Source: an uncultured Alloprevotella sp. (GTDB taxonomy: Bacteria; Bacteroidota; Bacteroidia; Bacteroidales; Bacteroidaceae). From it: a DNA stretch of 64,000 nucleotides. The position numbers were made by a program, and so were the translations under genes. The DNA is taken from NCBI GenBank assembly GCA_944322325.1, contig CALUOQ010000002.1, forward strand, positions 1-64,000, given 5' to 3'. Under the pieces are notes generated by a model. It was not told the origin of the DNA. It worked only from the letters and a program-made list of their open reading frames with translations, and did not search any database. Shown here one piece after another: positions 1-64,000 of this stretch (position 1 is the stretch's first letter; each line of letters opens with the position of its first letter).

Positions 1-307
1 TACATTGCGAGTTATCAATTAGCGAAGCCACGTAGGGGCGCGCCAAAGGCACGCCCGCGGACCCTGTTTCGTCCGCACGAACCGCAAATTCGTGTCGCAT
101 GGTGTGCGCTGGGCGGGCGGGCCTCGCGGCGCGCCCCTTCGTGCATTGCTGCCGTGTCACACCCTATTACATTGCAAGTTATCGATTGGCGGAGCCACGT
201 AGGGGCGCGCCAAAGGCACGCCCGCGGACCCTGTTTCGTCCGCATGAACCGCAAATTCGTGGCGCATGGTGTGCGCCGGGCGTGCCTCACGGCGCGCCCC
301 TACGTTT
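1..307. repeat. Two tandem copies of a GC-rich intergenic repeat
   Basis: A unit starting with TACATTGC at the window edge recurs at 168, a period of 167 bp, with few differences. Each copy contains a segment bounded by inverted ends: CGTAGGGGCGCGCC at 31-44 and 198-211, and its reverse complement (imperfect at 128-141, perfect at 291-304). The segments are therefore about 107-114 bp and could fold into long hairpins. No convincing coding frame is seen. The first copy may continue to the left of the window. Confidence 0.75.
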
Positions 308-344
308 TTCGCCCCCGCGGTAGCTGCAAATGGGTCTGCGACCC

Positions 345-1602
345 TTATTTCCCCGGGACGAACACCTTCTTCCCGTTGATGATGTACAGACCGCGGGGCA
401 GCTGGTCGACGGGCGTCGTCACCTTCGTGCCCGAGAGGGTATAGACGGCGGCCGGCGCGTCGGCAGTCGGCGACGTCACGCCCCCGATGCCCGTGGCGAG
501 GTGGTCGCCGTCGAGCACGAAAGCCTTGGCCAGCGCGGCCTCGCCGCGCGGCAGGGCCAGGTAGGCACGGTGCGCCCCGTTGGTGAACGGACCGCCGTCC
601 TCCGCGCCCCAGTAGAAGCCGAGGTTTGCCCCCTCGCGGTCGTACGACAGCATGTAGTACGCCACGGCGTCATCCTCCGGCAGCAGGGTCTGCTGCACGG
701 TGCCGCTCAGCAGATTATCGGCCGGCGCCGCAGGCGCCTCGTAGAAGTACTTCGACTCGTAGGCGTACGTACCCGGCTCGCCCTTCAGCACCAGACCCAC
801 GCCGGCCGGCACCACGTCGCCCGCCGCGTAGCGATAGTCCACGCGCATCACGCCCTCGGCGTCGCCCGGCGTCACCACGCCGCCCTCGACGCCCTCGGGC
901 ATCACGAACGGGCGGTCCGTGTAGTACGTGCCGTAGCCCTCCGCCGCGTTGATAGCGAAGCTCTGCGCGTCGAAGTCAAGCTCCTTGACGTTCTCGCCCG
1001 TATAGTCCGGATTGTCCTTCTGGATATTCGCCACATAGCCGGCCTTGCAGCCCAGGGGCACATACACGCTCTGCGCCGTAAACTCCACGTCGTAGTCTGC
1101 AGGAAGGTCGAAGGGGAGGTAAAGCTCCCTAAGGTCCACGGGAAACGTGTAGGAAGGTAGTGCAAAGTCCGAAGAAGTCAGCAGATTGATGGCCTTCAGA
1201 CTGTCGCAATCCTCAAACACAGAGACGCCCATCGTCTTTACCCCTGCCGGAATCGTGATGCGCTCCAAACTTTCACAACCTTCAAAAGCATACCCCCCCG
1301 ATACTCGTCACGCTATTAGGAATACTAATACTTGTCAAACCTGAATAATTAAAAGCATAACCTCCTATACTCGTCACCGCATAAACTTGGCCCTCATACG
1401 TGACCGCCTCCGGAATAATTACGCTGCCTGCGATATCCGTATTTTGACCTACTTCGCATTGTTTTTCTTCCGATTCCTCAGATGAGGTTATGCGATACGT
1501 AATCCCGCCGACATCGAACGTTTGTGCGAACAAGGTTTGACACCAAAAGACGAAGAGGGCGACGATGAAGGCCCTCGCGGTCGTGATACTTACTTTTTTC
1601 AT
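345..1602 (-). pseudogene. BspA-like leucine-rich-repeat surface protein, frameshifted in a G7 tract
   Basis: The 5' part (1602-1282) encodes a signal peptide (MKKVSITTARAFIVALFVF) followed by BspA-type LRR sequence of the form 'VTSIGGYAF'. It ends early at a run of seven C on the plus strand (1293-1299). Removing one base restores an uninterrupted repeat (SIGGYAFEGCESLERITIP) into the downstream frame (1268-345), which ends in the tail 'LPRGLYIINGKKVFVPGK' often found on secreted Bacteroidales proteins. BspA-like LRR proteins are surface or secreted and bind host or matrix proteins. The break could be true inactivation, phase variation by slippage, or a base-calling error. I see no dedicated terminator behind it. 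Confidence 0.8.
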
Positions 1603-1751
1603 AGTGAATACAGTTTTTGCCAGCGTCTCCGGTCTGGCGGTTGATGTACGGTTACGAAAAAAGCGTGGGAACCATAGCTTATTAAATCCATTGAGGCTCT
1701 GGACTGCCTGTCATCTATTTAATAAGCAATGCCCACACCCTATGGATATAG

Positions 1752-1949
1752 TAAGAAACTGTTTTGAATTTATCGTGTGCTGATTTGGGATGAGTTTTTG
1801 AGGCATTTCCGTTTGTGTGATGAGGAAGATAGCGGGCTATCTGACGAAGAACAGAAGCGGAAAAGACCAAAAAATAGCCCAAAGCACACACGAAAACGAA
1901 TACATCAAGCCAAGAAAAACTTTTTGGAGAAATTCAAAACAGTTTCTAA
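1752..1949. mobile_element. MITE of about 192 bp with 17-bp inverted ends
   Basis: The left end GAAACTGTTTTGAATTT (1755-1771) is the exact reverse complement of 1930-1946. The element is flanked on both sides by TAA (1752-1754 and 1947-1949), which fits a 3-bp target duplication as made by some IS5-family elements. There is no room for a transposase, so it would be moved in trans. A 190-codon frame that starts inside it (1777-2349) is not protein-like and is left out. Confidence 0.7.
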
Positions 1950-2400
1950 GCCCCGGCGTTGCGTTGGGGTACACGTATACCACGGAGGTGCGGGCGTTCT
2001 CGCTCATTATCCGATGACTAGGAATTGTCCAGATTCCAATGGGGATAAACGGCTAAACGCCCATTCGTATGAACTCTGCCCTACGGCCTTGCGGCCCTCG
2101 GACGCTGCAAACTTACGAAAAGGCGCTCAACACAGCAAGAACTTTTGCTTATTAAATTTACTCAGGAGCAAAATTATGGATTTCGCACCGATTAACGGAC
2201 GACGTAGGGCACAAAAGCGGAAATACGGTTTGAAATATGTCGGAAATTATTCCGTGCAGTACGAGCGCGACGACAGGAAAAACGAACGCAGTCCCCGTAA
2301 ATACGGGCGCAGCGACAGGAATAACGATCGCTGCGACAGAAAATTCTAAAGCAGGCTTAGGAATTTCTGGCCCTGCTTTGGCGAATCGGGACTTCTTGCG
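1950..2400. other. Gene-less stretch with a dispersed repeat copy
   Basis: No believable gene is seen. Around 2270-2375 lies a copy of an intergenic repeat found three more times in the window (about 15.40, 26.19 and 32.79 kb). It is recognisable by GCAGCGACAGG, GCTGCGACAGAAA and TTAGGAATTTCTGG-like segments. The GCAGCGA/TCGCTGC part at about 2310-2337 can pair with itself. GCTTATTAAAT occurs at 1678 and near 2147, and in inverted form near 1720. Confidence 0.5.
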
Positions 2401-2408
2401 TATATTTG
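2401..2408 (+). promoter_or_regulatory. Bacteroidota -7 box (TATATTTG)
   Basis: TATATTTG fits the TAnnTTTG consensus and lies 25 bp before the ATG at 2433. It places transcription initiation near 2414, which argues against the alternative GTG start at 2406. Confidence 0.55.
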
Positions 2409-2432
2409 TCGGGACAACGACCTTATGCCGGA

Positions 2433-3059
2433 ATGGACTTCACGGAACGACTCACGAAAGCGGTCCTCTGCCTGACGCTTGGCGGCGCGACGCTCGTCGC
2501 AGGTTGCCAGCAGGAAAAGGCCGTTCCCCGCGAAGTAAGCACCCGCATCACGTGGCGCGAGGGAGACCTCGTTTTCCGCCAGGGGACGGGAGCGGCAGGT
2601 CACGCCGTGTCCCTCGCCGACACAGGCGGGGCCTACTCGCACGTCGGCGTGGTCGTGCTGAGGAAGGGAGAGCCATGGGTCGTACACGCCGTACCGGGCG
2701 AACCCGACTTCGAGGGCGACCCCGACCGGGTGAAGCTGGAACCGGTAGACGCATTTTTCAGCCGCGCGCGGGCCGCCCACGGCGCCGTGATGCGCGGTCC
2801 GGACAGCCTGCTCGCCGCACGGGTAGCACGTCATGCGTTGGACATGTACCGGCGCGACGTACTCTTCGACCATGCATACGACGACAGCGACACGACCCGC
2901 GTGTACTGCACAGAGCTGGTCTGCCTGGCCTACCGGCGTGCCGGACACCCTGTCCATCCTGCCCGGCGGTGCATAAACCTGCCGGGGGTGAAACACGCGG
3001 TGGTGTTCCCCTCCGCCCTGTCGCCCTGCTTGGGCCTGACGCGCATCCATACATTCTGA
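2433..3059 (+). CDS. YiiX/YebB-like NlpC/P60-superfamily lipoprotein
   Basis: This 208-residue protein starts with a lipoprotein signal (MDFTERLTKAVLCLTLGGA, lipobox LVAGC). The body has the permuted papain-like layout of the YiiX/YebB family: 'YSHVGVVV' carries the likely catalytic His and 'VYCTELVCLAY' the likely catalytic Cys. Family members are thought to cut amide or ester bonds in peptides or lipids; the substrate here is unknown. The start at 2433 is preferred because the promoter box lies at 2401-2408 and the lipobox is then well placed. The DUF4878 gene follows 25 bp later and is probably cotranscribed. Confidence 0.75.
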   Translation: MDFTERLTKAVLCLTLGGATLVAGCQQEKAVPREVSTRITWREGDLVFRQGTGAAGHAVSLADTGGAYSHVGVVVLRKGEPWVVHAVPGEPDFEGDPDRVKLEPVDAFFSRARAAHGAVMRGPDSLLAARVARHALDMYRRDVLFDHAYDDSDTTRVYCTELVCLAYRRAGHPVHPARRCINLPGVKHAVVFPSALSPCLGLTRIHTF

Positions 3060-3084
3060 ATACTCACCCTACAAAGCAAAGTTT

Positions 3085-3498
3085 ATGAAGAAGTTTTTTA
3101 TCACCATGGCCCTTGCGTGCCTTGTCTGCTTCGTGACGTCCTGCTCGTCGAACACCCCGGCCGACGTGGCGCAGACCTCCATCGACTACCTCAAGGAGCA
3201 AAAGTTTGACAAGTATGTCGACTTGATTTACGTCAAACCGAGCGCACAGGACAGCCCGGACGAACTGAAGAAAGAGAAAGAGCAGTTCGCCGACATGCTC
3301 CGCGAGAAGTACAAACAAGCCCTGAAAGCCAAGGGTGGCATAAAAGACTCCGAGGTCCTGTCGGAAGAAGTGGCGGACGACGGCGAGACAGCGACCGTCG
3401 TCCTGAAGGTTACCTACGGAGACGGCAGCGAGGAGGAAAACACCCTCAAGCTGCGCAAGGACGAAGAGGGCAACTGGAAATTGGACATGGGCAAATAA
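3085..3498 (+). CDS. DUF4878-type small lipoprotein
   Basis: The protein has 137 residues with a lipoprotein signal (MKKFFITMALACLVCFVTSC). The rest is a single NTF2-like fold domain as in DUF4878: an alpha-helical start (DVAQTSIDYLKEQKFDKYVD) and a strand-rich end (TATVVLKVTYGDGSEEENTLKL). Such proteins are common in Bacteroidales and of unknown role; they probably sit on the periplasmic face of a membrane. A strong hairpin terminator follows at 3539-3582. Confidence 0.75.
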   Translation: MKKFFITMALACLVCFVTSCSSNTPADVAQTSIDYLKEQKFDKYVDLIYVKPSAQDSPDELKKEKEQFADMLREKYKQALKAKGGIKDSEVLSEEVADDGETATVVLKVTYGDGSEEENTLKLRKDEEGNWKLDMGK

Positions 3499-3538
3499 GG
3501 AAGAAAGACGGGACAGCGTAGTACACCCCCATAAAACA

Positions 3539-3582
3539 CCGATGCGCCCGCACCCCTTAGTTGAGGGATGCGGGCGCATCGG
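3539..3582. terminator. Bidirectional hairpin between convergent genes
   Basis: CCGATGCGCCCGCA at 3539 pairs with TGCGGGCGCATCGG ending at 3582, with a short loop. It separates the plus-strand lipoprotein pair from the minus-strand CYTH gene, so it can end transcription from both sides. Confidence 0.75.
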
Positions 3583-3597
3583 TTCAAGAACAAGCCT

Positions 3598-4083
3598 TTA
3601 CGGACAGGGGCGGCCCCAGTCCTTATAGGGAACAAGGCGGAGCTGAGAATTATAGTACCGGCGGTCACCCGTCACTTCCTGACCGATGAATCCGGGCTTT
3701 TCGAACGCTTCGTCGGCAGCGTTCAACTCGACCTCGGCCACGACCAGCCCGGCATTGTCACCGGCAAATTCGTCGACCTCGTACACATGCCCGCCACACG
3801 GCACAAGCCAACGCACCTTGTCGATGACGCCCGGCTCGCAGAGGCCAAGGAGTGCCTGCCCTTCGTCAGGGCTAATCTCCTTCTCGAACTCATAACGCGA
3901 GAGTCCGCCGTCGAGCGAAGGCCCTTTAATGGTCAGATAAGCCCGCCCGTCGCGCAGACGGACGCGGACGGTCCGCCCCCGCGCGCTACAGATGTACCCT
4001 TGGACAATATGGCTTTTGGACGTAGCCGCCGCCTTGTACGTATCGTCTACGACCAGAAACTTCCGCTCGATTTCCGTTGCCAT
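3598..4083 (-). CDS. CYTH-domain phosphohydrolase-like protein
   Basis: This 161-residue protein opens with the CYTH signature 'EIERKFLV' and continues with alternating charged strands (RTVRVRLRDGRAYLTIKG, RYEFEKEI, YEVDEFAGDNAGLVVAEVEL) that build the metal- and triphosphate-binding tunnel. Bacterial stand-alone CYTH proteins hydrolyse inorganic tripolyphosphate or related phosphates; the precise substrate cannot be read from the sequence. A 47-residue membrane protein gene (4228-4085) ends immediately upstream, so the two are likely translated from one message. Confidence 0.85.
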   Translation of the reverse strand: MATEIERKFLVVDDTYKAAATSKSHIVQGYICSARGRTVRVRLRDGRAYLTIKGPSLDGGLSRYEFEKEISPDEGQALLGLCEPGVIDKVRWLVPCGGHVYEVDEFAGDNAGLVVAEVELNAADEAFEKPGFIGQEVTGDRRYYNSQLRLVPYKDWGRPCP

Positions 4084-4084
4084 G

Positions 4085-4228
4085 TTATCCCGCCAGGAGA
4101 TAATAAGTAATAAGTATGATGACCATCAGGACAATGAGCCCGATGAAAATGCCATTGATGATGCGACGTGCCTGCCGAGCCTGACGGGCCTCGCGCGCAC
4201 TTGCCTTCAATCTTCTTCTCTGATTCAT
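4085..4228 (-). CDS. Small single-pass membrane protein, 47 residues
   Basis: The frame starts at ATG 4228 and ends with TAA at 4085-4087, one base before the ATG of the CYTH gene. It encodes a basic N-terminal half (MNQRRRLKASAREARQARQA) and one hydrophobic helix (IINGIFIGLIVLMVIILITY). The tight junction with the CYTH gene and the clear basic-then-hydrophobic pattern support a real gene. The function is unknown; the basic face would lie in the cytoplasm. Confidence 0.6.
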   Translation of the reverse strand: MNQRRRLKASAREARQARQARRIINGIFIGLIVLMVIILITYYLLAG

Positions 4229-4267
4229 TTTTATGGTATTACAAGATTACTTTTTCTTTCCGACCGA

Positions 4268-5389
4268 TTACTCAGCCTCGCCTTTTTCGGAAAATTCCAT
4301 CAGGTAAGCCTTGATGAAACCGTCGATTTTCCCGTCCATGACTCCGCCTACGTCGCTTGTCTGATAACCGGTACGGTGGTCTTTCACCCGGCGGTCGTCG
4401 AACACGTAACTGCGGATTTGACTGCCCCACTCGATTTTCTTTTTTCCTGCTTCGATTTTTGCCTGCGCGGCGCGCTTCTTCTGTAGCGCACGGTCATAGA
4501 GTTGCGAGCGAAGCAGTCGCATGGCGTTCTCGCGGTTTTCCAGCTGCTTGCGGCTCTCGGTGTTTTCAATCAGGATTTCTTCTTCCTCGCCGGTGTCAGG
4601 GTCTTTGTATTGATAACGCAAGCGCACGCCCGTCTCGACCTTGTTCACGTTCTGCCCGCCGGCTCCGCCGGAACGGAACAGGTCCCAACTGATTTTCGAG
4701 GGGTCCACGTAAACCTCGATGGTGTCGTCGACCAGCGGTGTCACAAACACCGACGCAAAGGAGGTCATGCGCTTTCCTTGCGCATTATAAGGCGAAACGC
4801 GCACCAAGCGGTGTACGCCATTCTCGCTCTTCAGGTAACCGTAGGCATAGTCGCCCTCGATTTCCATCGTAACGGTTTTGATGCCGGCTTCATCGCCATC
4901 CTGAAGATTAGAAATGCTTACCTTGTAACCATGAGCCTCGGCATAGCGCATATACATGCGCATGAGCATGGAAGCCCAGTCCTGACTTTCCGTACCGCCG
5001 GCGCCGGAATTGATTTTCAGGACGCAGGCCATGATGTCTTCCTCCTGGCGCAACATGTTCTTCAGCTCCAAAGCCTCAACGGCGTCCAAGGCCTTGGCGT
5101 AGGCCGCATCGACCTCTTCTTCGGTGACCATGTCATCCTTGTGGAAGTCGAACGCCAGCGCGAGTTCTTCGGTCAACAGGGTTACTTCCTTGTACCCGTT
5201 GATCCACTTCTCCAGGTTCTTTACCTTGCGCATCTGCTCCTCGGCTTTCTTCGCGTCGTCCCAGAATCCCGGAGCCTGAGTACGGAGTTGCTCCTCCTCA
5301 AGCTCAATCACTTTGGCGTCGATATCCAAATACCGACCGAGCGCCTCAGCCCGGTCTTTTACAGCTTTCAACTGTTCTGCGGTAATCAT
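4268..5389 (-). CDS. prfB: Peptide chain release factor 2
   Basis: The 373-residue RF2 recognises UGA and UAA stop codons and triggers peptide release on the ribosome. The catalytic GGQ loop is visible in 'RSGGAGGQNVNKVETGVRL'. The N-terminal coiled domain starts 'MITAEQLKAVKDRAEALGRY'. In many bacteria prfB contains an in-frame UGA and a programmed +1 frameshift next to the 'RGYL-D' position; here the matching region (GRYLDIDAK) is read straight through with no stop, so this autoregulation is absent. It is followed on the minus strand by the small membrane protein and CYTH genes. Confidence 0.97.
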   Translation of the reverse strand: MITAEQLKAVKDRAEALGRYLDIDAKVIELEEEQLRTQAPGFWDDAKKAEEQMRKVKNLEKWINGYKEVTLLTEELALAFDFHKDDMVTEEEVDAAYAKALDAVEALELKNMLRQEEDIMACVLKINSGAGGTESQDWASMLMRMYMRYAEAHGYKVSISNLQDGDEAGIKTVTMEIEGDYAYGYLKSENGVHRLVRVSPYNAQGKRMTSFASVFVTPLVDDTIEVYVDPSKISWDLFRSGGAGGQNVNKVETGVRLRYQYKDPDTGEEEEILIENTESRKQLENRENAMRLLRSQLYDRALQKKRAAQAKIEAGKKKIEWGSQIRSYVFDDRRVKDHRTGYQTSDVGGVMDGKIDGFIKAYLMEFSEKGEAE

Positions 5390-5425
5390 TTGTGTCCTTT
5401 TTGGCGGTAAAGTTACGATTTTCCC

Positions 5426-7273
5426 CTAAAACGGGAACAGCAAGGGGAGCGTAAATACCATCACCAGCCCCATAGCAAGCTGCAAAGGAAGCCCGACTTT
5501 CACAAAATCGGAGAATTTGTACTGCCCGGCAGGCATGACCAAAGCATTGGGCGGGGTGGAAAAAGGAGAGGCAAAACACATACTGGCGGCTACCGAAACG
5601 GCAAAAAGGAAGGCGGTAGGATGAGCGTCGATGCCCAAAGCCGCCGTCAAGGCTATCGGTGCCATAAGGACGGTAGTCACCGTGTTGCTGATGAACATGG
5701 TCATCAGCGAAGTTGCAAAGTAAATGCCTGCCAACAGGACATAAGGCCCGTAACTCCCCAAGCCTACGATCAATGAGTCGGACACCCAGGCCGAAGCGCC
5801 CGTCTTCTCGAGCGCGATGGACATCGGGAGCATGGCTGCAAAAAGGACCAGACTTTCCCAATTCATCGTTTTGTAAGCAGCCTCTACATTCCTCAAACAT
5901 CCGGTAATCACCATGAGCACGGCCGCCAACATAACGGCGGTAACCGGGGCGATGGGGATGAAATCGAATGCCATTGAGACTATCATGAGAACCATGATAA
6001 GCGCAGCAACCGGAGCTTTATAATCGAGTGTCACCCGTGCGGCCTCGTCCTGCGGCTGGCCGATAATGACCCACTCGTTGCCTCCCGTTTTTTCCAGTCG
6101 GGCAATGTTCTCCCACGTCCCCTGGACCAGGAGGACATCACCGTTGTGCAGACGTTCGTCCTTAAGCTGGTCCAACAAATAGTGTTTACCGCGCCGGATG
6201 CCCAGCACGCTGACACCGTATGTCGTCCGGAACTCCACTTCCTTCAAGGTACGGTTCAACAGTTTGGACACGGGAAGCAGGACGATTTCAGCAATGCCCA
6301 GATGATAGAAATGCAACTTTCCTCCATCGTTCTGGCGAACGACCGTCTCCAGTCCATAGTCCTCCGCGAACGCTTCGGCTTTGGAGACATCCTGAGCTAT
6401 GACGTAAAGCACGTCACCGGCGGAGAGGACAACATCGCGATTGGCCATAAACTGATTGATGCGCTTCAGCAACGGCCCGCTCGCCGACTTTTCGCGCCTG
6501 ACCTCTATGACCGTCAGGCCGTAACGGCGGAACACGTCGAGTTCCGTAACGGTTTTCCCGATAGCCGGCGAACCGACGGGAATACTCAACCGGGTCAGCC
6601 CCTCCGCAAGCTGATATTCCTCAACCAACTGATTGAGTGACTTCCCCGAACGGTTCTCGTTTTTCCGGCTACGCTGACCGGGAAGGAACAAGCGCGTCAA
6701 AGGGATGAGCAGCAAGGTGCCGGTGACGACACAAATAAGGCCCACGGGAGTAAAGGAAAAGAACGAAAGCCGCTCAAAGCCGGCATGTGCCAGAGTGTCG
6801 CTAATAATCAGGTTAGGAGCCGTTCCGATGAGCGTGGTCATACCTCCCATACTACTGGCAAACGCAAGGGGCATCAGGAGGCGCGCCGGCGAGACTTTCG
6901 CTGTTTTGGCCATACTGACGACGATCGGCAACATCAAGGCCACAGTCCCCGTGTTGCTCACGAAAGAACCAATAAAAGCAGTGACCAACATGACGAGCAG
7001 AAACAGCCGCAGCTCGCTGGTTCCCGCTACGCGCAGGATATAACCGCTGACTTTCTTGGCGAGGCCCGTTTGGAAAATGGCTCCGCTTACCACGAATAAT
7101 CCGGCCATCATGATGACTACGGAATTGGAAAATCCCGAAAGGGCCTCTTCGGGGGTAAGGATGCCGCTTAATACCAGCGCCAGGAGGGCGCACAAGGCGA
7201 CCAAATCCGAACGCACTTTACCGACCATAAAAAAGATGGCCGAAATAATTAAAATAATGAGTGTAGTAGTCAT
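5426..7273 (-). CDS. SLC13/DASS-family transporter with two RCK_C (TrkA-C) domains
   Basis: This 615-residue inner-membrane protein begins with hydrophobic helices (MTTTLIILIISAIFFMVG) and shows DASS signatures in both halves (SNTGTVALMLPIV, GTAPNLIISD, ISNTVTTVLMAPIALT). Between about residues 205 and 375 lie two soluble RCK_C-type regulatory domains (e.g. 'AGDVLYVIAQD' and 'NGDVLLVQGTW'). The architecture is that of SLC13-like permeases for sulfate, dicarboxylates or other anions; the substrate is not evident. The start at 7273 is chosen because it opens directly into the first helix and lies just after the stop of the acyl-CoA ligase gene (7281), suggesting one operon. Confidence 0.85.
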   Translation of the reverse strand: MTTTLIILIISAIFFMVGKVRSDLVALCALLALVLSGILTPEEALSGFSNSVVIMMAGLFVVSGAIFQTGLAKKVSGYILRVAGTSELRLFLLVMLVTAFIGSFVSNTGTVALMLPIVVSMAKTAKVSPARLLMPLAFASSMGGMTTLIGTAPNLIISDTLAHAGFERLSFFSFTPVGLICVVTGTLLLIPLTRLFLPGQRSRKNENRSGKSLNQLVEEYQLAEGLTRLSIPVGSPAIGKTVTELDVFRRYGLTVIEVRREKSASGPLLKRINQFMANRDVVLSAGDVLYVIAQDVSKAEAFAEDYGLETVVRQNDGGKLHFYHLGIAEIVLLPVSKLLNRTLKEVEFRTTYGVSVLGIRRGKHYLLDQLKDERLHNGDVLLVQGTWENIARLEKTGGNEWVIIGQPQDEAARVTLDYKAPVAALIMVLMIVSMAFDFIPIAPVTAVMLAAVLMVITGCLRNVEAAYKTMNWESLVLFAAMLPMSIALEKTGASAWVSDSLIVGLGSYGPYVLLAGIYFATSLMTMFISNTVTTVLMAPIALTAALGIDAHPTAFLFAVSVAASMCFASPFSTPPNALVMPAGQYKFSDFVKVGLPLQLAMGLVMVFTLPLLFPF

Positions 7274-7280
7274 ACTTTTC

Positions 7281-9215
7281 TTATTCGTTCGAAGAGTTTT
7301 TTTGTTCGGGCTGATTGTCCGGTTCCGTGCGGAAAGCACTTAAATTGACCGTATCGGTCACATCGGCAGCAACCCCGTCCGTCACGAAAGTGGATTCACT
7401 CTCTCCTTCCGCCTCCCGATACATTTTTTCTATTGCCTCGGCATAATGTTCATATACGACTTTACGCCGAATCTTCAGCGTATTGGTCAGTTCTCCGCGC
7501 TCCAAGGTAAAAGGAGCGGGCAGCAACGTAAAACGTTTGATTTTCTCGTAATGCGCCAAGTCCTGCTGGAGCGTATTGATTCTGTCCGTGTAAAATTGGA
7601 GAACGCGAGGATGTTCGCACAGCGTCTCCCGGTTTTCACAAGCAAAGCCCTCCTCTTCGGCTTTATGCTCCAAAAATTGAAAATTAGGCACGATGAGTGC
7701 GGAAACGAACTTATACTCATCCGCGACAATGACCGCCTGGTCAATATATCGGTCCACGATGAGTTTAGTCTCTATCAGCTGCGGAGCGATGTACTTCCCA
7801 TTTGAAGTCTTGAACAGGTCCTTAATCCGATCGGTCAGGTACAATTCTCCCTCCCGCAGATAGCCGGCATCACCGGTGTGGAACCAGCCATCCGCGTCGA
7901 TAGCGGTTTTCGTAGCGGTTTCCCTTTTGTAGTAGCCGGGAGTGATGGTCTTTCCGCGCAATAATATCTCGTTTTGCTCACCGATACGTACCTCGAGCCC
8001 CTCAATGACCCGCCCTACCGAACCAATATGATAAGGAAGCCCCATGACGTCACACGAAACCGTCGCCGTGGACTCTGTCAAGCCGTACCCTACGATCATG
8101 TTGATTCCGGCAGCGTGAACAAATTCTTCGACTACGGGGGAAACCGCAGCTCCGGCTGTAGGGAAAAAATTGCCCCGCTCCAAGCCCAACATCCGCTTCA
8201 AAAGCTCAATGACAGTACGCTCAAAAAACTTATACTTCATACTGAGACTGAACGGAGGCGTAATACCTTGACTCTTGTAGTGGGCGTAACTTTTCCCCGT
8301 CCGAAGTGCGGCGGTAATCATCTTCCGCTCCAAAACAGACCCATGCTCCATCTTGTCCAATACGCCCTGATACACTTTTTCCCAGAAGCGGGGTACCGCG
8401 GACATACAGGTCGGATGTACTTCCTGCAAGGAACGCAGGACGTCGTTCGGCTTGAGATTGATGGCCAATTGAGCCCCTTCGGCCAGCCCCAGATAGGACC
8501 AGGCTCGCTCAAATACGTGGGTGAAAGGAAGGAAGTTGAGAAGCACGTCCTTGTCGCTGATGGGGAGAACCTTATCGTTGACGCGAAAAGCCTCGTGATA
8601 CATCTCGGCTGTAAGAATCACGCCCTTGCTGTCGCCTGTCGTGCCACTGGTATAAAGAATGTTGATGATATCGTCCATCGACGCGCCCTCCGTTCGGCTA
8701 TCCACTTCGTTCTGAAGTGTAGGATCCGCCCCCAAAGCCAAGAATTCATCGAAATAAATGGCCAATGAATCGTTCGCATGTTTCTTCACCGAAGGGTCGA
8801 AAATGATGATTCTCTCCAACGAAGGGCACAGTGTCATGACACTGAACGCCGTATCGTACTGAAGCTGTTCGCCTACGAAGAGGTAACGAATCTCGGCATC
8901 GGTTATCATATACTTAACTTGCGCCCCGCTGCTGGTGGCATAAAACGGTATGGTCACTGCCCTTATTCCATAAGCCCCGAAGTCGACATAAAGGCATTCC
9001 GGCATATTTTGTGAAAACACGGCGATGTTTTCCTGTATCCTTACGCCCAATGAAAGCAAGGCGCGCGAGACGGCAGCGACTGTTTTTGAAAATTGTTCCC
9101 ACGATACGGGAATCCAGCGCTCCCGCGCATAGTCGCGAAAGGAAAGTGCAGTGCGCTTCCCGTAGGTCGCGGCCTGCTTATGCACCAACTGGGCTAAATG
9201 GCAATTCGTCAGCAT
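7281..9215 (-). CDS. Long-chain fatty acid-CoA ligase (AMP-binding enzyme)
   Basis: The 644-residue protein belongs to the ANL superfamily, FAA1/COG1022 type. The adenylate-binding P-loop is 'ILYTSGTTGDSKGVIL', and further core motifs are 'VGYGLTESTATVSCD' and 'GWFHTGDAGYL..GELYLTDRIKDLFKTSNGKYIAP'. It activates long-chain fatty acids to acyl-CoA using ATP at the inner face of the membrane. The C-terminal 45 residues are acidic and low in complexity. A TATATTTG promoter box lies 22 bp upstream of the ATG, and the SLC13 transporter gene follows after 7 bp. Confidence 0.92.
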   Translation of the reverse strand: MLTNCHLAQLVHKQAATYGKRTALSFRDYARERWIPVSWEQFSKTVAAVSRALLSLGVRIQENIAVFSQNMPECLYVDFGAYGIRAVTIPFYATSSGAQVKYMITDAEIRYLFVGEQLQYDTAFSVMTLCPSLERIIIFDPSVKKHANDSLAIYFDEFLALGADPTLQNEVDSRTEGASMDDIINILYTSGTTGDSKGVILTAEMYHEAFRVNDKVLPISDKDVLLNFLPFTHVFERAWSYLGLAEGAQLAINLKPNDVLRSLQEVHPTCMSAVPRFWEKVYQGVLDKMEHGSVLERKMITAALRTGKSYAHYKSQGITPPFSLSMKYKFFERTVIELLKRMLGLERGNFFPTAGAAVSPVVEEFVHAAGINMIVGYGLTESTATVSCDVMGLPYHIGSVGRVIEGLEVRIGEQNEILLRGKTITPGYYKRETATKTAIDADGWFHTGDAGYLREGELYLTDRIKDLFKTSNGKYIAPQLIETKLIVDRYIDQAVIVADEYKFVSALIVPNFQFLEHKAEEEGFACENRETLCEHPRVLQFYTDRINTLQQDLAHYEKIKRFTLLPAPFTLERGELTNTLKIRRKVVYEHYAEAIEKMYREAEGESESTFVTDGVAADVTDTVNLSAFRTEPDNQPEQKNSSNE

Positions 9216-9236
9216 GGCTCCTTGGAATTAGTATGC

Positions 9237-9244
9237 CAAATATA
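9237..9244 (-). promoter_or_regulatory. -7 box for the acyl-CoA ligase operon
   Basis: On the minus strand the sequence reads TATATTTG (consensus TAnnTTTG), 22 bp ahead of the start at 9215. It probably drives the ligase and transporter genes together. Confidence 0.5.
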
Positions 9245-9343
9245 CACTCTTTTGCGGTAATAGAACGGCTCGCGCAGACTCTTTTCATTGAAATCACATT
9301 CAATTTATGCAAAAAGGCCTTTCTCCTTACCGAAGCAGCCCTG

Positions 9344-10279
9344 CTAATTCTTGTCTAACCGGAATTTCGTATAGACAAAACCATGATCGGAGGGATAAAA
9401 GAAAGTTTTTCCCCTAAAACGAAATTCCTTTCCCGTCAGGCAGTCCTCACATTGCGAGGCGACGGCCCTGATATTCTTTCCTTGATAATAAACATAATCT
9501 ATACGGTCTTGCCTGTTGGGCTCGGCCTGGGGATTGGTCATCCATGTCGTGCCGATATGGATGATCGGGTCAGGATTCATTTCCCTGAAGCTGTCTATAA
9601 AACCCGCCTCCGCCATCATTCGGGAAACAGGCCACGCCACAACAGCCCCGCCGTGATTGAATAAATCCTTGGTCGCCTCCGTCCAATCCAAGTGGGAGTG
9701 ACTGTTGAAATCGCCGCCTACAATGACAGGCACACTGTCGGATTCATCGATGAAAGGGCGCAATATGCTGAGAATTCTGGCAGTCTCCTCGTCGCGTGTC
9801 CCCGACTTCTCCCACGCCAAAAGTTCCGATCCGGTCAAGCCAGTCGGCACATCGGACGCGTCGGGCAGGTAATGTATCCACATGTCAAATACCCGGACTT
9901 TCTGTCCGGCCACATCGATTTCTACCCCTCCGAAGTTGAACGTAGAAATACTGTCCGGAAACAGATGGGTTTTACGAATAGGGTAACGGCTGTACACGGA
10001 CAGGTTATTGGACAGTGAGCGGTGGTAATAGCCCAAAGCATCGGCTAATTTCGTATCGGCCCCATACGTTTCCACGACCAAGACTACATCGGCTCCACTG
10101 GTCCTCAGAATCTCCGCCACTGCGTTACAGGCCGTTTCGCCATACGCTTTACTGTGTCCGGCATGCCATATATTCCACGCAAGCACTGAAAGAGTTTCCG
10201 GACCGGACTTCCCGTAAGAACAAGAGAGTGCACCACTCCACAATATCAGTCCCAGGAATAAGCCATACCATCTTTTCAT
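9344..10279 (-). CDS. Endonuclease/exonuclease/phosphatase-family lipoprotein
   Basis: This 311-residue protein has a lipoprotein-type signal (MKRWYGLFLGLILWSGALSC). Its body is an EEP (DNase I-like) fold: 'LSVLAWNIWHAG' (metal-binding Asn), 'DVVLVVETYG' (metal-binding Glu), 'VIVGGDFNSHSH' (Asp/Asn pair) and the terminal 'PSDHGFVYTKF' (catalytic His). The fold hydrolyses phosphodiesters or phosphomonoesters; with export to the envelope, a phospholipid, inositol phosphate or extracellular nucleic acid substrate is possible but not shown. The start at 10279 is preferred over one nine codons earlier because it begins the signal peptide. Confidence 0.85.
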   Translation of the reverse strand: MKRWYGLFLGLILWSGALSCSYGKSGPETLSVLAWNIWHAGHSKAYGETACNAVAEILRTSGADVVLVVETYGADTKLADALGYYHRSLSNNLSVYSRYPIRKTHLFPDSISTFNFGGVEIDVAGQKVRVFDMWIHYLPDASDVPTGLTGSELLAWEKSGTRDEETARILSILRPFIDESDSVPVIVGGDFNSHSHLDWTEATKDLFNHGGAVVAWPVSRMMAEAGFIDSFREMNPDPIIHIGTTWMTNPQAEPNRQDRIDYVYYQGKNIRAVASQCEDCLTGKEFRFRGKTFFYPSDHGFVYTKFRLDKN

Positions 10280-10308
10280 AAACAACGACTTTGAGGTTTG
10301 AAACAATA

Positions 10309-10361
10309 ATAATTATCGGCGGCCCTATCCTTTTCCTGCTTAGAATGGGGTCGCCGACAAT
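10309..10361. terminator. Imperfect inverted repeat downstream of gyrB
   Basis: ATTATCGGCGGCC (about 10312) can pair with GGTCGCCGACAAT (about 10349-10361) around a long loop. It lies in the 144-bp gap after the gyrB stop codon and could act as its terminator, though no clear T-run is visible. Confidence 0.3.
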
Positions 10362-10423
10362 ATTCCATTTACGTAGTGTGGAAGAATCAGGCCATTACCG
10401 AACCTCCCGACCACGCAGCACCA

Positions 10424-12406
<1,983 letters not shown>

Positions 12407-12415
12407 TTAACATAG

Positions 12416-12423
12416 CAAAAGTA
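12416..12423 (-). promoter_or_regulatory. -7 box for gyrB
   Basis: The minus strand reads TACTTTTG (TAnnTTTG), 36 bp before the gyrB start at 12379. Confidence 0.5.
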
Positions 12424-12502
12424 CGAAAAAAACTTGTAAGCGCCAATGCCGCACGGGCTTTTTCTTACCCGCTACGCTCGCGTCCGACTACGCAATAACG
12501 AA

Positions 12503-12535
12503 CAAGGGCCGGAACCTTTTCGATTCCGACCCTTG
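12503..12535 (-). terminator. Hairpin behind rpsT
   Basis: CAAGGGCCGGAA pairs with TTCCGACCCTTG (one G-T position). It lies 20 bp after the rpsT stop and before gyrB, so it probably ends the tRNA-Glu/rpsT transcript. Confidence 0.6.
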
Positions 12536-12554
12536 CATATTTCCTTACGACTGC

Positions 12555-12809
12555 TTAAGCCAATTTCTTCACGTGCAACATCAGGCTCGACGTAATGTTC
12601 GCAGCCTTATTCTTATGGATGATGTTTTTCTTGGCAAGCTTGTCCAACATACCCTGAACCTTCGGCAGAAGGGCCACGGCACTCTCCTTGTCCGTCGTAG
12701 CACGAAGCTTACGCACGGCATTACGCATGGTCTTTGCGTAGTAGCGATTATGCAGTCTGCGAGTAGCCGTCTGACGGATTCTCTTAACAGAAGATTTGTG
12801 ATTAGCCAT
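12555..12809 (-). CDS. rpsT: 30S ribosomal protein S20
   Basis: The 84-residue, very basic protein starts '[20 protein letters not shown]', the typical S20 N-terminus, and continues as an alpha-helical bundle with alternating Lys/Arg. S20 binds 16S rRNA early in 30S assembly. The ATG at 12809 is the family start; upstream codons in the same frame run into tRNA-Glu, which lies 28 bp before it, so the two are likely cotranscribed and separated by tRNA processing. Confidence 0.97.
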
Positions 12810-12837
12810 CTTTGATTTTTCTATTTCTTTTATTGTG

Positions 12838-12909
12838 TAGCCCATAGCGGAATCGAACCGCTCTTTTGAGAATGAAAATCTCACGTCCTAACCGATAGAC
12901 GAATGGGCC
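12838..12909 (-). tRNA. tRNA-Glu (anticodon TTC)
   Basis: Read on the minus strand the sequence folds as a full cloverleaf: acceptor GGCCCAT/ATGGGCT, anticodon loop TTTTCAT with TTC, and T-arm AGCGG-TTCGATT-CCGCT. The discriminator base is A and the 3' CCA is not encoded. Confidence 0.95.
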
Positions 12910-12955
12910 AGCCTTTGAAACATACGAGAAACCTTGCGGCGCTCGTTTGCGAGTG

Positions 12956-12963
12956 CAAAAGTA
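12956..12963 (-). promoter_or_regulatory. -7 box for tRNA-Glu/rpsT
   Basis: The minus strand reads TACTTTTG, 46 bp before the tRNA 5' end. Confidence 0.4.
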
Positions 12964-13133
12964 GAGCTAAAATCCGAACTGACAAAATGTTTGGTTGAAA
13001 AAAATCGATTTTTCACTTTTGTCACCTTGAGCAGCGCTGTTTTTCACGGTTTTGATGTACTTTCGTCTTTGCGATAAAGGGAACTTCGGTTTCACCGGAC
13101 TGCCCGCCTTGCTCATACCACTCTACCACAGAT

Positions 13134-13859
13134 ATGCTGACCGACTCCCGCGGACTGGTGCTGCGCGCCACGAAATACAACGACGACACGACGATAGTCG
13201 ACATCTACACCGAAGCCGAAGGCACGGTGTCGTTCCTCGTGCGCAACTCGCGCTCGCCGCGCGCGGCGGTGAAGACGCGCCTGCTACGGCCGATGGCTCT
13301 GCTCCGTATCGGGTGGGACAAACGGACGAACGCCCGCCTGCAACGCCTGAAGTCGGCCGAAGTGGACTACGCCTACACCTCCCTGCCCTACGACCCCTAT
13401 AAAACATCCATTGCCCTCTTCCTGGCCGAATTTCTTCACCGCGCCCTGCGTGTGAACCAGCCGGACCGTGCACTCTTCGAGTATGTCCGCGCCTCGGTGG
13501 TCTGGCTCGACCTGTGCCAGCGGGCTTTTGCCAACTTCCACCTCGTGTTTCTGCTCCGCCTCGCGCGCTTCCTGGGCTTCTATCCTAACCTCGAGGACCA
13601 CCGGCCGGGCATGTACTTCGACCTCGAGACGGGCTGCTTCACGCTTCTGCCGCCTTCGCACGCCCACTTTCTGATGCCGGCGGACGCGGCGCGCCTGCCG
13701 TTGCTCATGCGGATGAACTACGACACGATGCACCTGTTCCGCTTTTCGCGCGAGGAGCGACAGCGTCTCCTGACGGCCATCAACGACTACTACCGGCTGC
13801 ACCTGCCTTCCTTCCCGGACCTCAAGTCGCTCGACGTGCTCCAAGCGCTTTTTTCCTGA
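13134..13859 (+). CDS. recO: DNA repair protein RecO
   Basis: This 241-residue protein begins with an OB-fold domain ('SRGLVLRATKYNDDTTIVDIYTEAEGTVSFLV') and continues with the helical RecO C-terminal domain. RecO works with RecR to load RecA on SSB-coated single strands in the RecF pathway. The zinc-binding cysteines seen in some RecO proteins are absent, as is usual in this group. I see no strong promoter box in the short upstream gap. Confidence 0.92.
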   Translation: MLTDSRGLVLRATKYNDDTTIVDIYTEAEGTVSFLVRNSRSPRAAVKTRLLRPMALLRIGWDKRTNARLQRLKSAEVDYAYTSLPYDPYKTSIALFLAEFLHRALRVNQPDRALFEYVRASVVWLDLCQRAFANFHLVFLLRLARFLGFYPNLEDHRPGMYFDLETGCFTLLPPSHAHFLMPADAARLPLLMRMNYDTMHLFRFSREERQRLLTAINDYYRLHLPSFPDLKSLDVLQALFS

Positions 13860-13968
13860 CCGGACCGAAAAAAATGCGCTCCGCCGTGTAACGTTTTCGC
13901 CCGACGTGTCTCTAACAGGGCAGAAAGCGAAAACAAATTGCATATCAACCTCTAAAAACTTTAGCGTT

Positions 13969-14427
13969 ATGATGGACTTCATTTCCGTACCGGTGACGAC
14001 CGCCATCGTCTTTTACTTTATCTATCGTGTCTTCGAGTTGTTCGTGCACCGCGCCGAACGTATCATGTACATCAACAAGATGCAGGCGCCCCAACCCGTC
14101 AGCCTGCCCCAGTCCAGTTTCGAATTGCCCCGCCTCGGCTGGTATTTCGCCCTGCGCGCCGGATGCCTCATCACGGGGCTGGGTGTCGGAATGCTATTGG
14201 CTTACTTTATCTGCTGGTGCACGGTTCCTCTATTCCTTGAAGGAGGGTACGACTGGAGAGTCAGTACGTGCTTCGGCGGCTGCACACTGCTGTGTGGCGG
14301 ACTGGGGCTGATTATCTCATACGTCGTCGAGCAGAAAAATGAGGGAAAGGCCCCAATCTGCCACAACGGGCACGACACAGACTGCGCGTCAGCCCTGCAT
14401 AAGGACAATACCGCCGACGAGGCTTAA
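13969..14427 (+). CDS. DUF6249-like inner-membrane protein
   Basis: The 152-residue protein has three hydrophobic segments: one near the N-terminus (VPVTTAIVFYFIYRVFELFV), one at about residues 65-87 (ITGLGVGMLLAYFICW) and one at about 103-124 (TLLCGGLGLIISYVV). It then has a polar tail. This matches small membrane proteins often annotated DUF6249 and often encoded beside ECF sigma factors. The sigma factor gene follows 60 bp downstream. The function is unknown. The start is one of two adjacent ATG codons, directly before the first helix. Confidence 0.6.
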   Translation: MMDFISVPVTTAIVFYFIYRVFELFVHRAERIMYINKMQAPQPVSLPQSSFELPRLGWYFALRAGCLITGLGVGMLLAYFICWCTVPLFLEGGYDWRVSTCFGGCTLLCGGLGLIISYVVEQKNEGKAPICHNGHDTDCASALHKDNTADEA

Positions 14428-14487
14428 TAAAAGCGCCATAAAACATTCTCCTGCCGAACCCCACACGCCCCGGACCACTGCGCAACC

Positions 14488-15042
14488 ATGACCGAGACTG
14501 AACGCATCCACGCCATCCTGGCCGGACATACGGAAGAGTTTGCCTGGTTTCTCGACCGTTATGCCGACGCCACTCACCGCCTCGTGGCCGGCATTGTGGA
14601 CTGCGCGGAGGATGCCGAGGAAGTCACGCAGGACGCTTTCATCCGGGCTTACGAAAAACTGTCCACCTTCCGGGGCGACTGCCGCTTCTCGACGTGGCTT
14701 TACCGCATTGCCTATCGGCTGGCCCTGCGCCGCGCCCGAACGCCCCGCACCGAGCAGACCGTCGTCGACGAACGCCTGTGGGAATCGCTCAGTGACGACG
14801 TGGCACTGCCCCTGCTTGACGAAAGCGAAGCGACGGATGACCAAGTGGAACGGCTACGCCAGGCGCTCGACCGGCTTCGCCCCGACGAACGGACCCTGCT
14901 CATGCTGACTTACGACGAGGAACGGCCGGCGGCCGAGGTAGCAACCATCATGGGCCTCAGCGAGGGAAACATCCGTACCCGCCTCTGCCGCCTGCGCAAA
15001 AAACTTTTCATACTTTTGAACCATGACTCCGACCCCCTCTGA
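14488..15042 (+). CDS. ECF-type RNA polymerase sigma factor
   Basis: The 184-residue protein shows region 2 ('DCAEDAEEVTQDAFIRAYEKL', 'FRGDCRFSTWLYRIAYRLA') and region 4 ('LRPDERTLLMLTYDEERPAAEVATIMGLSEGNIRTRLCRLRKKL') of the extracytoplasmic-function family. Its stop codon lies inside the next gene (20-bp overlap), the usual arrangement with a cognate anti-sigma factor. It presumably directs a small envelope or stress regulon; the target promoter cannot be seen. Confidence 0.92.
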   Translation: MTETERIHAILAGHTEEFAWFLDRYADATHRLVAGIVDCAEDAEEVTQDAFIRAYEKLSTFRGDCRFSTWLYRIAYRLALRRARTPRTEQTVVDERLWESLSDDVALPLLDESEATDDQVERLRQALDRLRPDERTLLMLTYDEERPAAEVATIMGLSEGNIRTRLCRLRKKLFILLNHDSDPL

Positions 15043-15388
15043 CCGACGACTGACAGCCCTGCACCGCGCCACCACGCCACGGCGCGCCCTGCCCAGCCAC
15101 TTCACGCACCGGACGCTGCAACGCATCGAAGCGCGGCGTCAGGCCACCGAGCGCCGCAACCAGCGCCTCCTGGCCGTCGCTGCCGCGCTGGCCGTCGCAG
15201 GCGCATTTGCCTTCCTCGGTTGGATGTTCGGCCCGGTGAATATTCCGCCCCTCACGGTCTCCGTTCCGACTCTCTCGGTCCCACACATCGATGCGGACAG
15301 CCTCAAACCGTGGTTACCACTCTTTCCCGTTTTTATTCTGTTGTTCGCGTTCGACTGGTGGTTGTCCCGAAGAAGACGGAGCCACTGA
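15023..15388 (+). CDS. Probable anti-sigma factor (single-pass membrane protein)
   Basis: This 121-residue protein has a basic cytoplasmic N-terminus with repeated Arg and Thr, a hydrophobic helix at about residues 49-70 (LLAVAAALAVAGAFAFLGWM), and a second hydrophobic stretch near the end (WLPLFPVFILLFAFDWWL). It overlaps the sigma gene by 20 bp, so translation is coupled. Length, topology and position fit an anti-sigma factor, but no zinc-binding ZAS motif is present, so the role is inferred mainly from context. Confidence 0.55.
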   Translation: MTPTPSDRRLTALHRATTPRRALPSHFTHRTLQRIEARRQATERRNQRLLAVAAALAVAGAFAFLGWMFGPVNIPPLTVSVPTLSVPHIDADSLKPWLPLFPVFILLFAFDWWLSRRRRSH

Positions 15389-15396
15389 GTGTTTTT

Positions 15397-15455
15397 ACAA
15401 GTGTAGTCCCAGAAATTTCTATCGCAGCGATAGAAATTTCTGGGACTACACTTGT
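15397..15455. repeat. Perfect 29-bp palindrome with a single-base centre
   Basis: Positions 15397-15425 and 15427-15455 are exact reverse complements around A15426. The arms carry GTGTAGTCCCAGAAATTTCT. A third copy of ACTACACTTGTTTTT follows at about 15468. The arms belong to the dispersed intergenic repeat family also seen near 2.3, 26.2 and 32.8 kb. It lies 9 bp behind the anti-sigma gene and could end that transcript. Confidence 0.8.
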
Positions 15456-15493
15456 TTTCATCGAGTACTACACTTGTTTTTACTCGCTTTGTT

Positions 15494-15561
15494 CCCCTCA
15501 TTGGACTCATTACTCCCATTGGACTCATAGGGCTAATGGGAGTAATGGGCCCAATGAGGGG
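15494..15561. terminator. 27-bp imperfect inverted repeat between convergent operons
   Basis: CCCCTCATTGG at 15494 opens the left arm, and CCAATGAGGGG ending at 15561 closes the right arm. The inner parts (TACTCCCATT / AATGGGAGTA) also pair, with three mismatched positions. It lies 30 bp past the stop of the cyclophilin gene and can end the long minus-strand cell-wall operon. Confidence 0.6.
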
Positions 15562-15590
15562 AGGACGCACCGCAGCGCTGCGCGCCCGGA

Positions 15591-16289
15591 TCAGTCGACC
15601 ACCGTGGCCCGGACGATGCGGACGTCGGCGATGGGGCGGTCGTTGCTGTCGGTGGAAACTTTCTGAATTTTCTGTATCACCTTGAGCCCCTCGACGACCT
15701 CGCCGAACACGGTGTATTGCCCGTCGAGATGGGGTGCCCCACCCTGCTCCTCGTAGGCTTGGCGCACCGAGTCGGGCATCGACGTGCCGGCGGGCAGAAA
15801 CTGCGCCGTCTGTTCCAACATGGCGGTCAGTTCCTCCTCGGGCAGGAAGCGCCCCCACACCACGTAGAACTGCGACCCGCTGCTCTTGCGCTCCGGGTTG
15901 ACGTCGTCGCCCTCCCGCGCGGCAGCAAGGGCGCCCCTCACGTGCAAGTGGCGGGGATAGCGTATCTCGGCCGGCAGGTCGTCGCCCTCGGAGTGCTCGC
16001 CCAAGGCCTGCCCGAGGGTGGCCTGGCGCGAATCGGGGTCGCCCGCCTGAATCATGAATCCCTTGATGACACGATGAAAGAGGATACCGTCGTAAAACCC
16101 GCTGCGTACGAGGCGCAGAAAGTTGTCGCGGTGCACGGGAGTGTCGTCGAAGAGGGCCACGACGAAGTCGCCCTTCGTCGTCTCGAAGCGCACCTGTTGA
16201 CGCCCGTCGCGGTCGCGGGCACCGAGCGGAGCGACGCACAGCAAAGCCAGCAGGGCCGTCACGCACATACGTAAAGAGAAATGTCGCAT
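15591..16289 (-). CDS. Exported cyclophilin-type peptidyl-prolyl isomerase
   Basis: The 232-residue protein has a signal peptide (MRHFSLRMCVTALLALLCVA) and a cyclophilin domain with core motifs 'YDGILFHRVIKGFMIQAGDP', 'GSQFYVVWG' and 'YTVFGEVVEGLKVIQKI'. It is expected to speed cis-trans isomerisation of X-Pro bonds in periplasmic proteins. Compared with short bacterial cyclophilins it carries an insertion of about 30 residues before 'YTVFGEV', as is common in Bacteroidales. It starts 4 bp after the ftsW stop codon and is probably the last gene of the cell-wall operon. Confidence 0.92.
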   Translation of the reverse strand: MRHFSLRMCVTALLALLCVAPLGARDRDGRQQVRFETTKGDFVVALFDDTPVHRDNFLRLVRSGFYDGILFHRVIKGFMIQAGDPDSRQATLGQALGEHSEGDDLPAEIRYPRHLHVRGALAAAREGDDVNPERKSSGSQFYVVWGRFLPEEELTAMLEQTAQFLPAGTSMPDSVRQAYEEQGGAPHLDGQYTVFGEVVEGLKVIQKIQKVSTDSNDRPIADVRIVRATVVD

Positions 16290-16292
16290 GAG

Positions 16293-17543
16293 TTATATCA
16301 GATTTTTCGTATCGTAGTATTCCGGATTGACGTCGGGCTCATCCAGCGGTTCGACGTCGCCCGCCTTCTCCGCCCGCTTATGGGCGTAACGGCTGACGCT
16401 GAGAATCATGCCGATATACACGCAGTTGATGAGCGTGGACGTACCGCCACGACTGATGAGCGGCAGGGGCTGACCCGTCACCGGGAAGATACCCACGGCG
16501 ACCAGCATGTTAAGAACGGCCTGCGCCACGAGCAGCAACGCCAGCCCCATGGCCAGAAAGGCGGGGAAGTTGTGCTCGCATCGGCTCGCTATGCGCCCCG
16601 TCCGGAAGAGCAGGACGATGTAGAGAAAGACGACGAGCGCCGCCCCCCACAGCCCCATCTCCTCAATGATAATGGCGAAGATGAAGTCGGAGAAAGCCTG
16701 GCTCAGAAAATCGCGCTCGACGGAGTTTCCGGGCATTTTGCCCACGACGTTGCTCGTCGCAATGGCAATATGGGCATGGGCGATCTGCGCATCCTTGTCT
16801 ATGTCGAAATCTTTCGGGTCGAGCGTCTTGGTCGACCCACCGTGCGACTCGAAGCGCGACTTCCACGTCGAAAGGCGGTGGAAACCGGGCACGTCGTACA
16901 CCTTGCTGTGCGGGTCGTCGGGCAGTCGGAGCATGATGGTGGCGCCGATAGCGGCAAAAAGCAGGATGACACCGAGCAGCGTGCCGAGTTGCTTCAGGGA
17001 AACGCGGCCGATAAACATCATGACGATGACCACGCCGAAAAGCAACACGGCCGTCGACAGATTCTCCGGGAAAATCAGCGCACACATGATGCCGGCCAGC
17101 CACAGGATGTACTTGAACGCCTTGCGGTCGGCCCCGTCGTCGCGCTGCATCTGCGCCAGGATGAGGGCGGCCGTAATAATGGTGACGCCCTTGCCTATCT
17201 CGGAGGGCTGGAACTGTATGCCGGCTATCATGAGCCATCGCGCCGCTCCGTTGGTCATGGCGCCGTACAACGTGGTGAACAACAGGACCAGATACGTGGG
17301 GATCAGGAGCAGGATGGGGATAATCTTGAAGAAGCGACAGGGCACATTATGGATACCGATGACGATGAGCGTGCCTACGCCGAGAAACGTGGCCTGCTTG
17401 ATAAGAGGCATCCAGAAACTGCCGTCCTTGTAGGCCAACGTGCTGGCTGCACTGAACACCTCGATGAGCGAAATGATGCAAAGGAAAAAAAAGATGACCC
17501 ATATCACCTTGTCGCCCTTGAATATATCCTGTATCTTCTTCAT
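16293..17543 (-). CDS. ftsW: SEDS glycosyltransferase FtsW
   Basis: This 416-residue protein of the RodA/FtsW/SpoVE family has about ten membrane helices. Conserved stretches include 'ARWLMIAGIQFQPSEIGKG', 'PENLSTAVLLF' and 'GQPLPLISRGGTSTLINC'. It polymerises lipid II into glycan strands at the division septum with its partner FtsI, encoded upstream in the same operon. The stop codon lies next to the cyclophilin start, and murD lies 15 bp upstream. Confidence 0.95.
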   Translation of the reverse strand: MKKIQDIFKGDKVIWVIFFFLCIISLIEVFSAASTLAYKDGSFWMPLIKQATFLGVGTLIVIGIHNVPCRFFKIIPILLLIPTYLVLLFTTLYGAMTNGAARWLMIAGIQFQPSEIGKGVTIITAALILAQMQRDDGADRKAFKYILWLAGIMCALIFPENLSTAVLLFGVVIVMMFIGRVSLKQLGTLLGVILLFAAIGATIMLRLPDDPHSKVYDVPGFHRLSTWKSRFESHGGSTKTLDPKDFDIDKDAQIAHAHIAIATSNVVGKMPGNSVERDFLSQAFSDFIFAIIIEEMGLWGAALVVFLYIVLLFRTGRIASRCEHNFPAFLAMGLALLLVAQAVLNMLVAVGIFPVTGQPLPLISRGGTSTLINCVYIGMILSVSRYAHKRAEKAGDVEPLDEPDVNPEYYDTKNLI

Positions 17544-17558
17544 CTGACGCGGCTTTCT

Positions 17559-18902
17559 TTAGTCATGCGGCAACATGTCGCGCACCAGCGACTTGAACTG
17601 ACAACCGCGGTCCTCCATGTTGCGGAAAAGGTCGAAGCTGGCACAACAGGGGCTCAGCAGCACCGTGTCGCCCTTGTGAGCCAGACGACGGCAGGCCGCC
17701 ACGCAATCAGCCATGGAGTGGGTGTCGGCTACGGGGAGACCAAGCGAATCGAAAAAGTCGTGCAACTTGCGGTTGTCGGCTCCGAGGTACACGAGGGCCC
17801 GACACTTCTGCCCGACGAGGGCACGGATTTCATTGTAGTCATTGCCCTTGTCCTTCCCGCCGAGGATGAGAACTACAGGTGTCGTCATGCTTTCGAGCGC
17901 CCATCGGCAGGCGTCGACGTTCGTCGCCTTCGAGTCGTTTACATAGACAACGCCATCCACCGCGGCTACGCGCTCCAGGCGGTGCTCGACGCCGGGAAAG
18001 TCGCTCAGCCCCTGACGCACCACGTCGTCAGGCAGCCCGAGCGCTTTGACCGCCAGTGCGGCCGCCAGAGAGTTACGCAGATTGTGCAGTCCGGGCAAGG
18101 AGAGTTCCGCTTGCGGCATGGCGAACGGTGCCGGCTGCTCGAGAACAAAGCGCCCACTGTCAGCATAGGCCACCGCGCCGGGCTCGGGCGCATCGGCAAA
18201 GGGCAGCACCCGACTGACGACGTCGTACTTCGCCAGTTCGCGGCCTATGTGTTCGTCACCGGCCCAATAGATAAATGCGTCGTCGGACGTCTGATTGCGG
18301 AGAATGCGCATCTTGGCGTCGACGTAGTTCTGCATTTTGAAGTCGTAGCGGTCGAGGTGGTCGGGCGTAATGTTGAGCAATACGGCCACATTGGCACGGA
18401 AGTCGTACATGTCGTCCAGCTGAAACGACGACAGCTCAATGACGTAGTTGGCGTGCGGCGACTCGGCAACCTGTAGCGCCAGGCTGCTCCCGATGTTGCC
18501 GGCGAGGCCCACGTCGAGGCCCGCCTTACGGCAGAGGTGGTAGATGAGCGACGTAGTGGTGGTCTTGCCATTACTGCCCGTGATGCAAATCATGCGGGCG
18601 TCGGTGTACCGTCCGGCAAACTCTATCTCACTGATGACGGGGACCCCCTTCCCGCGCAGGGCGACCACCATAGGGGCCGTCTCGGGTATGCCGGGACTCT
18701 TGACCGCCTCATCGGCCGTCAGTACGAGGTCGGGCGTATGGCCACCCTCTTCCCAGGCAATGCCGCGCCGGTCGAGCTGCGCCTTATATTCGGCCTTGAT
18801 GGTTCCTGCATCCGACACGAAAACGTCGAATCCTTTCTGCTGCGCCAGGACAGCGGCTCCCACGCCGCTCTCGGCTGCCCCCAATATGACAATTCTCGAC
18901 AT
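17559..18902 (-). CDS. murD: UDP-N-acetylmuramoylalanine-D-glutamate ligase
   Basis: The 447-residue Mur ligase adds D-glutamate to UDP-MurNAc-L-Ala. The N-terminal Rossmann domain begins 'RIVILGAAESGVGAAVLAQQ'. The ATP-binding loop is 'CITGSNGKTTTTSLIYHLC', and the family motifs 'SSFQLDDMYDF', 'LLNITPDHLDRY' and 'YVNDSKATNVDA' follow. It sits between mraY and ftsW in the dcw operon with short gaps. Confidence 0.96.
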   Translation of the reverse strand: MSRIVILGAAESGVGAAVLAQQKGFDVFVSDAGTIKAEYKAQLDRRGIAWEEGGHTPDLVLTADEAVKSPGIPETAPMVVALRGKGVPVISEIEFAGRYTDARMICITGSNGKTTTTSLIYHLCRKAGLDVGLAGNIGSSLALQVAESPHANYVIELSSFQLDDMYDFRANVAVLLNITPDHLDRYDFKMQNYVDAKMRILRNQTSDDAFIYWAGDEHIGRELAKYDVVSRVLPFADAPEPGAVAYADSGRFVLEQPAPFAMPQAELSLPGLHNLRNSLAAALAVKALGLPDDVVRQGLSDFPGVEHRLERVAAVDGVVYVNDSKATNVDACRWALESMTTPVVLILGGKDKGNDYNEIRALVGQKCRALVYLGADNRKLHDFFDSLGLPVADTHSMADCVAACRRLAHKGDTVLLSPCCASFDLFRNMEDRGCQFKSLVRDMLPHD

Positions 18903-18932
18903 AGTGATAATAAATACTCTTTGCGAAACGTT

Positions 18933-20204
18933 TTACCTAATCTTCAACGTAATGATCGTAGCGGCCGCCAGCAGGATGGTCGTAATCCAGAAGCGTACCG
19001 TTATCTTCGACTCGTGCCAGGCGCCCCGTGGCCAGTTGCGCAGTAGATAGGAGCACTGCGGATCGAGCTGGTCGGGCAGTACACGGAAGTTGTCGTGTAT
19101 CGGAGTGCGCTTGAAAATGCGTTGCTTGACGCCCCGGCGCTTCCCGAACTTGAAGTACTCGACCTGGAGGATAACGCTGAGACTTTCGACCAGAAAGATG
19201 CCGCACAGTATCGGGATGAGTAACTCTTTGTGGATAATGATGGCCAGCACGGCGATAATGCCACCGATGGTCAGCGAGCCGGTGTCGCCCATGAAGATTT
19301 GGGCCGGATAAGCGTTGTACCAGAGAAAACCGATGAGTGCCCCGACAAAAGCGGCGCTGAAGATGACGAGTTCCTGCGAGCCGGGAATGTACATGATGTT
19401 CAGGTAGCTGGCGAACTCGATGTGGCTCGACACATAGGCCAGCACACCGAGCGCAATGCCGATAATGGCCGAATTGCCCGCCGCCATGCCGTCCATGCCG
19501 TCGTTAAGGTTGGCTCCGTTGGACACGGCGGTGATAACGAATATCGTGACGATGACGAAAACGATCCAGCCGGCCTGGCGCTTGTACTTCCCAAGGAAAC
19601 CGACCAGCTCGGCGTAGTCGAAATTATTGTTCTTGACGAAGGGGATGGTCGTCTTGGTGGATTTGACAGCCTCGCTCTTATGCACGATTTCCGTCACGGC
19701 GCCATTGCGCTGCATCTCGATGTTCTCGCGAATCACGGCGTCGGGACTGTAATACAAAGTCAAGCCCACAATGAGCCCCAGACCGACCTGGCCCAGTATC
19801 TTGTAGCGCCCGGGAAGTCCGTCCTTGTTCTTCTTGAAATTCTTGATATAGTCGTCCAGAAAGCCCAGCAGACCCAGCCACACGGTCGTTACGAGCATCA
19901 GTATCATGTATATGTTGCGCAGACGCCCCAGCAAGAGGCAAGGCACAAGGATAGACACAATAATAATAATGCCTCCCATCGTGGGTACGTTCAGCTTTTG
20001 CACGCCAAAGGGGTCTATCTTGGCGTCACGCTGCACTTCGCTCACACGATGCCGCTTCATCCAGCGAATGAAATACTGGCCGAACCAGGCCGACACCATC
20101 AGCGCCAGCATCAGCGCCAGCAACGAGCGGAACGAAATGTAGGACCACATGCCGGAGCCGGGCACCCCGAATTGTTCTAAAAAGCGGAACAGGTAATATA
20201 ACAT
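18933..20204 (-). CDS. mraY: Phospho-N-acetylmuramoyl-pentapeptide transferase
   Basis: This 423-residue membrane enzyme makes lipid I from UDP-MurNAc-pentapeptide and undecaprenyl phosphate. Signature stretches are 'PTMGGIIIIVSIL', 'LGLLGFLDDYIKNFKK', 'SNGANLNDGMDGMAAGNS' and 'IFMGDTGSLTIGG'. It is longer than the usual 320-360 residues because of a polar insert of about 50-60 residues around 'EIVHKSEAVKSTKTTIPFVK', typical of Bacteroidota MraY. The start at 20204 opens directly into the first helix; an in-frame ATG eight codons earlier is less likely. Confidence 0.95.
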   Translation of the reverse strand: MLYYLFRFLEQFGVPGSGMWSYISFRSLLALMLALMVSAWFGQYFIRWMKRHRVSEVQRDAKIDPFGVQKLNVPTMGGIIIIVSILVPCLLLGRLRNIYMILMLVTTVWLGLLGFLDDYIKNFKKNKDGLPGRYKILGQVGLGLIVGLTLYYSPDAVIRENIEMQRNGAVTEIVHKSEAVKSTKTTIPFVKNNNFDYAELVGFLGKYKRQAGWIVFVIVTIFVITAVSNGANLNDGMDGMAAGNSAIIGIALGVLAYVSSHIEFASYLNIMYIPGSQELVIFSAAFVGALIGFLWYNAYPAQIFMGDTGSLTIGGIIAVLAIIIHKELLIPILCGIFLVESLSVILQVEYFKFGKRRGVKQRIFKRTPIHDNFRVLPDQLDPQCSYLLRNWPRGAWHESKITVRFWITTILLAAATIITLKIR

Positions 20205-20246
20205 GGCTGACAGATTTTCGTGGGACAATGACCGAATCGTACGGAC

Positions 20247-21719
20247 TTACTGCGCAGCACCGGCAGTCAGTTCGAAAGCGGCGCGCAGCTCTTCGTGGTC
20301 GTCGAAGTGGTGCTTCACGCCTTCCACTTCCTGATAAGGTTCGTGGCCCTTGCCCGCCACGAGGACGACGTCGCCCGCTTGGGCCATCAGACAAGCAGTG
20401 CGGATGGCCTCACGCCGGTTGACGATGCACACGGTCTTCCGTCGCAAGTCCGCATCCAGTCCGGCCATCATGTCGTCGAGGATGTCCTCGGGCTTCTCAA
20501 AGCGCGGGTTGTCGCTGGTCAGGATGAGACGGTCACTGCGTAAGGCGGCCTCGCGCGCCATGAGCGGCCGCTTGCCCTTGTCGCGGTTTCCGCCGGCCCC
20601 GCACACGGTGATGACCCGGCCGCGCCCGTGAAGGATTTCGCGGACGGCGTCGAGTACATTAACCAACGCATCGGGCGTATGTGCATAATCGACGATGGCG
20701 CTGAATCCTGCCGGGGCACGCATGGCTTCGAAGCGGCCGTTGACAGGCGCCAGCGTCGACAGGACACGCAGCACGTCGTCCGGTTCCTTGCCCAGCATCA
20801 CTGCGGCACCGTAGACGGCTAACAGGTTGGACACATTGAAGCGCCCGACAAAACGGACGCTGACCTCGCGACCGTCGATGTCGAGCAACATGCCCTCAAG
20901 ACTTTCTTCGAGAATGCGCCCCTTGAAGTCGGCCGCCGTGCGGGTGGAGTAGGTGCGCACCGTGGCGACCGTGTTCTGCACCATGATGCCCCCGTTGCGG
21001 TCGTCAGCATTCGTAATGGCAAACGCGTCCTTACCGAGACCGTCAAAGAAGGCTTTCTTGGCGTCGCGGTAGTTCTCGAAGGTTTTATGATAGTCCAAGT
21101 GGTCGCGCGTCAGGTTGGTAAAAATACCGCCCGCAAAGGTCAGGCCGCCTATCCGCTTCTGATGAATGGCGTGCGAGCTGCATTCCATGAACGCGTACTG
21201 ACATCCGGCGTCGGCCATGCGTCCGAGCAATTGGTTAAGGGTGACAGGGTCGGGCGTAGTGTGGTCGGCAGGAACTGCCTCGCCGTCAATGTAGTTGCAC
21301 ACCGTTGAGCAAAGGCCGCATTTGTAACCGAACGCCCGGAACATCTCGTAGAGCAGCGTGGCGATCGTTGTCTTTCCGTTTGTCCCCGTCACGCCGACCA
21401 GCTTCATCCGGTTCGTCGGGTCGCCGCAGAAAGTGGTAGCAACCGGCCCCGCAGCGTCCTCCGTATCGGCCACCCTGATCCACGTAACGCCAGCCGGACG
21501 CTCCGCGGGAAGCGGGTCGCTCACGAGTACAGCCACGGCACCCTGCTCAATGGCCTTGCCGATATAGGCATGGCCGTCGGTTTGTGTGCCTTTGACCGCG
21601 ACGAACAAATCGCCGGGTTTTACCTTGCGCGAATCGATGTTCACGCCGGAAATTTCGAGGTCAGTCGGTCCGCTCACTTCGAGCGGCCGCACTTTCTGGA
21701 GGACTTCGGACAGTTTCAT
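20247..21719 (-). CDS. murE: UDP-MurNAc-tripeptide synthetase (adds meso-DAP)
   Basis: The 490-residue Mur ligase has the N-terminal uridine-binding domain ('[16 protein letters not shown]'-like stretch), the ATP loop '[18 protein letters not shown]', and the C-terminal motif '[18 protein letters not shown]'. The 'DNPR' motif is the signature of enzymes that add meso-diaminopimelate rather than lysine. The start at 21719 ([12 protein letters not shown]) is the family start; an upstream in-frame ATG is not used. Confidence 0.95.
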
Positions 21720-21780
21720 AATCGTATCGATAGTCAACACTACGTATTATTTCTGTATTTCACCACAGTTCCCGCGTTTT

Positions 21781-24042
21781 TCAGGAAGCCGTATTCTTCT
21801 TCGTTGTGTCAGCCGACATGTGTGGTCCCGCTCCACGCGTCGCGAGACTGTCGGCCTTTTCGTGTGTCACTCGCCTGGGGTGCGTTTTCTTGCGGTGCAC
21901 ATCGGTACTCAATTCCAACCGTACGGTCTTCCCCCGTACAGCGGGTGTTCCCGCCGGCAGGCTCTGACGTACAACGCTCCCCGTGCCTTGCAACGTGGCG
22001 TGCAGTCCGGCTTTCTCCATCTGAAAGACGGCATCGCGGGCGCCCATCCCGATAACGTCGGGCACCTCGCCGGCCGGTTCCTCGCTGAGAGTCAACTGCA
22101 CCTTGCCGTCGTTCGTCTCACTCCATCCCCACAGCGGCAGGTCGTCCTCAGCGTCAGGTTCTTCGTGTTCCACGCCCAGCGTTTCAAGCAAGCGGGCCGC
22201 CGCCCTGAGATCGCCGTTCTTCACGTAAGGCACCGGCTCGTGCACGGTGTCGCGCGCCGTGGCAATCTCTGGATGCACGCGCAGCGCCATGATCGACTCG
22301 GACACACGGCGGAACACCGGGCCGCACTGGCCGCCTCCCGAAGCCGGGTAGCCCTTCTGTATACATACGATACAGGAGTACAGCGGCTTGTCGCTGGGGA
22401 AGTAACCGGCAAAAGACACCAGATACTGCGACGTAAAGCCAGCCGACGTCCACACCTGCGCCGTGCCGGTCTTGCCCGAAACCTTGAAGTTCGGGTTGCC
22501 CGCCTGTCGGCCCAAGCCGCGACTGACGACCCACTCGAGAATCTGCTGAAGGTTGGCGAGGGTCTGAGGTTTACACATCTGCTCGCGTACCACTTCCACG
22601 GGAAACTCGCGCACAGTCTCCCCACCGCGCATCACGCGCTTCACCAGACGCGGCCGCACCATCTTGCCGCCGTTGGCTATGCCGTTGTAAAACATCAGCG
22701 TATTAATGGGCGGCACCTGCGTCTCGTAACCGATGCTCATCCATGCCAGCGCGGTCTTCGACCAGTTACTGCCGTCGGCCTTGGGGTGGCGGATACGCGG
22801 GCGGGCATATCCGGGAATCGGGACGCGCGTGTCCTCAGCGATACCGGTGCGATAGACGCCGTCAACGAACTTCTTGGGATTGTCGAAATAGTATTTGTCT
22901 ATCAAATAGCTGACACCGATGTTCGAAGAATACTCGAGTATCTGCGGAACGGTGAGCTCGCCGTAACCGCCGCGATACCAGTTGTGGTCACGCATACGAC
23001 GGCCGTGCATTTCGAGGATGCCGCTACCCGTATTGACGCGGGTGTTCATGTCGATGTAACCGTCGTCCATGGCCACCATAAAGGAAACGGGTTTGAACAC
23101 AGACCCTGGTTCGCGCAGGTCACTCACGGCGCCGTTGCGGATCTCCCTGTATTTTCCGTCGGCACAGCGCGACAGCGTAGTGATAGCCTTGATGTCGCCC
23201 GTCGCTACCTCCATCAGGATACACACCCCCGAATTGGCCTCCAACTCGGTGAGCTTGTCTTTCAGGGCCATCTCGCAGATGTCCTGCATACCGACGTCGA
23301 GCGTCGTCTCGATGTCGAAACCGTCCTGCGCCGGTATGTCCACAAAACTCAGGTAACGGTTCATCACCTTCTTGCGATGTGTCAGGCCCGGCTTGCCGCG
23401 CAACAGGGAATCGAAAGCCAGTTCCAGACCGAAGCGGGCACTGTCCTTGCCGGCATAGAGTTCGCCGATGGTACGCGTGGCCAGCGACCCGAAAGGTTTC
23501 TTGCGCAACTTGAATTCCTCGACATGAAAGCCGCCGCGATAGGCAGGCAGCGAGAAATAGGGCAACTGCTTCACGGCTTTGTACTGGATGTACGAGATGC
23601 GCTTGGGATAAAGCGGCCAGTGGTGGCTCTCCTTGCGCCGGCCTTTTCGCAGCAGTTTGCGGAACTCGTCGGGGTCGATGTCGGGAAACAAGTGGTGCAT
23701 CCCGTCACAAATACTGTCCATCTTGGCTTCGAGAAGGGAGTCACGGCGTTGCTGGTCCTTGGCCCGGCGCGCGCTGTCCTTCTCCCAGGACATAAAGTCC
23801 ATATACATTTTATATTGCGGCAGCGAGCTGGCCAGCAGTTGCCCGTCGGCCGAAAAGATGTTGCCACGCTCCGCGTCGACGGGAACATCGTCCTTGACGA
23901 AACGGTCGCTCACGGCTTCCCAGTAGTCGCGCTCCACGAACATGATATAGGCGGCCTTGCCGAGCACGCTCAGGCCCAGCAATCCCAATATCACGGTCAC
24001 CAGAAAGTAACGGGGCATCACTTTTTTTCCGGGAAACTTCAT
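21781..24042 (-). CDS. ftsI: Division transpeptidase FtsI/PBP3-type with PASTA domain
   Basis: This 753-residue protein has an N-terminal membrane anchor (YFLVTVILGLLGLSVLGKAAY), a dimerisation domain and a transpeptidase domain. The catalytic motifs are SxxK in 'GSVFKPVSFM', SxN in 'YSSNIGVSYL' and KTGT in 'KVSGKTGTAQVW'. One C-terminal PASTA domain (about residues 635-700, 'EVPDVIGMGARDAVFQMEKA') is followed by a basic tail. It cross-links septal peptidoglycan together with FtsW. ftsL-like and murE genes flank it in the same operon. Confidence 0.93.
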   Translation of the reverse strand: MKFPGKKVMPRYFLVTVILGLLGLSVLGKAAYIMFVERDYWEAVSDRFVKDDVPVDAERGNIFSADGQLLASSLPQYKMYMDFMSWEKDSARRAKDQQRRDSLLEAKMDSICDGMHHLFPDIDPDEFRKLLRKGRRKESHHWPLYPKRISYIQYKAVKQLPYFSLPAYRGGFHVEEFKLRKKPFGSLATRTIGELYAGKDSARFGLELAFDSLLRGKPGLTHRKKVMNRYLSFVDIPAQDGFDIETTLDVGMQDICEMALKDKLTELEANSGVCILMEVATGDIKAITTLSRCADGKYREIRNGAVSDLREPGSVFKPVSFMVAMDDGYIDMNTRVNTGSGILEMHGRRMRDHNWYRGGYGELTVPQILEYSSNIGVSYLIDKYYFDNPKKFVDGVYRTGIAEDTRVPIPGYARPRIRHPKADGSNWSKTALAWMSIGYETQVPPINTLMFYNGIANGGKMVRPRLVKRVMRGGETVREFPVEVVREQMCKPQTLANLQQILEWVVSRGLGRQAGNPNFKVSGKTGTAQVWTSAGFTSQYLVSFAGYFPSDKPLYSCIVCIQKGYPASGGGQCGPVFRRVSESIMALRVHPEIATARDTVHEPVPYVKNGDLRAAARLLETLGVEHEEPDAEDDLPLWGWSETNDGKVQLTLSEEPAGEVPDVIGMGARDAVFQMEKAGLHATLQGTGSVVRQSLPAGTPAVRGKTVRLELSTDVHRKKTHPRRVTHEKADSLATRGAGPHMSADTTKKNTAS

Positions 24043-24065
24043 GGTCGGACTACTTCTTTAATGAA

Positions 24066-24545
24066 TTATTCGGAGTCGACGTACAACGTGTAGGGCGGCG
24101 TGGTAGCCGTCTGCAACGTACTGTCGTGCGTCTGTTTCAGATACTCTTCGACGTAGCTGCGCCGCGTACGTTCCATCAGCTCGCTCGAACGGGTCAGCGT
24201 GCGGTACTGCTCGTCAACACGCTGTTTCTGCAAGGCGTCGATTTCGAGCAACTCCTGCTGGCTGGCGTAGCGATTGCTCACATATATAATAATGAACAAC
24301 ACGATCATCACGATGAACGGAAACTGCCGGCGGAACCATGCGCCCGCCAGTATGTCGCCGCCGAGGATGGAGCGCAGTGACAGGTTGGTACGCTCGCCCT
24401 CTCCGTCGCTGTCCGTAAACTTACGGATGGCGCGGCGGGCCTGCTCGGTGTCGCTGGGTGCGGGCTTCTCGTCCGGGGCGGCCTGATCGACCGGTTCGTC
24501 GGGCTGGACAAGGTTTTCGTCGTCGATGTCGCTGTTTTTTCTCAT
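24066..24545 (-). CDS. ftsL: FtsL-like division protein
   Basis: The 159-residue protein has an acidic, Pro-rich cytoplasmic N-terminus of about 75 residues, one membrane helix (FIVMIVLFIIIYVSNRYA) and a short periplasmic coiled coil rich in Gln, Leu and Arg. Its place between rsmH and ftsI and the bitopic layout identify it as the Bacteroidota FtsL equivalent, which links FtsW/FtsI to the divisome. It overlaps rsmH by 4 bp. Confidence 0.8.
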   Translation of the reverse strand: MRKNSDIDDENLVQPDEPVDQAAPDEKPAPSDTEQARRAIRKFTDSDGEGERTNLSLRSILGGDILAGAWFRRQFPFIVMIVLFIIIYVSNRYASQQELLEIDALQKQRVDEQYRTLTRSSELMERTRRSYVEEYLKQTHDSTLQTATTPPYTLYVDSE

Positions 24546-25483
24546 GATTCTTCTGTATCTTCGGGCAACGCTACACGCTCGGCAATACGCAATTTGGCGC
24601 TCCGGCTGCGCGGATTGGCGGTCTGCTCGGCCTCATCGGGAATGATGACCCGGTTGTTCACTGCGCGGAAAGGGGCCAGCCGGTTGCCGAAAAAGTCCTG
24701 CTCGACCCGCCCGTCGATGTTGCCCGCACGGACGTAGTTCTTGACCATGCGGTCCTCCAAGGAATGGTATGTCAGTACGACGAGGCGTCCGCCCGGTCGC
24801 AACGCCCGGACAGCCGCATCCAGCAGTTCGTGCAGCGCGTCCATCTCATGATTCACCTCAATGCGCAAAGCCTGGAAAACGCGGGCCATATCCTTCTTCT
24901 CACGATCGCGCCCAATCAGCGGACGAACGACTTCAATCAGATTTTCGACGGTTTCAACGGGCTTTTCAGCACGTCGGCGCACCAAGGCGGCGGCCAGGCG
25001 CCGCCCATTCTTGAGCTCGCCATACAGCTGGAAGATGCGGGCCAAATCGGCTTCAGCATAGCGGTTTACCACGTCGGCCGCCGTCTGACGGGCCCGGACA
25101 TTCATGCGCATGTCGAGCGGAGCATCAAAACGGAAGGAGAAACCGCGCGTCGCGTCGTCGAAATGGTGACTCGACACGCCCAGGTCGGCCAATATGCCGT
25201 CGACCGGTGCCGCGTCGTAATAGCGCAGCCAGTTAGCCAGGTAGCGGAAATTGCTCCGGACGAAGGTGAAACGTGCATCGTCGGGGGCATTGGACTGCGC
25301 ATCGAGGTCCTGATCGAACCCCAACAGACGGCCATCGGGACCAAGGCGGCGCAAAATCTCACGCGAATGGCCCGCGCCGCCCAGCGTGACGTCGACATAC
25401 GTGCCATCGGGGCGGACGTTGAGTCCGTCGACACTTGCGGTGAGCAACACCGGTACGTGGTAGGTCGGAGCGGTCAGGGTCAT
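24542..25483 (-). CDS. rsmH: 16S rRNA m4C1402 methyltransferase
   Basis: The 313-residue SAM-dependent methyltransferase (MraW) shows 'YHVPVLL' at the N-terminus, 'GTYVDVTLGGAGHSREIL' as SAM-binding loop, 'GILADLGVSSHHFDDATRGFSFR' and 'LVVLTYHSLEDRMVKN' near the C-terminus. It N4-methylates C1402 in the ribosomal P site. It overlaps mraZ and the ftsL-like gene by 4 bp each, consistent with translational coupling. Confidence 0.96.
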   Translation of the reverse strand: MTLTAPTYHVPVLLTASVDGLNVRPDGTYVDVTLGGAGHSREILRRLGPDGRLLGFDQDLDAQSNAPDDARFTFVRSNFRYLANWLRYYDAAPVDGILADLGVSSHHFDDATRGFSFRFDAPLDMRMNVRARQTAADVVNRYAEADLARIFQLYGELKNGRRLAAALVRRRAEKPVETVENLIEVVRPLIGRDREKKDMARVFQALRIEVNHEMDALHELLDAAVRALRPGGRLVVLTYHSLEDRMVKNYVRAGNIDGRVEQDFFGNRLAPFRAVNNRVIIPDEAEQTANPRSRSAKLRIAERVALPEDTEES

Positions 25484-25923
25484 GCGTGCGTAGGGTTAAG
25501 CATTTGTTGCAGGTCGGCGGCCACGTCGGCCATGAAAGGCAGTTCGTCATCGCCACCAGCCCAGATTTCTATCGTCTCGTCCATGCCGACAAAAGTCACT
25601 TCCTGCCCGATGCCCGCCAGACGGAGATAACGTTTCGGGATAAGGAAACGGCCGGAAGCGTCAAGCGAGAAGACCTCCACATCGGCCACGTAGCGGCGGA
25701 ACAGCATACGGTGGTCGCCGTTCCACGCGTCGAGCCGGCTGCGCAAGTCGGCCACCTCAGCGTCCCACGCCGCCCGCGGATAAACCGTCAGGCAGACCTG
25801 AAACGCATCCCGGCGGAGTACAAACTCAGTCTCGCCGTCCCGCAAAAGTTTGCGAAACGGCGCTGGAAGGAACACACGTCCCTTCGCGTCGAGCTTGGCT
25901 GTCATCGTTCCCGTGAAGCGCAT
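25480..25923 (-). CDS. mraZ: Transcriptional regulator MraZ
   Basis: The 147-residue protein has two SpoVT/AbrB-like domains. The first has 'TAKLDAKGRVFLPAPFRKLL' and the second 'FSLDASGRFLIPKRYLRLAGIGQEVTFVGM'. MraZ is the DNA-binding first gene of the dcw cluster and commonly represses its own promoter through repeated short boxes. The start at 25923 gives the usual family length; a longer frame upstream runs into the promoter. Confidence 0.93.
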   Translation of the reverse strand: MRFTGTMTAKLDAKGRVFLPAPFRKLLRDGETEFVLRRDAFQVCLTVYPRAAWDAEVADLRSRLDAWNGDHRMLFRRYVADVEVFSLDASGRFLIPKRYLRLAGIGQEVTFVGMDETIEIWAGGDDELPFMADVAADLQQMLNPTHA

Positions 25924-25944
25924 TATGCACAGGCTAAGAGTTTT

Positions 25945-25952
25945 CAAAATTA
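25945..25952 (-). promoter_or_regulatory. Possible -7 box of the dcw operon
   Basis: The minus strand reads TAATTTTG (TAnnTTTG), 22 bp upstream of the mraZ start. MraZ operator repeats are not obvious to me in this AT-rich leader. Confidence 0.4.
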
Positions 25953-26179
25953 CGGCTTTTTCCCCACAATTCCCCACGATAGCGCAAAATTTTTCTTCCG
26001 CTTCTTAAAAGATAAGGAAGAATGCGATAAAAACGGCTAAAACTGAGAGAGATTCAAAAACAGCTTCAGGTGGAGGACGCGACAGCCTCAACACGCTTCA
26101 TGACCGCCACGCGAACTCCCGTAGCTCAGTCTTCGTCACTTACGCCGCAACCGTGGATCACACCACCGCCGACCCGCGA

Positions 26180-26265
26180 AAAACGAAGACTACGATAGAA
26201 ATTCCTATCGCTACGACAGAAAGAACGGGGACTACGCTCGTTTTCACAGGGACTGCACTTCTCCC
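26180..26265. repeat. Dispersed intergenic repeat copy
   Basis: The segment contains GATAGAAATTCCTATCGCTACGACAGAAA followed by GGGACTACGCTCGTTTTCA in separate blocks, matching the copies near 2.3 and 15.4 kb. All are in gaps between genes. No coding frame in 25953-26421 looks real. Confidence 0.6.
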
Positions 26266-26284
26266 GACGGGAAGAAACCGGGGA

Positions 26285-26339
26285 ACAAAAAACGCCGTAC
26301 CGGGCGGACGCCTCACTATGTGCGTCCGTCCGGTACGGC
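26285..26339 (-). terminator. Strong terminator behind the three-unit PCMD gene
   Basis: GCCGTACCGGGCGGACGC (26294-26311) pairs with GCGTCCGTCCGGTACGGC (26322-26339) with one mismatch. On the minus strand the hairpin is followed by a T-rich run (26285-26291). It lies 80 bp past the stop codon at 26422. Confidence 0.8.
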
Positions 26340-26421
26340 TTATGAAAGCTCACAAGGGAGCTATGGAGATTCGACAAGCGCTCCGCCTCTCCCCCTGCGG
26401 GCGAGGCGAAGCACCAGTTCT

Positions 26422-29400
26422 TTACTTCTTCATCACTTTCTTACCGTTAATGATGAGGATGCCCTTGCCGTCCTTCGACGTCGGGCGGCCCTGCAAGTCG
26501 TATGCCGTGCCATTGTGCTGTCCGGCTTCGACACCGTCGATGCCCACGGGAACCGGCAACTTGAACTGCACCTTATAGATGTGCTCGTTCTCCGAGTTGA
26601 CCTCGTAGTCGTTACCCTTGACCGTCAGCGTCAGCACGGCTTTTTCTTTGTCATAGCTCGTCTCGACCGTGGCGCCGGCACCGTTCGACGTGTAGGCCAG
26701 TTTCGACTCTTCGAAGTCTACCGACGACAGGTCGAGTACCTCATAGTTGTCCACCGCGAAGCCCGGAACCGTCTTACCGTCGTAAGTCAGCGTAGCCAGC
26801 TGGGAGTTGTAAACCAGAACAACGTCGTCGATCGTCAGCGAGTTGCCAGCACCGATGGCCGCACGGTCGTCGTTGAAATAGTCTGAGGAGGAGAATATCA
26901 GATTTATCTTCTCGGGAACCGCGTCGGACTGGTAGGTGAGCGGAAGACTCAGCGTCGTCCACTCCGCGTAGTCGCCCTCGATCTTATGGTTGAGCGTCGC
27001 TATGCACTCGGCGTTCTCGGACTTCGTCACGCCCTCCGTGATGAGACCCATCACGTCGCGGTCGCGATCCGTCATTACCTCCTTGGCCGGAGACTCGTTG
27101 GCCATGTTGATGCCCACGCCGACCGTCGAGGTGAACGTACCCTTCCACAACATGGCGGCTACCGTCGCCACTTCCTCAGGCTTATCCGTGCCGTGAGTGC
27201 GCTTGAACGTGAACTTCACCGAGTCAGGACGGGCTGCGAACGCAGCGCCGCCGAACGAGCCTCCGTCGGTCTCCGTCGCTTGGTAAGGGAACATGCTCAC
27301 TACCCGCGCGGCATTCCACGGCGTACCTATCGAAAGATAACCCGGGGCGTTCTGGCCCATCGTGCCCAAACCGGTAAACATGTTGGAAATTGCCACTGCG
27401 TAGTTGCCCGCATCGACCGTGTCACGTTCCACCAACTCGAAGTTCAGTATCTGGTTGATGTTCGACGACTTCCAGCCGACTGGCTGCTCGCCGGTACCGG
27501 CCGTGTAGTACATACCGGCGCCCTGATAAGGCGTACAGGTTTCCCAGCTGCCGTCAAAGCTGCCGTTCATCAACTGGTAACTGTCCGCCAGCTTGAACTG
27601 TACCTTATAAGTATGTACGTTGTCGGAGTTGACCTCATAGTCGTTGCCCTTCACCGTCAGCGTAAGGCGGGCCGTCACGGCGTCGTAGCTCGTCTCTACC
27701 GTGGCGCCGGCACCGTTCGACGTGAAGGCCAGCTGCGACTCCTCGAAGTCCACCGACGACAGGTCAAGTACCTCGTAGTTGTCCACCGCGAAGCCCGGAA
27801 CCGTCTCACCGTCGTACGTCAACGTAGCCAGCTGAGAGTTGTAAACCAGCTCGACGTCGTCAATCGTCAGCGAGTTGCCCGCGCCGATGGCCGAACGGTC
27901 GTCGTTGAAATAGTCTGAGGAGGAGAATATCAGGTTTATCTTCTCGGGAACAGACTCGGACTGGTAGGTAAACGGAAGGCTCAGCGTCGTCCAGTCCGCG
28001 TAGTTGCCCTCGATCTTGTGGTTGAGCGTCGCAATGCATTCGGCGTCCTCGGATTTCGTCACGCCCTCCGTGATGAGACCCATCACGTCGCGGTCGCGGT
28101 CAGTCATCACCTCCTTAGCCGGAGACTCGTTCGTCATGTTGATGCCCACGCCGACCGTCGAGGTGAACGTGCCCTTCCATAGCATGGCCGCTACCGTGGC
28201 CACCTCTTCAGGCCTCTCCGTTCCGTGCGTGCGCTTGAACGTGAACTTCACCGAGTCGGGACGAGCTGCGAACGTAGCGCCGCCGAACGAGCCGCCATCG
28301 GTCTCCGTTGCCTGGTAAGGGAACATGCTCACTACCCGCGCGGCGTTCCAGGGCGTGCCTATCGAAAGATAACCCGGCGCATTCTGGCCCATCGTGCCCA
28401 AACCGGTGAACATATTGGAGATAGCCACCGCATAATTGCCCGCATCGACCGTGTCACGCTCCACCAACTCGAAGTTCAGTATCTGGTTGATGTTCGACGA
28501 CTTCCAGCCGACTGGCTGCTCACCGGTACCGGCCGTGTAGTACACACCGGCGCCCTGGTAAGGCGTGCAGGTCTCCCAGCTGCCGTCGAAACTGCCGTTC
28601 ATCAACTGATCGCTGTCCGCCAGCTTGAACTGTACCTTATAAGTATGTACGTTGTCGGAGTTGACCTCATAGTCATTGCCCTTCACCGTCAGCGTAAGGC
28701 GGGCCGTCACGGCATCGTAGCTCGTCTCTACCGTGGCGCCGGCACCGTTCGACGTGTATTCTACCTTATTTCTATCATAGGTCACCGACGACAGGTCGAG
28801 TACCTCGTAGTTGTCCACTGCGAAGCCCGGAACCGTCTCACCGTCGTACGTCAACGTAGCCAGCTGAGAGTTGTAAACCAGCTCGACGTCGTCAATCGTC
28901 AGCGAGTTGCCCGCGCCGATGGCCGCACGGTCGTCGTTGAAATAGTCTGAGGAGGAGAATATCAGGTTTATCTTCTCGGGAACAGCCTCGGACTGGTAGG
29001 TAAGCGGAAGGCTCAGCGTCGTCCAGTCCGCGTAGTTGCCTTCGATCTTGTGGTTGAGCGTCGCGATGCATTCGGCGTCCTCGGACTTCGTCACGCCCTC
29101 CGTGATAAGACCCATCACGTCGCGGTCGCGGTCCGTCATCACCTCCTTAGCCGGAGACTCGTTCGTCATGTTGATGCCCACGCCGACCGTCGATGTGAAC
29201 GTGCCCTTCCATAGCATGGCCGCTACCGTGGCCACCTCTTCAGGCTTCTCCGTTCCGTGTGTGCGCTTGAACGTGAACTTCACCGAGTCGGGACGATAAA
29301 CGAACGCAGCGCCGCCGAACGAGCCGCCGTCGGTCTCTGTTGCCTGGTAAGGGAATATGCTTACTACCCGCGCGGCGTTCCAGGGCGTGCCTATCGAAAG

Positions 29401-29697
29401 ATAACCCGGCGCATTCTGGCCCATCGTGCCCAGGCCCGTAAACTTGTTGGAGATAGCCACCGCATAATTACCCTCTTCGATGGTATCCTGCTTGACTAAC
29501 TCAAAATTCATGAGCTGGTAGATATTGGAGGCTTTCCAGCCGACAGGCTGTTGGCCGACGCTGTCGGTGTGGTATACACCGGCTCCCAGATAAGGCGTAC
29601 AAGCCTCCCATTTACCGTCGAAGCTGCCACCGATTTGCTGCGCAACTCCCGGACCTGCTGACAGTGCCAGCAGGCTAAACAACCATAATTTCTTCAT
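26422..29697 (-). CDS. Secreted protein with three nearly identical PCMD-type units
   Basis: The 1091-residue protein has a signal peptide (MKKLWLFSLLALSAGPGVAQ) and three copies of a 344-residue unit. Each unit has a PCMD-like (putative carbohydrate metabolism) domain beginning 'GSFDGxWExCTPYxGAG' and ending 'SLTIDDVxLVYNSQ', and then a strand-rich domain of about 80 residues ('ATLTYDGETVPGFAVDNYEVLDLSS'). The C-terminus 'DGKGILIINGKKVMKK' resembles the sorting or anchoring tails of secreted Bacteroidales proteins. The start at 29697 opens the signal peptide. The neighbouring upstream genes encode a Calycin-like protein, a beta-barrel and a PCMD lipoprotein, so all may form one surface assembly, perhaps for glycan binding. 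Confidence 0.75.
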   Translation of the reverse strand: MKKLWLFSLLALSAGPGVAQQIGGSFDGKWEACTPYLGAGVYHTDSVGQQPVGWKASNIYQLMNFELVKQDTIEEGNYAVAISNKFTGLGTMGQNAPGYLSIGTPWNAARVVSIFPYQATETDGGSFGGAAFVYRPDSVKFTFKRTHGTEKPEEVATVAAMLWKGTFTSTVGVGINMTNESPAKEVMTDRDRDVMGLITEGVTKSEDAECIATLNHKIEGNYADWTTLSLPLTYQSEAVPEKINLIFSSSDYFNDDRAAIGAGNSLTIDDVELVYNSQLATLTYDGETVPGFAVDNYEVLDLSSVTYDRNKVEYTSNGAGATVETSYDAVTARLTLTVKGNDYEVNSDNVHTYKVQFKLADSDQLMNGSFDGSWETCTPYQGAGVYYTAGTGEQPVGWKSSNINQILNFELVERDTVDAGNYAVAISNMFTGLGTMGQNAPGYLSIGTPWNAARVVSMFPYQATETDGGSFGGATFAARPDSVKFTFKRTHGTERPEEVATVAAMLWKGTFTSTVGVGINMTNESPAKEVMTDRDRDVMGLITEGVTKSEDAECIATLNHKIEGNYADWTTLSLPFTYQSESVPEKINLIFSSSDYFNDDRSAIGAGNSLTIDDVELVYNSQLATLTYDGETVPGFAVDNYEVLDLSSVDFEESQLAFTSNGAGATVETSYDAVTARLTLTVKGNDYEVNSDNVHTYKVQFKLADSYQLMNGSFDGSWETCTPYQGAGMYYTAGTGEQPVGWKSSNINQILNFELVERDTVDAGNYAVAISNMFTGLGTMGQNAPGYLSIGTPWNAARVVSMFPYQATETDGGSFGGAAFAARPDSVKFTFKRTHGTDKPEEVATVAAMLWKGTFTSTVGVGINMANESPAKEVMTDRDRDVMGLITEGVTKSENAECIATLNHKIEGDYAEWTTLSLPLTYQSDAVPEKINLIFSSSDYFNDDRAAIGAGNSLTIDDVVLVYNSQLATLTYDGKTVPGFAVDNYEVLDLSSVDFEESKLAYTSNGAGATVETSYDKEKAVLTLTVKGNDYEVNSENEHIYKVQFKLPVPVGIDGVEAGQHNGTAYDLQGRPTSKDGKGILIINGKKVMKK
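26536..29631. repeat. Three tandem 1032-bp units inside a gene
   Basis: The codons for 'GSFDG' recur at 29614-29628, 28582-28596 and 27550-27564, exactly 1032 bp apart each time. The units match closely at the DNA level, including third codon positions, with the central and 3'-most units most alike. This indicates recent duplication or ongoing conversion, and copy number can be expected to vary. Confidence 0.9.
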
Positions 29698-29707
29698 ATA
29701 TAAAAAG

Positions 29708-30355
29708 TTACTTAATGATTCGCGTCTTACCGTTGACAACGTAGATGCCAGCAGGCAGGCCAGTGGTGTCGCCATTCGGGCGGAGCTTCACGCCGGTGGT
29801 CGTATAGACACCCTCGACCCCTGCACTCACAGCAGCACCCGTAGTCGTCAGGGCATCGTCGATGCCGGCCTGAACGGTCTTTTTACCCTTAAAGAATACG
29901 TTGATGGGCGTGGGCACCGGGCCATTGGTCCACACGACATCGATCTTGGCGTAGATGCTGTCGCCGCGCACGAGACTCTCGGCAGTATTGATTTGCGCTG
30001 TAGCCTGAATGACGCCGCCCAGCAGCGAAAGGGGTACGACGGGATTGTCGCCGAACTTCACTGCGCCGGCATCGTCGGCACTGACGGGAACGGCGTCAAG
30101 CATGATGTCGCCCACAGGCGTCCCGGAGAACTGGAAGTTATAGAGGGCAAAGTCAATGGTACCCTCAGCGACACCGGCTTCCATCGTAATGGACTGCCCG
30201 GGCATCTTGGTGTCGACATCTGTCGTGTCGACGGGAGTGCCCAAGGCCACCCACAGGTCGCCTACATACTCGCCGGCCACTTGTGTGGCGACGTTCTGTG
30301 CGCCAGCCACGAGGGCAAAGGCGCTGACAAAAAGTGTAAGTAAAGTTTTCTTCAT
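29708..30355 (-). CDS. Secreted Calycin-like-domain protein
   Basis: The 215-residue protein has a signal peptide (MKKTLLTLFVSAFALVAGAQ). It then has a beta-rich domain of about 130 residues that begins 'VAGEYVGDLWVAL' and resembles the Calycin-like family of Bacteroidales. The C-terminal tail 'GVYTTTGVKLRPNGDTTGLP' followed by 'AGIYVVNGKTRIIK' is the short motif seen on many secreted proteins of this order. It lies 10 bp upstream of the three-unit PCMD gene and is probably cotranscribed with it. Confidence 0.65.
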   Translation of the reverse strand: MKKTLLTLFVSAFALVAGAQNVATQVAGEYVGDLWVALGTPVDTTDVDTKMPGQSITMEAGVAEGTIDFALYNFQFSGTPVGDIMLDAVPVSADDAGAVKFGDNPVVPLSLLGGVIQATAQINTAESLVRGDSIYAKIDVVWTNGPVPTPINVFFKGKKTVQAGIDDALTTTGAAVSAGVEGVYTTTGVKLRPNGDTTGLPAGIYVVNGKTRIIK

Positions 30356-30405
30356 TATGCTGTATAGTTAGGAATTTGCGAAATAGTCCCCGTCGCCGGA
30401 ACGGC

Positions 30406-31179
30406 TTAGAACAGATACGAGAAGCCTACGTTGGCGTAGACGGGATACATGGCGAAAGTGACGCTCTCGAAGTCGTGGGGAAAAATGGAGTTGATGCCCC
30501 ACGTCAGGTCGGCGTAGACGCTCAGATGCTTGTAGGCCACCCACTCCGCACCGACCTGCACGCCCCACTGGAAACGGCGCAGGTCCTTCGAGAAGTCGTA
30601 GCTGGCGCGCGTCACTTCGGCTTTCTCGCCCGTAGGGTTGCCGTGGCGGATGTAACCGTCGTAAGCCTCGCCCGTGAAGTCGCCGTCGTACATCCAGGAC
30701 AGGTAGGGGCCGCCACGGAGTTCCCAACGCGGGCTAATCTCGTAGACCGCGAGGATGGGGAACGTCAGGTAGGTGGCCCGCACGCGGGTGGTGACGTGAC
30801 CGGTCCAGGCGCCGACCATGTAGCCGCCGTCGTCGGCCGTCATTTCCATGTGGTAGTTTTTCACCGTGGCGTCGGTCTTCATGCCTTTCGTTTCGAGGCG
30901 TACGCCGAGCGCCATGCCCCAGCGGCTGTTGTCGAAGCGTTTTTGCACGTCGCCTTCGATGCCGACGTTCATCGTCGGGTTGTAGCTGTCGATGGCGCGG
31001 ATTTCCTGAGGCAGGGGCAGGGGTGTCGTTCCGCCGAGCAGGAAGCCGGCGCGCAACTTGACGTGCCAACCTTTCAGGGCGGCGCGCAGGAGGGATTCGC
31101 CCTCGCTCTTCTGAGCCTGGACGGGGGTGCTGTATGCCAGCAGGGCGCAGGCCGCAAGGGCCAGTATGCTTTTCTTCAT
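30406..31179 (-). CDS. Outer-membrane beta-barrel protein (PorT-like)
   Basis: The 257-residue protein has a signal peptide (MKKSILALAACALLAYSTPV). It then has alternating amphipathic strands ending in an aromatic C-terminus (YANVGFSYLF) typical of outer-membrane barrels. Stretches such as 'WHVKLRAGFLLGGTTPLPLP' and 'WELRGGPYLSWMYDGDF' fit the eight-stranded PorT/OmpW-like barrel proteins of Bacteroidota. It lies 44 bp downstream of the PCMD lipoprotein gene. The start at 31179 is chosen because it opens the signal peptide. Confidence 0.75.
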   Translation of the reverse strand: MKKSILALAACALLAYSTPVQAQKSEGESLLRAALKGWHVKLRAGFLLGGTTPLPLPQEIRAIDSYNPTMNVGIEGDVQKRFDNSRWGMALGVRLETKGMKTDATVKNYHMEMTADDGGYMVGAWTGHVTTRVRATYLTFPILAVYEISPRWELRGGPYLSWMYDGDFTGEAYDGYIRHGNPTGEKAEVTRASYDFSKDLRRFQWGVQVGAEWVAYKHLSVYADLTWGINSIFPHDFESVTFAMYPVYANVGFSYLF

Positions 31180-31222
31180 GTCGAAGTCGGTTTTACGGAT
31201 GCTGAACGTTGTTTTCAAGAAA

Positions 31223-32362
31223 TCAGTCGGCCTCGTAGACCAGCTCGAGGTCGTCGACATACAGAACGCTGCCTATACTTCCGCGGAAGTAGGCCCCCTG
31301 CCGGCTCGACGTAAGCACGATGGCGATGGCATAGCCGTCGGTTTCGAGGCGCGCGTAGTCGAACGCCTTGCCGTTGCAGGGCTTGAAGGGTTCGTCGAAG
31401 TAGGTCCACTCCTGCGGCTCGCCGGGATTGTCGATGCGGGCGAGGGACACGATGCGCTCGCTGCTGAGCACGTCGTCGCCGTTGAGGGCTTCGAAATTGT
31501 CGGGGTCGACCTCATAGAGCACGGCGTAGATGTCGCACGTGTCGTGCATCTCGGGGCGCACCTGGCCAAGCTCGTCGGTGAACGTCTCGCCGGCCTTATA
31601 TTTATAGTAGCCGCGCAGCGAAACGGGCCGGCTGCCCACCAGCTGCAGACCGAAGCGGGTGGCCCGACGGGGATAGAGCACGGCCGACGCCGTGCGGAAC
31701 TCGCCGATGAAGAGGTTGCCGGCGGCTATGTGCATGTTGAGCCCGGCGCCAAAGGAACCGGTGTCCATCGTTTCGAGGCGGGCACAGCTGCCCGTGCGGC
31801 CGTCGGGCGAAATCGTCGTGGGGTACTCCCCGGGCGACTTGGCCATGCCGGTAAACGCGTAGCCGCCGTTGCCGCTGGCCCAGATGCGGGCGGTGTCAGG
31901 CTTGGCCAGATTGCCTTGCAGCTCGTAGAACTCCTGATACTGGCGGCTGGCGTCGAGCTTCGCGTGGTCGAACCCGTACTTCGAACTGGCCTCGAGGACG
32001 CCGAACTCGACGGTGTAGACCTTACGCCAGTTGCCGTCCTCGGCCGTCACGGTGTAGGTCTGCGGCGTGGTGAAGTCGCGCACGCTGCCGTTGGCGGGCT
32101 CGATGGTGGCGCCGGGCGTCAGGGTGAACAGCGGAGCCAAGGCGGAACAGTCGATATCGCCGCGGCGCTTGATGAAGCGCACGCTTTCGTTCGTCACGAT
32201 AGGCTCGCCCTTGATGATGCCCTGCTGGCGAATGCCGGCCACCCACGCCGAGTCGACGCCCGTAATGTCGCATTCGGCGTTGAGCGCTTCGTCGCGAATG
32301 CAGGAAGCGAACGAAAGGGCAATGGCTGCGACGGCCAGCCCCGACGGCAATAGATATTTCAT
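31223..32362 (-). CDS. PCMD-domain lipoprotein
   Basis: The 379-residue protein has a lipoprotein signal (MKYLLPSGLAVAAIALSFASC). An N-terminal Ig-like strand domain ('TVTAEDGNWRKVYTVEF') is followed by a PCMD domain (about residues 130-379) ending 'GSVLYVDDLELVYEAD'. The domain is predicted to act in carbohydrate handling, but its activity is unknown. It heads a minus-strand group of four secreted or envelope proteins and has a strong promoter box 34 bp upstream. Confidence 0.8.
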   Translation of the reverse strand: MKYLLPSGLAVAAIALSFASCIRDEALNAECDITGVDSAWVAGIRQQGIIKGEPIVTNESVRFIKRRGDIDCSALAPLFTLTPGATIEPANGSVRDFTTPQTYTVTAEDGNWRKVYTVEFGVLEASSKYGFDHAKLDASRQYQEFYELQGNLAKPDTARIWASGNGGYAFTGMAKSPGEYPTTISPDGRTGSCARLETMDTGSFGAGLNMHIAAGNLFIGEFRTASAVLYPRRATRFGLQLVGSRPVSLRGYYKYKAGETFTDELGQVRPEMHDTCDIYAVLYEVDPDNFEALNGDDVLSSERIVSLARIDNPGEPQEWTYFDEPFKPCNGKAFDYARLETDGYAIAIVLTSSRQGAYFRGSIGSVLYVDDLELVYEAD

Positions 32363-32395
32363 TAATTCAGCGGATTTTTACGTTTGAAAGCGCGG

Positions 32396-32403
32396 CAAAG
32401 ATA
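32396..32403 (-). promoter_or_regulatory. -7 box for the PCMD/barrel cluster
   Basis: The minus strand reads TATCTTTG, the best form of the Bacteroidota -7 element, 34 bp upstream of the ATG at 32362. Confidence 0.65.
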
Positions 32404-33005
32404 CGAAAAACTACGCCCGCCGCCAACGTTTCCCTTGGTAATCAATGTGGAATACCGGTACTCGGACGCCCGGGCGCCACGGGAAAGGGAGGCGCACTTT
32501 GACGATGAAACCGCACTTTTTCGGGATTTTGCAAGACTGTCGCGCGAAGCCGGCCAGCCCCGATGCGCCCTACCTCCTCGGACCGCGCGACCACGGTCGG
32601 CACAAAGGCGCGCCTCCGGTCCCTGCACAGCCCGCCGCGCACCGCGCCGCGCGACAAAATGACAGCGCCGGACGGACGGAGGATTTAACTCATTTAACCT
32701 GCCTTTACACCCGCGACGGCCTCCTGCCCCGCCCGCCGGGCCGGAAGCAGGCCTGGAAACTCCTGAAGCAGGCCCAGAAAATCCTAAGACTGCTTTAGAA
32801 ATTTCTGCGACTGCCTTAGAAAATCCTGCGACTGCCCCCGTTTTCCGCGAAAAAGCACGAAAAAAGGCAGGAGCCGCACCCCTGCCTTCCTTGGTAAGAC
32901 AAAGATAACCCATCCGGCCCGCCTGTCCAAACGCCACGGCGGAATGTTAAAACAGCAAAGCGACAGTTTTCCTCCTCTCGGACCCGGCACTCCGCCGGAA
33001 AACGC
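32404..33005. other. 600-bp gene-less region with a dispersed repeat and a hairpin
   Basis: No frame here looks like a protein. At about 32785-32840 lies the fourth copy of the intergenic repeat, with TTAGAAATTTCTGCGACTGC directly followed by a second similar block. At 32864-32889 AAGGCAGG pairs with CCTGCCTT, and the minus strand then runs into T residues, like a terminator facing left. Its purpose is unclear, because no minus-strand gene lies to its right before the plus-strand operon. Confidence 0.5.
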
Positions 33006-33013
33006 TACCTTTG
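33006..33013 (+). promoter_or_regulatory. -7 box for the GNAT/YgbA_NO gene
   Basis: TACCTTTG matches TAnnTTTG and lies 34 bp before the ATG at 33047. Confidence 0.55.
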
Positions 33014-33046
33014 TGCCATCAAACTGTCAGAAACGCCAAAGCCTAC

Positions 33047-33802
33047 ATGCGACACGACGCCCCCTACTCAAAAATAGAGCAACCCTCTGCGGCCGACTAC
33101 GGCGAACTGGTCCGCGTCTGGGAGGGCGCCGTGCGCTCCACGCACCACTTCCTCTGCGAGGCGGACATCGCCCACATCCGCGCCCACCTGCCGACGGATT
33201 ATTTCCCGGCCGTCGAGCTGTACGGCATACGCGGCGACGGGGGACAATGGGCCGCCTTCATGGGCCTCAGCACGGAGCAGATAGAGATGCTCTTCGTCGA
33301 CCCGCGCTACCAGCGCAGGGGACTCGGACGGCGCCTCCTTGCCCTTGCCACCGGCGAAAAGGGGTTGCGCCGCATCGAATGCAACGAACAAAACGAAGCC
33401 GGACTGGCCTTCTACCGCCGCATGGGCTTCGAGGTGACGGGCCGCCTGCCCCTCGACCACGAGGGGCGTCCCTACCCGCTCCTGCAACTGTACTACGCGC
33501 CAGCCCTGCCCCGCCGCATCCGTCGCGAGCTGCGCACGGTCGAACGGATGGTGCGCCTCTACTGCCGGCAGGCGAAGGGACACGCGGAACTGTGCCCGGC
33601 GTGCCGCGAACTGCTGGACTACGCCCGCGCCCGGCTGGCCCGCTGTCCGCACGGCGCGGCAAAACCCACGTGCCAACGCTGCCCCATCCACTGCTACCGC
33701 CCCGACATGCGCGAGAGGATGCGCCGCGTGATGCGCTTCGCCGGTCCGCGCATGTTGTTCCATCACCCCGTCGCGGCCCTGCGCCACCTGCTGCGCCGCT
33801 GA
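33047..33802 (+). CDS. GNAT acetyltransferase fused to a YgbA_NO (nitrous oxide-stimulated promoter) domain
   Basis: The 251-residue protein has two parts. Residues 1-150 are a GNAT fold with the acetyl-CoA loop 'MLFVDPRYQRRGLGRRLLALA' and 'NEQNEAGLAFYRRMGFEVTGR'. Residues 160-251 match the YgbA_NO family: 'IRRELRTVERMVRLYCRQ', four to six cysteines in 'LCPACRELLDYARARLARC' and 'PTCQRCPIHCYRPDMRERMR', and a final 'GPRMLFHHPVAALRHLL'. YgbA in E. coli is linked to recovery from nitric oxide; the cysteines suggest metal or NO sensing. The fusion suggests that the acetyltransferase acts under nitrosative stress. Confidence 0.8.
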   Translation: MRHDAPYSKIEQPSAADYGELVRVWEGAVRSTHHFLCEADIAHIRAHLPTDYFPAVELYGIRGDGGQWAAFMGLSTEQIEMLFVDPRYQRRGLGRRLLALATGEKGLRRIECNEQNEAGLAFYRRMGFEVTGRLPLDHEGRPYPLLQLYYAPALPRRIRRELRTVERMVRLYCRQAKGHAELCPACRELLDYARARLARCPHGAAKPTCQRCPIHCYRPDMRERMRRVMRFAGPRMLFHHPVAALRHLLRR

Positions 33803-33854
33803 CGCCGCCCCACAGACGACGGGCGCGGCATTTGGAGATACGGACGGGAATCCA

Positions 33855-33862
33855 TAACTTTG
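33855..33862 (+). promoter_or_regulatory. -7 box for ung
   Basis: TAACTTTG matches TAnnTTTG, 18 bp before the ung ATG at 33881, so the leader is very short. Confidence 0.55.
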
Positions 33863-33880
33863 CGACGCAATCCTACACCC

Positions 33881-34543
33881 ATGGACATCAAGATAGAAGA
33901 AAGCTGGAAGCAACGACTGGCCGACGAGTTCGATAAGCCGTACTTCGCCGAACTGACCCGCTTCGTACGCGAGGAGTACGGGCGCGGACGGTGTTACCCG
34001 CCGGGAAGCCAGATATTCAATGCGTTCAACCTGTGTCCGTTCGAGCGCGTAAAAGTGGTGATCATCGGACAAGACCCGTACCACGAGCCGGGACAGGCGG
34101 AGGGGTTGTGCTTCTCCGTCGCCGACGGCGTGCCGGCACCGCCCTCGCTGCAAAACATTTTCAAGGAAATCAGCAGCGACCTTGGCCGGCCCGCCCCGAC
34201 AAGCGGCAGCCTGCGCCGATGGGCCGAACAGGGCGTGCTGCTGCTCAACGCGACGCTCACGGTGCGCGCCCACGCGGCCGGCTCGCATCAGGGCCACGGA
34301 TGGGAGACCTTCACCGACGCGGTCATCGCGCGCCTCTCGGCCGAACGCGACCACCTGGTCTTCATCCTGTGGGGCAGCTACGCGCAACGCAAGGGGGCCG
34401 TCATCGACCGCCAGCGCCACCTCGTGCTACAGTCGGCCCACCCCTCGCCCCTGTCGGCGCACCGGGGCTTCTTCGGCAACCACCACTTCAGCCTGACGAA
34501 CGACTACTTGACGCAACACGGGCAGCAGCCCATCAACTGGTAA
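33881..34543 (+). CDS. ung: Uracil-DNA glycosylase, family 1
   Basis: The 220-residue enzyme removes uracil from DNA. The water-activating loop is '[21 protein letters not shown]', with the catalytic Asp in 'GQDPYH'. The DNA-intercalation loop is '[19 protein letters not shown]', with the catalytic His in 'HPSPLS'. Length and order match Ung closely. The DUF3109 gene follows after 5 bp and is probably cotranscribed. Confidence 0.96.
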
Positions 34544-34548
34544 CCCCC

Positions 34549-35169
34549 ATGGACGAACAAAACACTACCCGACGACGCATTCCCACAATGATACAGGTGG
34601 GCGACGTCGTCATATCGATTGACTGCTTCACCGAACGTTTCTGCTGCGACCTCGAGGCGTGCAAGGGGGCGTGCTGCATCGAAGGCGAGGCGGGGGCTCC
34701 GGTGACGGAAGAAGAGGTCAGGGAACTCGAAGCGGTGGTCGACACCGTATGGCCCGACCTGAGCGCTTCGGCACAAAGCGTCATCGACCGCCAGGGCGTA
34801 GCCTACACCGACAGCGACGGCGACTTGGTGACGAGCATCGTCGACGGGAAGGACTGCGTCTTCACCTGCTACAAGGACGGATGTTGCCTCTGCGCGACGG
34901 AAAAGGCTTTCCGCGAGAAGCGGACGGCTTGGTGCAAGCCCATCTCGTGCGACCTTTACCCGATTCGGGAACGCCGGCTGAGCAACGGGCTGACTGCGCT
35001 CAACTACCACCAGTGGGAGATCTGTCGCCCCGCCGTGCGGAAAGGGCGCGAGCTCGACCTGCCCGTCTACCGCTTCCTGCGCGAACCGCTCGTCCGCCGC
35101 TTCGGCGCCGACTGGTACGCCGAACTCGAGGAGGTGGCCGCGGCACTTCACCAACAAGGCTTCATCTGA
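34549..35169 (+). CDS. DUF3109 cysteine-rich protein
   Basis: The 206-residue cytoplasmic protein contains many conserved cysteines: 'RFCCDLEACKGACCIEGEAG', 'CVFTCYKDGCCLCATEKAF' and 'WCKPISCDLYPIRE'. This pattern is that of DUF3109, a family related to YkgJ-like metal-binding proteins and thought to hold a metal or Fe-S centre. The function is unknown. The start at 34549 follows the ung stop codon by 5 bp. A bidirectional terminator lies behind it. Confidence 0.85.
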   Translation: MDEQNTTRRRIPTMIQVGDVVISIDCFTERFCCDLEACKGACCIEGEAGAPVTEEEVRELEAVVDTVWPDLSASAQSVIDRQGVAYTDSDGDLVTSIVDGKDCVFTCYKDGCCLCATEKAFREKRTAWCKPISCDLYPIRERRLSNGLTALNYHQWEICRPAVRKGRELDLPVYRFLREPLVRRFGADWYAELEEVAAALHQQGFI

Positions 35170-35183
35170 TACTATATATAATC

Positions 35184-35224
35184 AGCGAGCGGGGCACATC
35201 ACCGACGGATGCGCCCCGCTCGCT
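35184..35224. terminator. Bidirectional terminator, perfect 12-bp arms
   Basis: AGCGAGCGGGGC (35184-35195) pairs exactly with GCCCCGCTCGCT (35213-35224). It sits between the convergent DUF3109 and mannose-1-phosphate guanylyltransferase genes. Confidence 0.85.
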
Positions 35225-35238
35225 GTAAAGACAGACGG

Positions 35239-36330
35239 CTATACGTACTCTTCGCCCAACTTCAGCTGCGCCTCGTTCATCAGGTGACGGACGCGCGCCG
35301 GATCGTCGTTCTTGCAAATCACGAGTACCTTGCCCTTCTGCGCCACAAGGAAGCCGTTGAGCCCCTGTATGACGGCCACCATGTCGCTCGGTATGCGCAC
35401 AAGGTTGTTCTCACTGCCCGAAAACATCACGTGCGACCGGCTGATGACGGCATTCCCGTCGCCGTCCTTGGGCTCGGTCACATGAAGCTCGGGCCAGCTG
35501 CCGACGTCGGCCCAGCCAAAGTCGCAACGCTGCACGAAAACGTTCTTCATTCGCTCCAGTATGCACAAATCAAGCGACAAGTAGGGTGCGGAGGGGTAAT
35601 ACCGGTCGCGCCACTCTTTCTCCTGCTCCGGACCGAAGCCGGGCTCCTTCATCATCTCGAGCAGGCGACACGCGGGCGGCGAGAGCAGTTCGAGATGGGG
35701 CAGAAGCGTCTGCACGTTCCACAGGAACAGACCCGTGTTCCACAGGAACTCTCCGCTGTCGACGAACATCTGCGCGAAATGCAAGTCGGGCTTCTCCGAA
35801 AACGCCTTGACGTGGGCATAGCCGATGTGCTCGTGCTCCTCGCCCATCTGGATGTAGCCATAGCCCGTGTTGGGCGTAGTGGCCGGAACGCCCAAGGCAA
35901 GGAAACCTTCGTGCGAACCGACGAAAGCCAAGCCGCGCTCTATGTCGCGGACGAAACGGTCCTGATGAACGATGTACTGGTCGACGGGCGAGACAATCAT
36001 GTTCGCCTGCTCCGAAAGATGGGCAATGCGACACGCCGCCCAAGCTACCGTGGGCGCCGTCGACAACTGTACCGGTTCGGCCAGGATACGCGACGAGTCG
36101 ACTTCGGGCAACTGCTCGTGCACCCAATCCACGTAGTCGACAAAAGTAGAGATAAAGATATGGTCAGACGGGAGAAAGGCGGAAAAACGGTCATAGGTCT
36201 GCTGCAACAACGTGCGACCCGTCCCAAAAAAATCCAAGAACTGCTTCGGCTTGCCTTTAACACTGCACGGCCAAAGGCGACGCCCGATTCCCCCTGCAAG
36301 GATAACGCAAAAATCATTCTGATGCTCCAT
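35239..36330 (-). CDS. Mannose-1-phosphate guanylyltransferase
   Basis: The 363-residue nucleotidyltransferase makes GDP-mannose from mannose-1-phosphate and GTP. The N-terminal signature is 'CVILAGGIGRRLWPCSVKGKPKQFL', followed by 'FISTFVDYVDWV', 'WNTGLFLWNVQTLL' and 'FGWADVGSW'. It lacks the C-terminal isomerase domain of bifunctional AlgA/ManC enzymes, so it is the shorter, monofunctional type. GDP-mannose feeds O-glycan, capsule or GDP-fucose synthesis. The start at 36330 is favoured over an ATG two codons upstream. Confidence 0.93.
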   Translation of the reverse strand: MEHQNDFCVILAGGIGRRLWPCSVKGKPKQFLDFFGTGRTLLQQTYDRFSAFLPSDHIFISTFVDYVDWVHEQLPEVDSSRILAEPVQLSTAPTVAWAACRIAHLSEQANMIVSPVDQYIVHQDRFVRDIERGLAFVGSHEGFLALGVPATTPNTGYGYIQMGEEHEHIGYAHVKAFSEKPDLHFAQMFVDSGEFLWNTGLFLWNVQTLLPHLELLSPPACRLLEMMKEPGFGPEQEKEWRDRYYPSAPYLSLDLCILERMKNVFVQRCDFGWADVGSWPELHVTEPKDGDGNAVISRSHVMFSGSENNLVRIPSDMVAVIQGLNGFLVAQKGKVLVICKNDDPARVRHLMNEAQLKLGEEYV

Positions 36331-36432
36331 AGACATTACTTTGATTTCGTTGGGCTAAGATACGGAAATAACCCTTTCGACTGTCGCTTTGCCCGATAAA
36401 AGAACCAAAAATTAAGTTTTTCCTGCAATCCC

Positions 36433-36463
36433 TTTGGCAAATTCTCAAAAAGTCCTATCTTTG
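36433..36463 (+). promoter_or_regulatory. Promoter of tRNA-Leu
   Basis: TTTG at 36433-36436 and TATCTTTG at 36456-36463 form the Bacteroidota -33/-7 pair with a 19-bp spacer, 27 bp ahead of the tRNA. Confidence 0.75.
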
Positions 36464-36490
36464 CACCGCTCTTCCCCGGAAGAGTCAGAG

Positions 36491-36572
36491 GCCCAGATGG
36501 CGGAATCGGTAGACGCGCTGGTCTCAAACACCAGTGGGGCAACCCGTGCCGGTTCGACCCCGGCTCTGGGTA
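36491..36572 (+). tRNA. tRNA-Leu (anticodon CAA)
   Basis: The sequence folds into a class II tRNA with acceptor GCCCAGA/TCTGGGT, anticodon stem CTGGT/ACCAG with loop CTCAAAC (CAA), a short variable arm, and T-arm containing GGTTCGACCCC. The 3' end is the insertion site of the adjacent mobile element and remains intact. Confidence 0.95.
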
Positions 36573-36574
36573 CT
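36560..36574 (+). repeat. Left attachment site (15-bp core) at the tRNA-Leu 3' end
   Basis: CCGGCTCTGGGTACT occurs here, overlapping the last 13 bases of tRNA-Leu, and again at 49200-49214. Everything between differs in base composition from the core chromosome and holds an integrase next to the right copy. Confidence 0.85.
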
Positions 36575-36578
36575 TAGA

Positions 36579-36608
36579 AAGGCTGATAATCGACTGATTA
36601 TCAGCCTT
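36579..36608 (+). terminator. Hairpin just inside the left element end
   Basis: AAGGCTGATAAT pairs exactly with ATTATCAGCCTT. It lies 7 bp behind the tRNA and replaces the tRNA's original terminator, which now appears to lie at 49220-49243. Confidence 0.7.
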
Positions 36609-36772
36609 ATTCGTTTTATCGGGGCGTACTAAAAGCGTACTTCTTGACGAAAACAAAGGAAACGTGTACTTTCGTGGTTTTGGCACTCCTTATTTATGTT
36701 TTCTTAACGAAGATGCTGCATATTTCTTCCTTTCTCCTGCTTTTGTTTGCGCTGAAAACGGTATTCAAGCCT

Positions 36773-36780
36773 TATCTTTG
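36773..36780 (+). promoter_or_regulatory. -7 box of the first element gene
   Basis: TATCTTTG lies 26 bp before the ATG at 36806, with TTTG candidates for the -33 position in the T-rich stretch at 36741-36748. Confidence 0.6.
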
Positions 36781-36805
36781 CGACCTGAACCGATTTTAAT
36801 GCACA

Positions 36806-37720
36806 ATGAGTATGGAAGATATAAGAGAAGCCAATTTCAGAAAGATACAACAGATACTTGACCGATGCGTTGCGCATGAATATGGGATGAAAACCAGTGC
36901 GCTTGCCCTAAAACGCGAATACTTGACGGAAGAACAAATGAAAAACCACATCCGGCAGGAGATATTCAATGCTACAGACTACATTGTATCCTTATGCCAA
37001 AAGAACCGGGCTTTGCACAATATCCGCTTCGACATTCAGATGCCCGATTTCCTATGGGAAAGCGGATTCTTTGAAAACCTATCCTTTGACGGACGGAAAA
37101 AGTACATATCCTTCCAATGCTCCTCTTTCAATATAGATGAATACCTGCAATCACCGACCTGTTACGATGAACAGCTTCCGTTCTTTTCCTCCATTGTGCG
37201 CTTTGCCGTGCAAACCCAATATTTGGAATACCTCCAACAATTAGAAAACAAGTATGCCGTAACATCCGTACTTTCAACCGAGCAGGAAGGGGAGCCTAAG
37301 GAAGAAGTACAGGCACAATCCGAGCCAACCAAAATTGTAGGGAAATCCAATCCTTTCAAATCTGTCCTCACTCCGAAACAAATCAAACTGCTGGTTGAAT
37401 GTATCAACGAAGCGCACATATTCACCACGACCGTTACTCAGAAAATCCTTTCGGACTTCTTCGCCTGCAAGCTGAACGGGGTATTGAAGTCCAACAACAA
37501 CCGCCTGCTGGCTTATCTGATGATGCAGCTTAGCTGCTACAATTACATCGCTTACGAGTGGCAGTCCGTCATTGCCAACAACAAGTTGGTACTTGCCAAG
37601 ATAAAGGACAAGCACCTCACCCGCAGCGACTTGTCGAGCGCGACAGACAACGTGAAGTGCATCTACCCGAAAGGATACGAAATCATAGACAAGTACATCA
37701 AGCAACTGAAAAAAGGTTGA
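36806..37720 (+). CDS. Unknown element protein, 304 residues
   Basis: I do not recognise a family with confidence. The N-terminal half is charged and helical ('YLTEEQMKNHIRQEIFNATDYIVSLCQ'). A linker with Glu and Gln at about residues 150-180 follows, and the C-terminal third ('LTPKQIKLLVECINEAHIFTTTVTQ') looks like a compact helical domain. Weak resemblance to RteC-like regulators of Bacteroides conjugative elements is possible through position only. It is the first gene after the left attachment site and has its own promoter, which suits a regulator of element transfer or excision. Confidence 0.6.
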   Translation: MSMEDIREANFRKIQQILDRCVAHEYGMKTSALALKREYLTEEQMKNHIRQEIFNATDYIVSLCQKNRALHNIRFDIQMPDFLWESGFFENLSFDGRKKYISFQCSSFNIDEYLQSPTCYDEQLPFFSSIVRFAVQTQYLEYLQQLENKYAVTSVLSTEQEGEPKEEVQAQSEPTKIVGKSNPFKSVLTPKQIKLLVECINEAHIFTTTVTQKILSDFFACKLNGVLKSNNNRLLAYLMMQLSCYNYIAYEWQSVIANNKLVLAKIKDKHLTRSDLSSATDNVKCIYPKGYEIIDKYIKQLKKG

Positions 37721-37772
37721 GCATAGTCTGAGCGGTCAAACAAAGCTCAATTAGTCTTCATTTTCAAGCCCT

Positions 37773-37780
37773 TAACTTTG
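37773..37780 (+). promoter_or_regulatory. -7 box before the excisionase-like gene
   Basis: TAACTTTG matches TAnnTTTG; the start codon at 37955 lies about 175 bp downstream, so a long leader is implied. Confidence 0.45.
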
Positions 37781-37954
37781 CCCCCCGTTAACAAAACGAT
37801 GCGGCATGTCTGCATAGGTCAAAACAGAAAATATTTCACGTGAGTTACCCGTAACTTATGTGTCGATGTTTTGGAAGATGCCGATTTTTGCCCCATCAAA
37901 AAAGAAACGAGGGTGCGCACCTTCATATTGTATCACCGAAAAGTTAAAGACAGT

Positions 37955-38242
37955 ATGGAAAAGACTTTGGAAATGCGAGTGGAAGAACTCGAAAGAATGT
38001 TGTTTATGACCAAGAATGTGCTTAGCTTCGATGAAGCGAGCGCATTCCTCTGCCTGTCGAAAAGCTATCTCTACAAGCTGACTTCAGGCAACCTGATTCC
38101 CCACTACAAGCCGCAGGGGAAGATGCTCTATTTCGAGAAGTCCGAACTGGAAGCATGGCTCCGCCAGAATCCGGTAAAGACCAAAACGCAGATAGAGCAG
38201 GAAGCGCAGAAGTATGTCCTTAACCGTCCCTTAAAGAAGTAA
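37955..38242 (+). CDS. HTH (excisionase-type) DNA-binding protein
   Basis: The 95-residue protein carries a MerR/Xis-like helix-turn-helix of the HTH_17 type: 'VLSFDEASAFLCLSKSYLYKLTSGNLIPHYKPQGKMLYF', read in parts, followed by 'KSELEAWLRQNP'. Such proteins are encoded next to the replication and mobilization genes of Bacteroides mobilizable elements and assist excision or control it. The start at 37955 gives the compact domain; a longer in-frame extension to 37871 lacks similarity. The ATPase gene follows after 5 bp. Confidence 0.8.
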   Translation: MEKTLEMRVEELERMLFMTKNVLSFDEASAFLCLSKSYLYKLTSGNLIPHYKPQGKMLYFEKSELEAWLRQNPVKTKTQIEQEAQKYVLNRPLKK

Positions 38243-38247
38243 AGCCC

Positions 38248-39321
38248 ATGGAAAACAAAAAAGGCATAGAGGCTAAAGGGGATGCCATCATGAAGAAGGA
38301 GGACTTCGCAGCTCTTTGGAAGAGCATCCGCCTGAAAGTGACAGATACCTACGACGTGCCGCCCGAAATCCTTTGGGTGAACGGCTCCACCATCGGGACT
38401 TTGGGCAATTTCAGCGCGTCCACAGGAAAGGCGAAAAGCAAAAAGACGTTCAACATCTCCGCCATCGTTGCGGCGGCGTTGACCAATGACGAGGTGCTGC
38501 ACTATTCAGCGTGCCTGCCACCGGACAAACGGAAAATCCTTTATGTGGATACCGAACAGAGCAGATACCATTGTCATAAGGTGATGGAACGCATCCTGCG
38601 GCTTGCCGGGCTTCCGACCGACCAGGACAGGGACGACTTTGTTTTCATCGTGCTTCGGGAACAGACCCCTGACATGCGGAAGCGGATTATCGAGTATATG
38701 CTGGAGAACATGCCCGATGTGGGGCTGCTCATCATTGACGGCATCCGCGACCTGATGTATGACATCAACAGTCCCAGCGAATCAACCGACCTGATAAACC
38801 TGCTCATGCGCTGGTCAAGCGGGTATAACCTGCACATTCATACCGTGCTGCACCTGAATAAAGGGGACGACAACACGAGGGGGCACATCGGCACGGAACT
38901 GAACAACAAGGCGGAAACCGTCCTGCAAATCACCAAGAGTACGCAGGACGGGAACATCAGCGAGGTAAAAGCGGCACACATACGCGACCGGGACTTCGAG
39001 CCTTTCGCTTTCCGCATCAACGACAGCGCATTGCCCGAAGCCGTAGACGGCTATGTATTCCAGCAGCCCAAGCAGGAAAAAAGTTTCCCGCTTACGGAAC
39101 TGACCGAGCAGCAGCACCGCACTGCATTGGAAAACGGTTTCGGGAAACGCACCGTGCAGGGCTATTCCAACGTCATACAGGCGTTGAAGCAGGGCTATGC
39201 AAGCATCGGCTACGAGCGTGGGCGTAATGTCCTTGTGGCGCTGAACACGTTTCTCGTGAACAAGCGTATGATTGTAAAGGAAGGAAAGGGATACCGCTAC
39301 AATCCAGATTTTCACTACTAA
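38248..39321 (+). CDS. RepA-like AAA ATPase of the element
   Basis: The 357-residue protein has a RecA-like ATPase core. 'GNFSASTGKAKSKKTFNISA' occupies the Walker A position (with a variant loop), 'KILYVDTEQSRYHC' is the next strand, 'VGLLIIDGIRDLMYD' is Walker B, and 'HIHTVLHLNKGDDNTRGHIG' the sensor region. The C-terminal 80 residues form a small winged-helix-like tail. It resembles RepA/AAA_25 helicase-type proteins of mobilizable elements and is likely the replicative helicase or loader used after excision. Confidence 0.75.
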   Translation: MENKKGIEAKGDAIMKKEDFAALWKSIRLKVTDTYDVPPEILWVNGSTIGTLGNFSASTGKAKSKKTFNISAIVAAALTNDEVLHYSACLPPDKRKILYVDTEQSRYHCHKVMERILRLAGLPTDQDRDDFVFIVLREQTPDMRKRIIEYMLENMPDVGLLIIDGIRDLMYDINSPSESTDLINLLMRWSSGYNLHIHTVLHLNKGDDNTRGHIGTELNNKAETVLQITKSTQDGNISEVKAAHIRDRDFEPFAFRINDSALPEAVDGYVFQQPKQEKSFPLTELTEQQHRTALENGFGKRTVQGYSNVIQALKQGYASIGYERGRNVLVALNTFLVNKRMIVKEGKGYRYNPDFHY

Positions 39322-39484
39322 AAACAGGTTTGGTTTAGTCCGGGTATATATGTAAGGGGAACAGACTTCCTGTTTCCTGTCACTTCCGGCAATCAAGTCC
39401 GGTACGGTACGGGCGTATATATGAAGGTCTAAACCGGACTGGCACACTTCCAAATTATTCATCACCCACTAAAAAGTTTGCATT
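39322..39484. other. Spacer with repeats between ATPase and primase genes
   Basis: The 160-bp gap has a direct repeat (CGGGTATATATG near 39343 and CGGGCGTATATATG near 39410) and short inverted GGTTTAG/CTAAACC. This could be an origin or regulatory region for the replication genes, but nothing decisive is visible. Confidence 0.3.
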
Positions 39485-40414
39485 ATGAACATTGAAGAAG
39501 CAAAGAAAATACACATCGCCGATTACCTGCACAGTCTGGGATATTCACCCGTCAAGCAGCAGGGAGCGAACCTATGGTACAAATCGCCACTGAGGGAGGA
39601 ACATGAAGCGTCCTTTAAAGTAAACACAGAACGGGAACAATGGTATGACTTCGGGGCTGGCAAAGGCGGCAACATCATCGCACTGGCACAGGAACTTTAC
39701 TGTTCCGACCATCTGCCGTACCTCTTAAACCGGATAGCAGAACAGGCACAGCATGTCCGCCCGGTCAGTTTTTCTTTTCGGCAGCAAAGGTCGGCACCGA
39801 GTTTTCAACATTTGGAAGTCCGTGACCTCACCCATCCGGCATTGCTCCGTTACTTGCAGGGGCGTGGCATTGACCTTACACTGGCAAAAAGAGAATGCAG
39901 GGAACTGCGTTTCACTCATGACGGCAAGCCCTACTTCGCCATCGGTTTCCCGAATGTGGCTGGCGGCTACGAGGTGCGCAACTCCTTTTTCAAAGGCTGC
40001 ATCGCCCCGAAAGACATCACCCATATCCGGCAAGAGGGCGAACCGAGGGAGAAGTGCCTGGTGTTCGAGGGCTTCATGGACTATCTTTCATTCCTCACGC
40101 TAAGGACAAAGAACTGCCCTGTCATGCCCAACCTTGACAGGCAGGATTACGTCATACTCAACTCCACCGCCAATGTACAGAAAGCCATTGACGCATTGGG
40201 GCAGTATGAACGCATCCACTGCCTGCTCGACAATGACGGGGCAGGCTTCCGGGCAACGCAAGCCATCACAGCGGAATACTCCTATCGGGTACGGGATTTC
40301 TCGCACAATTACCGGGGATATTCCGACCTGAACGATTACCTGTGCGGCAGGAAGCAGGAACAGAAAAACGGACAGAAACTGCTGCTAAGGCAGAAGAAAG
40401 GCAGGGGAATCTAA
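39485..40414 (+). CDS. Primase-like protein with CHC2-like and toprim domains
   Basis: The 309-residue protein begins with a CHC2-type primase start ('IADYLHSLGYSPVKQQGANLWYKSPLRE', in parts) with 'WYDFGAGKGGNIIAL'. A toprim domain follows at about residues 185-285, with the glutamate in 'CLVFEGFMDYLSF' and the acidic pair in 'IHCLLDNDGAG'. The zinc-binding cysteines of DnaG are not evident. With the RepA-like ATPase it probably supports replication of the excised or transferred element. Confidence 0.8.
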   Translation: MNIEEAKKIHIADYLHSLGYSPVKQQGANLWYKSPLREEHEASFKVNTEREQWYDFGAGKGGNIIALAQELYCSDHLPYLLNRIAEQAQHVRPVSFSFRQQRSAPSFQHLEVRDLTHPALLRYLQGRGIDLTLAKRECRELRFTHDGKPYFAIGFPNVAGGYEVRNSFFKGCIAPKDITHIRQEGEPREKCLVFEGFMDYLSFLTLRTKNCPVMPNLDRQDYVILNSTANVQKAIDALGQYERIHCLLDNDGAGFRATQAITAEYSYRVRDFSHNYRGYSDLNDYLCGRKQEQKNGQKLLLRQKKGRGI

Positions 40415-40463
40415 CCCGGCGGAGATAGACACTGTGAGCAACGGGCAGACGTTTCTTAGGGGA

Positions 40464-40501
40464 AGCAAGGTTATGTTTCGGTAGACCGAAACCGCCTTGC
40501 T
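40464..40501. other. Candidate oriT hairpin before the mob genes
   Basis: AGCAAGG (40464-40470) pairs with CCTTGCT (40495-40501), and inside it GTTTCGGT pairs with ACCGAAAC. The nested hairpin lies in the non-coding gap of 156 bp just ahead of the MobC-like gene, the usual place of oriT in Bacteroides mobilizable elements. No nick site can be proven from sequence alone. Confidence 0.4.
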
Positions 40502-40570
40502 TTGCTATCCGCAAAGGGAACCGCTCCCGTCGGTCGCAATTTTCAAGACAACTTCCAAAAACAAAAATGT

Positions 40571-40954
40571 ATGACAGATATAAGGAACAAATCAGGCGGT
40601 CGTCCGGCAAAGAACCGGATAGACAGGCAAAGACGGGTGGTCAGCACGAAGCTGACCGAATTGCAGTATTACGCCATCAAGAAGCGGGCGGGTGAAGCCG
40701 GGCTGCGTGTCAGCGAGTATGTGAGGCAGGCAGTCGTGTCTGCTGAAATAACGCCCCGGCTGAACAGGCAGGATGCGGACACCCTCCGCAAACTGGCAGG
40801 CGAAGCGAACAACATCAACCAGCTGGCGCACCGGGCAAATGCCGGGGGCTTTGCAAAAGTGGCGGTCGAACTGGTGAAGCTCAAGAACAGGATAGTGGAA
40901 ATCATAAGCCATTTGTCGGATGATTGGAAAAATAAGGAAAGGAAGCGGGTTTAA
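40571..40954 (+). CDS. MobC-like relaxosome accessory protein
   Basis: The 127-residue basic protein has a ribbon-helix-helix-like N-terminus ('RRVVSTKLTELQYYAIKKRA') and 'GLRVSEYVRQAVVSAEI', then the MobC-type helical end 'EANNINQLAHRANAGGFAKV'. It is expected to bind oriT and guide the relaxase. The relaxase gene starts 35 bp before its stop codon, so the two are translationally coupled. Confidence 0.85.
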   Translation: MTDIRNKSGGRPAKNRIDRQRRVVSTKLTELQYYAIKKRAGEAGLRVSEYVRQAVVSAEITPRLNRQDADTLRKLAGEANNINQLAHRANAGGFAKVAVELVKLKNRIVEIISHLSDDWKNKERKRV

Positions 40955-41849
40955 GGGCTGTGTGGGCTACGTGCTGGGCAAGGAGCAGGCGGTCTTGCTC
41001 CACGCGGACGGGGTACTGGCGGAAAGCAGGCAGGACATCGTCCGCAGCTTCCTCGCACAAGCCTCCATGAACCCGCACTTGGGCAAACCTGTCGGACACA
41101 TCGCACTGAGCTATTCAGCAGCGGATGCGCCCCGGCTGACGGACGAGAAGATGGTGCAACTGGCGCAGGAATACATGCATGAGATGAAAATCACCGGCAC
41201 GCAGTACATCATCGTGCGCCATCAGGACAGGGAGCATCCGCACGTGCATATCGTGTTCAACCGCGTAGGCAACGACGGCAAGACCATTTCTGACCGGAAC
41301 GATATGTACCGTAACGAACAGGTATGCAAGAAGCTGAAAGCCAAGCACGGGCTTTATTTCGCCAAGGGGAAAGAGCGGGTGAAGCAGTATCGCCTGAAAG
41401 AGCCGGACAAGTCGAAATACGAGATTTATACGGCAGTAAGGAATGAAATCGGCAAATCCCAAAGTTGGAAGCAGTTGGAAAAGCGGCTGGCAGAAAAGGG
41501 CATCGGCATCCGCTTCAAATATAAAGGGCGTACAGGCGAGGTACAGGGCATCTCCTTCACCAAAGGCGCCTATACGTTCAAAGGTTCGGAAATAGACCGC
41601 AGTTTCAGCTTCTCCAAGCTGGATAAGCATTTTGGGAACGCAGGAATGGATGCCGCAGAAAATAGCCGGCAGCAGATAGTTCCCGCACCCATTTTGGAGC
41701 CTGAGCAAACACCGCAAAGGAACGACGGCCCTTCAATGGGCGGCTTGTTCAGCCTGTTTGATGTTTCGCCGTCTGTTCCATCTGACGAAGAAATCGACTG
41801 GAATCTGAGAAAAAAGAAGAAGAAAAAGAAAAGACAACTTAAACTGTAA
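40920..41849 (+). CDS. Relaxase / mobilization nuclease
   Basis: The 309-residue protein starts 'MIGKIRKGSGFKGCVGYVLG', typical of Bacteroides MobB-type relaxases. The histidine triad that binds the metal is seen in 'REHPHVHIVFNRVGNDG'. A candidate catalytic Tyr lies near the N-terminus ('GCVGYVLG'). It nicks oriT and leads the strand into the helper transfer channel. The C-terminus ends in a long lysine run. The adenine-rich stretch at about 41808-41835 could also be a slippage site. Confidence 0.9.
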   Translation: MIGKIRKGSGFKGCVGYVLGKEQAVLLHADGVLAESRQDIVRSFLAQASMNPHLGKPVGHIALSYSAADAPRLTDEKMVQLAQEYMHEMKITGTQYIIVRHQDREHPHVHIVFNRVGNDGKTISDRNDMYRNEQVCKKLKAKHGLYFAKGKERVKQYRLKEPDKSKYEIYTAVRNEIGKSQSWKQLEKRLAEKGIGIRFKYKGRTGEVQGISFTKGAYTFKGSEIDRSFSFSKLDKHFGNAGMDAAENSRQQIVPAPILEPEQTPQRNDGPSMGGLFSLFDVSPSVPSDEEIDWNLRKKKKKKKRQLKL

Positions 41850-41855
41850 ACGGAT

Positions 41856-42587
41856 ATGGAAGAAAATTTGATTTTAGAGGGGCTTCTCTCCATGGTCACG
41901 GAACTGAAGGAGAAGCAGGAAGCGCAGGTAACGCCAGCCGGACGCGAGGAAACCCTTTCCCGGCTGGAGGCTATAGAACGGGCGTTGTCGGAGTTACGCA
42001 GAAACCCGGCAGTTCCTGAAAAAGAATTGCGAGACATATTGAACCAACTTGCAGACCTGCGAAAATCGGAGCAAGAACAGCGACAGTCCTTCGGAGATGT
42101 CAGAAAGTATGTGGTCGCCACTTTCGGCTGCCTCAAAGACATGCTGGAAATGCTGCAACGCTGTCATGAAGAGCGCACATCCGGAGGGGAGGAAGCTAAA
42201 CCCGTGCCGCTTTATCAGCGGATTTACAACAAGGCTGCTTCATTAGTACGTCCGAGACTATTCCTTTTTTCGGCGGGACTGATTGTTTGTGCCACTTCCT
42301 TGTTCCTGAATGTCCGTTTGGCTGAACGGATGGGACGGTTACAGGAGAACGATATGAAATACCGCTATCTGCTGATGCTGGGACAGGCGGACGGCAGTAC
42401 CCTTGAAAGGCTGGAAAACAAGTTCAAGTGGCAGCGTGACGAGCGTTTCATCCGCAACCTGACGGATTCGGTGCTGGATTTTGAGGAACGTTGCCGCAGG
42501 CAGGCGGAAGCCTTGGAACGGGCAAGGCTGCTCAATGAACAAGCTGAACAGTTGAAAAAAGAAGCTGACTGTTTAGGAAATCCTTAA
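41856..42587 (+). CDS. Coiled-coil membrane protein of the mob operon
   Basis: The 243-residue protein has a charged coiled-coil N-terminal half (EGLLSMVTELKEKQEAQVTP). One membrane helix follows at about residues 130-150 (LFLFSAGLIVCATSLFLNV), and then a second coiled-coil-like half rich in Glu, Arg and Leu. Proteins of this layout follow the relaxase gene in many Bacteroides mobilizable elements (MbpC/BmgB-like by position), but their function is not settled. It lies 6 bp after the relaxase gene and is followed by a strong terminator. Confidence 0.7.
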   Translation: MEENLILEGLLSMVTELKEKQEAQVTPAGREETLSRLEAIERALSELRRNPAVPEKELRDILNQLADLRKSEQEQRQSFGDVRKYVVATFGCLKDMLEMLQRCHEERTSGGEEAKPVPLYQRIYNKAASLVRPRLFLFSAGLIVCATSLFLNVRLAERMGRLQENDMKYRYLLMLGQADGSTLERLENKFKWQRDERFIRNLTDSVLDFEERCRRQAEALERARLLNEQAEQLKKEADCLGNP

Positions 42588-42595
42588 CGCTAACT

Positions 42596-42654
42596 AATAA
42601 CAAAAGCCGGAGTAAAAAAGTGTAAACTGAACTTTTACTTCGGCTTTTGTTATT
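42596..42654. terminator. 22-bp-arm bidirectional terminator
   Basis: AATAACAAAAGCCGGAGTAA (from 42596) pairs with the complementary arm ending at 42654; one position is G-T. It separates the plus-strand mob operon from the minus-strand cargo. Confidence 0.9.
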
Positions 42655-42679
42655 CGCACAAATACATTCTTCTTCTAAC

Positions 42680-43324
42680 TTATTCAGGCGTTGTTTGAGA
42701 AATGATTTTCTGCAATACATATTGCGTGGTCTGACATCTTATATCTGTGGGGTGTGTCAAAATAACGATTTTCTCTACTTGCAATTCGTAAGCATATCCT
42801 TTTTCGTAAATAAAGCCTTCTATTTTATTGAACGGAACATTCATCCATGCATCTTCTTCAGATTCACGTATTTTCATGCAAGGTGCTTGAAGGTCATTAT
42901 TTCTCCAATCGTCCCAATCGTAAAATCCTTCTTCAGCTGATACGAATAGATGGATGGTATCACGTGTACTTTCAGCTTCCTCCTTTGACAGTTCTTTTAC
43001 TAATTTATAAGTATATCTGCTGGCATCTGCCGGAGGATTTCCCAATGTTGTTCGCTCTATCTGTAATTTATAGGCATATCCACGGTCATACTTGAATCCG
43101 GCTATTTCGTTGAAGTCCATGTACTCGAAATCAGCATTTCCAACCTTTACCCACATGCCTTCAATCGGGTAACTTGACATGACAGGACTGTCAATATAGG
43201 TCATGGGAGAAACCTCAGCATCCATCGTTTCCACTTTGTCTTTCGGCGTATCGTCATCCAGACAACCTGCCATCAGGAAACAGATTGAACATAACAGTAA
43301 AAATAATACACCATTCCTTTTCAT
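42680..43324 (-). CDS. Lipoprotein with two DUF4377-like repeats
   Basis: The 214-residue protein has a lipoprotein signal (MKRNGVLFLLLCSICFLMAGC) and two copies of a domain of about 70 residues. They share 'GFKYDRGYAYKLQIERTTLG' in the first copy and 'GFIYEKGYAYELQVEKIVIL' in the second. This is the DUF4377 pattern, found in bacterial envelope proteins often linked to META/heat-shock HslJ domains. It has its own promoter (TACCTTTG, 43353-43360 on the minus strand). Confidence 0.75.
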   Translation of the reverse strand: MKRNGVLFLLLCSICFLMAGCLDDDTPKDKVETMDAEVSPMTYIDSPVMSSYPIEGMWVKVGNADFEYMDFNEIAGFKYDRGYAYKLQIERTTLGNPPADASRYTYKLVKELSKEEAESTRDTIHLFVSAEEGFYDWDDWRNNDLQAPCMKIRESEEDAWMNVPFNKIEGFIYEKGYAYELQVEKIVILTHPTDIRCQTTQYVLQKIISQTTPE

Positions 43325-43352
43325 AATCGCACTTTTATGGTTTTACTGCTGA

Positions 43353-43360
43353 CAAAGGTA
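43353..43360 (-). promoter_or_regulatory. -7 box for the DUF4377 lipoprotein
   Basis: The minus strand reads TACCTTTG, 29 bp before the ATG at 43324. Confidence 0.5.
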
Positions 43361-43443
43361 TATAATTCCACTTCTGATAGATATCTTACTATATGGAATT
43401 TATCCGTTTTAAGAATATTTAGCTCACTAAACTCCAGATTTTA

Positions 43444-44136
43444 TTATCTATCTGCAATCTCAAAGCGCACCAGCATGGAATAGTTCTTCTTAATGGTACG
43501 GAAGTTGTCGAATGAAGCGGCATCGGATGCCAGAACGTTGCTTTGCGCAAATGGAAAAGCATTGCTGCTCCCTTCTTCCACAATGCGTATCACGTTGCCC
43601 AATTTCTTGCCTAATGCCTCCACCAAATAAGTAGCTTTCCGTTGGGCAGCTTTCAATGCTTCAATCTTTCCCTTTTGGTGATAGGCAAGCATGTCTTTGT
43701 TTTCCAATTCGCCGATGCGCATGGTGTGGATGCCTTTCGTATCTATGTGCTTGATTATCTCATTTATCTGATTGAAGTCAGTCAGTGTGATGTCGAATTT
43801 CTTGGAAACTAAAAAGTCCTGCCCTTGTTGTCGCCAATAGTCGCCGATTTCTTGTGTACGGATAGCGTTCTGCGGAATGCCTGCTTGGGCGAGAGCTTCC
43901 CTTAGTCCTTGTTCTATCTGTGATAAAGGCACTTTGGTACGGTATTCTTCGGGCTTCGATTTACCATCGAATTCTTCCTCGAAGTATTCACGGATTTCAA
44001 TCAGATAATGGATTTTGTCGGGCACGATTTCGATTTCCGATGTGCCTGTCACTTCGATGTAACGCTCGTTGGTTTGCGCTTGCAAGGAAAAAACCATTAA
44101 CAAGCTGATAGCTGACAGTAATACTTTCATTCTCAT
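43444..44136 (-). CDS. SIMPL-domain (DUF541) secreted protein
   Basis: The 230-residue protein has a signal peptide (MRMKVLLSAISLLMVFSLQA) and a SIMPL domain: 'YIEVTGTSEIEIVPDKIHYLIE' at the start (read in parts), 'ALKAAQRKATYLVEALGKKLG' in the middle and 'YSMLVRFEIADR' at the end. SIMPL proteins are periplasmic and assemble into oligomers; one is linked to IRAK-like signalling in mammals and others to oxidative stress in bacteria. It lies 20 bp downstream of the WG-repeat protein gene and is probably cotranscribed. Confidence 0.85.
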   Translation of the reverse strand: MRMKVLLSAISLLMVFSLQAQTNERYIEVTGTSEIEIVPDKIHYLIEIREYFEEEFDGKSKPEEYRTKVPLSQIEQGLREALAQAGIPQNAIRTQEIGDYWRQQGQDFLVSKKFDITLTDFNQINEIIKHIDTKGIHTMRIGELENKDMLAYHQKGKIEALKAAQRKATYLVEALGKKLGNVIRIVEEGSSNAFPFAQSNVLASDAASFDNFRTIKKNYSMLVRFEIADR

Positions 44137-44156
44137 ATTCTCATCTGTTTAGGGTG

Positions 44157-46319
44157 TTATTTCATTATGATTGACAACCAATCATGGCTTATCTTGCCGA
44201 TTGAAACATCTTTGTGCAATGTTACCCAGCCCTTGCTTTTTACATATTGTTTTTCAGTGAATAAAGGCGGTTGTTTAGAAGCCCTGAAAGTTTGGTTCAA
44301 AGCTGCTGTCTCCACAAACCGCCCGTCAATAAACTCAAAACGTTTGTAGCTGTAAGACGCAGCCGAGATACGCGATGAAGAAAACACACATCTCTTCTCG
44401 TTGTTTATTTGTGGATTTTCTATCTGCCTAAAACTTTCATCTTTTACAAATTGCCCCTTTGTTTCATCCCACACAAGGCAATCATAATATTGTATCATTT
44501 GATTGCCATATTGACCAAGATTGACAAGTATATCGTCTTTACCATCAAAACTAACGTCTTGTAAGTTAACCCAAACATCGAGATTATTGGCAAATTCAAT
44601 GTCAGGAGGATAGGAATAAGATATTTCTTGGGTCGTTTTTCCCTGTTTGTCAAATAGGATGATTTGCAATCCTTTCAAGTCCGTACCGTTTCTGACAGCC
44701 GTATATCTCATCATTTTAGTTCCATTATGCCCAACAAGGTTCCATTCGTCAGATGCCCAAAAAGAATGTTCTCCGTCATCATTGGCTTTCCCGCTTGTCG
44801 TGGTTTGAGCTTTCCCATTTTCAAAAGGTGTAGCAAACTTGAATTGGGGCTTAATAACTACATTACCTAATGTATCGGCAAACCCTATCAGTCCGTTCTC
44901 ATCCATGATGCGGAAAAGTCCTTCACGGACATAATCGGGGCCGTTATCATATTTGAACACATAAAACAATTCTTTCCCTTGATTATCTATACAAATAATC
45001 CGTGCGTCCTGCTTGTTCTCATACACAAAACCTATGTTCCGTATGGTATCCGTTTGGCAGAACTTGTATTTACCGTATGGCACAATGGTATCGCCTTGTT
45101 CATTCAAATAGCATACGGGAACGCCGGTTTCAAGGTGACTTTCAGTTGTATGGGCAATCAGACTCCCGTTCCTCTTAAAAATTACGGGTATAGTCCACAC
45201 GGATTCCCGGTATTCTCCTTTGCCATAATAATTGATGGTAGGTGTCCAACGAGGCATCTTTCTGATGATTCCCAATACTTGGTTGTCCCAATCCTGTATG
45301 CCGCAGCTTCGTAAGACTTTGGCTTCATATACTTCTCCATACGAATCAATCCGTATCGTATAGATGCCTCTCACTTGTTGTTTATCACCCAATAACTTAG
45401 GGTCATACTTCAGGTGTAGGGTGATGTAGTTTTGCGCAGACCACGGCTGTCCTTCTTGAAAAGAAGCAACTGCTTCCCATTCCACAAAACAGTGTTTCTG
45501 TTCTTCTTCCGCGATACTGTCTGCCTTCACCCTGTCTCGATAATGTTGGGGCAGGAAAGGCACATAGACTGCATAGTAACATTTCATCCGCTTGTCATCC
45601 TTGTCCCTGCATGGCAAGCAATGCGGCAATTCTTTGGTCAGTCTGATAACTTCTTTGTCGAACTCCTTATGTATGGTGGTCAAGATATTGATACCGTGAG
45701 GTAACCCTAAGGTATCGATAGAGAACATGACTACGGAATATCCGGCTTGGTTCTTTTTCAACAACTCTTCGGGATATACCATTTGGGAAGTATAATACTT
45801 TTCTAAATCGTAATTCCATTTTGCCCACCGGGGTGGTTCAATGGTTGATAAGTCTTTAATTGGACTCCCCGACATATCCAGAACACCTATGTTCCAACCT
45901 ATTTCCGCACGCCAAATGCTGTCCAAGCGATTCTCATTCTCTCGTTGTCCTTGCAGGCTGTTGTCAGTCACGCATCTGACTACGCCAATGGTCAGAGAGT
46001 CGGGTAGATACTGAAAAATCAATGTGCTGTCGGTCAGTTCTTGGATAATGTAATTTTTCCTCGATTCAAAGACTTTGATTGTATCTCCGCATAAAGAATA
46101 AGAATAAAAAGTTTTTTTCCTTTTGCCATCATACAAAAAGACGCTTCTCCACCCTGCATCACGAAATTCCATTTCCATAGCATATTGCTTGTCTTGGGGT
46201 AATTGCACTTTCCATACTTTGTTTTCCAGCAATGCGGACATATCTGCACATTTATTGTTTTGGGCAGAAAGTCCGCCTATTACAACCCATGCAAGCCATA
46301 TGAACAGAAGTTTCTTCAT
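44157..46319 (-). CDS. Multidomain envelope protein with TonB_C-like and WG-like repeats
   Basis: The 720-residue protein has a signal peptide (MKKLLFIWLAWVVIGGLSAQ), then a lipocalin-like domain (about 30-130). Two TonB C-terminal-like domains follow, around 'GYSVVMFSIDTLGLPHGINI' and 'VRGIYTIRIDSYGEVYEAKV'. A WG-repeat-like section contains 'MDENGLIGFADTLGNVVIKP', and an FG-GAP/XAC2610-like C-terminal part follows ('SFDGKDDILVNLGQYGNQ'). There is no membrane helix after the signal peptide, so it is periplasmic or surface-located rather than a true TonB. It is the largest cargo gene of the element. The role is unknown. Confidence 0.7.
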   Translation of the reverse strand: MKKLLFIWLAWVVIGGLSAQNNKCADMSALLENKVWKVQLPQDKQYAMEMEFRDAGWRSVFLYDGKRKKTFYSYSLCGDTIKVFESRKNYIIQELTDSTLIFQYLPDSLTIGVVRCVTDNSLQGQRENENRLDSIWRAEIGWNIGVLDMSGSPIKDLSTIEPPRWAKWNYDLEKYYTSQMVYPEELLKKNQAGYSVVMFSIDTLGLPHGINILTTIHKEFDKEVIRLTKELPHCLPCRDKDDKRMKCYYAVYVPFLPQHYRDRVKADSIAEEEQKHCFVEWEAVASFQEGQPWSAQNYITLHLKYDPKLLGDKQQVRGIYTIRIDSYGEVYEAKVLRSCGIQDWDNQVLGIIRKMPRWTPTINYYGKGEYRESVWTIPVIFKRNGSLIAHTTESHLETGVPVCYLNEQGDTIVPYGKYKFCQTDTIRNIGFVYENKQDARIICIDNQGKELFYVFKYDNGPDYVREGLFRIMDENGLIGFADTLGNVVIKPQFKFATPFENGKAQTTTSGKANDDGEHSFWASDEWNLVGHNGTKMMRYTAVRNGTDLKGLQIILFDKQGKTTQEISYSYPPDIEFANNLDVWVNLQDVSFDGKDDILVNLGQYGNQMIQYYDCLVWDETKGQFVKDESFRQIENPQINNEKRCVFSSSRISAASYSYKRFEFIDGRFVETAALNQTFRASKQPPLFTEKQYVKSKGWVTLHKDVSIGKISHDWLSIIMK

Positions 46320-46341
46320 AACTTATCATCTTAATAGCACT

Positions 46342-46349
46342 CAAAGATA
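46342..46349 (-). promoter_or_regulatory. -7 box for the envelope cargo operon
   Basis: The minus strand reads TATCTTTG, 23 bp before the start at 46319. Confidence 0.6.
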
Positions 46350-46520
46350 GCGAAAAGAAATAACCTAATCAATTATTAGACAATTCCTTTCCCGTTAGGT
46401 TTAAGCAAATCAACTCTTATGATGAAAATAGCACCTTAAAAATATCTACAAGTTTAGTCTGTTCCTTTGTCTATATACCCAAACCAACCTAAACCTATTC
46501 TTGTTGGCAGTAATAAACGT

Positions 46521-46567
46521 ACTGGCAAAAAGAGAACAGAATGTATTTTTCTTCTCTTTTCGCCAGT
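46521..46567 (-). terminator. Hairpin behind the YhcG-type nuclease gene
   Basis: ACTGGCAAAAAGAGAA pairs with TTCTCTTTTCGCCAGT with one mismatch, 14 bp past the stop codon at 46581. Confidence 0.7.
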
Positions 46568-46580
46568 AGTGCTTTTATCG

Positions 46581-47699
46581 CTAATAGTTTGTAGTCGAAA
46601 TAAACTTCTTGATTTCTTCCTCACTTGGCAGTTCTATCATGTACTTCTGCACAAAGATGTTCGGGTCTAATCCGGCGGTAGCATACTTTACCAACGTGTC
46701 GCCCTTCTCGGTGCAAAGCAGGATGCCGACAGGCGGATTATCGTCGGGCTGCATCACTTCCGCCTTGAAGTAGTTAAGATATAGGTTCAGTTGCGAAGCG
46801 TACTCGTGGCGGAACTTGTCTATCTTCAATTCCACGATGACATGGCATTTCAAAATGCGGTGGTAAAACACGAGGTCGGCAAAGAAATAATCCCCGTCTA
46901 TCAGGATTCTCTTTTGGCGTGCTTCGAAGCAGAACCCATGCCCCATTTCCAACAGAAAGTGCTGCAGGTTGTCCAGAATGGATTGCTCCAAGTCGTTTTC
47001 CGTTACCAAAGCACGGTCGTTCAATCCCAAGAACTCCAACGTAACGGGCGTGTTAATAATGTCTTTGGGCTGCAGCGGCATGGCTTGCCGCTGCACCAAA
47101 GCAGATAAGGCTTCTTTGTTTTTCGACAATCCGCTGCGCTCGTAATAGAGGGAATTGATTTGCCGCTCCAATTCTCTTGCTGACCAACAACCCCTTATTG
47201 CTTCCATTTCATAGAAAGCACGTTTGACCGGATTTTCTATTTTAGAAATAAACTTTAAATGAGAATACGGTAATCTTTCAAATAATCTATCAGCTTGTGT
47301 ATTCCATTCACTTGGTTGATTATTAACGGATTGTAATTCGGCACTCACCGTGTGCCGAATTGGGTCTGTGAATTCGGCGGACAGTGTGTGCCGAATTTCG
47401 CTTCCTGCCAATATGTATTGTGCGATAGGCTCTTTCAGTTGCGGATAAACGAGGTACAACCGCCGGAACTCACGAAACCTGCGCTCGTTCAGTCCTTTGA
47501 CATTCAACCGCTGTTCCAGTTTCTTCAACAGTTGCTCGCCGTATGCGGCACGGTCTTCACCGTTTTGCTCAAACTCCACGATATAGCAGCCCATGAGCCA
47601 ATTGCGGGCAGTCAGGGCGAGGTTTACAGCGTGTGCGGCTTGCGCCTGCAACGTGCTTTGTATCGTGCTGATATGTTTTACTAATGCTTCAAAGTCCAT
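46581..47699 (-). CDS. YhcG/DUF1016-type PDDEXK nuclease
   Basis: The 372-residue protein has the DUF1016_N domain ('VNLALTARNWLMGCYIVEFEQ') and a C-terminal PDDEXK nuclease core: 'GHGFCFEARQKRILIDGDYF', 'ADLVFYHRILKCHVIVELKI' with the E-x-K triad part, and 'GILLCTEKGDTLVKYA'. The family is frequent on mobile elements and near restriction or retron loci; the target is not known. A promoter box (TACCTTTG) lies 6 bp before the ATG, so the message is almost leaderless. It sits next to the integrase gene. Confidence 0.9.
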   Translation of the reverse strand: MDFEALVKHISTIQSTLQAQAAHAVNLALTARNWLMGCYIVEFEQNGEDRAAYGEQLLKKLEQRLNVKGLNERRFREFRRLYLVYPQLKEPIAQYILAGSEIRHTLSAEFTDPIRHTVSAELQSVNNQPSEWNTQADRLFERLPYSHLKFISKIENPVKRAFYEMEAIRGCWSARELERQINSLYYERSGLSKNKEALSALVQRQAMPLQPKDIINTPVTLEFLGLNDRALVTENDLEQSILDNLQHFLLEMGHGFCFEARQKRILIDGDYFFADLVFYHRILKCHVIVELKIDKFRHEYASQLNLYLNYFKAEVMQPDDNPPVGILLCTEKGDTLVKYATAGLDPNIFVQKYMIELPSEEEIKKFISTTNY

Positions 47700-47704
47700 A
47701 GTTG

Positions 47705-47712
47705 CAAAGGTA
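47705..47712 (-). promoter_or_regulatory. -7 box close to the YhcG-type start codon
   Basis: The minus strand reads TACCTTTG, ending 6 bp before the ATG at 47699. If used, the transcript starts at or next to the start codon. Confidence 0.5.
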
Positions 47713-47724
47713 AGTCTTTTATGG

Positions 47725-48954
47725 TTAAAACTTTAATTCCGGCAGGCTGTTTATCGCTTCCTCTTTCAATTTATCCACCGCACGGGTGTATTTCTCCGTA
47801 TGTTTCAGTCCGCTATGCCCGAGCAGGCTGGCAACCGTCTTGATGTTCGCCCCATTGTTGAGGATATTCACGGCGAATGAGTGACGGGCGCAATGCCAGC
47901 TTATGTGCTTATCTATCCCGGCTCTTTTCACCCAACGCTTGACGGATTTGCAGCAACTTTCATACGAAGGCAGGTTGAAGATGAGAGCGTCTTTGTTACC
48001 GTCTGCCGGCGGTTCTCCCACAAGCGAAAGAAGCCCGTCATTGAGCGGAATAACCACACCGCTACTGGCGGAATGACCTTTGGTCTTGTTCTGCTCAAAT
48101 TTTAGCAGCTTGTTAGCGTAGTCGATATTCTTATAGGTAAGGTCTTTCACATCACAGAAGCGCAAGCCACAATACAGGCAAAAGATAAACGCACGCCTTA
48201 CGTTGGGGTTCTCGTTGTCATAATGGCACGCAATCAACCGCTGGATTTCTTCCGGCGAAAGCACGTCCTTGCGTAGTATCTGGCTATCCGCCTTGCAGGT
48301 AACGCCTTTGCAGGGGTCTTTCAGCATCACATCGTGGTCAATCGCATAGTGGATAACCTTCTTGAAACGCTGGAAGATGCTTTTAGCCCCTTCGCCCACG
48401 CTCCGGGATTGCAGATAAGCTACGAACTGTTCCATCATGTCCTTCGTGATAAGTTCCGGCTTGATGCCGAACTCGTGCATCGGGTAATGCTCCTTCAAAA
48501 AGTCCTTGAAACGGCTTAGGGCGATTTGCACCATCCGAATGTCTTTCTTGGTATAGTCATTGATATAGGCTTGAAAATAATCCAAGAAATTCACGTTCCG
48601 GTCTTTTTTCAGGCGATAGCCCAACATACTTTCCTTAAACTCCTGTTCACGTTCGGCACGTATTTTTACAGCAAGCTCCAGTGTTTCCTTGTTCTGCTGG
48701 CGTTCCGCAGGGGTACGTGGCTTCTCTATCAGATACAGGCTGAGGTTCTCTTTTCGCCTGTGATGCTTGATAGCGAACTTCGGCTTTCCCCGCATCTTAC
48801 CGCTTTCATAATACACCTGATTACCGTTTTCATCCAATACAGGCTTTTCCTCTCTACCCAAATAATACTCCAGATACAAACTAATTCTGCCGTCCGACAG
48901 CCTGTTTTGCTCCAATTTAGGGTTTTCTTTCGTTTTATTTTCTAACTTTGCCAT
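47725..48954 (-). CDS. Tyrosine integrase of the tRNA-Leu element
   Basis: The 409-residue integrase has an N-terminal arm-binding region, a SAM-like core-binding domain ('FLDYFQAYINDYTKKDIRMV') and a catalytic domain. The catalytic residues are Arg in 'YCGLRFCDVKDL', His-x-x-Arg in 'HCARHSFAVNIL', His in 'SLLGHSGLKHTEKYTR' and the nucleophile Tyr in 'EKYTRAVD'. It is similar in layout to the Bacteroides conjugative-element integrases. The gene lies at the right end, about 250 bp from the right attachment site, as usual. It should insert and excise the element at the 3' end of tRNA-Leu. Confidence 0.95.
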   Translation of the reverse strand: MAKLENKTKENPKLEQNRLSDGRISLYLEYYLGREEKPVLDENGNQVYYESGKMRGKPKFAIKHHRRKENLSLYLIEKPRTPAERQQNKETLELAVKIRAEREQEFKESMLGYRLKKDRNVNFLDYFQAYINDYTKKDIRMVQIALSRFKDFLKEHYPMHEFGIKPELITKDMMEQFVAYLQSRSVGEGAKSIFQRFKKVIHYAIDHDVMLKDPCKGVTCKADSQILRKDVLSPEEIQRLIACHYDNENPNVRRAFIFCLYCGLRFCDVKDLTYKNIDYANKLLKFEQNKTKGHSASSGVVIPLNDGLLSLVGEPPADGNKDALIFNLPSYESCCKSVKRWVKRAGIDKHISWHCARHSFAVNILNNGANIKTVASLLGHSGLKHTEKYTRAVDKLKEEAINSLPELKF

Positions 48955-49037
48955 TGTTTAGAGGTTTTATCCCGATTTAGGTACCATAACCGGGTGATTA
49001 CGCTAAATAATTGATTTTCTTTTGTTTTCCGATATTG

Positions 49038-49045
49038 CAAAGGTA
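49038..49045 (-). promoter_or_regulatory. -7 box for the integrase
   Basis: The minus strand reads TACCTTTG, 83 bp ahead of the integrase start. It lies just downstream of the stop codon of the serine recombinase. Confidence 0.5.
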
Positions 49046-49072
49046 CAAAAGAAAATGGAATTTCAAAGTGTA

Positions 49073-50767
49073 CTAAAAGTGTACTGAATAACAGAAAATG
49101 GGCAAAATATGGCAAAAATGGAGAATATAAGAAATTTGCAAGTTATTGATAATAAGGAAGATAAATTCTTTTATTTTCCCATGATTTCTATGCCTTGTAC
49201 CGGCTCTGGGTACTGAGTTGGAGAAAGAAGAAAATCTTTCTCCTTTTTCTTTTTTATCCCCTCGCAACTCGTTGGTTTGCTGAAAGATAAGGTCAAGCAC
49301 TTTGTTGTAAGAGTTGGTTCGATATTTTTCTCCGTCAAATTCGATTTTATCCTCAAAGATCGAACCTATGAGTTTGATTTTAGTCTCCAAAGGCGCATCA
49401 CGGATATACTTATCTATGTTGTTTATCAACAAGATAGCATAGTCTAACTTTGGTTCGATATTCCCCCGTTTGGTTAGTTCGAGTGCAGAAATGCGTGCTT
49501 GAAGCTCTGACACCTCTTTTTCGTACCGTTCCAAGATGCGATTATATCTATCAGAGTGATTTTTATCCATAATTAACAGGTCTTCCACCTCTTCAATCTG
49601 AGATTGCTTTGCAGCGACCTCCTTTTTCAACTTGTCTATCTCTGCCTGAATTTCACGCTTACTATCTCCGTGCAAATCTTTCAGCACTTCTTCATACAAA
49701 TTCAGCACCTCTTCTTTGGGTTTCAATGCTCCCACATATTGGGCAAAGCCCTCATTGACTTCTTCTGCACGTTTACGGATATGCTTGGCATCGTGGCAAC
49801 AATTATAATAGGTGTACTGCCCTCCATTGCCTCTGCTTGTAGCACCCGTTAGGGCATGACCACAGACGGGGCAAACGAGAAATTTCCGCAAGAATAAATC
49901 GGGATTGGTAGGCTTGCCCAATTTGGGTTTCCCTTTCTTCTTTCCGTCAAGCAATTCTTGCATTTGTTGGAAGGTGGCTTCACTTATCAACGGCTCATGC
50001 AGTCCATCTACTAAATGAGATGGCGCACCGTTATATTCGGGCACTCTAATCTTTCCCATATAAAAAGGGTTTCTGAGCATACCCATAAATGTGCTTTCTG
50101 CAATTTGAGGGCAATACCTTCTTCTTGCATAGTCGGCACTGATAGTACCTTTGGCAAATTCTTCAAATGCTTTCCGTATGGATTTGGCTTCTTCACTGAA
50201 CTCAACATACTTTTCTATTACCATACCGTTAGCATCCACACGGTGCTTGTTCTTATATCCTCGTGGAGCTTTGTTATAGCATTTGCCTTGAGACGCTGTT
50301 CCATAGATACCGTCTTTGGTAGCTTTTGAGCGGCTAAGGTTGTCGCCTTGGGCCTGACCTATATATATGCCTAACAATGTCGGCCAATTGGAATTGTTGA
50401 AATCTATCAGTTCCTCAATGGCATTAGGCTCTACATCCATAGAACGTAAGTCTTGCACAACATTGGCCGCTTGTGGTAAATCTCGTGAAAAGCGATTCCA
50501 ACGCAAGAAAAGCAATTTATCCACATCTTTCTTGTGGCTCTTTATATACTTTAATATGGATTGCATTACAGGACGTTTCTTAAACGTCTTTGCGCTCTCA
50601 TCTTCTTTGAAGTTCGGAAGTTCTATAATATTGTAACCCATTCGTTTGCAATACTCTCTCAATCTTTCTTCCTGTACTTCTACACTTGTACCTTTTCTCT
50701 GTTCGTCCGTACTTACACGGCAATAAATGATAACATTTGTCTGATTAGTATTTTCTTTTGTCTTCAT
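49073..50767 (-). CDS. Large serine recombinase with a chimeric C-terminus
   Basis: The 564-residue protein has the resolvase catalytic domain ('VIIYCRVSTDEQRKGTSVEV', nucleophile Ser in 'RVSTDEQ', and 'FLRWNRFSRDLPQ'). Then come a Recombinase domain ('AFEEFAKGTISADYARRR'), a zinc ribbon ('FLVCPVCGHALTG' with 'YYNCCHD') and a long coiled coil (about 375-440). Large serine recombinases insert or excise elements with short att sites and no host accessory factors. The last 42 residues are encoded inside the neighbouring tRNA-Leu element (49073-49199) because that element was inserted at the att sequence within or behind this gene's 3' end. Whether the tail matters is unknown. Confidence 0.9.
   Translation of the reverse strand: MKTKENTNQTNVIIYCRVSTDEQRKGTSVEVQEERLREYCKRMGYNIIELPNFKEDESAKTFKKRPVMQSILKYIKSHKKDVDKLLFLRWNRFSRDLPQAANVVQDLRSMDVEPNAIEELIDFNNSNWPTLLGIYIGQAQGDNLSRSKATKDGIYGTASQGKCYNKAPRGYKNKHRVDANGMVIEKYVEFSEEAKSIRKAFEEFAKGTISADYARRRYCPQIAESTFMGMLRNPFYMGKIRVPEYNGAPSHLVDGLHEPLISEATFQQMQELLDGKKKGKPKLGKPTNPDLFLRKFLVCPVCGHALTGATSRGNGGQYTYYNCCHDAKHIRKRAEEVNEGFAQYVGALKPKEEVLNLYEEVLKDLHGDSKREIQAEIDKLKKEVAAKQSQIEEVEDLLIMDKNHSDRYNRILERYEKEVSELQARISALELTKRGNIEPKLDYAILLINNIDKYIRDAPLETKIKLIGSIFEDKIEFDGEKYRTNSYNKVLDLIFQQTNELRGDKKEKGERFSSFSNSVPRAGTRHRNHGKIKEFIFLIINNLQISYILHFCHILPIFCYSVHF
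49200..49214 (+). repeat. Right attachment site of the tRNA-Leu element
   Basis: CCGGCTCTGGGTACT is an exact copy of 36560-36574. It marks the end of the integrase-bearing element and the start of a more AT-rich island. Confidence 0.85.
49220..49252 (+). terminator. Displaced terminator of tRNA-Leu
   Basis: GGAGAAAGA (49220-49228) pairs with TCTTTCTCC (49235-49243), followed by TTTTTCTTTTTT. It lies right behind the att core, where the terminator of tRNA-Leu would be if the 12.6-kb element were removed. Confidence 0.7.
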
Positions 50768-50771
50768 AAAA

Positions 50772-50921
50772 TCAATTATTTAAGTTCACCAATTCGTTTT
50801 CACTCTCTATTTGAAGTTGTGCCAACAAGTACAGATATTCCCGTATCTGCTTTACTTCTTCATTGCTATATTTCTTCTTTCCATTGTTCAACATTTTTGT
50901 GCATGTTTCCAAAGTCAACAT
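50772..50921 (-). CDS. Small protein before the serine recombinase, 49 residues
   Basis: The frame begins MLTLETCTKMLNNGKKKYSN and ends at TGA 50772-50774, 4 bp before the start of the large serine recombinase. The product is charged and helical, without a signal or membrane segment. The close coupling to the recombinase suggests a real gene, perhaps a regulator or directionality factor. I know no family for it. Confidence 0.5.
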   Translation of the reverse strand: MLTLETCTKMLNNGKKKYSNEEVKQIREYLYLLAQLQIESENELVNLNN

Positions 50922-51043
50922 AGCTGTTATACATAAGGTGTGCATCGCTGCACTTATTTGTTTTTTGCCTCCCTACCATAGCAGCACTATAGTAGGGACT
51001 TCTGTTCGGCGGGATAAGCGTAAAACCCATTTTACTCAAATTT

Positions 51044-51454
51044 CTATGCTCTTAGTCTTTTCTTTCGTTTAGTTACTGATTCTCTTTCCGTCAATTTAAG
51101 GATGGATGATAATTCAATATCCCAATATGTTATGTATTTCCCCATTCTGACATCATAAACAGCAATACCTCTTCTATCTAAGGCTGTCAAGAAATCCATA
51201 ATCCTTGAGAGCCAACGACTGATTCTAGCCCAATTAGATATAATGATAGTATTTACTTCGGGATTTGACTCTAAAGTTCTCATCAAATCTTTCAGGGATT
51301 GTTCAAAATCATCATACTGGAATTTGAACACATCTTTTACATTGCAACCTTCTTCTTTAGCATATTGCTTACACATACTAAGGTTCTCGTACCTTTTCGG
51401 ATTCTTTTGAGATTCCGAAATACAAATTACTGAATTAACAATTTTACTATTCAT
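51044..51454 (-). CDS. Resolvase-like protein with a degenerate active site
   Basis: The 136-residue protein follows the serine resolvase catalytic fold. 'IIISNWARISRWLSRIMDFL' matches the family stretch 'L-S-R-L-G-R' with both arginines kept, and 'RRGIAVYDVRMGKYIT' follows. At the N-terminus the usual 'Y-x-R-V-S' is replaced by 'ICISESQKN', so the first active-site arginine is missing and the serine is shifted. No C-terminal HTH is present. It may be an inactive accessory or regulator, or a decayed gene. About 220 bp of AT-rich sequence without a gene separates it from the next resolvase. Confidence 0.65.
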   Translation of the reverse strand: MNSKIVNSVICISESQKNPKRYENLSMCKQYAKEEGCNVKDVFKFQYDDFEQSLKDLMRTLESNPEVNTIIISNWARISRWLSRIMDFLTALDRRGIAVYDVRMGKYITYWDIELSSILKLTERESVTKRKKRLRA

Positions 51455-51676
51455 ATTTATTTATTTTAAAAAAACTTGTTTATTAAACACAGTGCAAATA
51501 TACTACCATTTATCAATGAATCCAAAAGTGTTAAAATAACGTCATTTCACACACAAAACGCTGTATTTTAAGTAAATAGCTGATACTCAGCAATACTAAT
51601 ATCCTATATGAAATGTTTATGCTAATACAAGTGAAAAAATTGGCAAATGTTAAATTATTTAACTATATTAAAGATA

Positions 51677-52300
51677 TTATTTAACAAATATTATAGATAG
51701 CTTTCGCAAAGTGTTAATGCTCGTATGGGTGATTTTTGAGACATTTCGCAAAGAATATCTTTTTTTCAGCAGCCGAATTTCTTCTGCATACTCTTCTTTC
51801 ATTTTTTCCTCAGACTTTCGATAACCCTGTTTTCTTCCGACAAGCCCACCATTAGCACGGAAATTCTGATACCCACTATCCATACGTTCTTTAATGGTTT
51901 TTCTTTCCATTCTTGCCACTTCCGCTAGGATTGTGATAAGGAATTGGCTCATTGGATTTACTTTTCCGTCTTCCGTTAATGTTTCTATGTGGTAATTTTC
52001 GATGTATAGGCTTATACCTTTGAGATTAAACATTTCTATCACTTCTAACACCTGCAATGTATCACGTCCAAGTCTGGACAACTCAGTTACCACAACTTTA
52101 TCTATATTGTTAGCCTCCACATATTCAACCATTCGCAATAATTCAGTACGTTCACTGTTTTTCTTTGCACCTGATACTTTTTCAGCAAAAGATGCGGCAA
52201 TCTCCCATCCATTACGTTTGGCCAATCCCGTAAGTTCATTGATTTGTCTGTCGTAATCCTGTATATTGGTTGATACTCTTGCGAACAATACTACTTTCAT
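51677..52300 (-). CDS. Serine resolvase/invertase
   Basis: The 207-residue enzyme has an intact catalytic domain: 'VVLFARVSTNIQDYDRQINE' (nucleophile Ser), 'VVTELSRLGRDTLQVLEVIE', and the E-helix 'LITILAEVARMERKTIKERM'. A basic linker ('NGGLVGRKQGYRKSEEKMKE') and a C-terminal HTH-like end ('YSLRNVSKITHTSINTLRKL') follow. It could resolve co-integrates or dimers or invert a segment. It is divergent from the XRE gene at 52455, with facing promoter boxes in the 154-bp gap. Confidence 0.9.
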   Translation of the reverse strand: MKVVLFARVSTNIQDYDRQINELTGLAKRNGWEIAASFAEKVSGAKKNSERTELLRMVEYVEANNIDKVVVTELSRLGRDTLQVLEVIEMFNLKGISLYIENYHIETLTEDGKVNPMSQFLITILAEVARMERKTIKERMDSGYQNFRANGGLVGRKQGYRKSEEKMKEEYAEEIRLLKKRYSLRNVSKITHTSINTLRKLSIIFVK

Positions 52301-52335
52301 ACCTGAATTGATTTATGTGTTATTTATTGTGCTGC

Positions 52336-52343
52336 AAAGTTAA
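52336..52343 (-). promoter_or_regulatory. -7 box for the resolvase
   Basis: The minus strand reads TAACTTTG, 35 bp before the start at 52300. Confidence 0.5.
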
Positions 52344-52426
52344 CGCTAATATCATATTTAGCCAAAAATAAACGGCCAACTAAAGTTAATTGCCCATTAT
52401 TTGATTGATATTTTATGTCAATTTAG

Positions 52427-52434
52427 TACCTTTG
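52427..52434 (+). promoter_or_regulatory. -7 box for the XRE/methyltransferase-like operon
   Basis: TACCTTTG lies 20 bp before the ATG at 52455, with TTTG near 52400 as a candidate -33 box. Confidence 0.55.
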
Positions 52435-52454
52435 CAAACAAAAGTATATGGAGT

Positions 52455-52766
52455 ATGGAATACAACCTGAGTAGCAGAGTGAAAGAATTATGCCGTCAAA
52501 GAGGTATTCAGCTAAAGGATTTAGCTCAAAAGATGGGTATAGCCCCTGAAAGCCTTAGTCGGGCTATCAATGGCAATCCTCAACTATCTACAATTAAAAG
52601 TATTGCTGAAAATTTGAAAATTCCCATTTCTGAATTATTTGCCGTCAAAGAGCAAATTCCATTGAATGCGATTATTGTGTGCAGGGATAAGACCTATTCT
52701 GCTCAAACTTTATACGAATTGAAACTGCTTGTGAATGAGATAGAACGTGAATATGCCAATCTTTGA
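52455..52766 (+). CDS. XRE-family transcriptional regulator
   Basis: The 103-residue protein has a Cro/CI-type HTH at residues 7-60: 'RVKELCRQRGIQLKDLAQKM' followed by 'GIAPESLSRAINGNPQLSTI' and 'IAENLKIPISELF'. The short C-terminal part contains 'IIVCRDKTYSAQTLYELKLL'. It most likely controls its own divergent promoter region and the resolvase opposite. Its stop codon overlaps the upstream end of the following gene, so both are in one operon. Confidence 0.88.
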   Translation: MEYNLSSRVKELCRQRGIQLKDLAQKMGIAPESLSRAINGNPQLSTIKSIAENLKIPISELFAVKEQIPLNAIIVCRDKTYSAQTLYELKLLVNEIEREYANL

Positions 52767-52777
52767 TAAGTGCGTTT

Positions 52778-53692
52778 ATGGATAAAGTAAAACTGAAATA
52801 TGACCCTAATCTATCAATAAAGGAGAATGCTGCAATGTGTGGCGTTTCTGAATCCGCAGTTAGGAAGTATATCAGGACAAATGGAATTGACCGTAACTAT
52901 GACAACAAAGTAGTTAAAAAGAGAACCATACTTGCTTTAAGGAAAGAGAATCCTACCATATCATTGGCTGAAATGTCCCGTAGGTTGGGCTATTCAACCA
53001 ATACCATAAAGAAATACCTTAGCTTGGATGAGAATCAATCAGATATTGACACTTCCAAGGTGTCAACTTTTGATATTACTAAACCTTCTGTAGTTATAAA
53101 GACTGTAAGTGAAAACCAAGATGAGATATTACACAATATCCTAAGATTGTATGTCAAGAAAAGCACTTTTGATTGCGATTTTACATATTCTGTCGGAAAC
53201 TTTTATATTAGCCTGAATAAGCCACTATTTAAATTTGACATAAATCCCCAATTAGAAGATGTCCGCCCATTAGATGAAGCACATGACATATCACCAAACT
53301 CATTACATTCTGTTGTCGTTGATTTACCATTTATCGTAAATGTAAACAACAATGGAAAATTCAAATCCAAGATAGCTAAAAGATTTGACTATTTCAAGAG
53401 CGAAAAAGAACTGTATGAGGCCAATAATCGTATGATTGAGTTAGCTTACAGTAAACTGAAAATCGGCGGTTTCCTCATTATGAAGACTATGGATGTGTGT
53501 GGCCCTTCAAAGCAATTATGGATTAACAATTACGTGCAGAACAAAGCTGCCGAATGTGGATTCATACTTGAGGATATCTTTATCTTGGTCTCGCAAACCA
53601 AATACTTGTTTACAAGTGGGTTAAGGCAAAGACACGCCCGTAAGTACCACTCATACTTCTTTGTATTCCGTAAGGGGAAAAAGCATAAATAG
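52778..53692 (+). CDS. Tandem-HTH protein with a methyltransferase-like C-terminal domain
   Basis: The 304-residue protein begins with two HTH segments (about 10-40 'NLSIKENAAMCGVSESAVRK' and 52-80 'ISLAEMSRRLGYSTNTIKKY'). The rest looks like a Rossmann-type methyltransferase: 'LHSVVVDLPFIVN' replaces the DPPY/F catalytic motif with DLPF, and 'AYSKLKIGGFLIMKTMDV', 'AAECGFILEDIFIL' and 'RHARKYHSYFFVFRK' follow in the order seen in phage and element methyltransferase-like proteins. The glycine-rich SAM motif is not obvious. It could modify DNA or act only as a regulator. The ATG at 52778 is preferred over an in-frame TTG at 52763. Confidence 0.6.
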   Translation: MDKVKLKYDPNLSIKENAAMCGVSESAVRKYIRTNGIDRNYDNKVVKKRTILALRKENPTISLAEMSRRLGYSTNTIKKYLSLDENQSDIDTSKVSTFDITKPSVVIKTVSENQDEILHNILRLYVKKSTFDCDFTYSVGNFYISLNKPLFKFDINPQLEDVRPLDEAHDISPNSLHSVVVDLPFIVNVNNNGKFKSKIAKRFDYFKSEKELYEANNRMIELAYSKLKIGGFLIMKTMDVCGPSKQLWINNYVQNKAAECGFILEDIFILVSQTKYLFTSGLRQRHARKYHSYFFVFRKGKKHK

Positions 53693-53695
53693 TGA

Positions 53696-53724
53696 GCCAC
53701 TTCCAACTTTGATATGGAAGTGGC
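53696..53724. terminator. Hairpin between convergent genes
   Basis: GCCACTTCCA pairs exactly with TGGAAGTGGC around a 9-base loop. It separates the plus-strand methyltransferase-like gene from the minus-strand operon. Confidence 0.75.
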
Positions 53725-53757
53725 AGAAAAATACGATATAGCTCAGGTCTCTCTTTT

Positions 53758-53976
53758 TTAACTATTCTTGGGCTTGCCTCCATTAAATCGCCAAATGGTA
53801 ACAATAATTGCCAAGGCAAAAGCTATCCAAGAGAATAGAGAAATAGCTGCATCTTGAAGCCATTCTTTCAGTGTCACGTTGGATAGCCGTTTGTTGTGGT
53901 CAAACTGATACTCAAACCAAACAAGATGCAAGGCTGCCGCAACTACACCAAGCAAATAAATTCCTAATATACTCAT
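53758..53976 (-). CDS. Small two-helix membrane protein
   Basis: The 72-residue protein has two hydrophobic helices (ILGIYLLGVVAAALHLVWF and AAISLFSWIAFALAIIVTIW) around a short polar loop with charged residues. It is the last gene of the minus-strand operon that starts at 58296, 71 bp behind its neighbour. The size and topology could fit a pore-forming effector or a holin, but also any small membrane subunit; no family is recognised. Confidence 0.6.
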   Translation of the reverse strand: MSILGIYLLGVVAAALHLVWFEYQFDHNKRLSNVTLKEWLQDAAISLFSWIAFALAIIVTIWRFNGGKPKNS

Positions 53977-54047
53977 CTGATTTTGAATTATATGTTATAC
54001 AAGAAGTTGAATATATATCATTCGTGTAATGACGTTCTATTTCGTTT

Positions 54048-55154
54048 CTATAAGGATGAGGATTTTACAAACTCAGCAATTTCAGATAAGATTTTATCCA
54101 AATCTCCAAAAGACAATCCTATCGCCCCTTCTGCCAACTTTGGAACCAGCGTGGAGATAGATTCGTTAGCATACTCATCCAATTTCCATTTCAACTGTTC
54201 TATTTCTTTCTTATTTGCGCTTAACAGGGGTTGATACTCCTTGTTTGTCAACTCTTTGTGCCGTAATTTTCTTTTCAGCTCTTGATTCTCTTTGGCAAGT
54301 TCTTCTTTCCTGTTTTGAAGAGTTTCTTTTCTAAGGCAATATTCTTTGTAGAAAGCTACTATTTCCTCCTTTTTCAGTTGGAAAAGGGCGAAATGCCATT
54401 CTTTTTCATACTTGTCACATTTTTCCCTTAGACTTTCATAGTTTTGCTCCCAATCTCTTAGTTGTGCATTAAGTAAATTGACTTTGGCTTGATAACGAAA
54501 CTCCTTTATGCTTTCCGTATAGAACTCTCTTGTAGTTTCATTCTTCAATATATCTATGGTTTCAGGCAACGTATAGGCTTGATAACATTCTTTCGCATCG
54601 TGATAGTCTGCCAATATATCTGTAAATTTCGGCCACAATTTTCTAAAGAATGGAACTCTCACAGTTTCAGTCTTACCATCCTCTGTAACCTTTGCACAAA
54701 GGTTTCCACCACTGAGCGGACTGCCTGACAGATACCATATCAAAGCCATAGCATCGTCTTTTTCATCAAACAGGACAGAATAAGGACAATTAAACCACCA
54801 TTCAATATATACGCCCAACGTAGCTGTCTGAAATGCTCCAGAGTAAGCCAAACCGTTTCTAACTGTAACAGGCGCAAGCAACATCCTGCTGTCGCTCAGA
54901 ATCCTTTCATGATTGGCCAATATGAGGAAAGCATTATCCGTAAATAGTTTCTGCAAGTATCTCTCTTCCTCATCCTTAGGCTTGGGCTTTGCAGGTTTCT
55001 TTTTAATGCTGAAATATACACCTGTTTTGTCTAATACGGGAGTTTCCTTAGCCTCTTCCATCACTGCATCCTGCTGTATGGGATAGCCTTGTATGATACG
55101 CCCGTCTTGCAGTTTTATTCCGTTTACTATCGTATTGCTTTTTTCCATATCCAT
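54048..55154 (-). CDS. Unknown protein with a long C-terminal coiled coil
   Basis: The 368-residue protein has no signal peptide or membrane helix. Residues 60-215 form a mixed domain with aromatic stretches ('LAYSGAFQTATLGVYIEWWF', 'MALIWYLSGSPLSGGNLCAK'). Residues 220-335 are a strong coiled coil rich in Glu, Lys and Leu ('KEELAKENQELKRKLRHKEL'). A short helical end follows. It starts 2 bp after the stop codon of the 181-residue gene. I recognise no family; the coiled coil suggests assembly or a scaffold role. Confidence 0.7.
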   Translation of the reverse strand: MDMEKSNTIVNGIKLQDGRIIQGYPIQQDAVMEEAKETPVLDKTGVYFSIKKKPAKPKPKDEEERYLQKLFTDNAFLILANHERILSDSRMLLAPVTVRNGLAYSGAFQTATLGVYIEWWFNCPYSVLFDEKDDAMALIWYLSGSPLSGGNLCAKVTEDGKTETVRVPFFRKLWPKFTDILADYHDAKECYQAYTLPETIDILKNETTREFYTESIKEFRYQAKVNLLNAQLRDWEQNYESLREKCDKYEKEWHFALFQLKKEEIVAFYKEYCLRKETLQNRKEELAKENQELKRKLRHKELTNKEYQPLLSANKKEIEQLKWKLDEYANESISTLVPKLAEGAIGLSFGDLDKILSEIAEFVKSSSL

Positions 55155-55156
55155 AT

Positions 55157-55702
55157 TTATTGCCGTTTTGTTTCTATTGATAATCCGAATAAGTTTTTAT
55201 AAAGCCTTTGGCGATAATACCAAGGCGTGATTCCTACACCCTCATCAGCCAACTTAAGAATTTCATCTGCACTTGTATGCAAATTCTGTATCATAGCCTC
55301 AAGATTATCAGCAATAATCATGTTTGCTGTTTCAATATAAGGCATATAAAGTTCTGTTCCTTGTTCCTGACTACTTATAAGGACAAAAGGATTCTGCCTT
55401 ATATGATAGGTCAATTCCTTGTCTTTCAACGTCCAATGTTCACATATCGCTTCATCGTTCTCCCTAAGTTTGTAGAATGCAAAGGCAATTATCCCACATT
55501 TGGAGATATAGTAACACAATGTCTTTCTGTCAATGTTGAGCAGAAGCAATGATATCCTGTTCAGACAAAAGACAAAAACAAACGGGATATGACCACCTGC
55601 CAATGTCTGTACAACAGATTGCTTGTAGACATCGCTCCATTTGCTTGAAACATCTAATACAGCAAACTGTCTGATTGCATTGTATCGTATTATTTCTGTC
55701 AT
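55157..55702 (-). CDS. Unknown protein, 181 residues
   Basis: The protein has a hydrophobic central part ('GGHIPFVFVFCLNRISLLLL') that looks like buried strands rather than a membrane helix. Its C-terminal half is helical ('IIADNLEAMIQNLHTSADEI'). No catalytic motif is evident to me. It overlaps the start of its neighbour by 4 bp on one side and lies 2 bp from the next gene on the other, so it is tightly coupled in the operon. Confidence 0.65.
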   Translation of the reverse strand: MTEIIRYNAIRQFAVLDVSSKWSDVYKQSVVQTLAGGHIPFVFVFCLNRISLLLLNIDRKTLCYYISKCGIIAFAFYKLRENDEAICEHWTLKDKELTYHIRQNPFVLISSQEQGTELYMPYIETANMIIADNLEAMIQNLHTSADEILKLADEGVGITPWYYRQRLYKNLFGLSIETKRQ

Positions 55703-56544
55703 TTTATGTGCGCATAATCAGGTATTATCACATCATCCCCATCGTCATATTTCAATATAACTTGGTTTCCGTCATTGTTCATATTCCAAGCCTCCGCAAT
55801 CCGCTCGTAATTGCGTGTGAAAGGAAATCTGTAAAGGTTATAGGGAGAGAAACTTATCATATAGTCAGTTAAAAGGGCTTGCTGTTCAGGGGTAAGCAAA
55901 TCCTTGTATGTACCGTGCAGACAATAGCAGTTTGTCTCTATGCTTATGCACGTCTCGAAGCGTTCACCCTTTGTCTCGCTATCCCTTATGTGGAAATGAG
56001 GAATTGACATCTCATCGTCTGTCTTTACATATACTTCATACTTGTCATTCTCACCAAAGTAGCCAATGCGTGCTATCTCTTCATTGTATTTATAAAGCAT
56101 CCTGAAATACTCCTTGGCCAATGGTATATCCTTTTCCAAACGGAGAACAAAATTCACGATATCCTCATCTTCCGTACATTCTATCTTGTCGTAACCAATG
56201 CTTTGGAAGTATTCTTCCACACATTCCTGAATGGCCTCCCAATCCAATTCATCAATGCAGCCTATTATCCAAGACCTGTCATCGGCATCCCGTAAGGCAC
56301 ATTTTAACGTAATAGACTTAACTATCATAGAGTTATGTTCACAAGCCACATCCAATCTCAAGTACATATTGCGGATGCTGCCAAACCGCTTGATTAGCAT
56401 AGACTTCAAAGGGGTAGGCGACCATTGAGACCAAAATCGTGCAGTCAATGCGGCATTGATTTCATTCAATTCTACATATTCATAGTCCCCACAGACAGAG
56501 CATAAGTCCTCCGTACTGCGTTTGAGAAATACTTTCCTACTCAT
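55699..56544 (-). CDS. Unknown protein, long paralogue of its upstream neighbour
   Basis: The 281-residue protein has two parts. Residues 1-150 match the 147-residue protein encoded just upstream: 'QWSPTPLKSMLIKRFGSIRN' against 'LWSPSPLKAMLLKRLGTVKQ', and 'FQSIGYDKIECTEDEDIVNF' against 'FHNIGYRNIECTGDEDIICF'. Residues 165-281 form a separate domain with 'SIPHFHIRDSETKGERFETC' and 'TPEQQALLTDYMI', a His-x-His-bearing pattern I have seen in many small bacterial proteins of unknown role. It overlaps both neighbours by 4 bp. Confidence 0.7.
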   Translation of the reverse strand: MSRKVFLKRSTEDLCSVCGDYEYVELNEINAALTARFWSQWSPTPLKSMLIKRFGSIRNMYLRLDVACEHNSMIVKSITLKCALRDADDRSWIIGCIDELDWEAIQECVEEYFQSIGYDKIECTEDEDIVNFVLRLEKDIPLAKEYFRMLYKYNEEIARIGYFGENDKYEVYVKTDDEMSIPHFHIRDSETKGERFETCISIETNCYCLHGTYKDLLTPEQQALLTDYMISFSPYNLYRFPFTRNYERIAEAWNMNNDGNQVILKYDDGDDVIIPDYAHIK

Positions 56545-56984
56545 AAGCCTTCGTCTTCGATGATTTCAAAATAAGCCTTAGTCAATGGAACATCCTGCTC
56601 CAACCTCTTCACGAAACAGATAATATCCTCATCCCCTGTACATTCTATATTCCTGTAACCTATGTTGTGAAAATACTGTTTCAGGCATTGATAGACCGCC
56701 TCCATATCCATCTCTGAGCTATACAACCTTTCCACATCATCCAACAGATTACATCTCAATGAAATAAATGTAACTATGTTATCTGCATATCTTACTTTAA
56801 GACTGAGGTACAGTTGTTTTACTGTTCCTAATCGCTTTAACAGCATCGCTTTTAACGGTGAAGGCGACCACAAAGGCAGATAGCAATCAGTCAAAGCCTT
56901 GCTTATGGGGTTGAGTGAAATTACATCATAATCATCACCTCCCCAATTCATATCTTCCGTGCTTTTCAACAATAATACTTTCAT
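56541..56984 (-). CDS. Unknown protein, short paralogue
   Basis: The 147-residue protein corresponds to the N-terminal half of the next gene's product and lacks its second domain. Shared marks are 'WSPSPLKAMLLKR', a pattern of alternating strands, and 'GYRNIECTGDEDIICFVKRL'. It is soluble, slightly acidic, and without known motifs. The tandem arrangement suggests duplication followed by loss or gain of the C-terminal domain; the two may form a heteromer. Confidence 0.7.
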   Translation of the reverse strand: MKVLLLKSTEDMNWGGDDYDVISLNPISKALTDCYLPLWSPSPLKAMLLKRLGTVKQLYLSLKVRYADNIVTFISLRCNLLDDVERLYSSEMDMEAVYQCLKQYFHNIGYRNIECTGDEDIICFVKRLEQDVPLTKAYFEIIEDEGL

Positions 56985-56992
56985 AGCGGTCT

Positions 56993-57490
56993 TTATTGTC
57001 TGTTGCTAAATTCTTTTTCAATAAGTCCAATGGATGTTTCCAGTACGGATGGAGAAAGTGATAATGGCTTTATTTCGTATTTTTCTATTAACTCATAGAA
57101 GCGTTCTATGCCATCCCTTTTCAGCATTCCGATATGGAAGTCAAGGAAAGCTAAAGTTTCAGCGTCAGCCTCTTCTTTCAATGCAATGGACTCTTCTATA
57201 GACGCTTGCAACTGTGAATTGTACTGTTTCCATTCAGTCCATAACTTCTTATACCTGTCGTAATCATATAGTATGTTCTGATGTTGTTCATAGAGCATTC
57301 CAAGTTCCCACTTAATCCTCGCCATAATGTTTTCCATTGTAAAGCCATTACGGAAATAAGCAGATTTGGATAGCCCTTTGCATGGCTTTTCCATTGTAAT
57401 AGAGTAAGTGGAATAAGGGATAATCCTGCAATTTCCCTCCAATGCAATTCCTCTGTATAGCGTATTGATTTTGAAAGTTTCTATTCTCAT
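56993..57490 (-). CDS. Unknown protein with a helical middle, 165 residues
   Basis: The N-terminal 50 residues are strand-like ('IETFKINTLYRGIALEGNCR'). The middle (about 55-125) is a long charged helix or coiled coil ('NIMARIKWELGMLYEQHQNI', 'QLQASIEESIALKEEADAET'). It has no signal or membrane segment. It overlaps the NADAR gene by 4 bp and lies 8 bp before the short paralogue gene. No family is recognised. Confidence 0.65.
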   Translation of the reverse strand: MRIETFKINTLYRGIALEGNCRIIPYSTYSITMEKPCKGLSKSAYFRNGFTMENIMARIKWELGMLYEQHQNILYDYDRYKKLWTEWKQYNSQLQASIEESIALKEEADAETLAFLDFHIGMLKRDGIERFYELIEKYEIKPLSLSPSVLETSIGLIEKEFSNRQ

Positions 57491-58296
57491 AACCTGTCCT
57501 CCCCGTCAAAAGTCAACAACTCTCCGAACAGATATATTTTCTTTTCTCTCAGTAAGTCATAGTCAATGGGTGGGATAACATTGTTTCTTAATGCGATTTG
57601 GCACATTTTCAAAATCTTGCCCATATTGTTTTCTCCGACAAAGTTACCGACATTCGTTATTTTGCCACATTCCTTTGATATAAGCAGATTCAAATCTTTC
57701 TTCTTCATGCTAGGATATTCAGCGCATAGTTCTTTCTTCCTTGCCCTGCGCACCTTTCTTAGCTCTTTGTTCTTCGCTCCCCATATCATACAGGTAGCTC
57801 CGTAATTGGCTGTACTATCCTCGATGATAACTGCATCGTCAGGAATGGATAGAAGCAAATTTTTGAAGTCTGCATTGCCTATGCACTTATGCCAAACGAC
57901 ATAGAGCATCCATTGCAGACGGACATCATTCCAATCTTGTCTGATATGCTCAGCATTTTTACGTTTAATGACTTTTTTACAAAGGAAAGCATTCGGCTCT
58001 GCCTGCAAATCACGCTGTATGGCTTCATTTAAGGCTGTATGTGAAGAGAACTCCCCACAAAGGTAGGCTGCTTCACTCGTGCGAAAGACATGCCCGTTTA
58101 AGGGGAAAGAATAACCTTTGCATAGATTCCCCAAACAGAGAGTAATCCCGTCTCTCACGTCAGTAGCCTTACAGAAAGGCCAACAATTTTGTTCGCTTGC
58201 ATCGTATATCTCAGTACGACCAAGCACTATTTCATCAAAAAGTGAATGGGTAGAAGTGGTGTAGCGGTTGCTACCAATAATGTTACGGTCATCCAT
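57487..58296 (-). CDS. NADAR-family protein (ADP-ribose-related hydrolase fold)
   Basis: The 269-residue protein matches the NADAR/YbiA pattern over residues 45-185. Visible parts are 'LCLGNLCKGYSFPLNGHVFR' with 'SEAAYLCGEFS', then 'AEHIRQDWNDVRLQWMLYVV', 'GNADFKNLLLSIPDD' and the final 'IIEDSTANYGATCMIWG'. NADAR proteins process ADP-ribose-linked substrates; some remove ADP-ribose from guanine in DNA and act as antitoxins to DarT-like toxins. The C-terminal 80 residues are a separate helical part ('SKECGKITNVGNFVGENNMG'). It is the first gene of a seven-gene operon. No ADP-ribosyltransferase motif is visible to me in the partners. Confidence 0.75.
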   Translation of the reverse strand: MDDRNIIGSNRYTTSTHSLFDEIVLGRTEIYDASEQNCWPFCKATDVRDGITLCLGNLCKGYSFPLNGHVFRTSEAAYLCGEFSSHTALNEAIQRDLQAEPNAFLCKKVIKRKNAEHIRQDWNDVRLQWMLYVVWHKCIGNADFKNLLLSIPDDAVIIEDSTANYGATCMIWGAKNKELRKVRRARKKELCAEYPSMKKKDLNLLISKECGKITNVGNFVGENNMGKILKMCQIALRNNVIPPIDYDLLREKKIYLFGELLTFDGEDRL

Positions 58297-58547
58297 ATTG
58301 TTTGTTTTTAATTGTTAGACAATCCGCATCATTTTACCACCGTGGCCACAATATATAAGGCTCGGTTGGTGTACATTCAAGTACTCTTGATGCTTTACGA
58401 TTGCAAATATACTATATGAATATAACAAATTCCTAATTTGTTGCAAGAATATTTGTTAATATACGCTCAATAGCATTTATAGTTACATGTGTTTCGTGTT
58501 GTTTGAATGTTCCTTTACTTCTATCCCAACAGTTATTTCTTCTTAAA
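58297..58547 (-). promoter_or_regulatory. Leader of the NADAR operon with -7 box
   Basis: In this 251-bp gap the minus strand reads TATATTTG at 58406-58413, about 110 bp ahead of the NADAR start. The region is AT-rich with no coding frame of note. It separates the NADAR operon from the zinc-ribbon/SPFH operon. Confidence 0.45.
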
Positions 58548-60620
58548 TTAGTACTTAAAATAGCATACGATTTTTTCATTAGATGCGTTAAAGGTGATTT
58601 GTGAAATTTTTCCATTATGCCGAATAACATTCACTCCATTCATATCAAGTGGGGTACATAATGGATAAGGAGTGTACATACTGACTGGCAATACAAAACA
58701 TATATATTTCCTTTCTAATGCCTCCATCGTAAATTCTTTAGCTCTGTTCTTATTATCGTATTCAAAAAGAGCCAACCCTGCGCTTTGAATCATTCTTCCC
58801 TGTCGATCATAAGTAAGAGTCGTTATCTTCATTTTCTCATTATCTTTACAGAGGTATAAATCAACATAGTATCGGCTCTCATCGGAATAGCTTTTGCGGA
58901 TTTCCTCCTCATAAGTAGCATATTCTATATCATTACTGTTATTGTCTCTTTCTTCAGAAGAAACTAATTTCTCATTTTCAAACTTATAAGAGATGGTTAT
59001 ATCTCCGTCATAAGCATCTATGTCTGTCAGATACCCTTGATTGTTAAAATAATAAGTGGTGCTATCTTTAGAAGTAACGGCTATGATTTCCTTTATGCCA
59101 AATGGTAAGGCAAGTTTCTGCAAGTCTGTTGCCGCTACTTCTTCAACTCTTTTCAAAAATTCTGTTTCTTCATATTGTTTGGCTTCTGCTGCCTTTCGTT
59201 CTTGCTCTGCTTTCTCGAAAGCTGCTCTTTCTGCTAATCTTTCTTGTTCTGCTTGTTCAAGAGCTGTTTTTTCAGCAATTTTTTCTTGTTCCCTACTATT
59301 TTGTATGTTTCCTACAGCTTGAATCATACAATATCCCCATATAATCAATACAATACCTGTTATTATCTTTACCCATAGACAATTTGCTTTGCTATCTACA
59401 GACATATCTTTACGCTCAACCTCTCGCTTAATAGTGCTGAGGAGTTCTTTTGTCTTGGAATCAGTCATTCCAAAGCCGTTATGCGTAAGCGTAAATGACA
59501 ACTGTTCTTTTCGTTGTAACCATGTTTCATTTTGATTTTTTGTCTGTACAGCTTGAGCCTTTTTCTTCTCTTTTAGCCTTTTCTTTGTCATACTTCCATT
59601 GATAAAAGTCAGAAGCATAAAGGCAATGGAAAGTAATATGCACCAAAGAGAAACGTTTTCCTCAGTTAAGAAAACCGAAGTTATTAGTGTTGCCAAAGAA
59701 AAAAGGATAAAATAGAATATGCTCCAACCGCTTTTACTGCTTTTTTGAGCCAAATCTTTCTTAATAGTTTCGCTCTCCGATGCTTGCTTTTCATCTATTG
59801 GTGAGTTTAGTCTTGTCGTTTTGACTAATCCGTCCGTCACAAATATAAATTTCTTTCCCTTATATGAATAGTAGACGACCCAAAAGGGCAGTATCATATC
59901 CCAAGAAGGGTTATTGTAGCTATATGAATAAGAAAGGTCTTCATATCTGTCAGGTAGTTGTGAACGTACAGTTTTTCTAACTCTTGCAGCTAAAAGGCCT
60001 TCACAGTTTTGTTTCCATAATAAACCATGACTGAATCCCCCATTTTCAACCAATATGGCCGATTCCTCATTTGTCAATTCACGTACCTTGGAATTGTCAT
60101 AATAAGACGCTCCTTTGGTTATCATTTCCGTATTTATGAACTCATACAGTTCTTTGGGCAAATCTTCTTTTCTTCCTGCACAAGTGATATAGGTGAAAGA
60201 ATCCATAGCTACACCATTCATAGGGTAACGCTCCGTGGTTTTCTTTTTCTCATTGCGTCCAGTAGATCTGTTATACACCTCATACTCTCTTGTTACAAGT
60301 TTCACACAACTCCAAGGGGCTTCAAAACTGCATTGATAATAATAAACAGGGATATAATAGGGCTTAACTTCATCCACTTTACAATTTTGGAAGAAGTCTT
60401 TAGGCAAATTTTCTTTTTCCGTCAGTTGATAAAGCATCTTTTGAACGGCATCTTCTTCTGACGTTTGAAATTCAAAGATGCGCTTCTCTTCATCTGAGTC
60501 AGAATCCGATTTCTTTTTACGCTTTGGTTTAGGCATAGGAATCTTAGTTCCGCAATACTCACAGAATCTACCTGCTGTGCCTTCTGCACCACAATTCGGA
60601 CAAATCGCTTTGGTATTCAT
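58548..60620 (-). CDS. Zinc-ribbon membrane protein with coiled coil
   Basis: The 690-residue protein starts with a zinc ribbon ('ICPNCGAEGTAGRFCEYCGT'). A soluble domain of about 260 residues follows, then two adjacent membrane helices at about 310-355 (WSIFYFILFSLATLITSVFL and LWCILLSIAFMLLTFI) and a third at about 440-460 (IITGIVLIIWGYCMIQAV). Next is an Ala/Glu-rich coiled coil (about 465-510), and then a C-terminal domain with YD-like strands ('LTYDRQGRMIQSAG'). The start at 60620 has an AAGGA stretch ahead of it and opens the ribbon. Its stop is the end of the SPFH operon. The function is unknown. Confidence 0.7.
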   Translation of the reverse strand: MNTKAICPNCGAEGTAGRFCEYCGTKIPMPKPKRKKKSDSDSDEEKRIFEFQTSEEDAVQKMLYQLTEKENLPKDFFQNCKVDEVKPYYIPVYYYQCSFEAPWSCVKLVTREYEVYNRSTGRNEKKKTTERYPMNGVAMDSFTYITCAGRKEDLPKELYEFINTEMITKGASYYDNSKVRELTNEESAILVENGGFSHGLLWKQNCEGLLAARVRKTVRSQLPDRYEDLSYSYSYNNPSWDMILPFWVVYYSYKGKKFIFVTDGLVKTTRLNSPIDEKQASESETIKKDLAQKSSKSGWSIFYFILFSLATLITSVFLTEENVSLWCILLSIAFMLLTFINGSMTKKRLKEKKKAQAVQTKNQNETWLQRKEQLSFTLTHNGFGMTDSKTKELLSTIKREVERKDMSVDSKANCLWVKIITGIVLIIWGYCMIQAVGNIQNSREQEKIAEKTALEQAEQERLAERAAFEKAEQERKAAEAKQYEETEFLKRVEEVAATDLQKLALPFGIKEIIAVTSKDSTTYYFNNQGYLTDIDAYDGDITISYKFENEKLVSSEERDNNSNDIEYATYEEEIRKSYSDESRYYVDLYLCKDNEKMKITTLTYDRQGRMIQSAGLALFEYDNKNRAKEFTMEALERKYICFVLPVSMYTPYPLCTPLDMNGVNVIRHNGKISQITFNASNEKIVCYFKY

Positions 60621-60656
60621 AAATATATCCTTGTTTATTATATCCGACTTCAAATT

Positions 60657-61775
60657 TTATTTGCCTGTAATCTTATCCTTTAATAATAGCATTGCTCCCT
60701 TTGCGAAGTCCTTAGCACCAAAAGTATTGTTCTTCTTATATTCCTTTTGCGCCTTGGCCTTGCTTTGATAGGAATTTATATCTATTGTAACAGGCACATC
60801 TTTAGGGACTGATAGAATGTCTGTAGCCACATTACACAAGAAATTTGTTGCTGCTCTCGTATCGTCATCAAACGAAAGGACTATCCTTGCATATTCTTTG
60901 TCGTATCTATCCAATCCCTTTTCTAAGGCGTATGAAACACTCTTTTCCGTAGCAAATTTTGCGACCTTATTCAAATCTGCTTGCCAATCCTTAATGATTA
61001 TGAAAATTTGAGGTTTACCACTGTTCACCTTCTCTTCAAACAATGGCATCCATTTGTTATATTTGCTGAATACTACATTACATATACCAAATGAATTTAT
61101 CCCCAATCGCGGGTCATCGTCAGTCATTTTCTCTTCATCAGCAGGGTCTATCTTATCCAAATCCAATGCCATAAAGATTGTCACCTCGTTTTTAGGCTTT
61201 TCATTCTGTATGGCAATAAATTTTTCCATACTCGATAATATATCATCATAATATGATATTCCGTCAGGTAATTCTATTGTGGTACGGACATCAAATAGCT
61301 TATATTTTACGCCAATTCCATTTTCTACTTCTTTGAGATTGATATGATTCTGCACTTCTTCATCTGCATCAACAATATCTTTCTTCGCTTTATCTTGGAG
61401 AAATTGTTTTCCACATACCTCGCATTCTTTGGCAAGTGCAGGTATTTGGTTGTGGCAGTGGGGGCAAACTTTTGTACATAAACGTAATATGTTCTGAATA
61501 TCCTCACTCAAATCCCCATTATTCGCACCATCCTTTAATTGACCAAAAAAAGTTTGGCTTTCACTTTTAGGCGTAAATATTCCGCTAAGTTTTTGAGTGG
61601 CTTCATCAAATTTGAACACAGAACTTTCATAACCTTTCTTCTCTGCTCGTTCATTGTATTTCCGTACCATTTTGGCCACCTTGTCTTTCGCTTCCTTTGG
61701 TACGTTCCATTCATGTCTTCCACTTGAAATGTAATCTTGCACTTCAAACAGTCCCATTAAGTTATCTTTTCCCAT
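60657..61775 (-). CDS. Protein with internal zinc ribbon, unknown role
   Basis: The 372-residue soluble protein has a charged N-terminal domain, a zinc ribbon at about residues 106-128 ('KVCPHCHNQIPALAKECEVC'), and a C-terminal mixed alpha/beta domain of about 220 residues ('NEVTIFMALDLDKID', 'PQIFIIIKDWQADLNK', 'KEYARIVLSFDDDTRAATNF'). The strand pattern could fit a vWA or nucleotide-binding fold, but I cannot find the MIDAS motif. It lies between the two zinc-ribbon or small membrane genes with gaps of 2-36 bp. An alternative start is the ATG at 61757. Confidence 0.6.
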   Translation of the reverse strand: MGKDNLMGLFEVQDYISSGRHEWNVPKEAKDKVAKMVRKYNERAEKKGYESSVFKFDEATQKLSGIFTPKSESQTFFGQLKDGANNGDLSEDIQNILRLCTKVCPHCHNQIPALAKECEVCGKQFLQDKAKKDIVDADEEVQNHINLKEVENGIGVKYKLFDVRTTIELPDGISYYDDILSSMEKFIAIQNEKPKNEVTIFMALDLDKIDPADEEKMTDDDPRLGINSFGICNVVFSKYNKWMPLFEEKVNSGKPQIFIIIKDWQADLNKVAKFATEKSVSYALEKGLDRYDKEYARIVLSFDDDTRAATNFLCNVATDILSVPKDVPVTIDINSYQSKAKAQKEYKKNNTFGAKDFAKGAMLLLKDKITGK

Positions 61776-61777
61776 GA

Positions 61778-62122
61778 CTATTTGATTTTATTTGAAATTA
61801 CGTTTGCGATAAGCAACAATATCAGTTGAAACACAACTATAAGTGCTATCACTATTATCACCCAATTATCTGTTATTCTACTGGGAGAAAAAAGCGACAA
61901 CAAAAGTTCTATGAATCCCAAGACTGGATATATCACATACAAAGATGATTTGAAGCCGTCTTTTAATGGCAATATCCCAATCAGCAACATAAAAGTGCTT
62001 GACAATATGATGATTCCACTGCTGAGAAGCACATTAAGCCACTCATAACTACTGAGTAACAGGCCAAACAAGAAGTTGGCGACAAGTAGTGTTGCACAAG
62101 TAAATAGGACTATTCTCTTCAT
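61778..62122 (-). CDS. Small membrane protein, four helices
   Basis: The 114-residue protein is almost entirely hydrophobic, with four likely helices (IVLFTCATLLVANFLFGLLL, LLSSGIIILSSTFMLLIGIL, SLYVIYPVLGFIELLLSLF and WVIIVIALIVVFQLILLLIA). No family is recognised. It lies 2 bp before the internal-zinc-ribbon gene and 12 bp after the SPFH gene, so it is part of the same operon. Confidence 0.65.
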   Translation of the reverse strand: MKRIVLFTCATLLVANFLFGLLLSSYEWLNVLLSSGIIILSSTFMLLIGILPLKDGFKSSLYVIYPVLGFIELLLSLFSPSRITDNWVIIVIALIVVFQLILLLIANVISNKIK

Positions 62123-62134
62123 TGTCGTATGCTT

Positions 62135-63247
62135 TTATATTGTAGGTAACGGTGGAGGACATTCTTCGCTAAGCAAAGATTGAAAGTCTTCCACATTGCA
62201 GATTTTATCCCACGCTTTCATGCCTTTTCTCCAAACCAATGTATCTGCATTGATTTCATTGGCAGAATACTTTTGGCATATAGCATCAAAATCCATTGGC
62301 CCAACAGATTTACCGTTAATGCCTAAGTAATAGACAATCGCTTTCGGCAATGACGGAGGAACATCATCAGGGGATAAGCCGTTGGAGAATGTCTTTGCAG
62401 CCATAGTTCCGACTGCGCCTCCTATTCCGACACCTGCGCCAAGTCCAAGTGCCGCATTCATTGCGCCTCCGCTCTCGTTTTCTGCTGCTGCATCCAAAAC
62501 ATCAAAGGAGCGTGAAAGTCTATAATTCTTCTCACCCATAATCTTGATTTCTGCTGCTGCATCCTTGGCATCTTTCAAGTTCAAGAAACTTGGGTCATCC
62601 TCTTTTACAGTAATGGATATGATATTGAACATTTCTATGCCTATGCCATATCTCAGAAAGACCTCTTTCAGACATTCCTTTGCGTACTCTGACAGAACTT
62701 CTACCTGAGAATTGATATTCAGCACAGATAAACCTTCTTCTTTCAGCTTGTCATATATGATAACGGTCAACTTAGATAGAATAACACCCCTGAAATATGA
62801 AACGACTTTATCCACAGAGAAAGAAGACATGTTACCGACCAACTTTTCAAGGAATGTCCTTGGATTTTCTATTCTGAATCCATATTGTCCGTAAGCTCTG
62901 ATTGGAACAATAACATCATATTTGGGGTCTTCTATCTGCAATGGCGTTTGCGTACCCCATTTGCAATCAAGCAATGAAATTTGATTCACAAACCATACTT
63001 CCGCTTGGAAAGGAGAGTCGCCTCCGAAAGGCAGGTTTACAACCTTGTCTAATAGGGGGATATTTTCTGTCTTTATGGTGTAAGTGCCACTGCTAAACTC
63101 ATCATATAGTTTGCCCCCCTTCACAAAAATAGCCGTCTGTTCAGGATAGACCACTAACTGAGAGCCTAAGCGGATTTGCTCCGAAGGGAACTTATAAACA
63201 AGCTCCTTGTCGTTTACTTCCCATTTTACTACATCTACTATTGCCAT
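62135..63247 (-). CDS. SPFH-domain protein with C-terminal GYF_2 domain
   Basis: The 370-residue protein begins with an SPFH (YdjI/virion-core-like) domain: 'LVVYPEQTAIFVKGGKLYDE', 'GTYTIKTENIPLLDKVVNLP' and 'AYGQYGFRIENPRTFLEKLV'. A Gly/Ala-rich segment (about 265-290) follows. The end is a GYF_2/DUF4339 domain ('YYLGINGKSVGPMDFDAICQ' with 'DTLVWRKGMKAWDKI'). SPFH proteins form membrane-bound scaffolds; B. subtilis YdjI works with the zinc-ribbon protein YdjG and PspA in envelope stress. The presence of zinc-ribbon membrane proteins next door supports a comparable role. Confidence 0.8.
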   Translation of the reverse strand: MAIVDVVKWEVNDKELVYKFPSEQIRLGSQLVVYPEQTAIFVKGGKLYDEFSSGTYTIKTENIPLLDKVVNLPFGGDSPFQAEVWFVNQISLLDCKWGTQTPLQIEDPKYDVIVPIRAYGQYGFRIENPRTFLEKLVGNMSSFSVDKVVSYFRGVILSKLTVIIYDKLKEEGLSVLNINSQVEVLSEYAKECLKEVFLRYGIGIEMFNIISITVKEDDPSFLNLKDAKDAAAEIKIMGEKNYRLSRSFDVLDAAAENESGGAMNAALGLGAGVGIGGAVGTMAAKTFSNGLSPDDVPPSLPKAIVYYLGINGKSVGPMDFDAICQKYSANEINADTLVWRKGMKAWDKICNVEDFQSLLSEECPPPLPTI

Positions 63248-63258
63248 ACTCTTATGAA

Positions 63259-64000
63259 TTAATCAAATAGTGATGATAAAAACAGAGGCAACCCTACAAA
63301 CAGTAAAAAAAGAAAGATTACAATTGCAAAACTTATGAGAAATTTTAGACATTCTTTTTTACGTTCCTCTCTGAACTTTTCTTCCTCTTTTTTACGTTTT
63401 TCCCTGAACTTTTCTTCCTTTTCTTTATTTTCCTGTTCGATACATTGAAGGTAATATTCATATAGTTTATCCGTTGCATTCGTATATTTTGAATGGTCGA
63501 AAATCGTATTATAGAATGCTTGACAAATGAGGACAAATAGTATTTCCTTTCCTTCCTTAACCTCATCTATTTTACAGTTCTTCCAATCTAAATTGCAAAA
63601 TGTCTCTAAAATATCAAGGTTATCCGTTCCTATATACATATCATCAGAGTAATCATATTTTTTTCCATCCGAAATAATGGTTTTTATACCTCTTATCCGT
63701 AATTGGTTAAGAGTGAAAGAGTAGCTAATTCTATACTGACTAATCCTATCACAATGACCTATTTGATAAGATATTTCAAGGTCGGCTATGTCATTGAACT
63801 CGTCATATTCTAAACTAAAAATCCGTTCATCAAATTTGATTTGAGGCTTTCCCTTTATTTCACTGACAGAAACTTCAGGAGAAGGTTCGCTTTTTTTCGT
63901 TTTCTTCTTCTTTGTTTTTTTCGTTGCAACCAAAGATGCACCGCAAAATTGGCACGAAGTAGACGTGCTTTCATTGGGCGCACCGCAATTAGGGCAAATA
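63259..64000 (-). CDS. Zinc-ribbon protein with C-terminal membrane helix (5' end outside window)
   Basis: The frame is open to the right edge, so the start lies beyond 64000. The visible 247 residues begin 'ICPNCGAPNESTSTSCQFCG', a zinc ribbon like that of the 690-residue protein. A Lys-rich linker ('KKTKKKKTKKSE'), a soluble domain, a charged coiled coil ('KEEKFREKRKKEEEKFREER') and one C-terminal membrane helix (FLISFAIVIFLFLLFVGLPL) follow. It ends 11 bp before the SPFH gene and belongs to the same operon. The function is unknown. Confidence 0.65.
   Translation of the reverse strand, partial: ICPNCGAPNESTSTSCQFCGASLVATKKTKKKKTKKSEPSPEVSVSEIKGKPQIKFDERIFSLEYDEFNDIADLEISYQIGHCDRISQYRISYSFTLNQLRIRGIKTIISDGKKYDYSDDMYIGTDNLDILETFCNLDWKNCKIDEVKEGKEILFVLICQAFYNTIFDHSKYTNATDKLYEYYLQCIEQENKEKEEKFREKRKKEEEKFREERKKECLKFLISFAIVIFLFLLFVGLPLFLSSLFD

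Follow-up and report, generated by a model that had tools for sequence, protein, structure and literature searches.

A seven-gene operon of an uncultured Alloprevotella sp., located in the window (the whole 64,000-nucleotide stretch that was analysed), is preceded by a predicted SAM-I/IV-class riboswitch that may pair with the start codon of the first gene, which encodes a NADAR-family protein. From sequence comparison, and at a probability of roughly 0.5, we propose that the operon is a conflict regulon gated by this riboswitch; the regulon would be silent while S-adenosylmethionine (SAM) is abundant and expressed once SAM levels collapse. The SAM switch is a new element relative to the initial annotation of this DNA, which had read the cluster as a possible NAD/ADP-ribose-linked conflict system. 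The features of the locus are listed in Table 1.

Table 1. Predicted leader elements and genes of the NADAR operon (positions are those of the window).
Feature	Position	Strand	Description
-7 box	58404-58411	minus	TATATTTG; presumed Bacteroidales type (TAnnTTTG); 5 nt upstream of aptamer
SAM-I/IV riboswitch aptamer (RF01725), predicted	58294-58398	minus	54.2 bits; 3' end reaches NADAR start codon
P3-loop strand of predicted pseudoknot	58348-58355	minus	TATATTGT; PK-2 topology
3' strand of predicted pseudoknot	58294-58301	minus	ACAATATG; contains NADAR ATG (58296-58294)
Operon	53758-58296	minus	seven open ORFs, NADAR gene first
NADAR-family gene	57487-58296	minus	269 aa; profile matches
CC165	56993-57490	minus	165 aa; coiled-coil label from the initial annotation
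P147	56541-56984	minus	147 aa; paralogue of P281 N-terminal domain
P281	55699-56544	minus	281 aa; two domains, C-terminal 'PHFH' domain
P181	55157-55702	minus	181 aa; narrow family, 15 clusters
CC368	54048-55154	minus	368 aa; conserved N-terminal domain and long helices
TM72	53758-53976	minus	72 aa; two hydrophobic stretches (by eye)

The aptamer scored above the gathering cut-off of the RF01725 covariance model (41.1 bits) and was the sole RF01725 site found in the 2.72-Mb genome assembly (90.67% complete). When 24 aptamers were compared, a box matching TAnnTTTG, which we take to be the Bacteroidales-type -7 consensus, ended 0-7 nt upstream of the aptamer at 10/24 sites, compared with 120/9404 control slots. 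The columns that presumably correspond to SAM-I residues 6-8, 11-12, 44-47, 57-59 and 87 were invariant or at least 90% conserved, although this conservation is partly the result of selection because the 24 aptamers had been retrieved with that same family model. These residues are those given for the SAM pocket of SAM-I in PMC6890682. Further, two-sided changes were present in 10 of the 20 predicted base pairs. We predict that the leader is a SAM-I/IV-class riboswitch, with SAM as its probable ligand. It shares with that class the score above the cut-off, the pocket positions, the 3' hairpin in the Rfam alignment and the P3-loop/tail pseudoknot, but differs in that conflict-like or unknown genes lie downstream and in that the pseudoknot often includes the start codon itself. 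The class is described as 'several phyla, marine' in PMC2864571. The riboswitch was absent from the initial annotation, and it is the main feature that was overlooked.

The P3 loop of the window aptamer is predicted to be able to pair with the NADAR start codon. This loop/tail pairing lies outside the nested structure of the Rfam model, and its topology, PK-2 (P3 loop and 3' tail), is that described for SAM-IV (PMC6890682). Pairing was retained across the 24 related aptamers despite altered partner sequences; the summed loop/tail pairing score was 332.5, compared with 261.0 +/- 11.9 when partners were swapped, and none of 300 swaps reached it. An ORF follows at 19 of the 24 sites; among these, the best pairing fell on the ATG in 10, at most 10 nt upstream in 7 and elsewhere in 2 (raw counts, without a chance baseline). 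At individual sites the pseudoknot carries less weight, because the ATG is common to many tails: for any one loop, between 0 and 13 of the 23 other tails paired no worse than the cognate tail did.

All seven ORFs were found as initially annotated, with the same coordinates and junctions, and their arrangement supports one operon. From NADAR to TM72, successive genes are joined by a 4-bp overlap, an 8-bp gap, two further 4-bp overlaps, a 2-bp gap and a 71-bp gap. The full gene order is also present in a Phocaeicola MAG (L005), and a diverged version occurs in G544/L037; since the order in L005 is identical, the arrangement is more than chance. The description of the surroundings as an AT-rich island with recombinases likewise held, as GC content was 0.371 over 50-64 kb versus 0.599 over 13-35 kb and recombinase-like genes (named by eye) lie nearby at 49073-52300. 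A PADLOC search gave no match accounting for any operon protein, and neither metK nor another recognised SAM-linked gene was present in the window operon.

The assignment of the first gene to the NADAR family is real but remote. The protein matched Pfam NADAR PF08719 with 28.0 bits (E 2.9e-6), below the curated cut-off of 35.1, and NCBIfam NF053876 with 48.2 bits (E 6.3e-13), below the equivalog cut-off of 240. NF053876, the DS32_2 anti-phage NADAR, is the best family match of the clade and was matched by 10/10 clade members at E <= 1e-3 (best 1.4e-19), although the window protein falls far short of its cut-off. Further, a profile of 10 relatives matched E. coli YbiA (PDB 2b3w; E 6e-4). E75 and E159, which correspond to the distal-ribose-facing E43/E125 of the P. 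nicotianae NADAR, are kept in 10/10 clade rows. In contrast, the position of the catalytic Lys, which aligned to the Lys of E. coli YbiA, is E82 in the window protein and E, Q, L or I in all 10 clade members. According to PMC11543638, the corresponding K95 of the E. coli C7 NADAR coordinates phosphate and is essential, with Arg tolerated in vitro. Enzymatic activity of the clade is therefore uncertain. The initial annotation had noted that NADAR enzymes reverse DNA ADP-ribosylation in toxin systems; because the phosphate-binding Lys is absent from every clade member, plain DarT-antitoxin action is unlikely, and a guanine-ADP-ribose hydrolase or antitoxin role for the window protein is not supported.

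Among the partner proteins, the two paralogues noted previously, P147 and P281, are 46% identical (E 3e-36). The AF2 model of P281 (pLDDT 85.2) had no significant fold match in the PDB. In a comparison with an alignment of 11 of 23 DUF4160 matches, the C-terminal domain of P281 resembled DUF4160 (PF13711) around the PHFH motif: the local hhalign comparison gave E 1.7e-4, a probability of 49.5 and a score of 28.5, which none of 200 column shuffles reached (maximum 20.5). The PHFH motif is common to both, but masking PHFH lowered the score to noise (13.5), and the global alignment had a probability of 5.4. CC368 is widespread (252 clusters, 120 among the matches listed); its N-terminal domain is strongly conserved (about residues 60-205), and its model, for which no significant fold match was found, contains long helices. 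Homologues of CC165 lie downstream of NADAR in L005, G544 and G808, and L005 also encodes a TM72 counterpart of 72 aa.

The first genes at sites located through the RNA encode NADAR, CC368, a P281-like protein with ADP-ribosylglycohydrolase (ARG), AAA, FGase-like or small proteins; methionine biosynthesis was recognised in no first gene behind the related aptamers. CC368 and the riboswitch co-occurred by genome (7/10 versus 10/159, p 2.9e-6), and model R1 recovered two CC368-linked aptamers outside its training set (L011 and L041). No riboswitch of the SAM-I/IV type was found in the stretch examined at 11/20 CC368 loci, nor at the NADAR loci L075-L078, L080 and L081. The diverged operon of G544 comprises NADAR, MetK, CC368, P281-like, ARG and NT5C genes. 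ARG with NT5C, PARG, calcineurin-like and WYL genes occur in relatives; the partner tallies around CC368 have no whole-genome background.

In the proposed SAM-gated regulon, the riboswitch would cover the NADAR start codon while SAM is plentiful, acting as a translation-level OFF switch; depletion of cellular SAM would then likely turn the operon on. Phage SAM lyases could provide this trigger. The T3 SAMase both breaks down SAM and inhibits MetK (PMC8406200), and neutralisation of RM or BREX has been reported for phage SAM lyases (PMC12255297). With less support, the operon products may form an emergency response, in which CC368 and P281 would serve as adaptor or target-binding proteins, the NADAR-clade protein, its phosphate contacts altered, would bind or cleave an ADP-ribose-like or other nucleoside conjugate, and the spare MetK of G544 would refill SAM after the host enzyme had been poisoned by the phage. 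Going further, we suggest tentatively that in gut Bacteroidota the SAM-I/IV riboswitch has been put to a new use, sensing infection through SAM collapse and releasing a second-line defence. This set would comprise NADAR, ARG/PARG, CC368, P281, the AAA ATPase, the spare MetK and the small protein near R-M genes, and its release would be timed exactly to the disarming of SAM-dependent restriction by phage SAM lyases. The input could instead, though less probably, be an immune signal made from SAM, such as SAM-AMP. The conflict-system part of the earlier reading is partly supported, with the mobile-island setting and ARG/PARG genes beside relatives in its favour. Its frame lacked the riboswitch, which points to SAM sensing and not NAD/ADP-ribose alone.

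SAM riboswitches normally govern sulfur metabolism, and the operon could instead respond to metabolic stress, its riboswitch controlling how nucleosides or peptides derived from SAM are salvaged or detoxified; NADAR would then be an N-glycosidase, and phage conflict would play no part. The substrate of the clade may indeed not be ADP-ribose, since the pyrophosphate-binding Lys is lost, and radical-SAM genes are present in L037 (by Pfam) and L005 (by clustering), L037 also carrying MetK. However, we consider this explanation unlikely given the recombinase-rich island, the patchy distribution of the genes (CC368 in 20/398 genomes, NADAR in 18/398) and the variable, poorly known partners. Further, R-M genes adjoin 3 of the 7 small-protein-type aptamer sites examined, and some related aptamers are located in IMG/VR contigs.

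Two other explanations centre on ADP-ribosylation. ARG-centric host systems against viral ARTs, which contain an ADP-ribose hydrolase, a phosphatase and chaperone-like proteins without an ART, are predicted in PMC9503650 (section 3.8). The operon could be such a counter-measure against foreign ARTs, the riboswitch being a regulator of convenience: both have ADP-ribose-processing enzymes and variable partners but no ART. Among relatives, the ARG gene of G544 overlaps that of the NT5C phosphatase in an operon with NADAR, G617 has PARG and NADAR together, and in G087 a P281-like gene is followed by ARG. However, the window operon has NADAR in place of ARG and an RNA switch in place of a WYL/Nudix repressor. 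Pfam recognised in it no ARG gene, although G087 and G544 have one, and neither a coupled phosphatase nor a WYL or Nudix regulator, which some relatives carry; the altered NADAR site also speaks against standard ADP-ribose removal. This makes this explanation distinctly improbable. A toxin-antitoxin pair, in which one partner is an unrecognised ADP-ribosyltransferase and NADAR its antidote, appears the least probable. NADAR antitoxins partner ARTs, according to PMC11543638 and PMC11125620, three families of ADP-ribose hydrolase are found repeatedly near CC368 or P281, and the window operon resembles DarT1-NADAR (DarTG1) in its tight operon of overlapping genes with a NADAR-family protein, but it has seven genes behind a riboswitch and lacks the Lys required for G-ADP-ribose hydrolysis. 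At E <= 1, searches of Pfam, PADLOC, NCBIfam and PHROGs gave the operon proteins no match to ART, Macro or TIR, and no effector fold was found in the two modelled proteins, P281 and CC368. As in the initial annotation, no DarT-like toxin was recognised, here by the profiles or in these two folds.

If the operon is indeed a SAM-gated conflict regulon, an antiviral response would be triggered by a metabolite riboswitch: SAM, a cofactor destroyed by phages, would be under guard, and its loss would lead to translation of an operon kept ready. This would explain what the SAM-I/IV class does in gut Bacteroidota and tie ADP-ribose-processing genes to SAM sensing. Further, searching for aptamers and their downstream genes would offer an RNA-based handle on unknown defence genes. 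In a literature search whose scope excluded subscription papers, preprints and supplements, we found nothing joining the SAM-I/IV riboswitch to NADAR or immunity. One phage-defence paper uses a theophylline riboswitch as a cloning tool, and another reports an island whose insertion site is a cobalamin riboswitch.

Seven open reading frames with the junctions described in the initial annotation were recovered in the operon (NADAR, CC165, P147, P281, P181, CC368 and TM72, numbers giving lengths in aa), and an Rfam search detected a SAM-I/IV riboswitch ahead of them, the only such site in the assembly (90.67% complete). The riboswitch was present in nine of 11 genomes selected on the basis of these genes and, under stricter filters, in 17 of 169 family genomes not chosen by gene (16 above the cut-off). 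We aligned 24 aptamers, leaving out the duplicates G509 and G646, a third site in genome G544, a contig-end site (G561b) and a below-cut-off site in G550. G509 shares place and score with G087 and is probably the same genome, and G646 resembles G808. The core columns were invariant, partly as an effect of selection, since the family model itself had retrieved the sites; both sides had changed in 10 of 20 pairs.

A pseudoknot between the P3 loop and the 3' tail is described as a feature of the clan (PMC6890682). It was scored separately: the pairing scores of loops with their own tails summed to 332.5, compared with 261.0 +/- 11.9 for 300 swaps (maximum 292.5); the signal per site was weak, with 0 to 13 of 23 other tails equalling the own tail. 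The pairing covered the ATG at 10 of the 19 sites with an ORF, lay no more than 10 nt upstream at seven and elsewhere at two; at the remaining five of the 24, the rule used identified no ORF. Further, TAnnTTTG, which we take to be the Bacteroidales -7 consensus, ends 5 nt ahead of the aptamer in the window, and 10 of 24 sites carried the box in the 20 nt upstream, versus 120 of 9404 control slots. An RNA switch ahead of the operon is well supported. SAM is its likely ligand, because the pocket is conserved in sequence, and the anatomy suggests that the switch would turn the operon off through start-codon pairing. We hypothesize that a collapse of SAM would be the trigger and that the operon may serve an anti-phage purpose.

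Coordinates and placement of features (window positions unless a locus is named)
Feature	Location	Strand	Remark
SAM-I/IV riboswitch	58294-58398	-	54.2 bits
P3-loop strand TATATTGT	58355-58348	-	pairs with ACAATATG
Tail strand ACAATATG	58301-58294	-	holds NADAR start codon
tRNA-Leu	36491-36573		at GC drop, about 0.62 to 0.46
HTH protein	52763-53692		beside operon
Zinc-ribbon, membrane and SPFH-like proteins	58548-63999	operon's strand	in series, immediately upstream
CC368-SprT fusion	L037 (G544), 17864-18688		own SAM-I/IV riboswitch ahead
Genes similar to the HTH protein	L005, 73-996 and 10350-11261		one at each end of cargo
RtcB-like ligase and neighbours	L009 (G000:C2 72678-77418)		about 9 kb past window's right edge
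Type III methylase	L161		183 bp from small-protein-type site
BanI-type restriction enzyme	L162		1.7 kb from small-protein-type site
Type IIG enzyme	L167		561 bp from site

We tallied the first recognised gene behind 24 sites from the 169-genome survey. It encoded a small protein (about 90 aa) at seven (five by phmmer, two by eye; one of these sites scored below the cut-off), NADAR at three (one of them broken; 239 bp away in G544), CC368 at three (one 308 bp on, one the CC368-SprT fusion behind a 76-aa ORF), an FGase-like protein at three (one cut short), AAA at two (once about 1.0 kb away and once after a sigma-like gene) and P281 with ADP-ribosylglycohydrolase (ARG) at one; at the other five it was unassigned or the contig ended. 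None was recognised as a methionine biosynthesis gene; MetK sits inside the G544 operon. NADAR also lay behind two further riboswitches, in G659 and G690, from the genomes chosen for these genes.

Among the 169 genomes, the riboswitch occurred in seven of 10 with CC368 versus 10 of 159 others (p = 2.9e-6; in G495 and G561, RNA and CC368 were on different contigs), and in four of seven with NADAR versus 13 of 162 others (p = 0.002). The search model R1 detected 12 sites in 33 sources; CC368-linked sites absent from model building were L011, from another family and immediately upstream, and L041, one gene upstream. We assembled 20 CC368 loci (the window, L005, G429, G176 and 16 of 19 other CC368 genomes, leaving out G717, G774 and G860 with short or coiled-coil-only matches). 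The riboswitch was found at nine and not at the other 11, and a one-family AAA gene was present at eight within the stretch examined. No riboswitch was found at NADAR loci L075, L076, L077, L078, L080 and L081.

The gene order was also found elsewhere, as a neighbourhood check proposed with the initial annotation showed. A Phocaeicola MAG (L005) keeps it with one extra 168-aa gene, and recombinase-like genes nearby are similar to those of the window. The G544 operon is diverged: NADAR, a CC368 short form, a CC165 homologue, MetK, a 178-aa gene, CC368, P281-like, FGase-like, a 218-aa gene, ARG and NT5C nucleotidase. G617 carries AAA, CC368, DUF2130, PARG and NADAR, and in G087 ARG follows a P281-like gene. 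Sampling of the family around G478 found CC368 in 20 of 398 genomes, NADAR in 18 and both in six (Fisher p = 9.3e-5, relatedness not corrected). NADAR matches at E < 1e-20 occurred in 11 genomes, of which four carried a CC368-type gene within about 10 kb (G478, G617, G544 and, as a short form, G541). P281 relatives were rare (41 clusters), compared with 252 for CC368 (best 120 of 252 listed) and 15 for P181. In G808 (L082), about 14 kb of unrelated genes separate the N-terminal piece of NADAR from its remainder, after which CC165/P147/P281-like genes come; this is a decayed copy.

The NADAR assignment stood as a real but remote match in Pfam, NCBIfam and a 10-member profile. The Pfam score was below the family cut-off, NCBIfam DS32_2 matched at E 6.3e-13, far under the equivalog cut-off, and the profile recovered YbiA (2b3w) at E 6e-4. 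The two acidic residues facing the distal ribose are kept (E75 and E159). In E. coli C7 NADAR, a phosphate-coordinating lysine is reported as essential, Arg being accepted in vitro (PMC11543638, section 12). All 10 clade members have E, Q, L or I at this position, and three fragmentary relatives have L, L and E (two being the same protein); seven further rows, for other NADARs in the genomes sampled, have R (two proteins counted twice). Several clade members match helix-turn-helix families; those of L075, L076 and L078 have N-terminal extensions, and L075 adjoins a Dcm-like methylase (named by eye).

PDB fold searches with the CC368 and P281 models, both of good quality (pLDDT 82.6 and 85.2), gave no significant match for either. 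The P281 C-terminal domain resembles DUF4160 through a PHFH motif only, and the G544 fusion joins a CC368-type N-domain to a SprT-like metalloprotease domain. At L157 (G531:C15, about 0.9-1.4 kb), a DUF4160-like gene and a second small gene, resembling DUF2442 by eye, lie about 0.5-0.8 kb behind a riboswitch; the pair recalls the PHFH domain.

Restriction-modification uses SAM. Such genes adjoin three of seven small-protein-type sites examined with flanks (of 28 neighbours, 10 chosen by eye were scanned; one site was below the RNA cut-off, and L167 had no recognised small protein). T3 SAMase is described as degrading SAM and also inhibiting MetK (PMC8406200), and phage SAM lyases reportedly neutralise RM or BREX (PMC12255297). 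An additional MetK controlled by a SAM switch would fit that attack. The aptamer class also occurs in IMG/VR contigs, so the switch may travel on phages or other mobile elements. In these contigs (L139-L144), it precedes small proteins of about 90 aa or an FGase-like gene; L141 has two aptamer copies and L143 also an ARG gene.

The window operon would work like the ADPr-reversal conflict operons predicted in PMC9503650, but we do not assign it to them because no ARG, phosphatase or WYL/Nudix feature was recognised in it. The GC profile agreed with the proposed AT-rich island, of which the tRNA-Leu is a possible integration site. The HTH protein has a DNA-methyltransferase-like C-terminus (phrog_24333, E 2.9e-36). 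The zinc-ribbon, membrane and SPFH-like series had no clear family matches in profile searches. L009 encodes an RtcB-like RNA ligase, a WYL regulator, a DnaQ-like exonuclease and a metallophosphatase, all but WYL named by eye.
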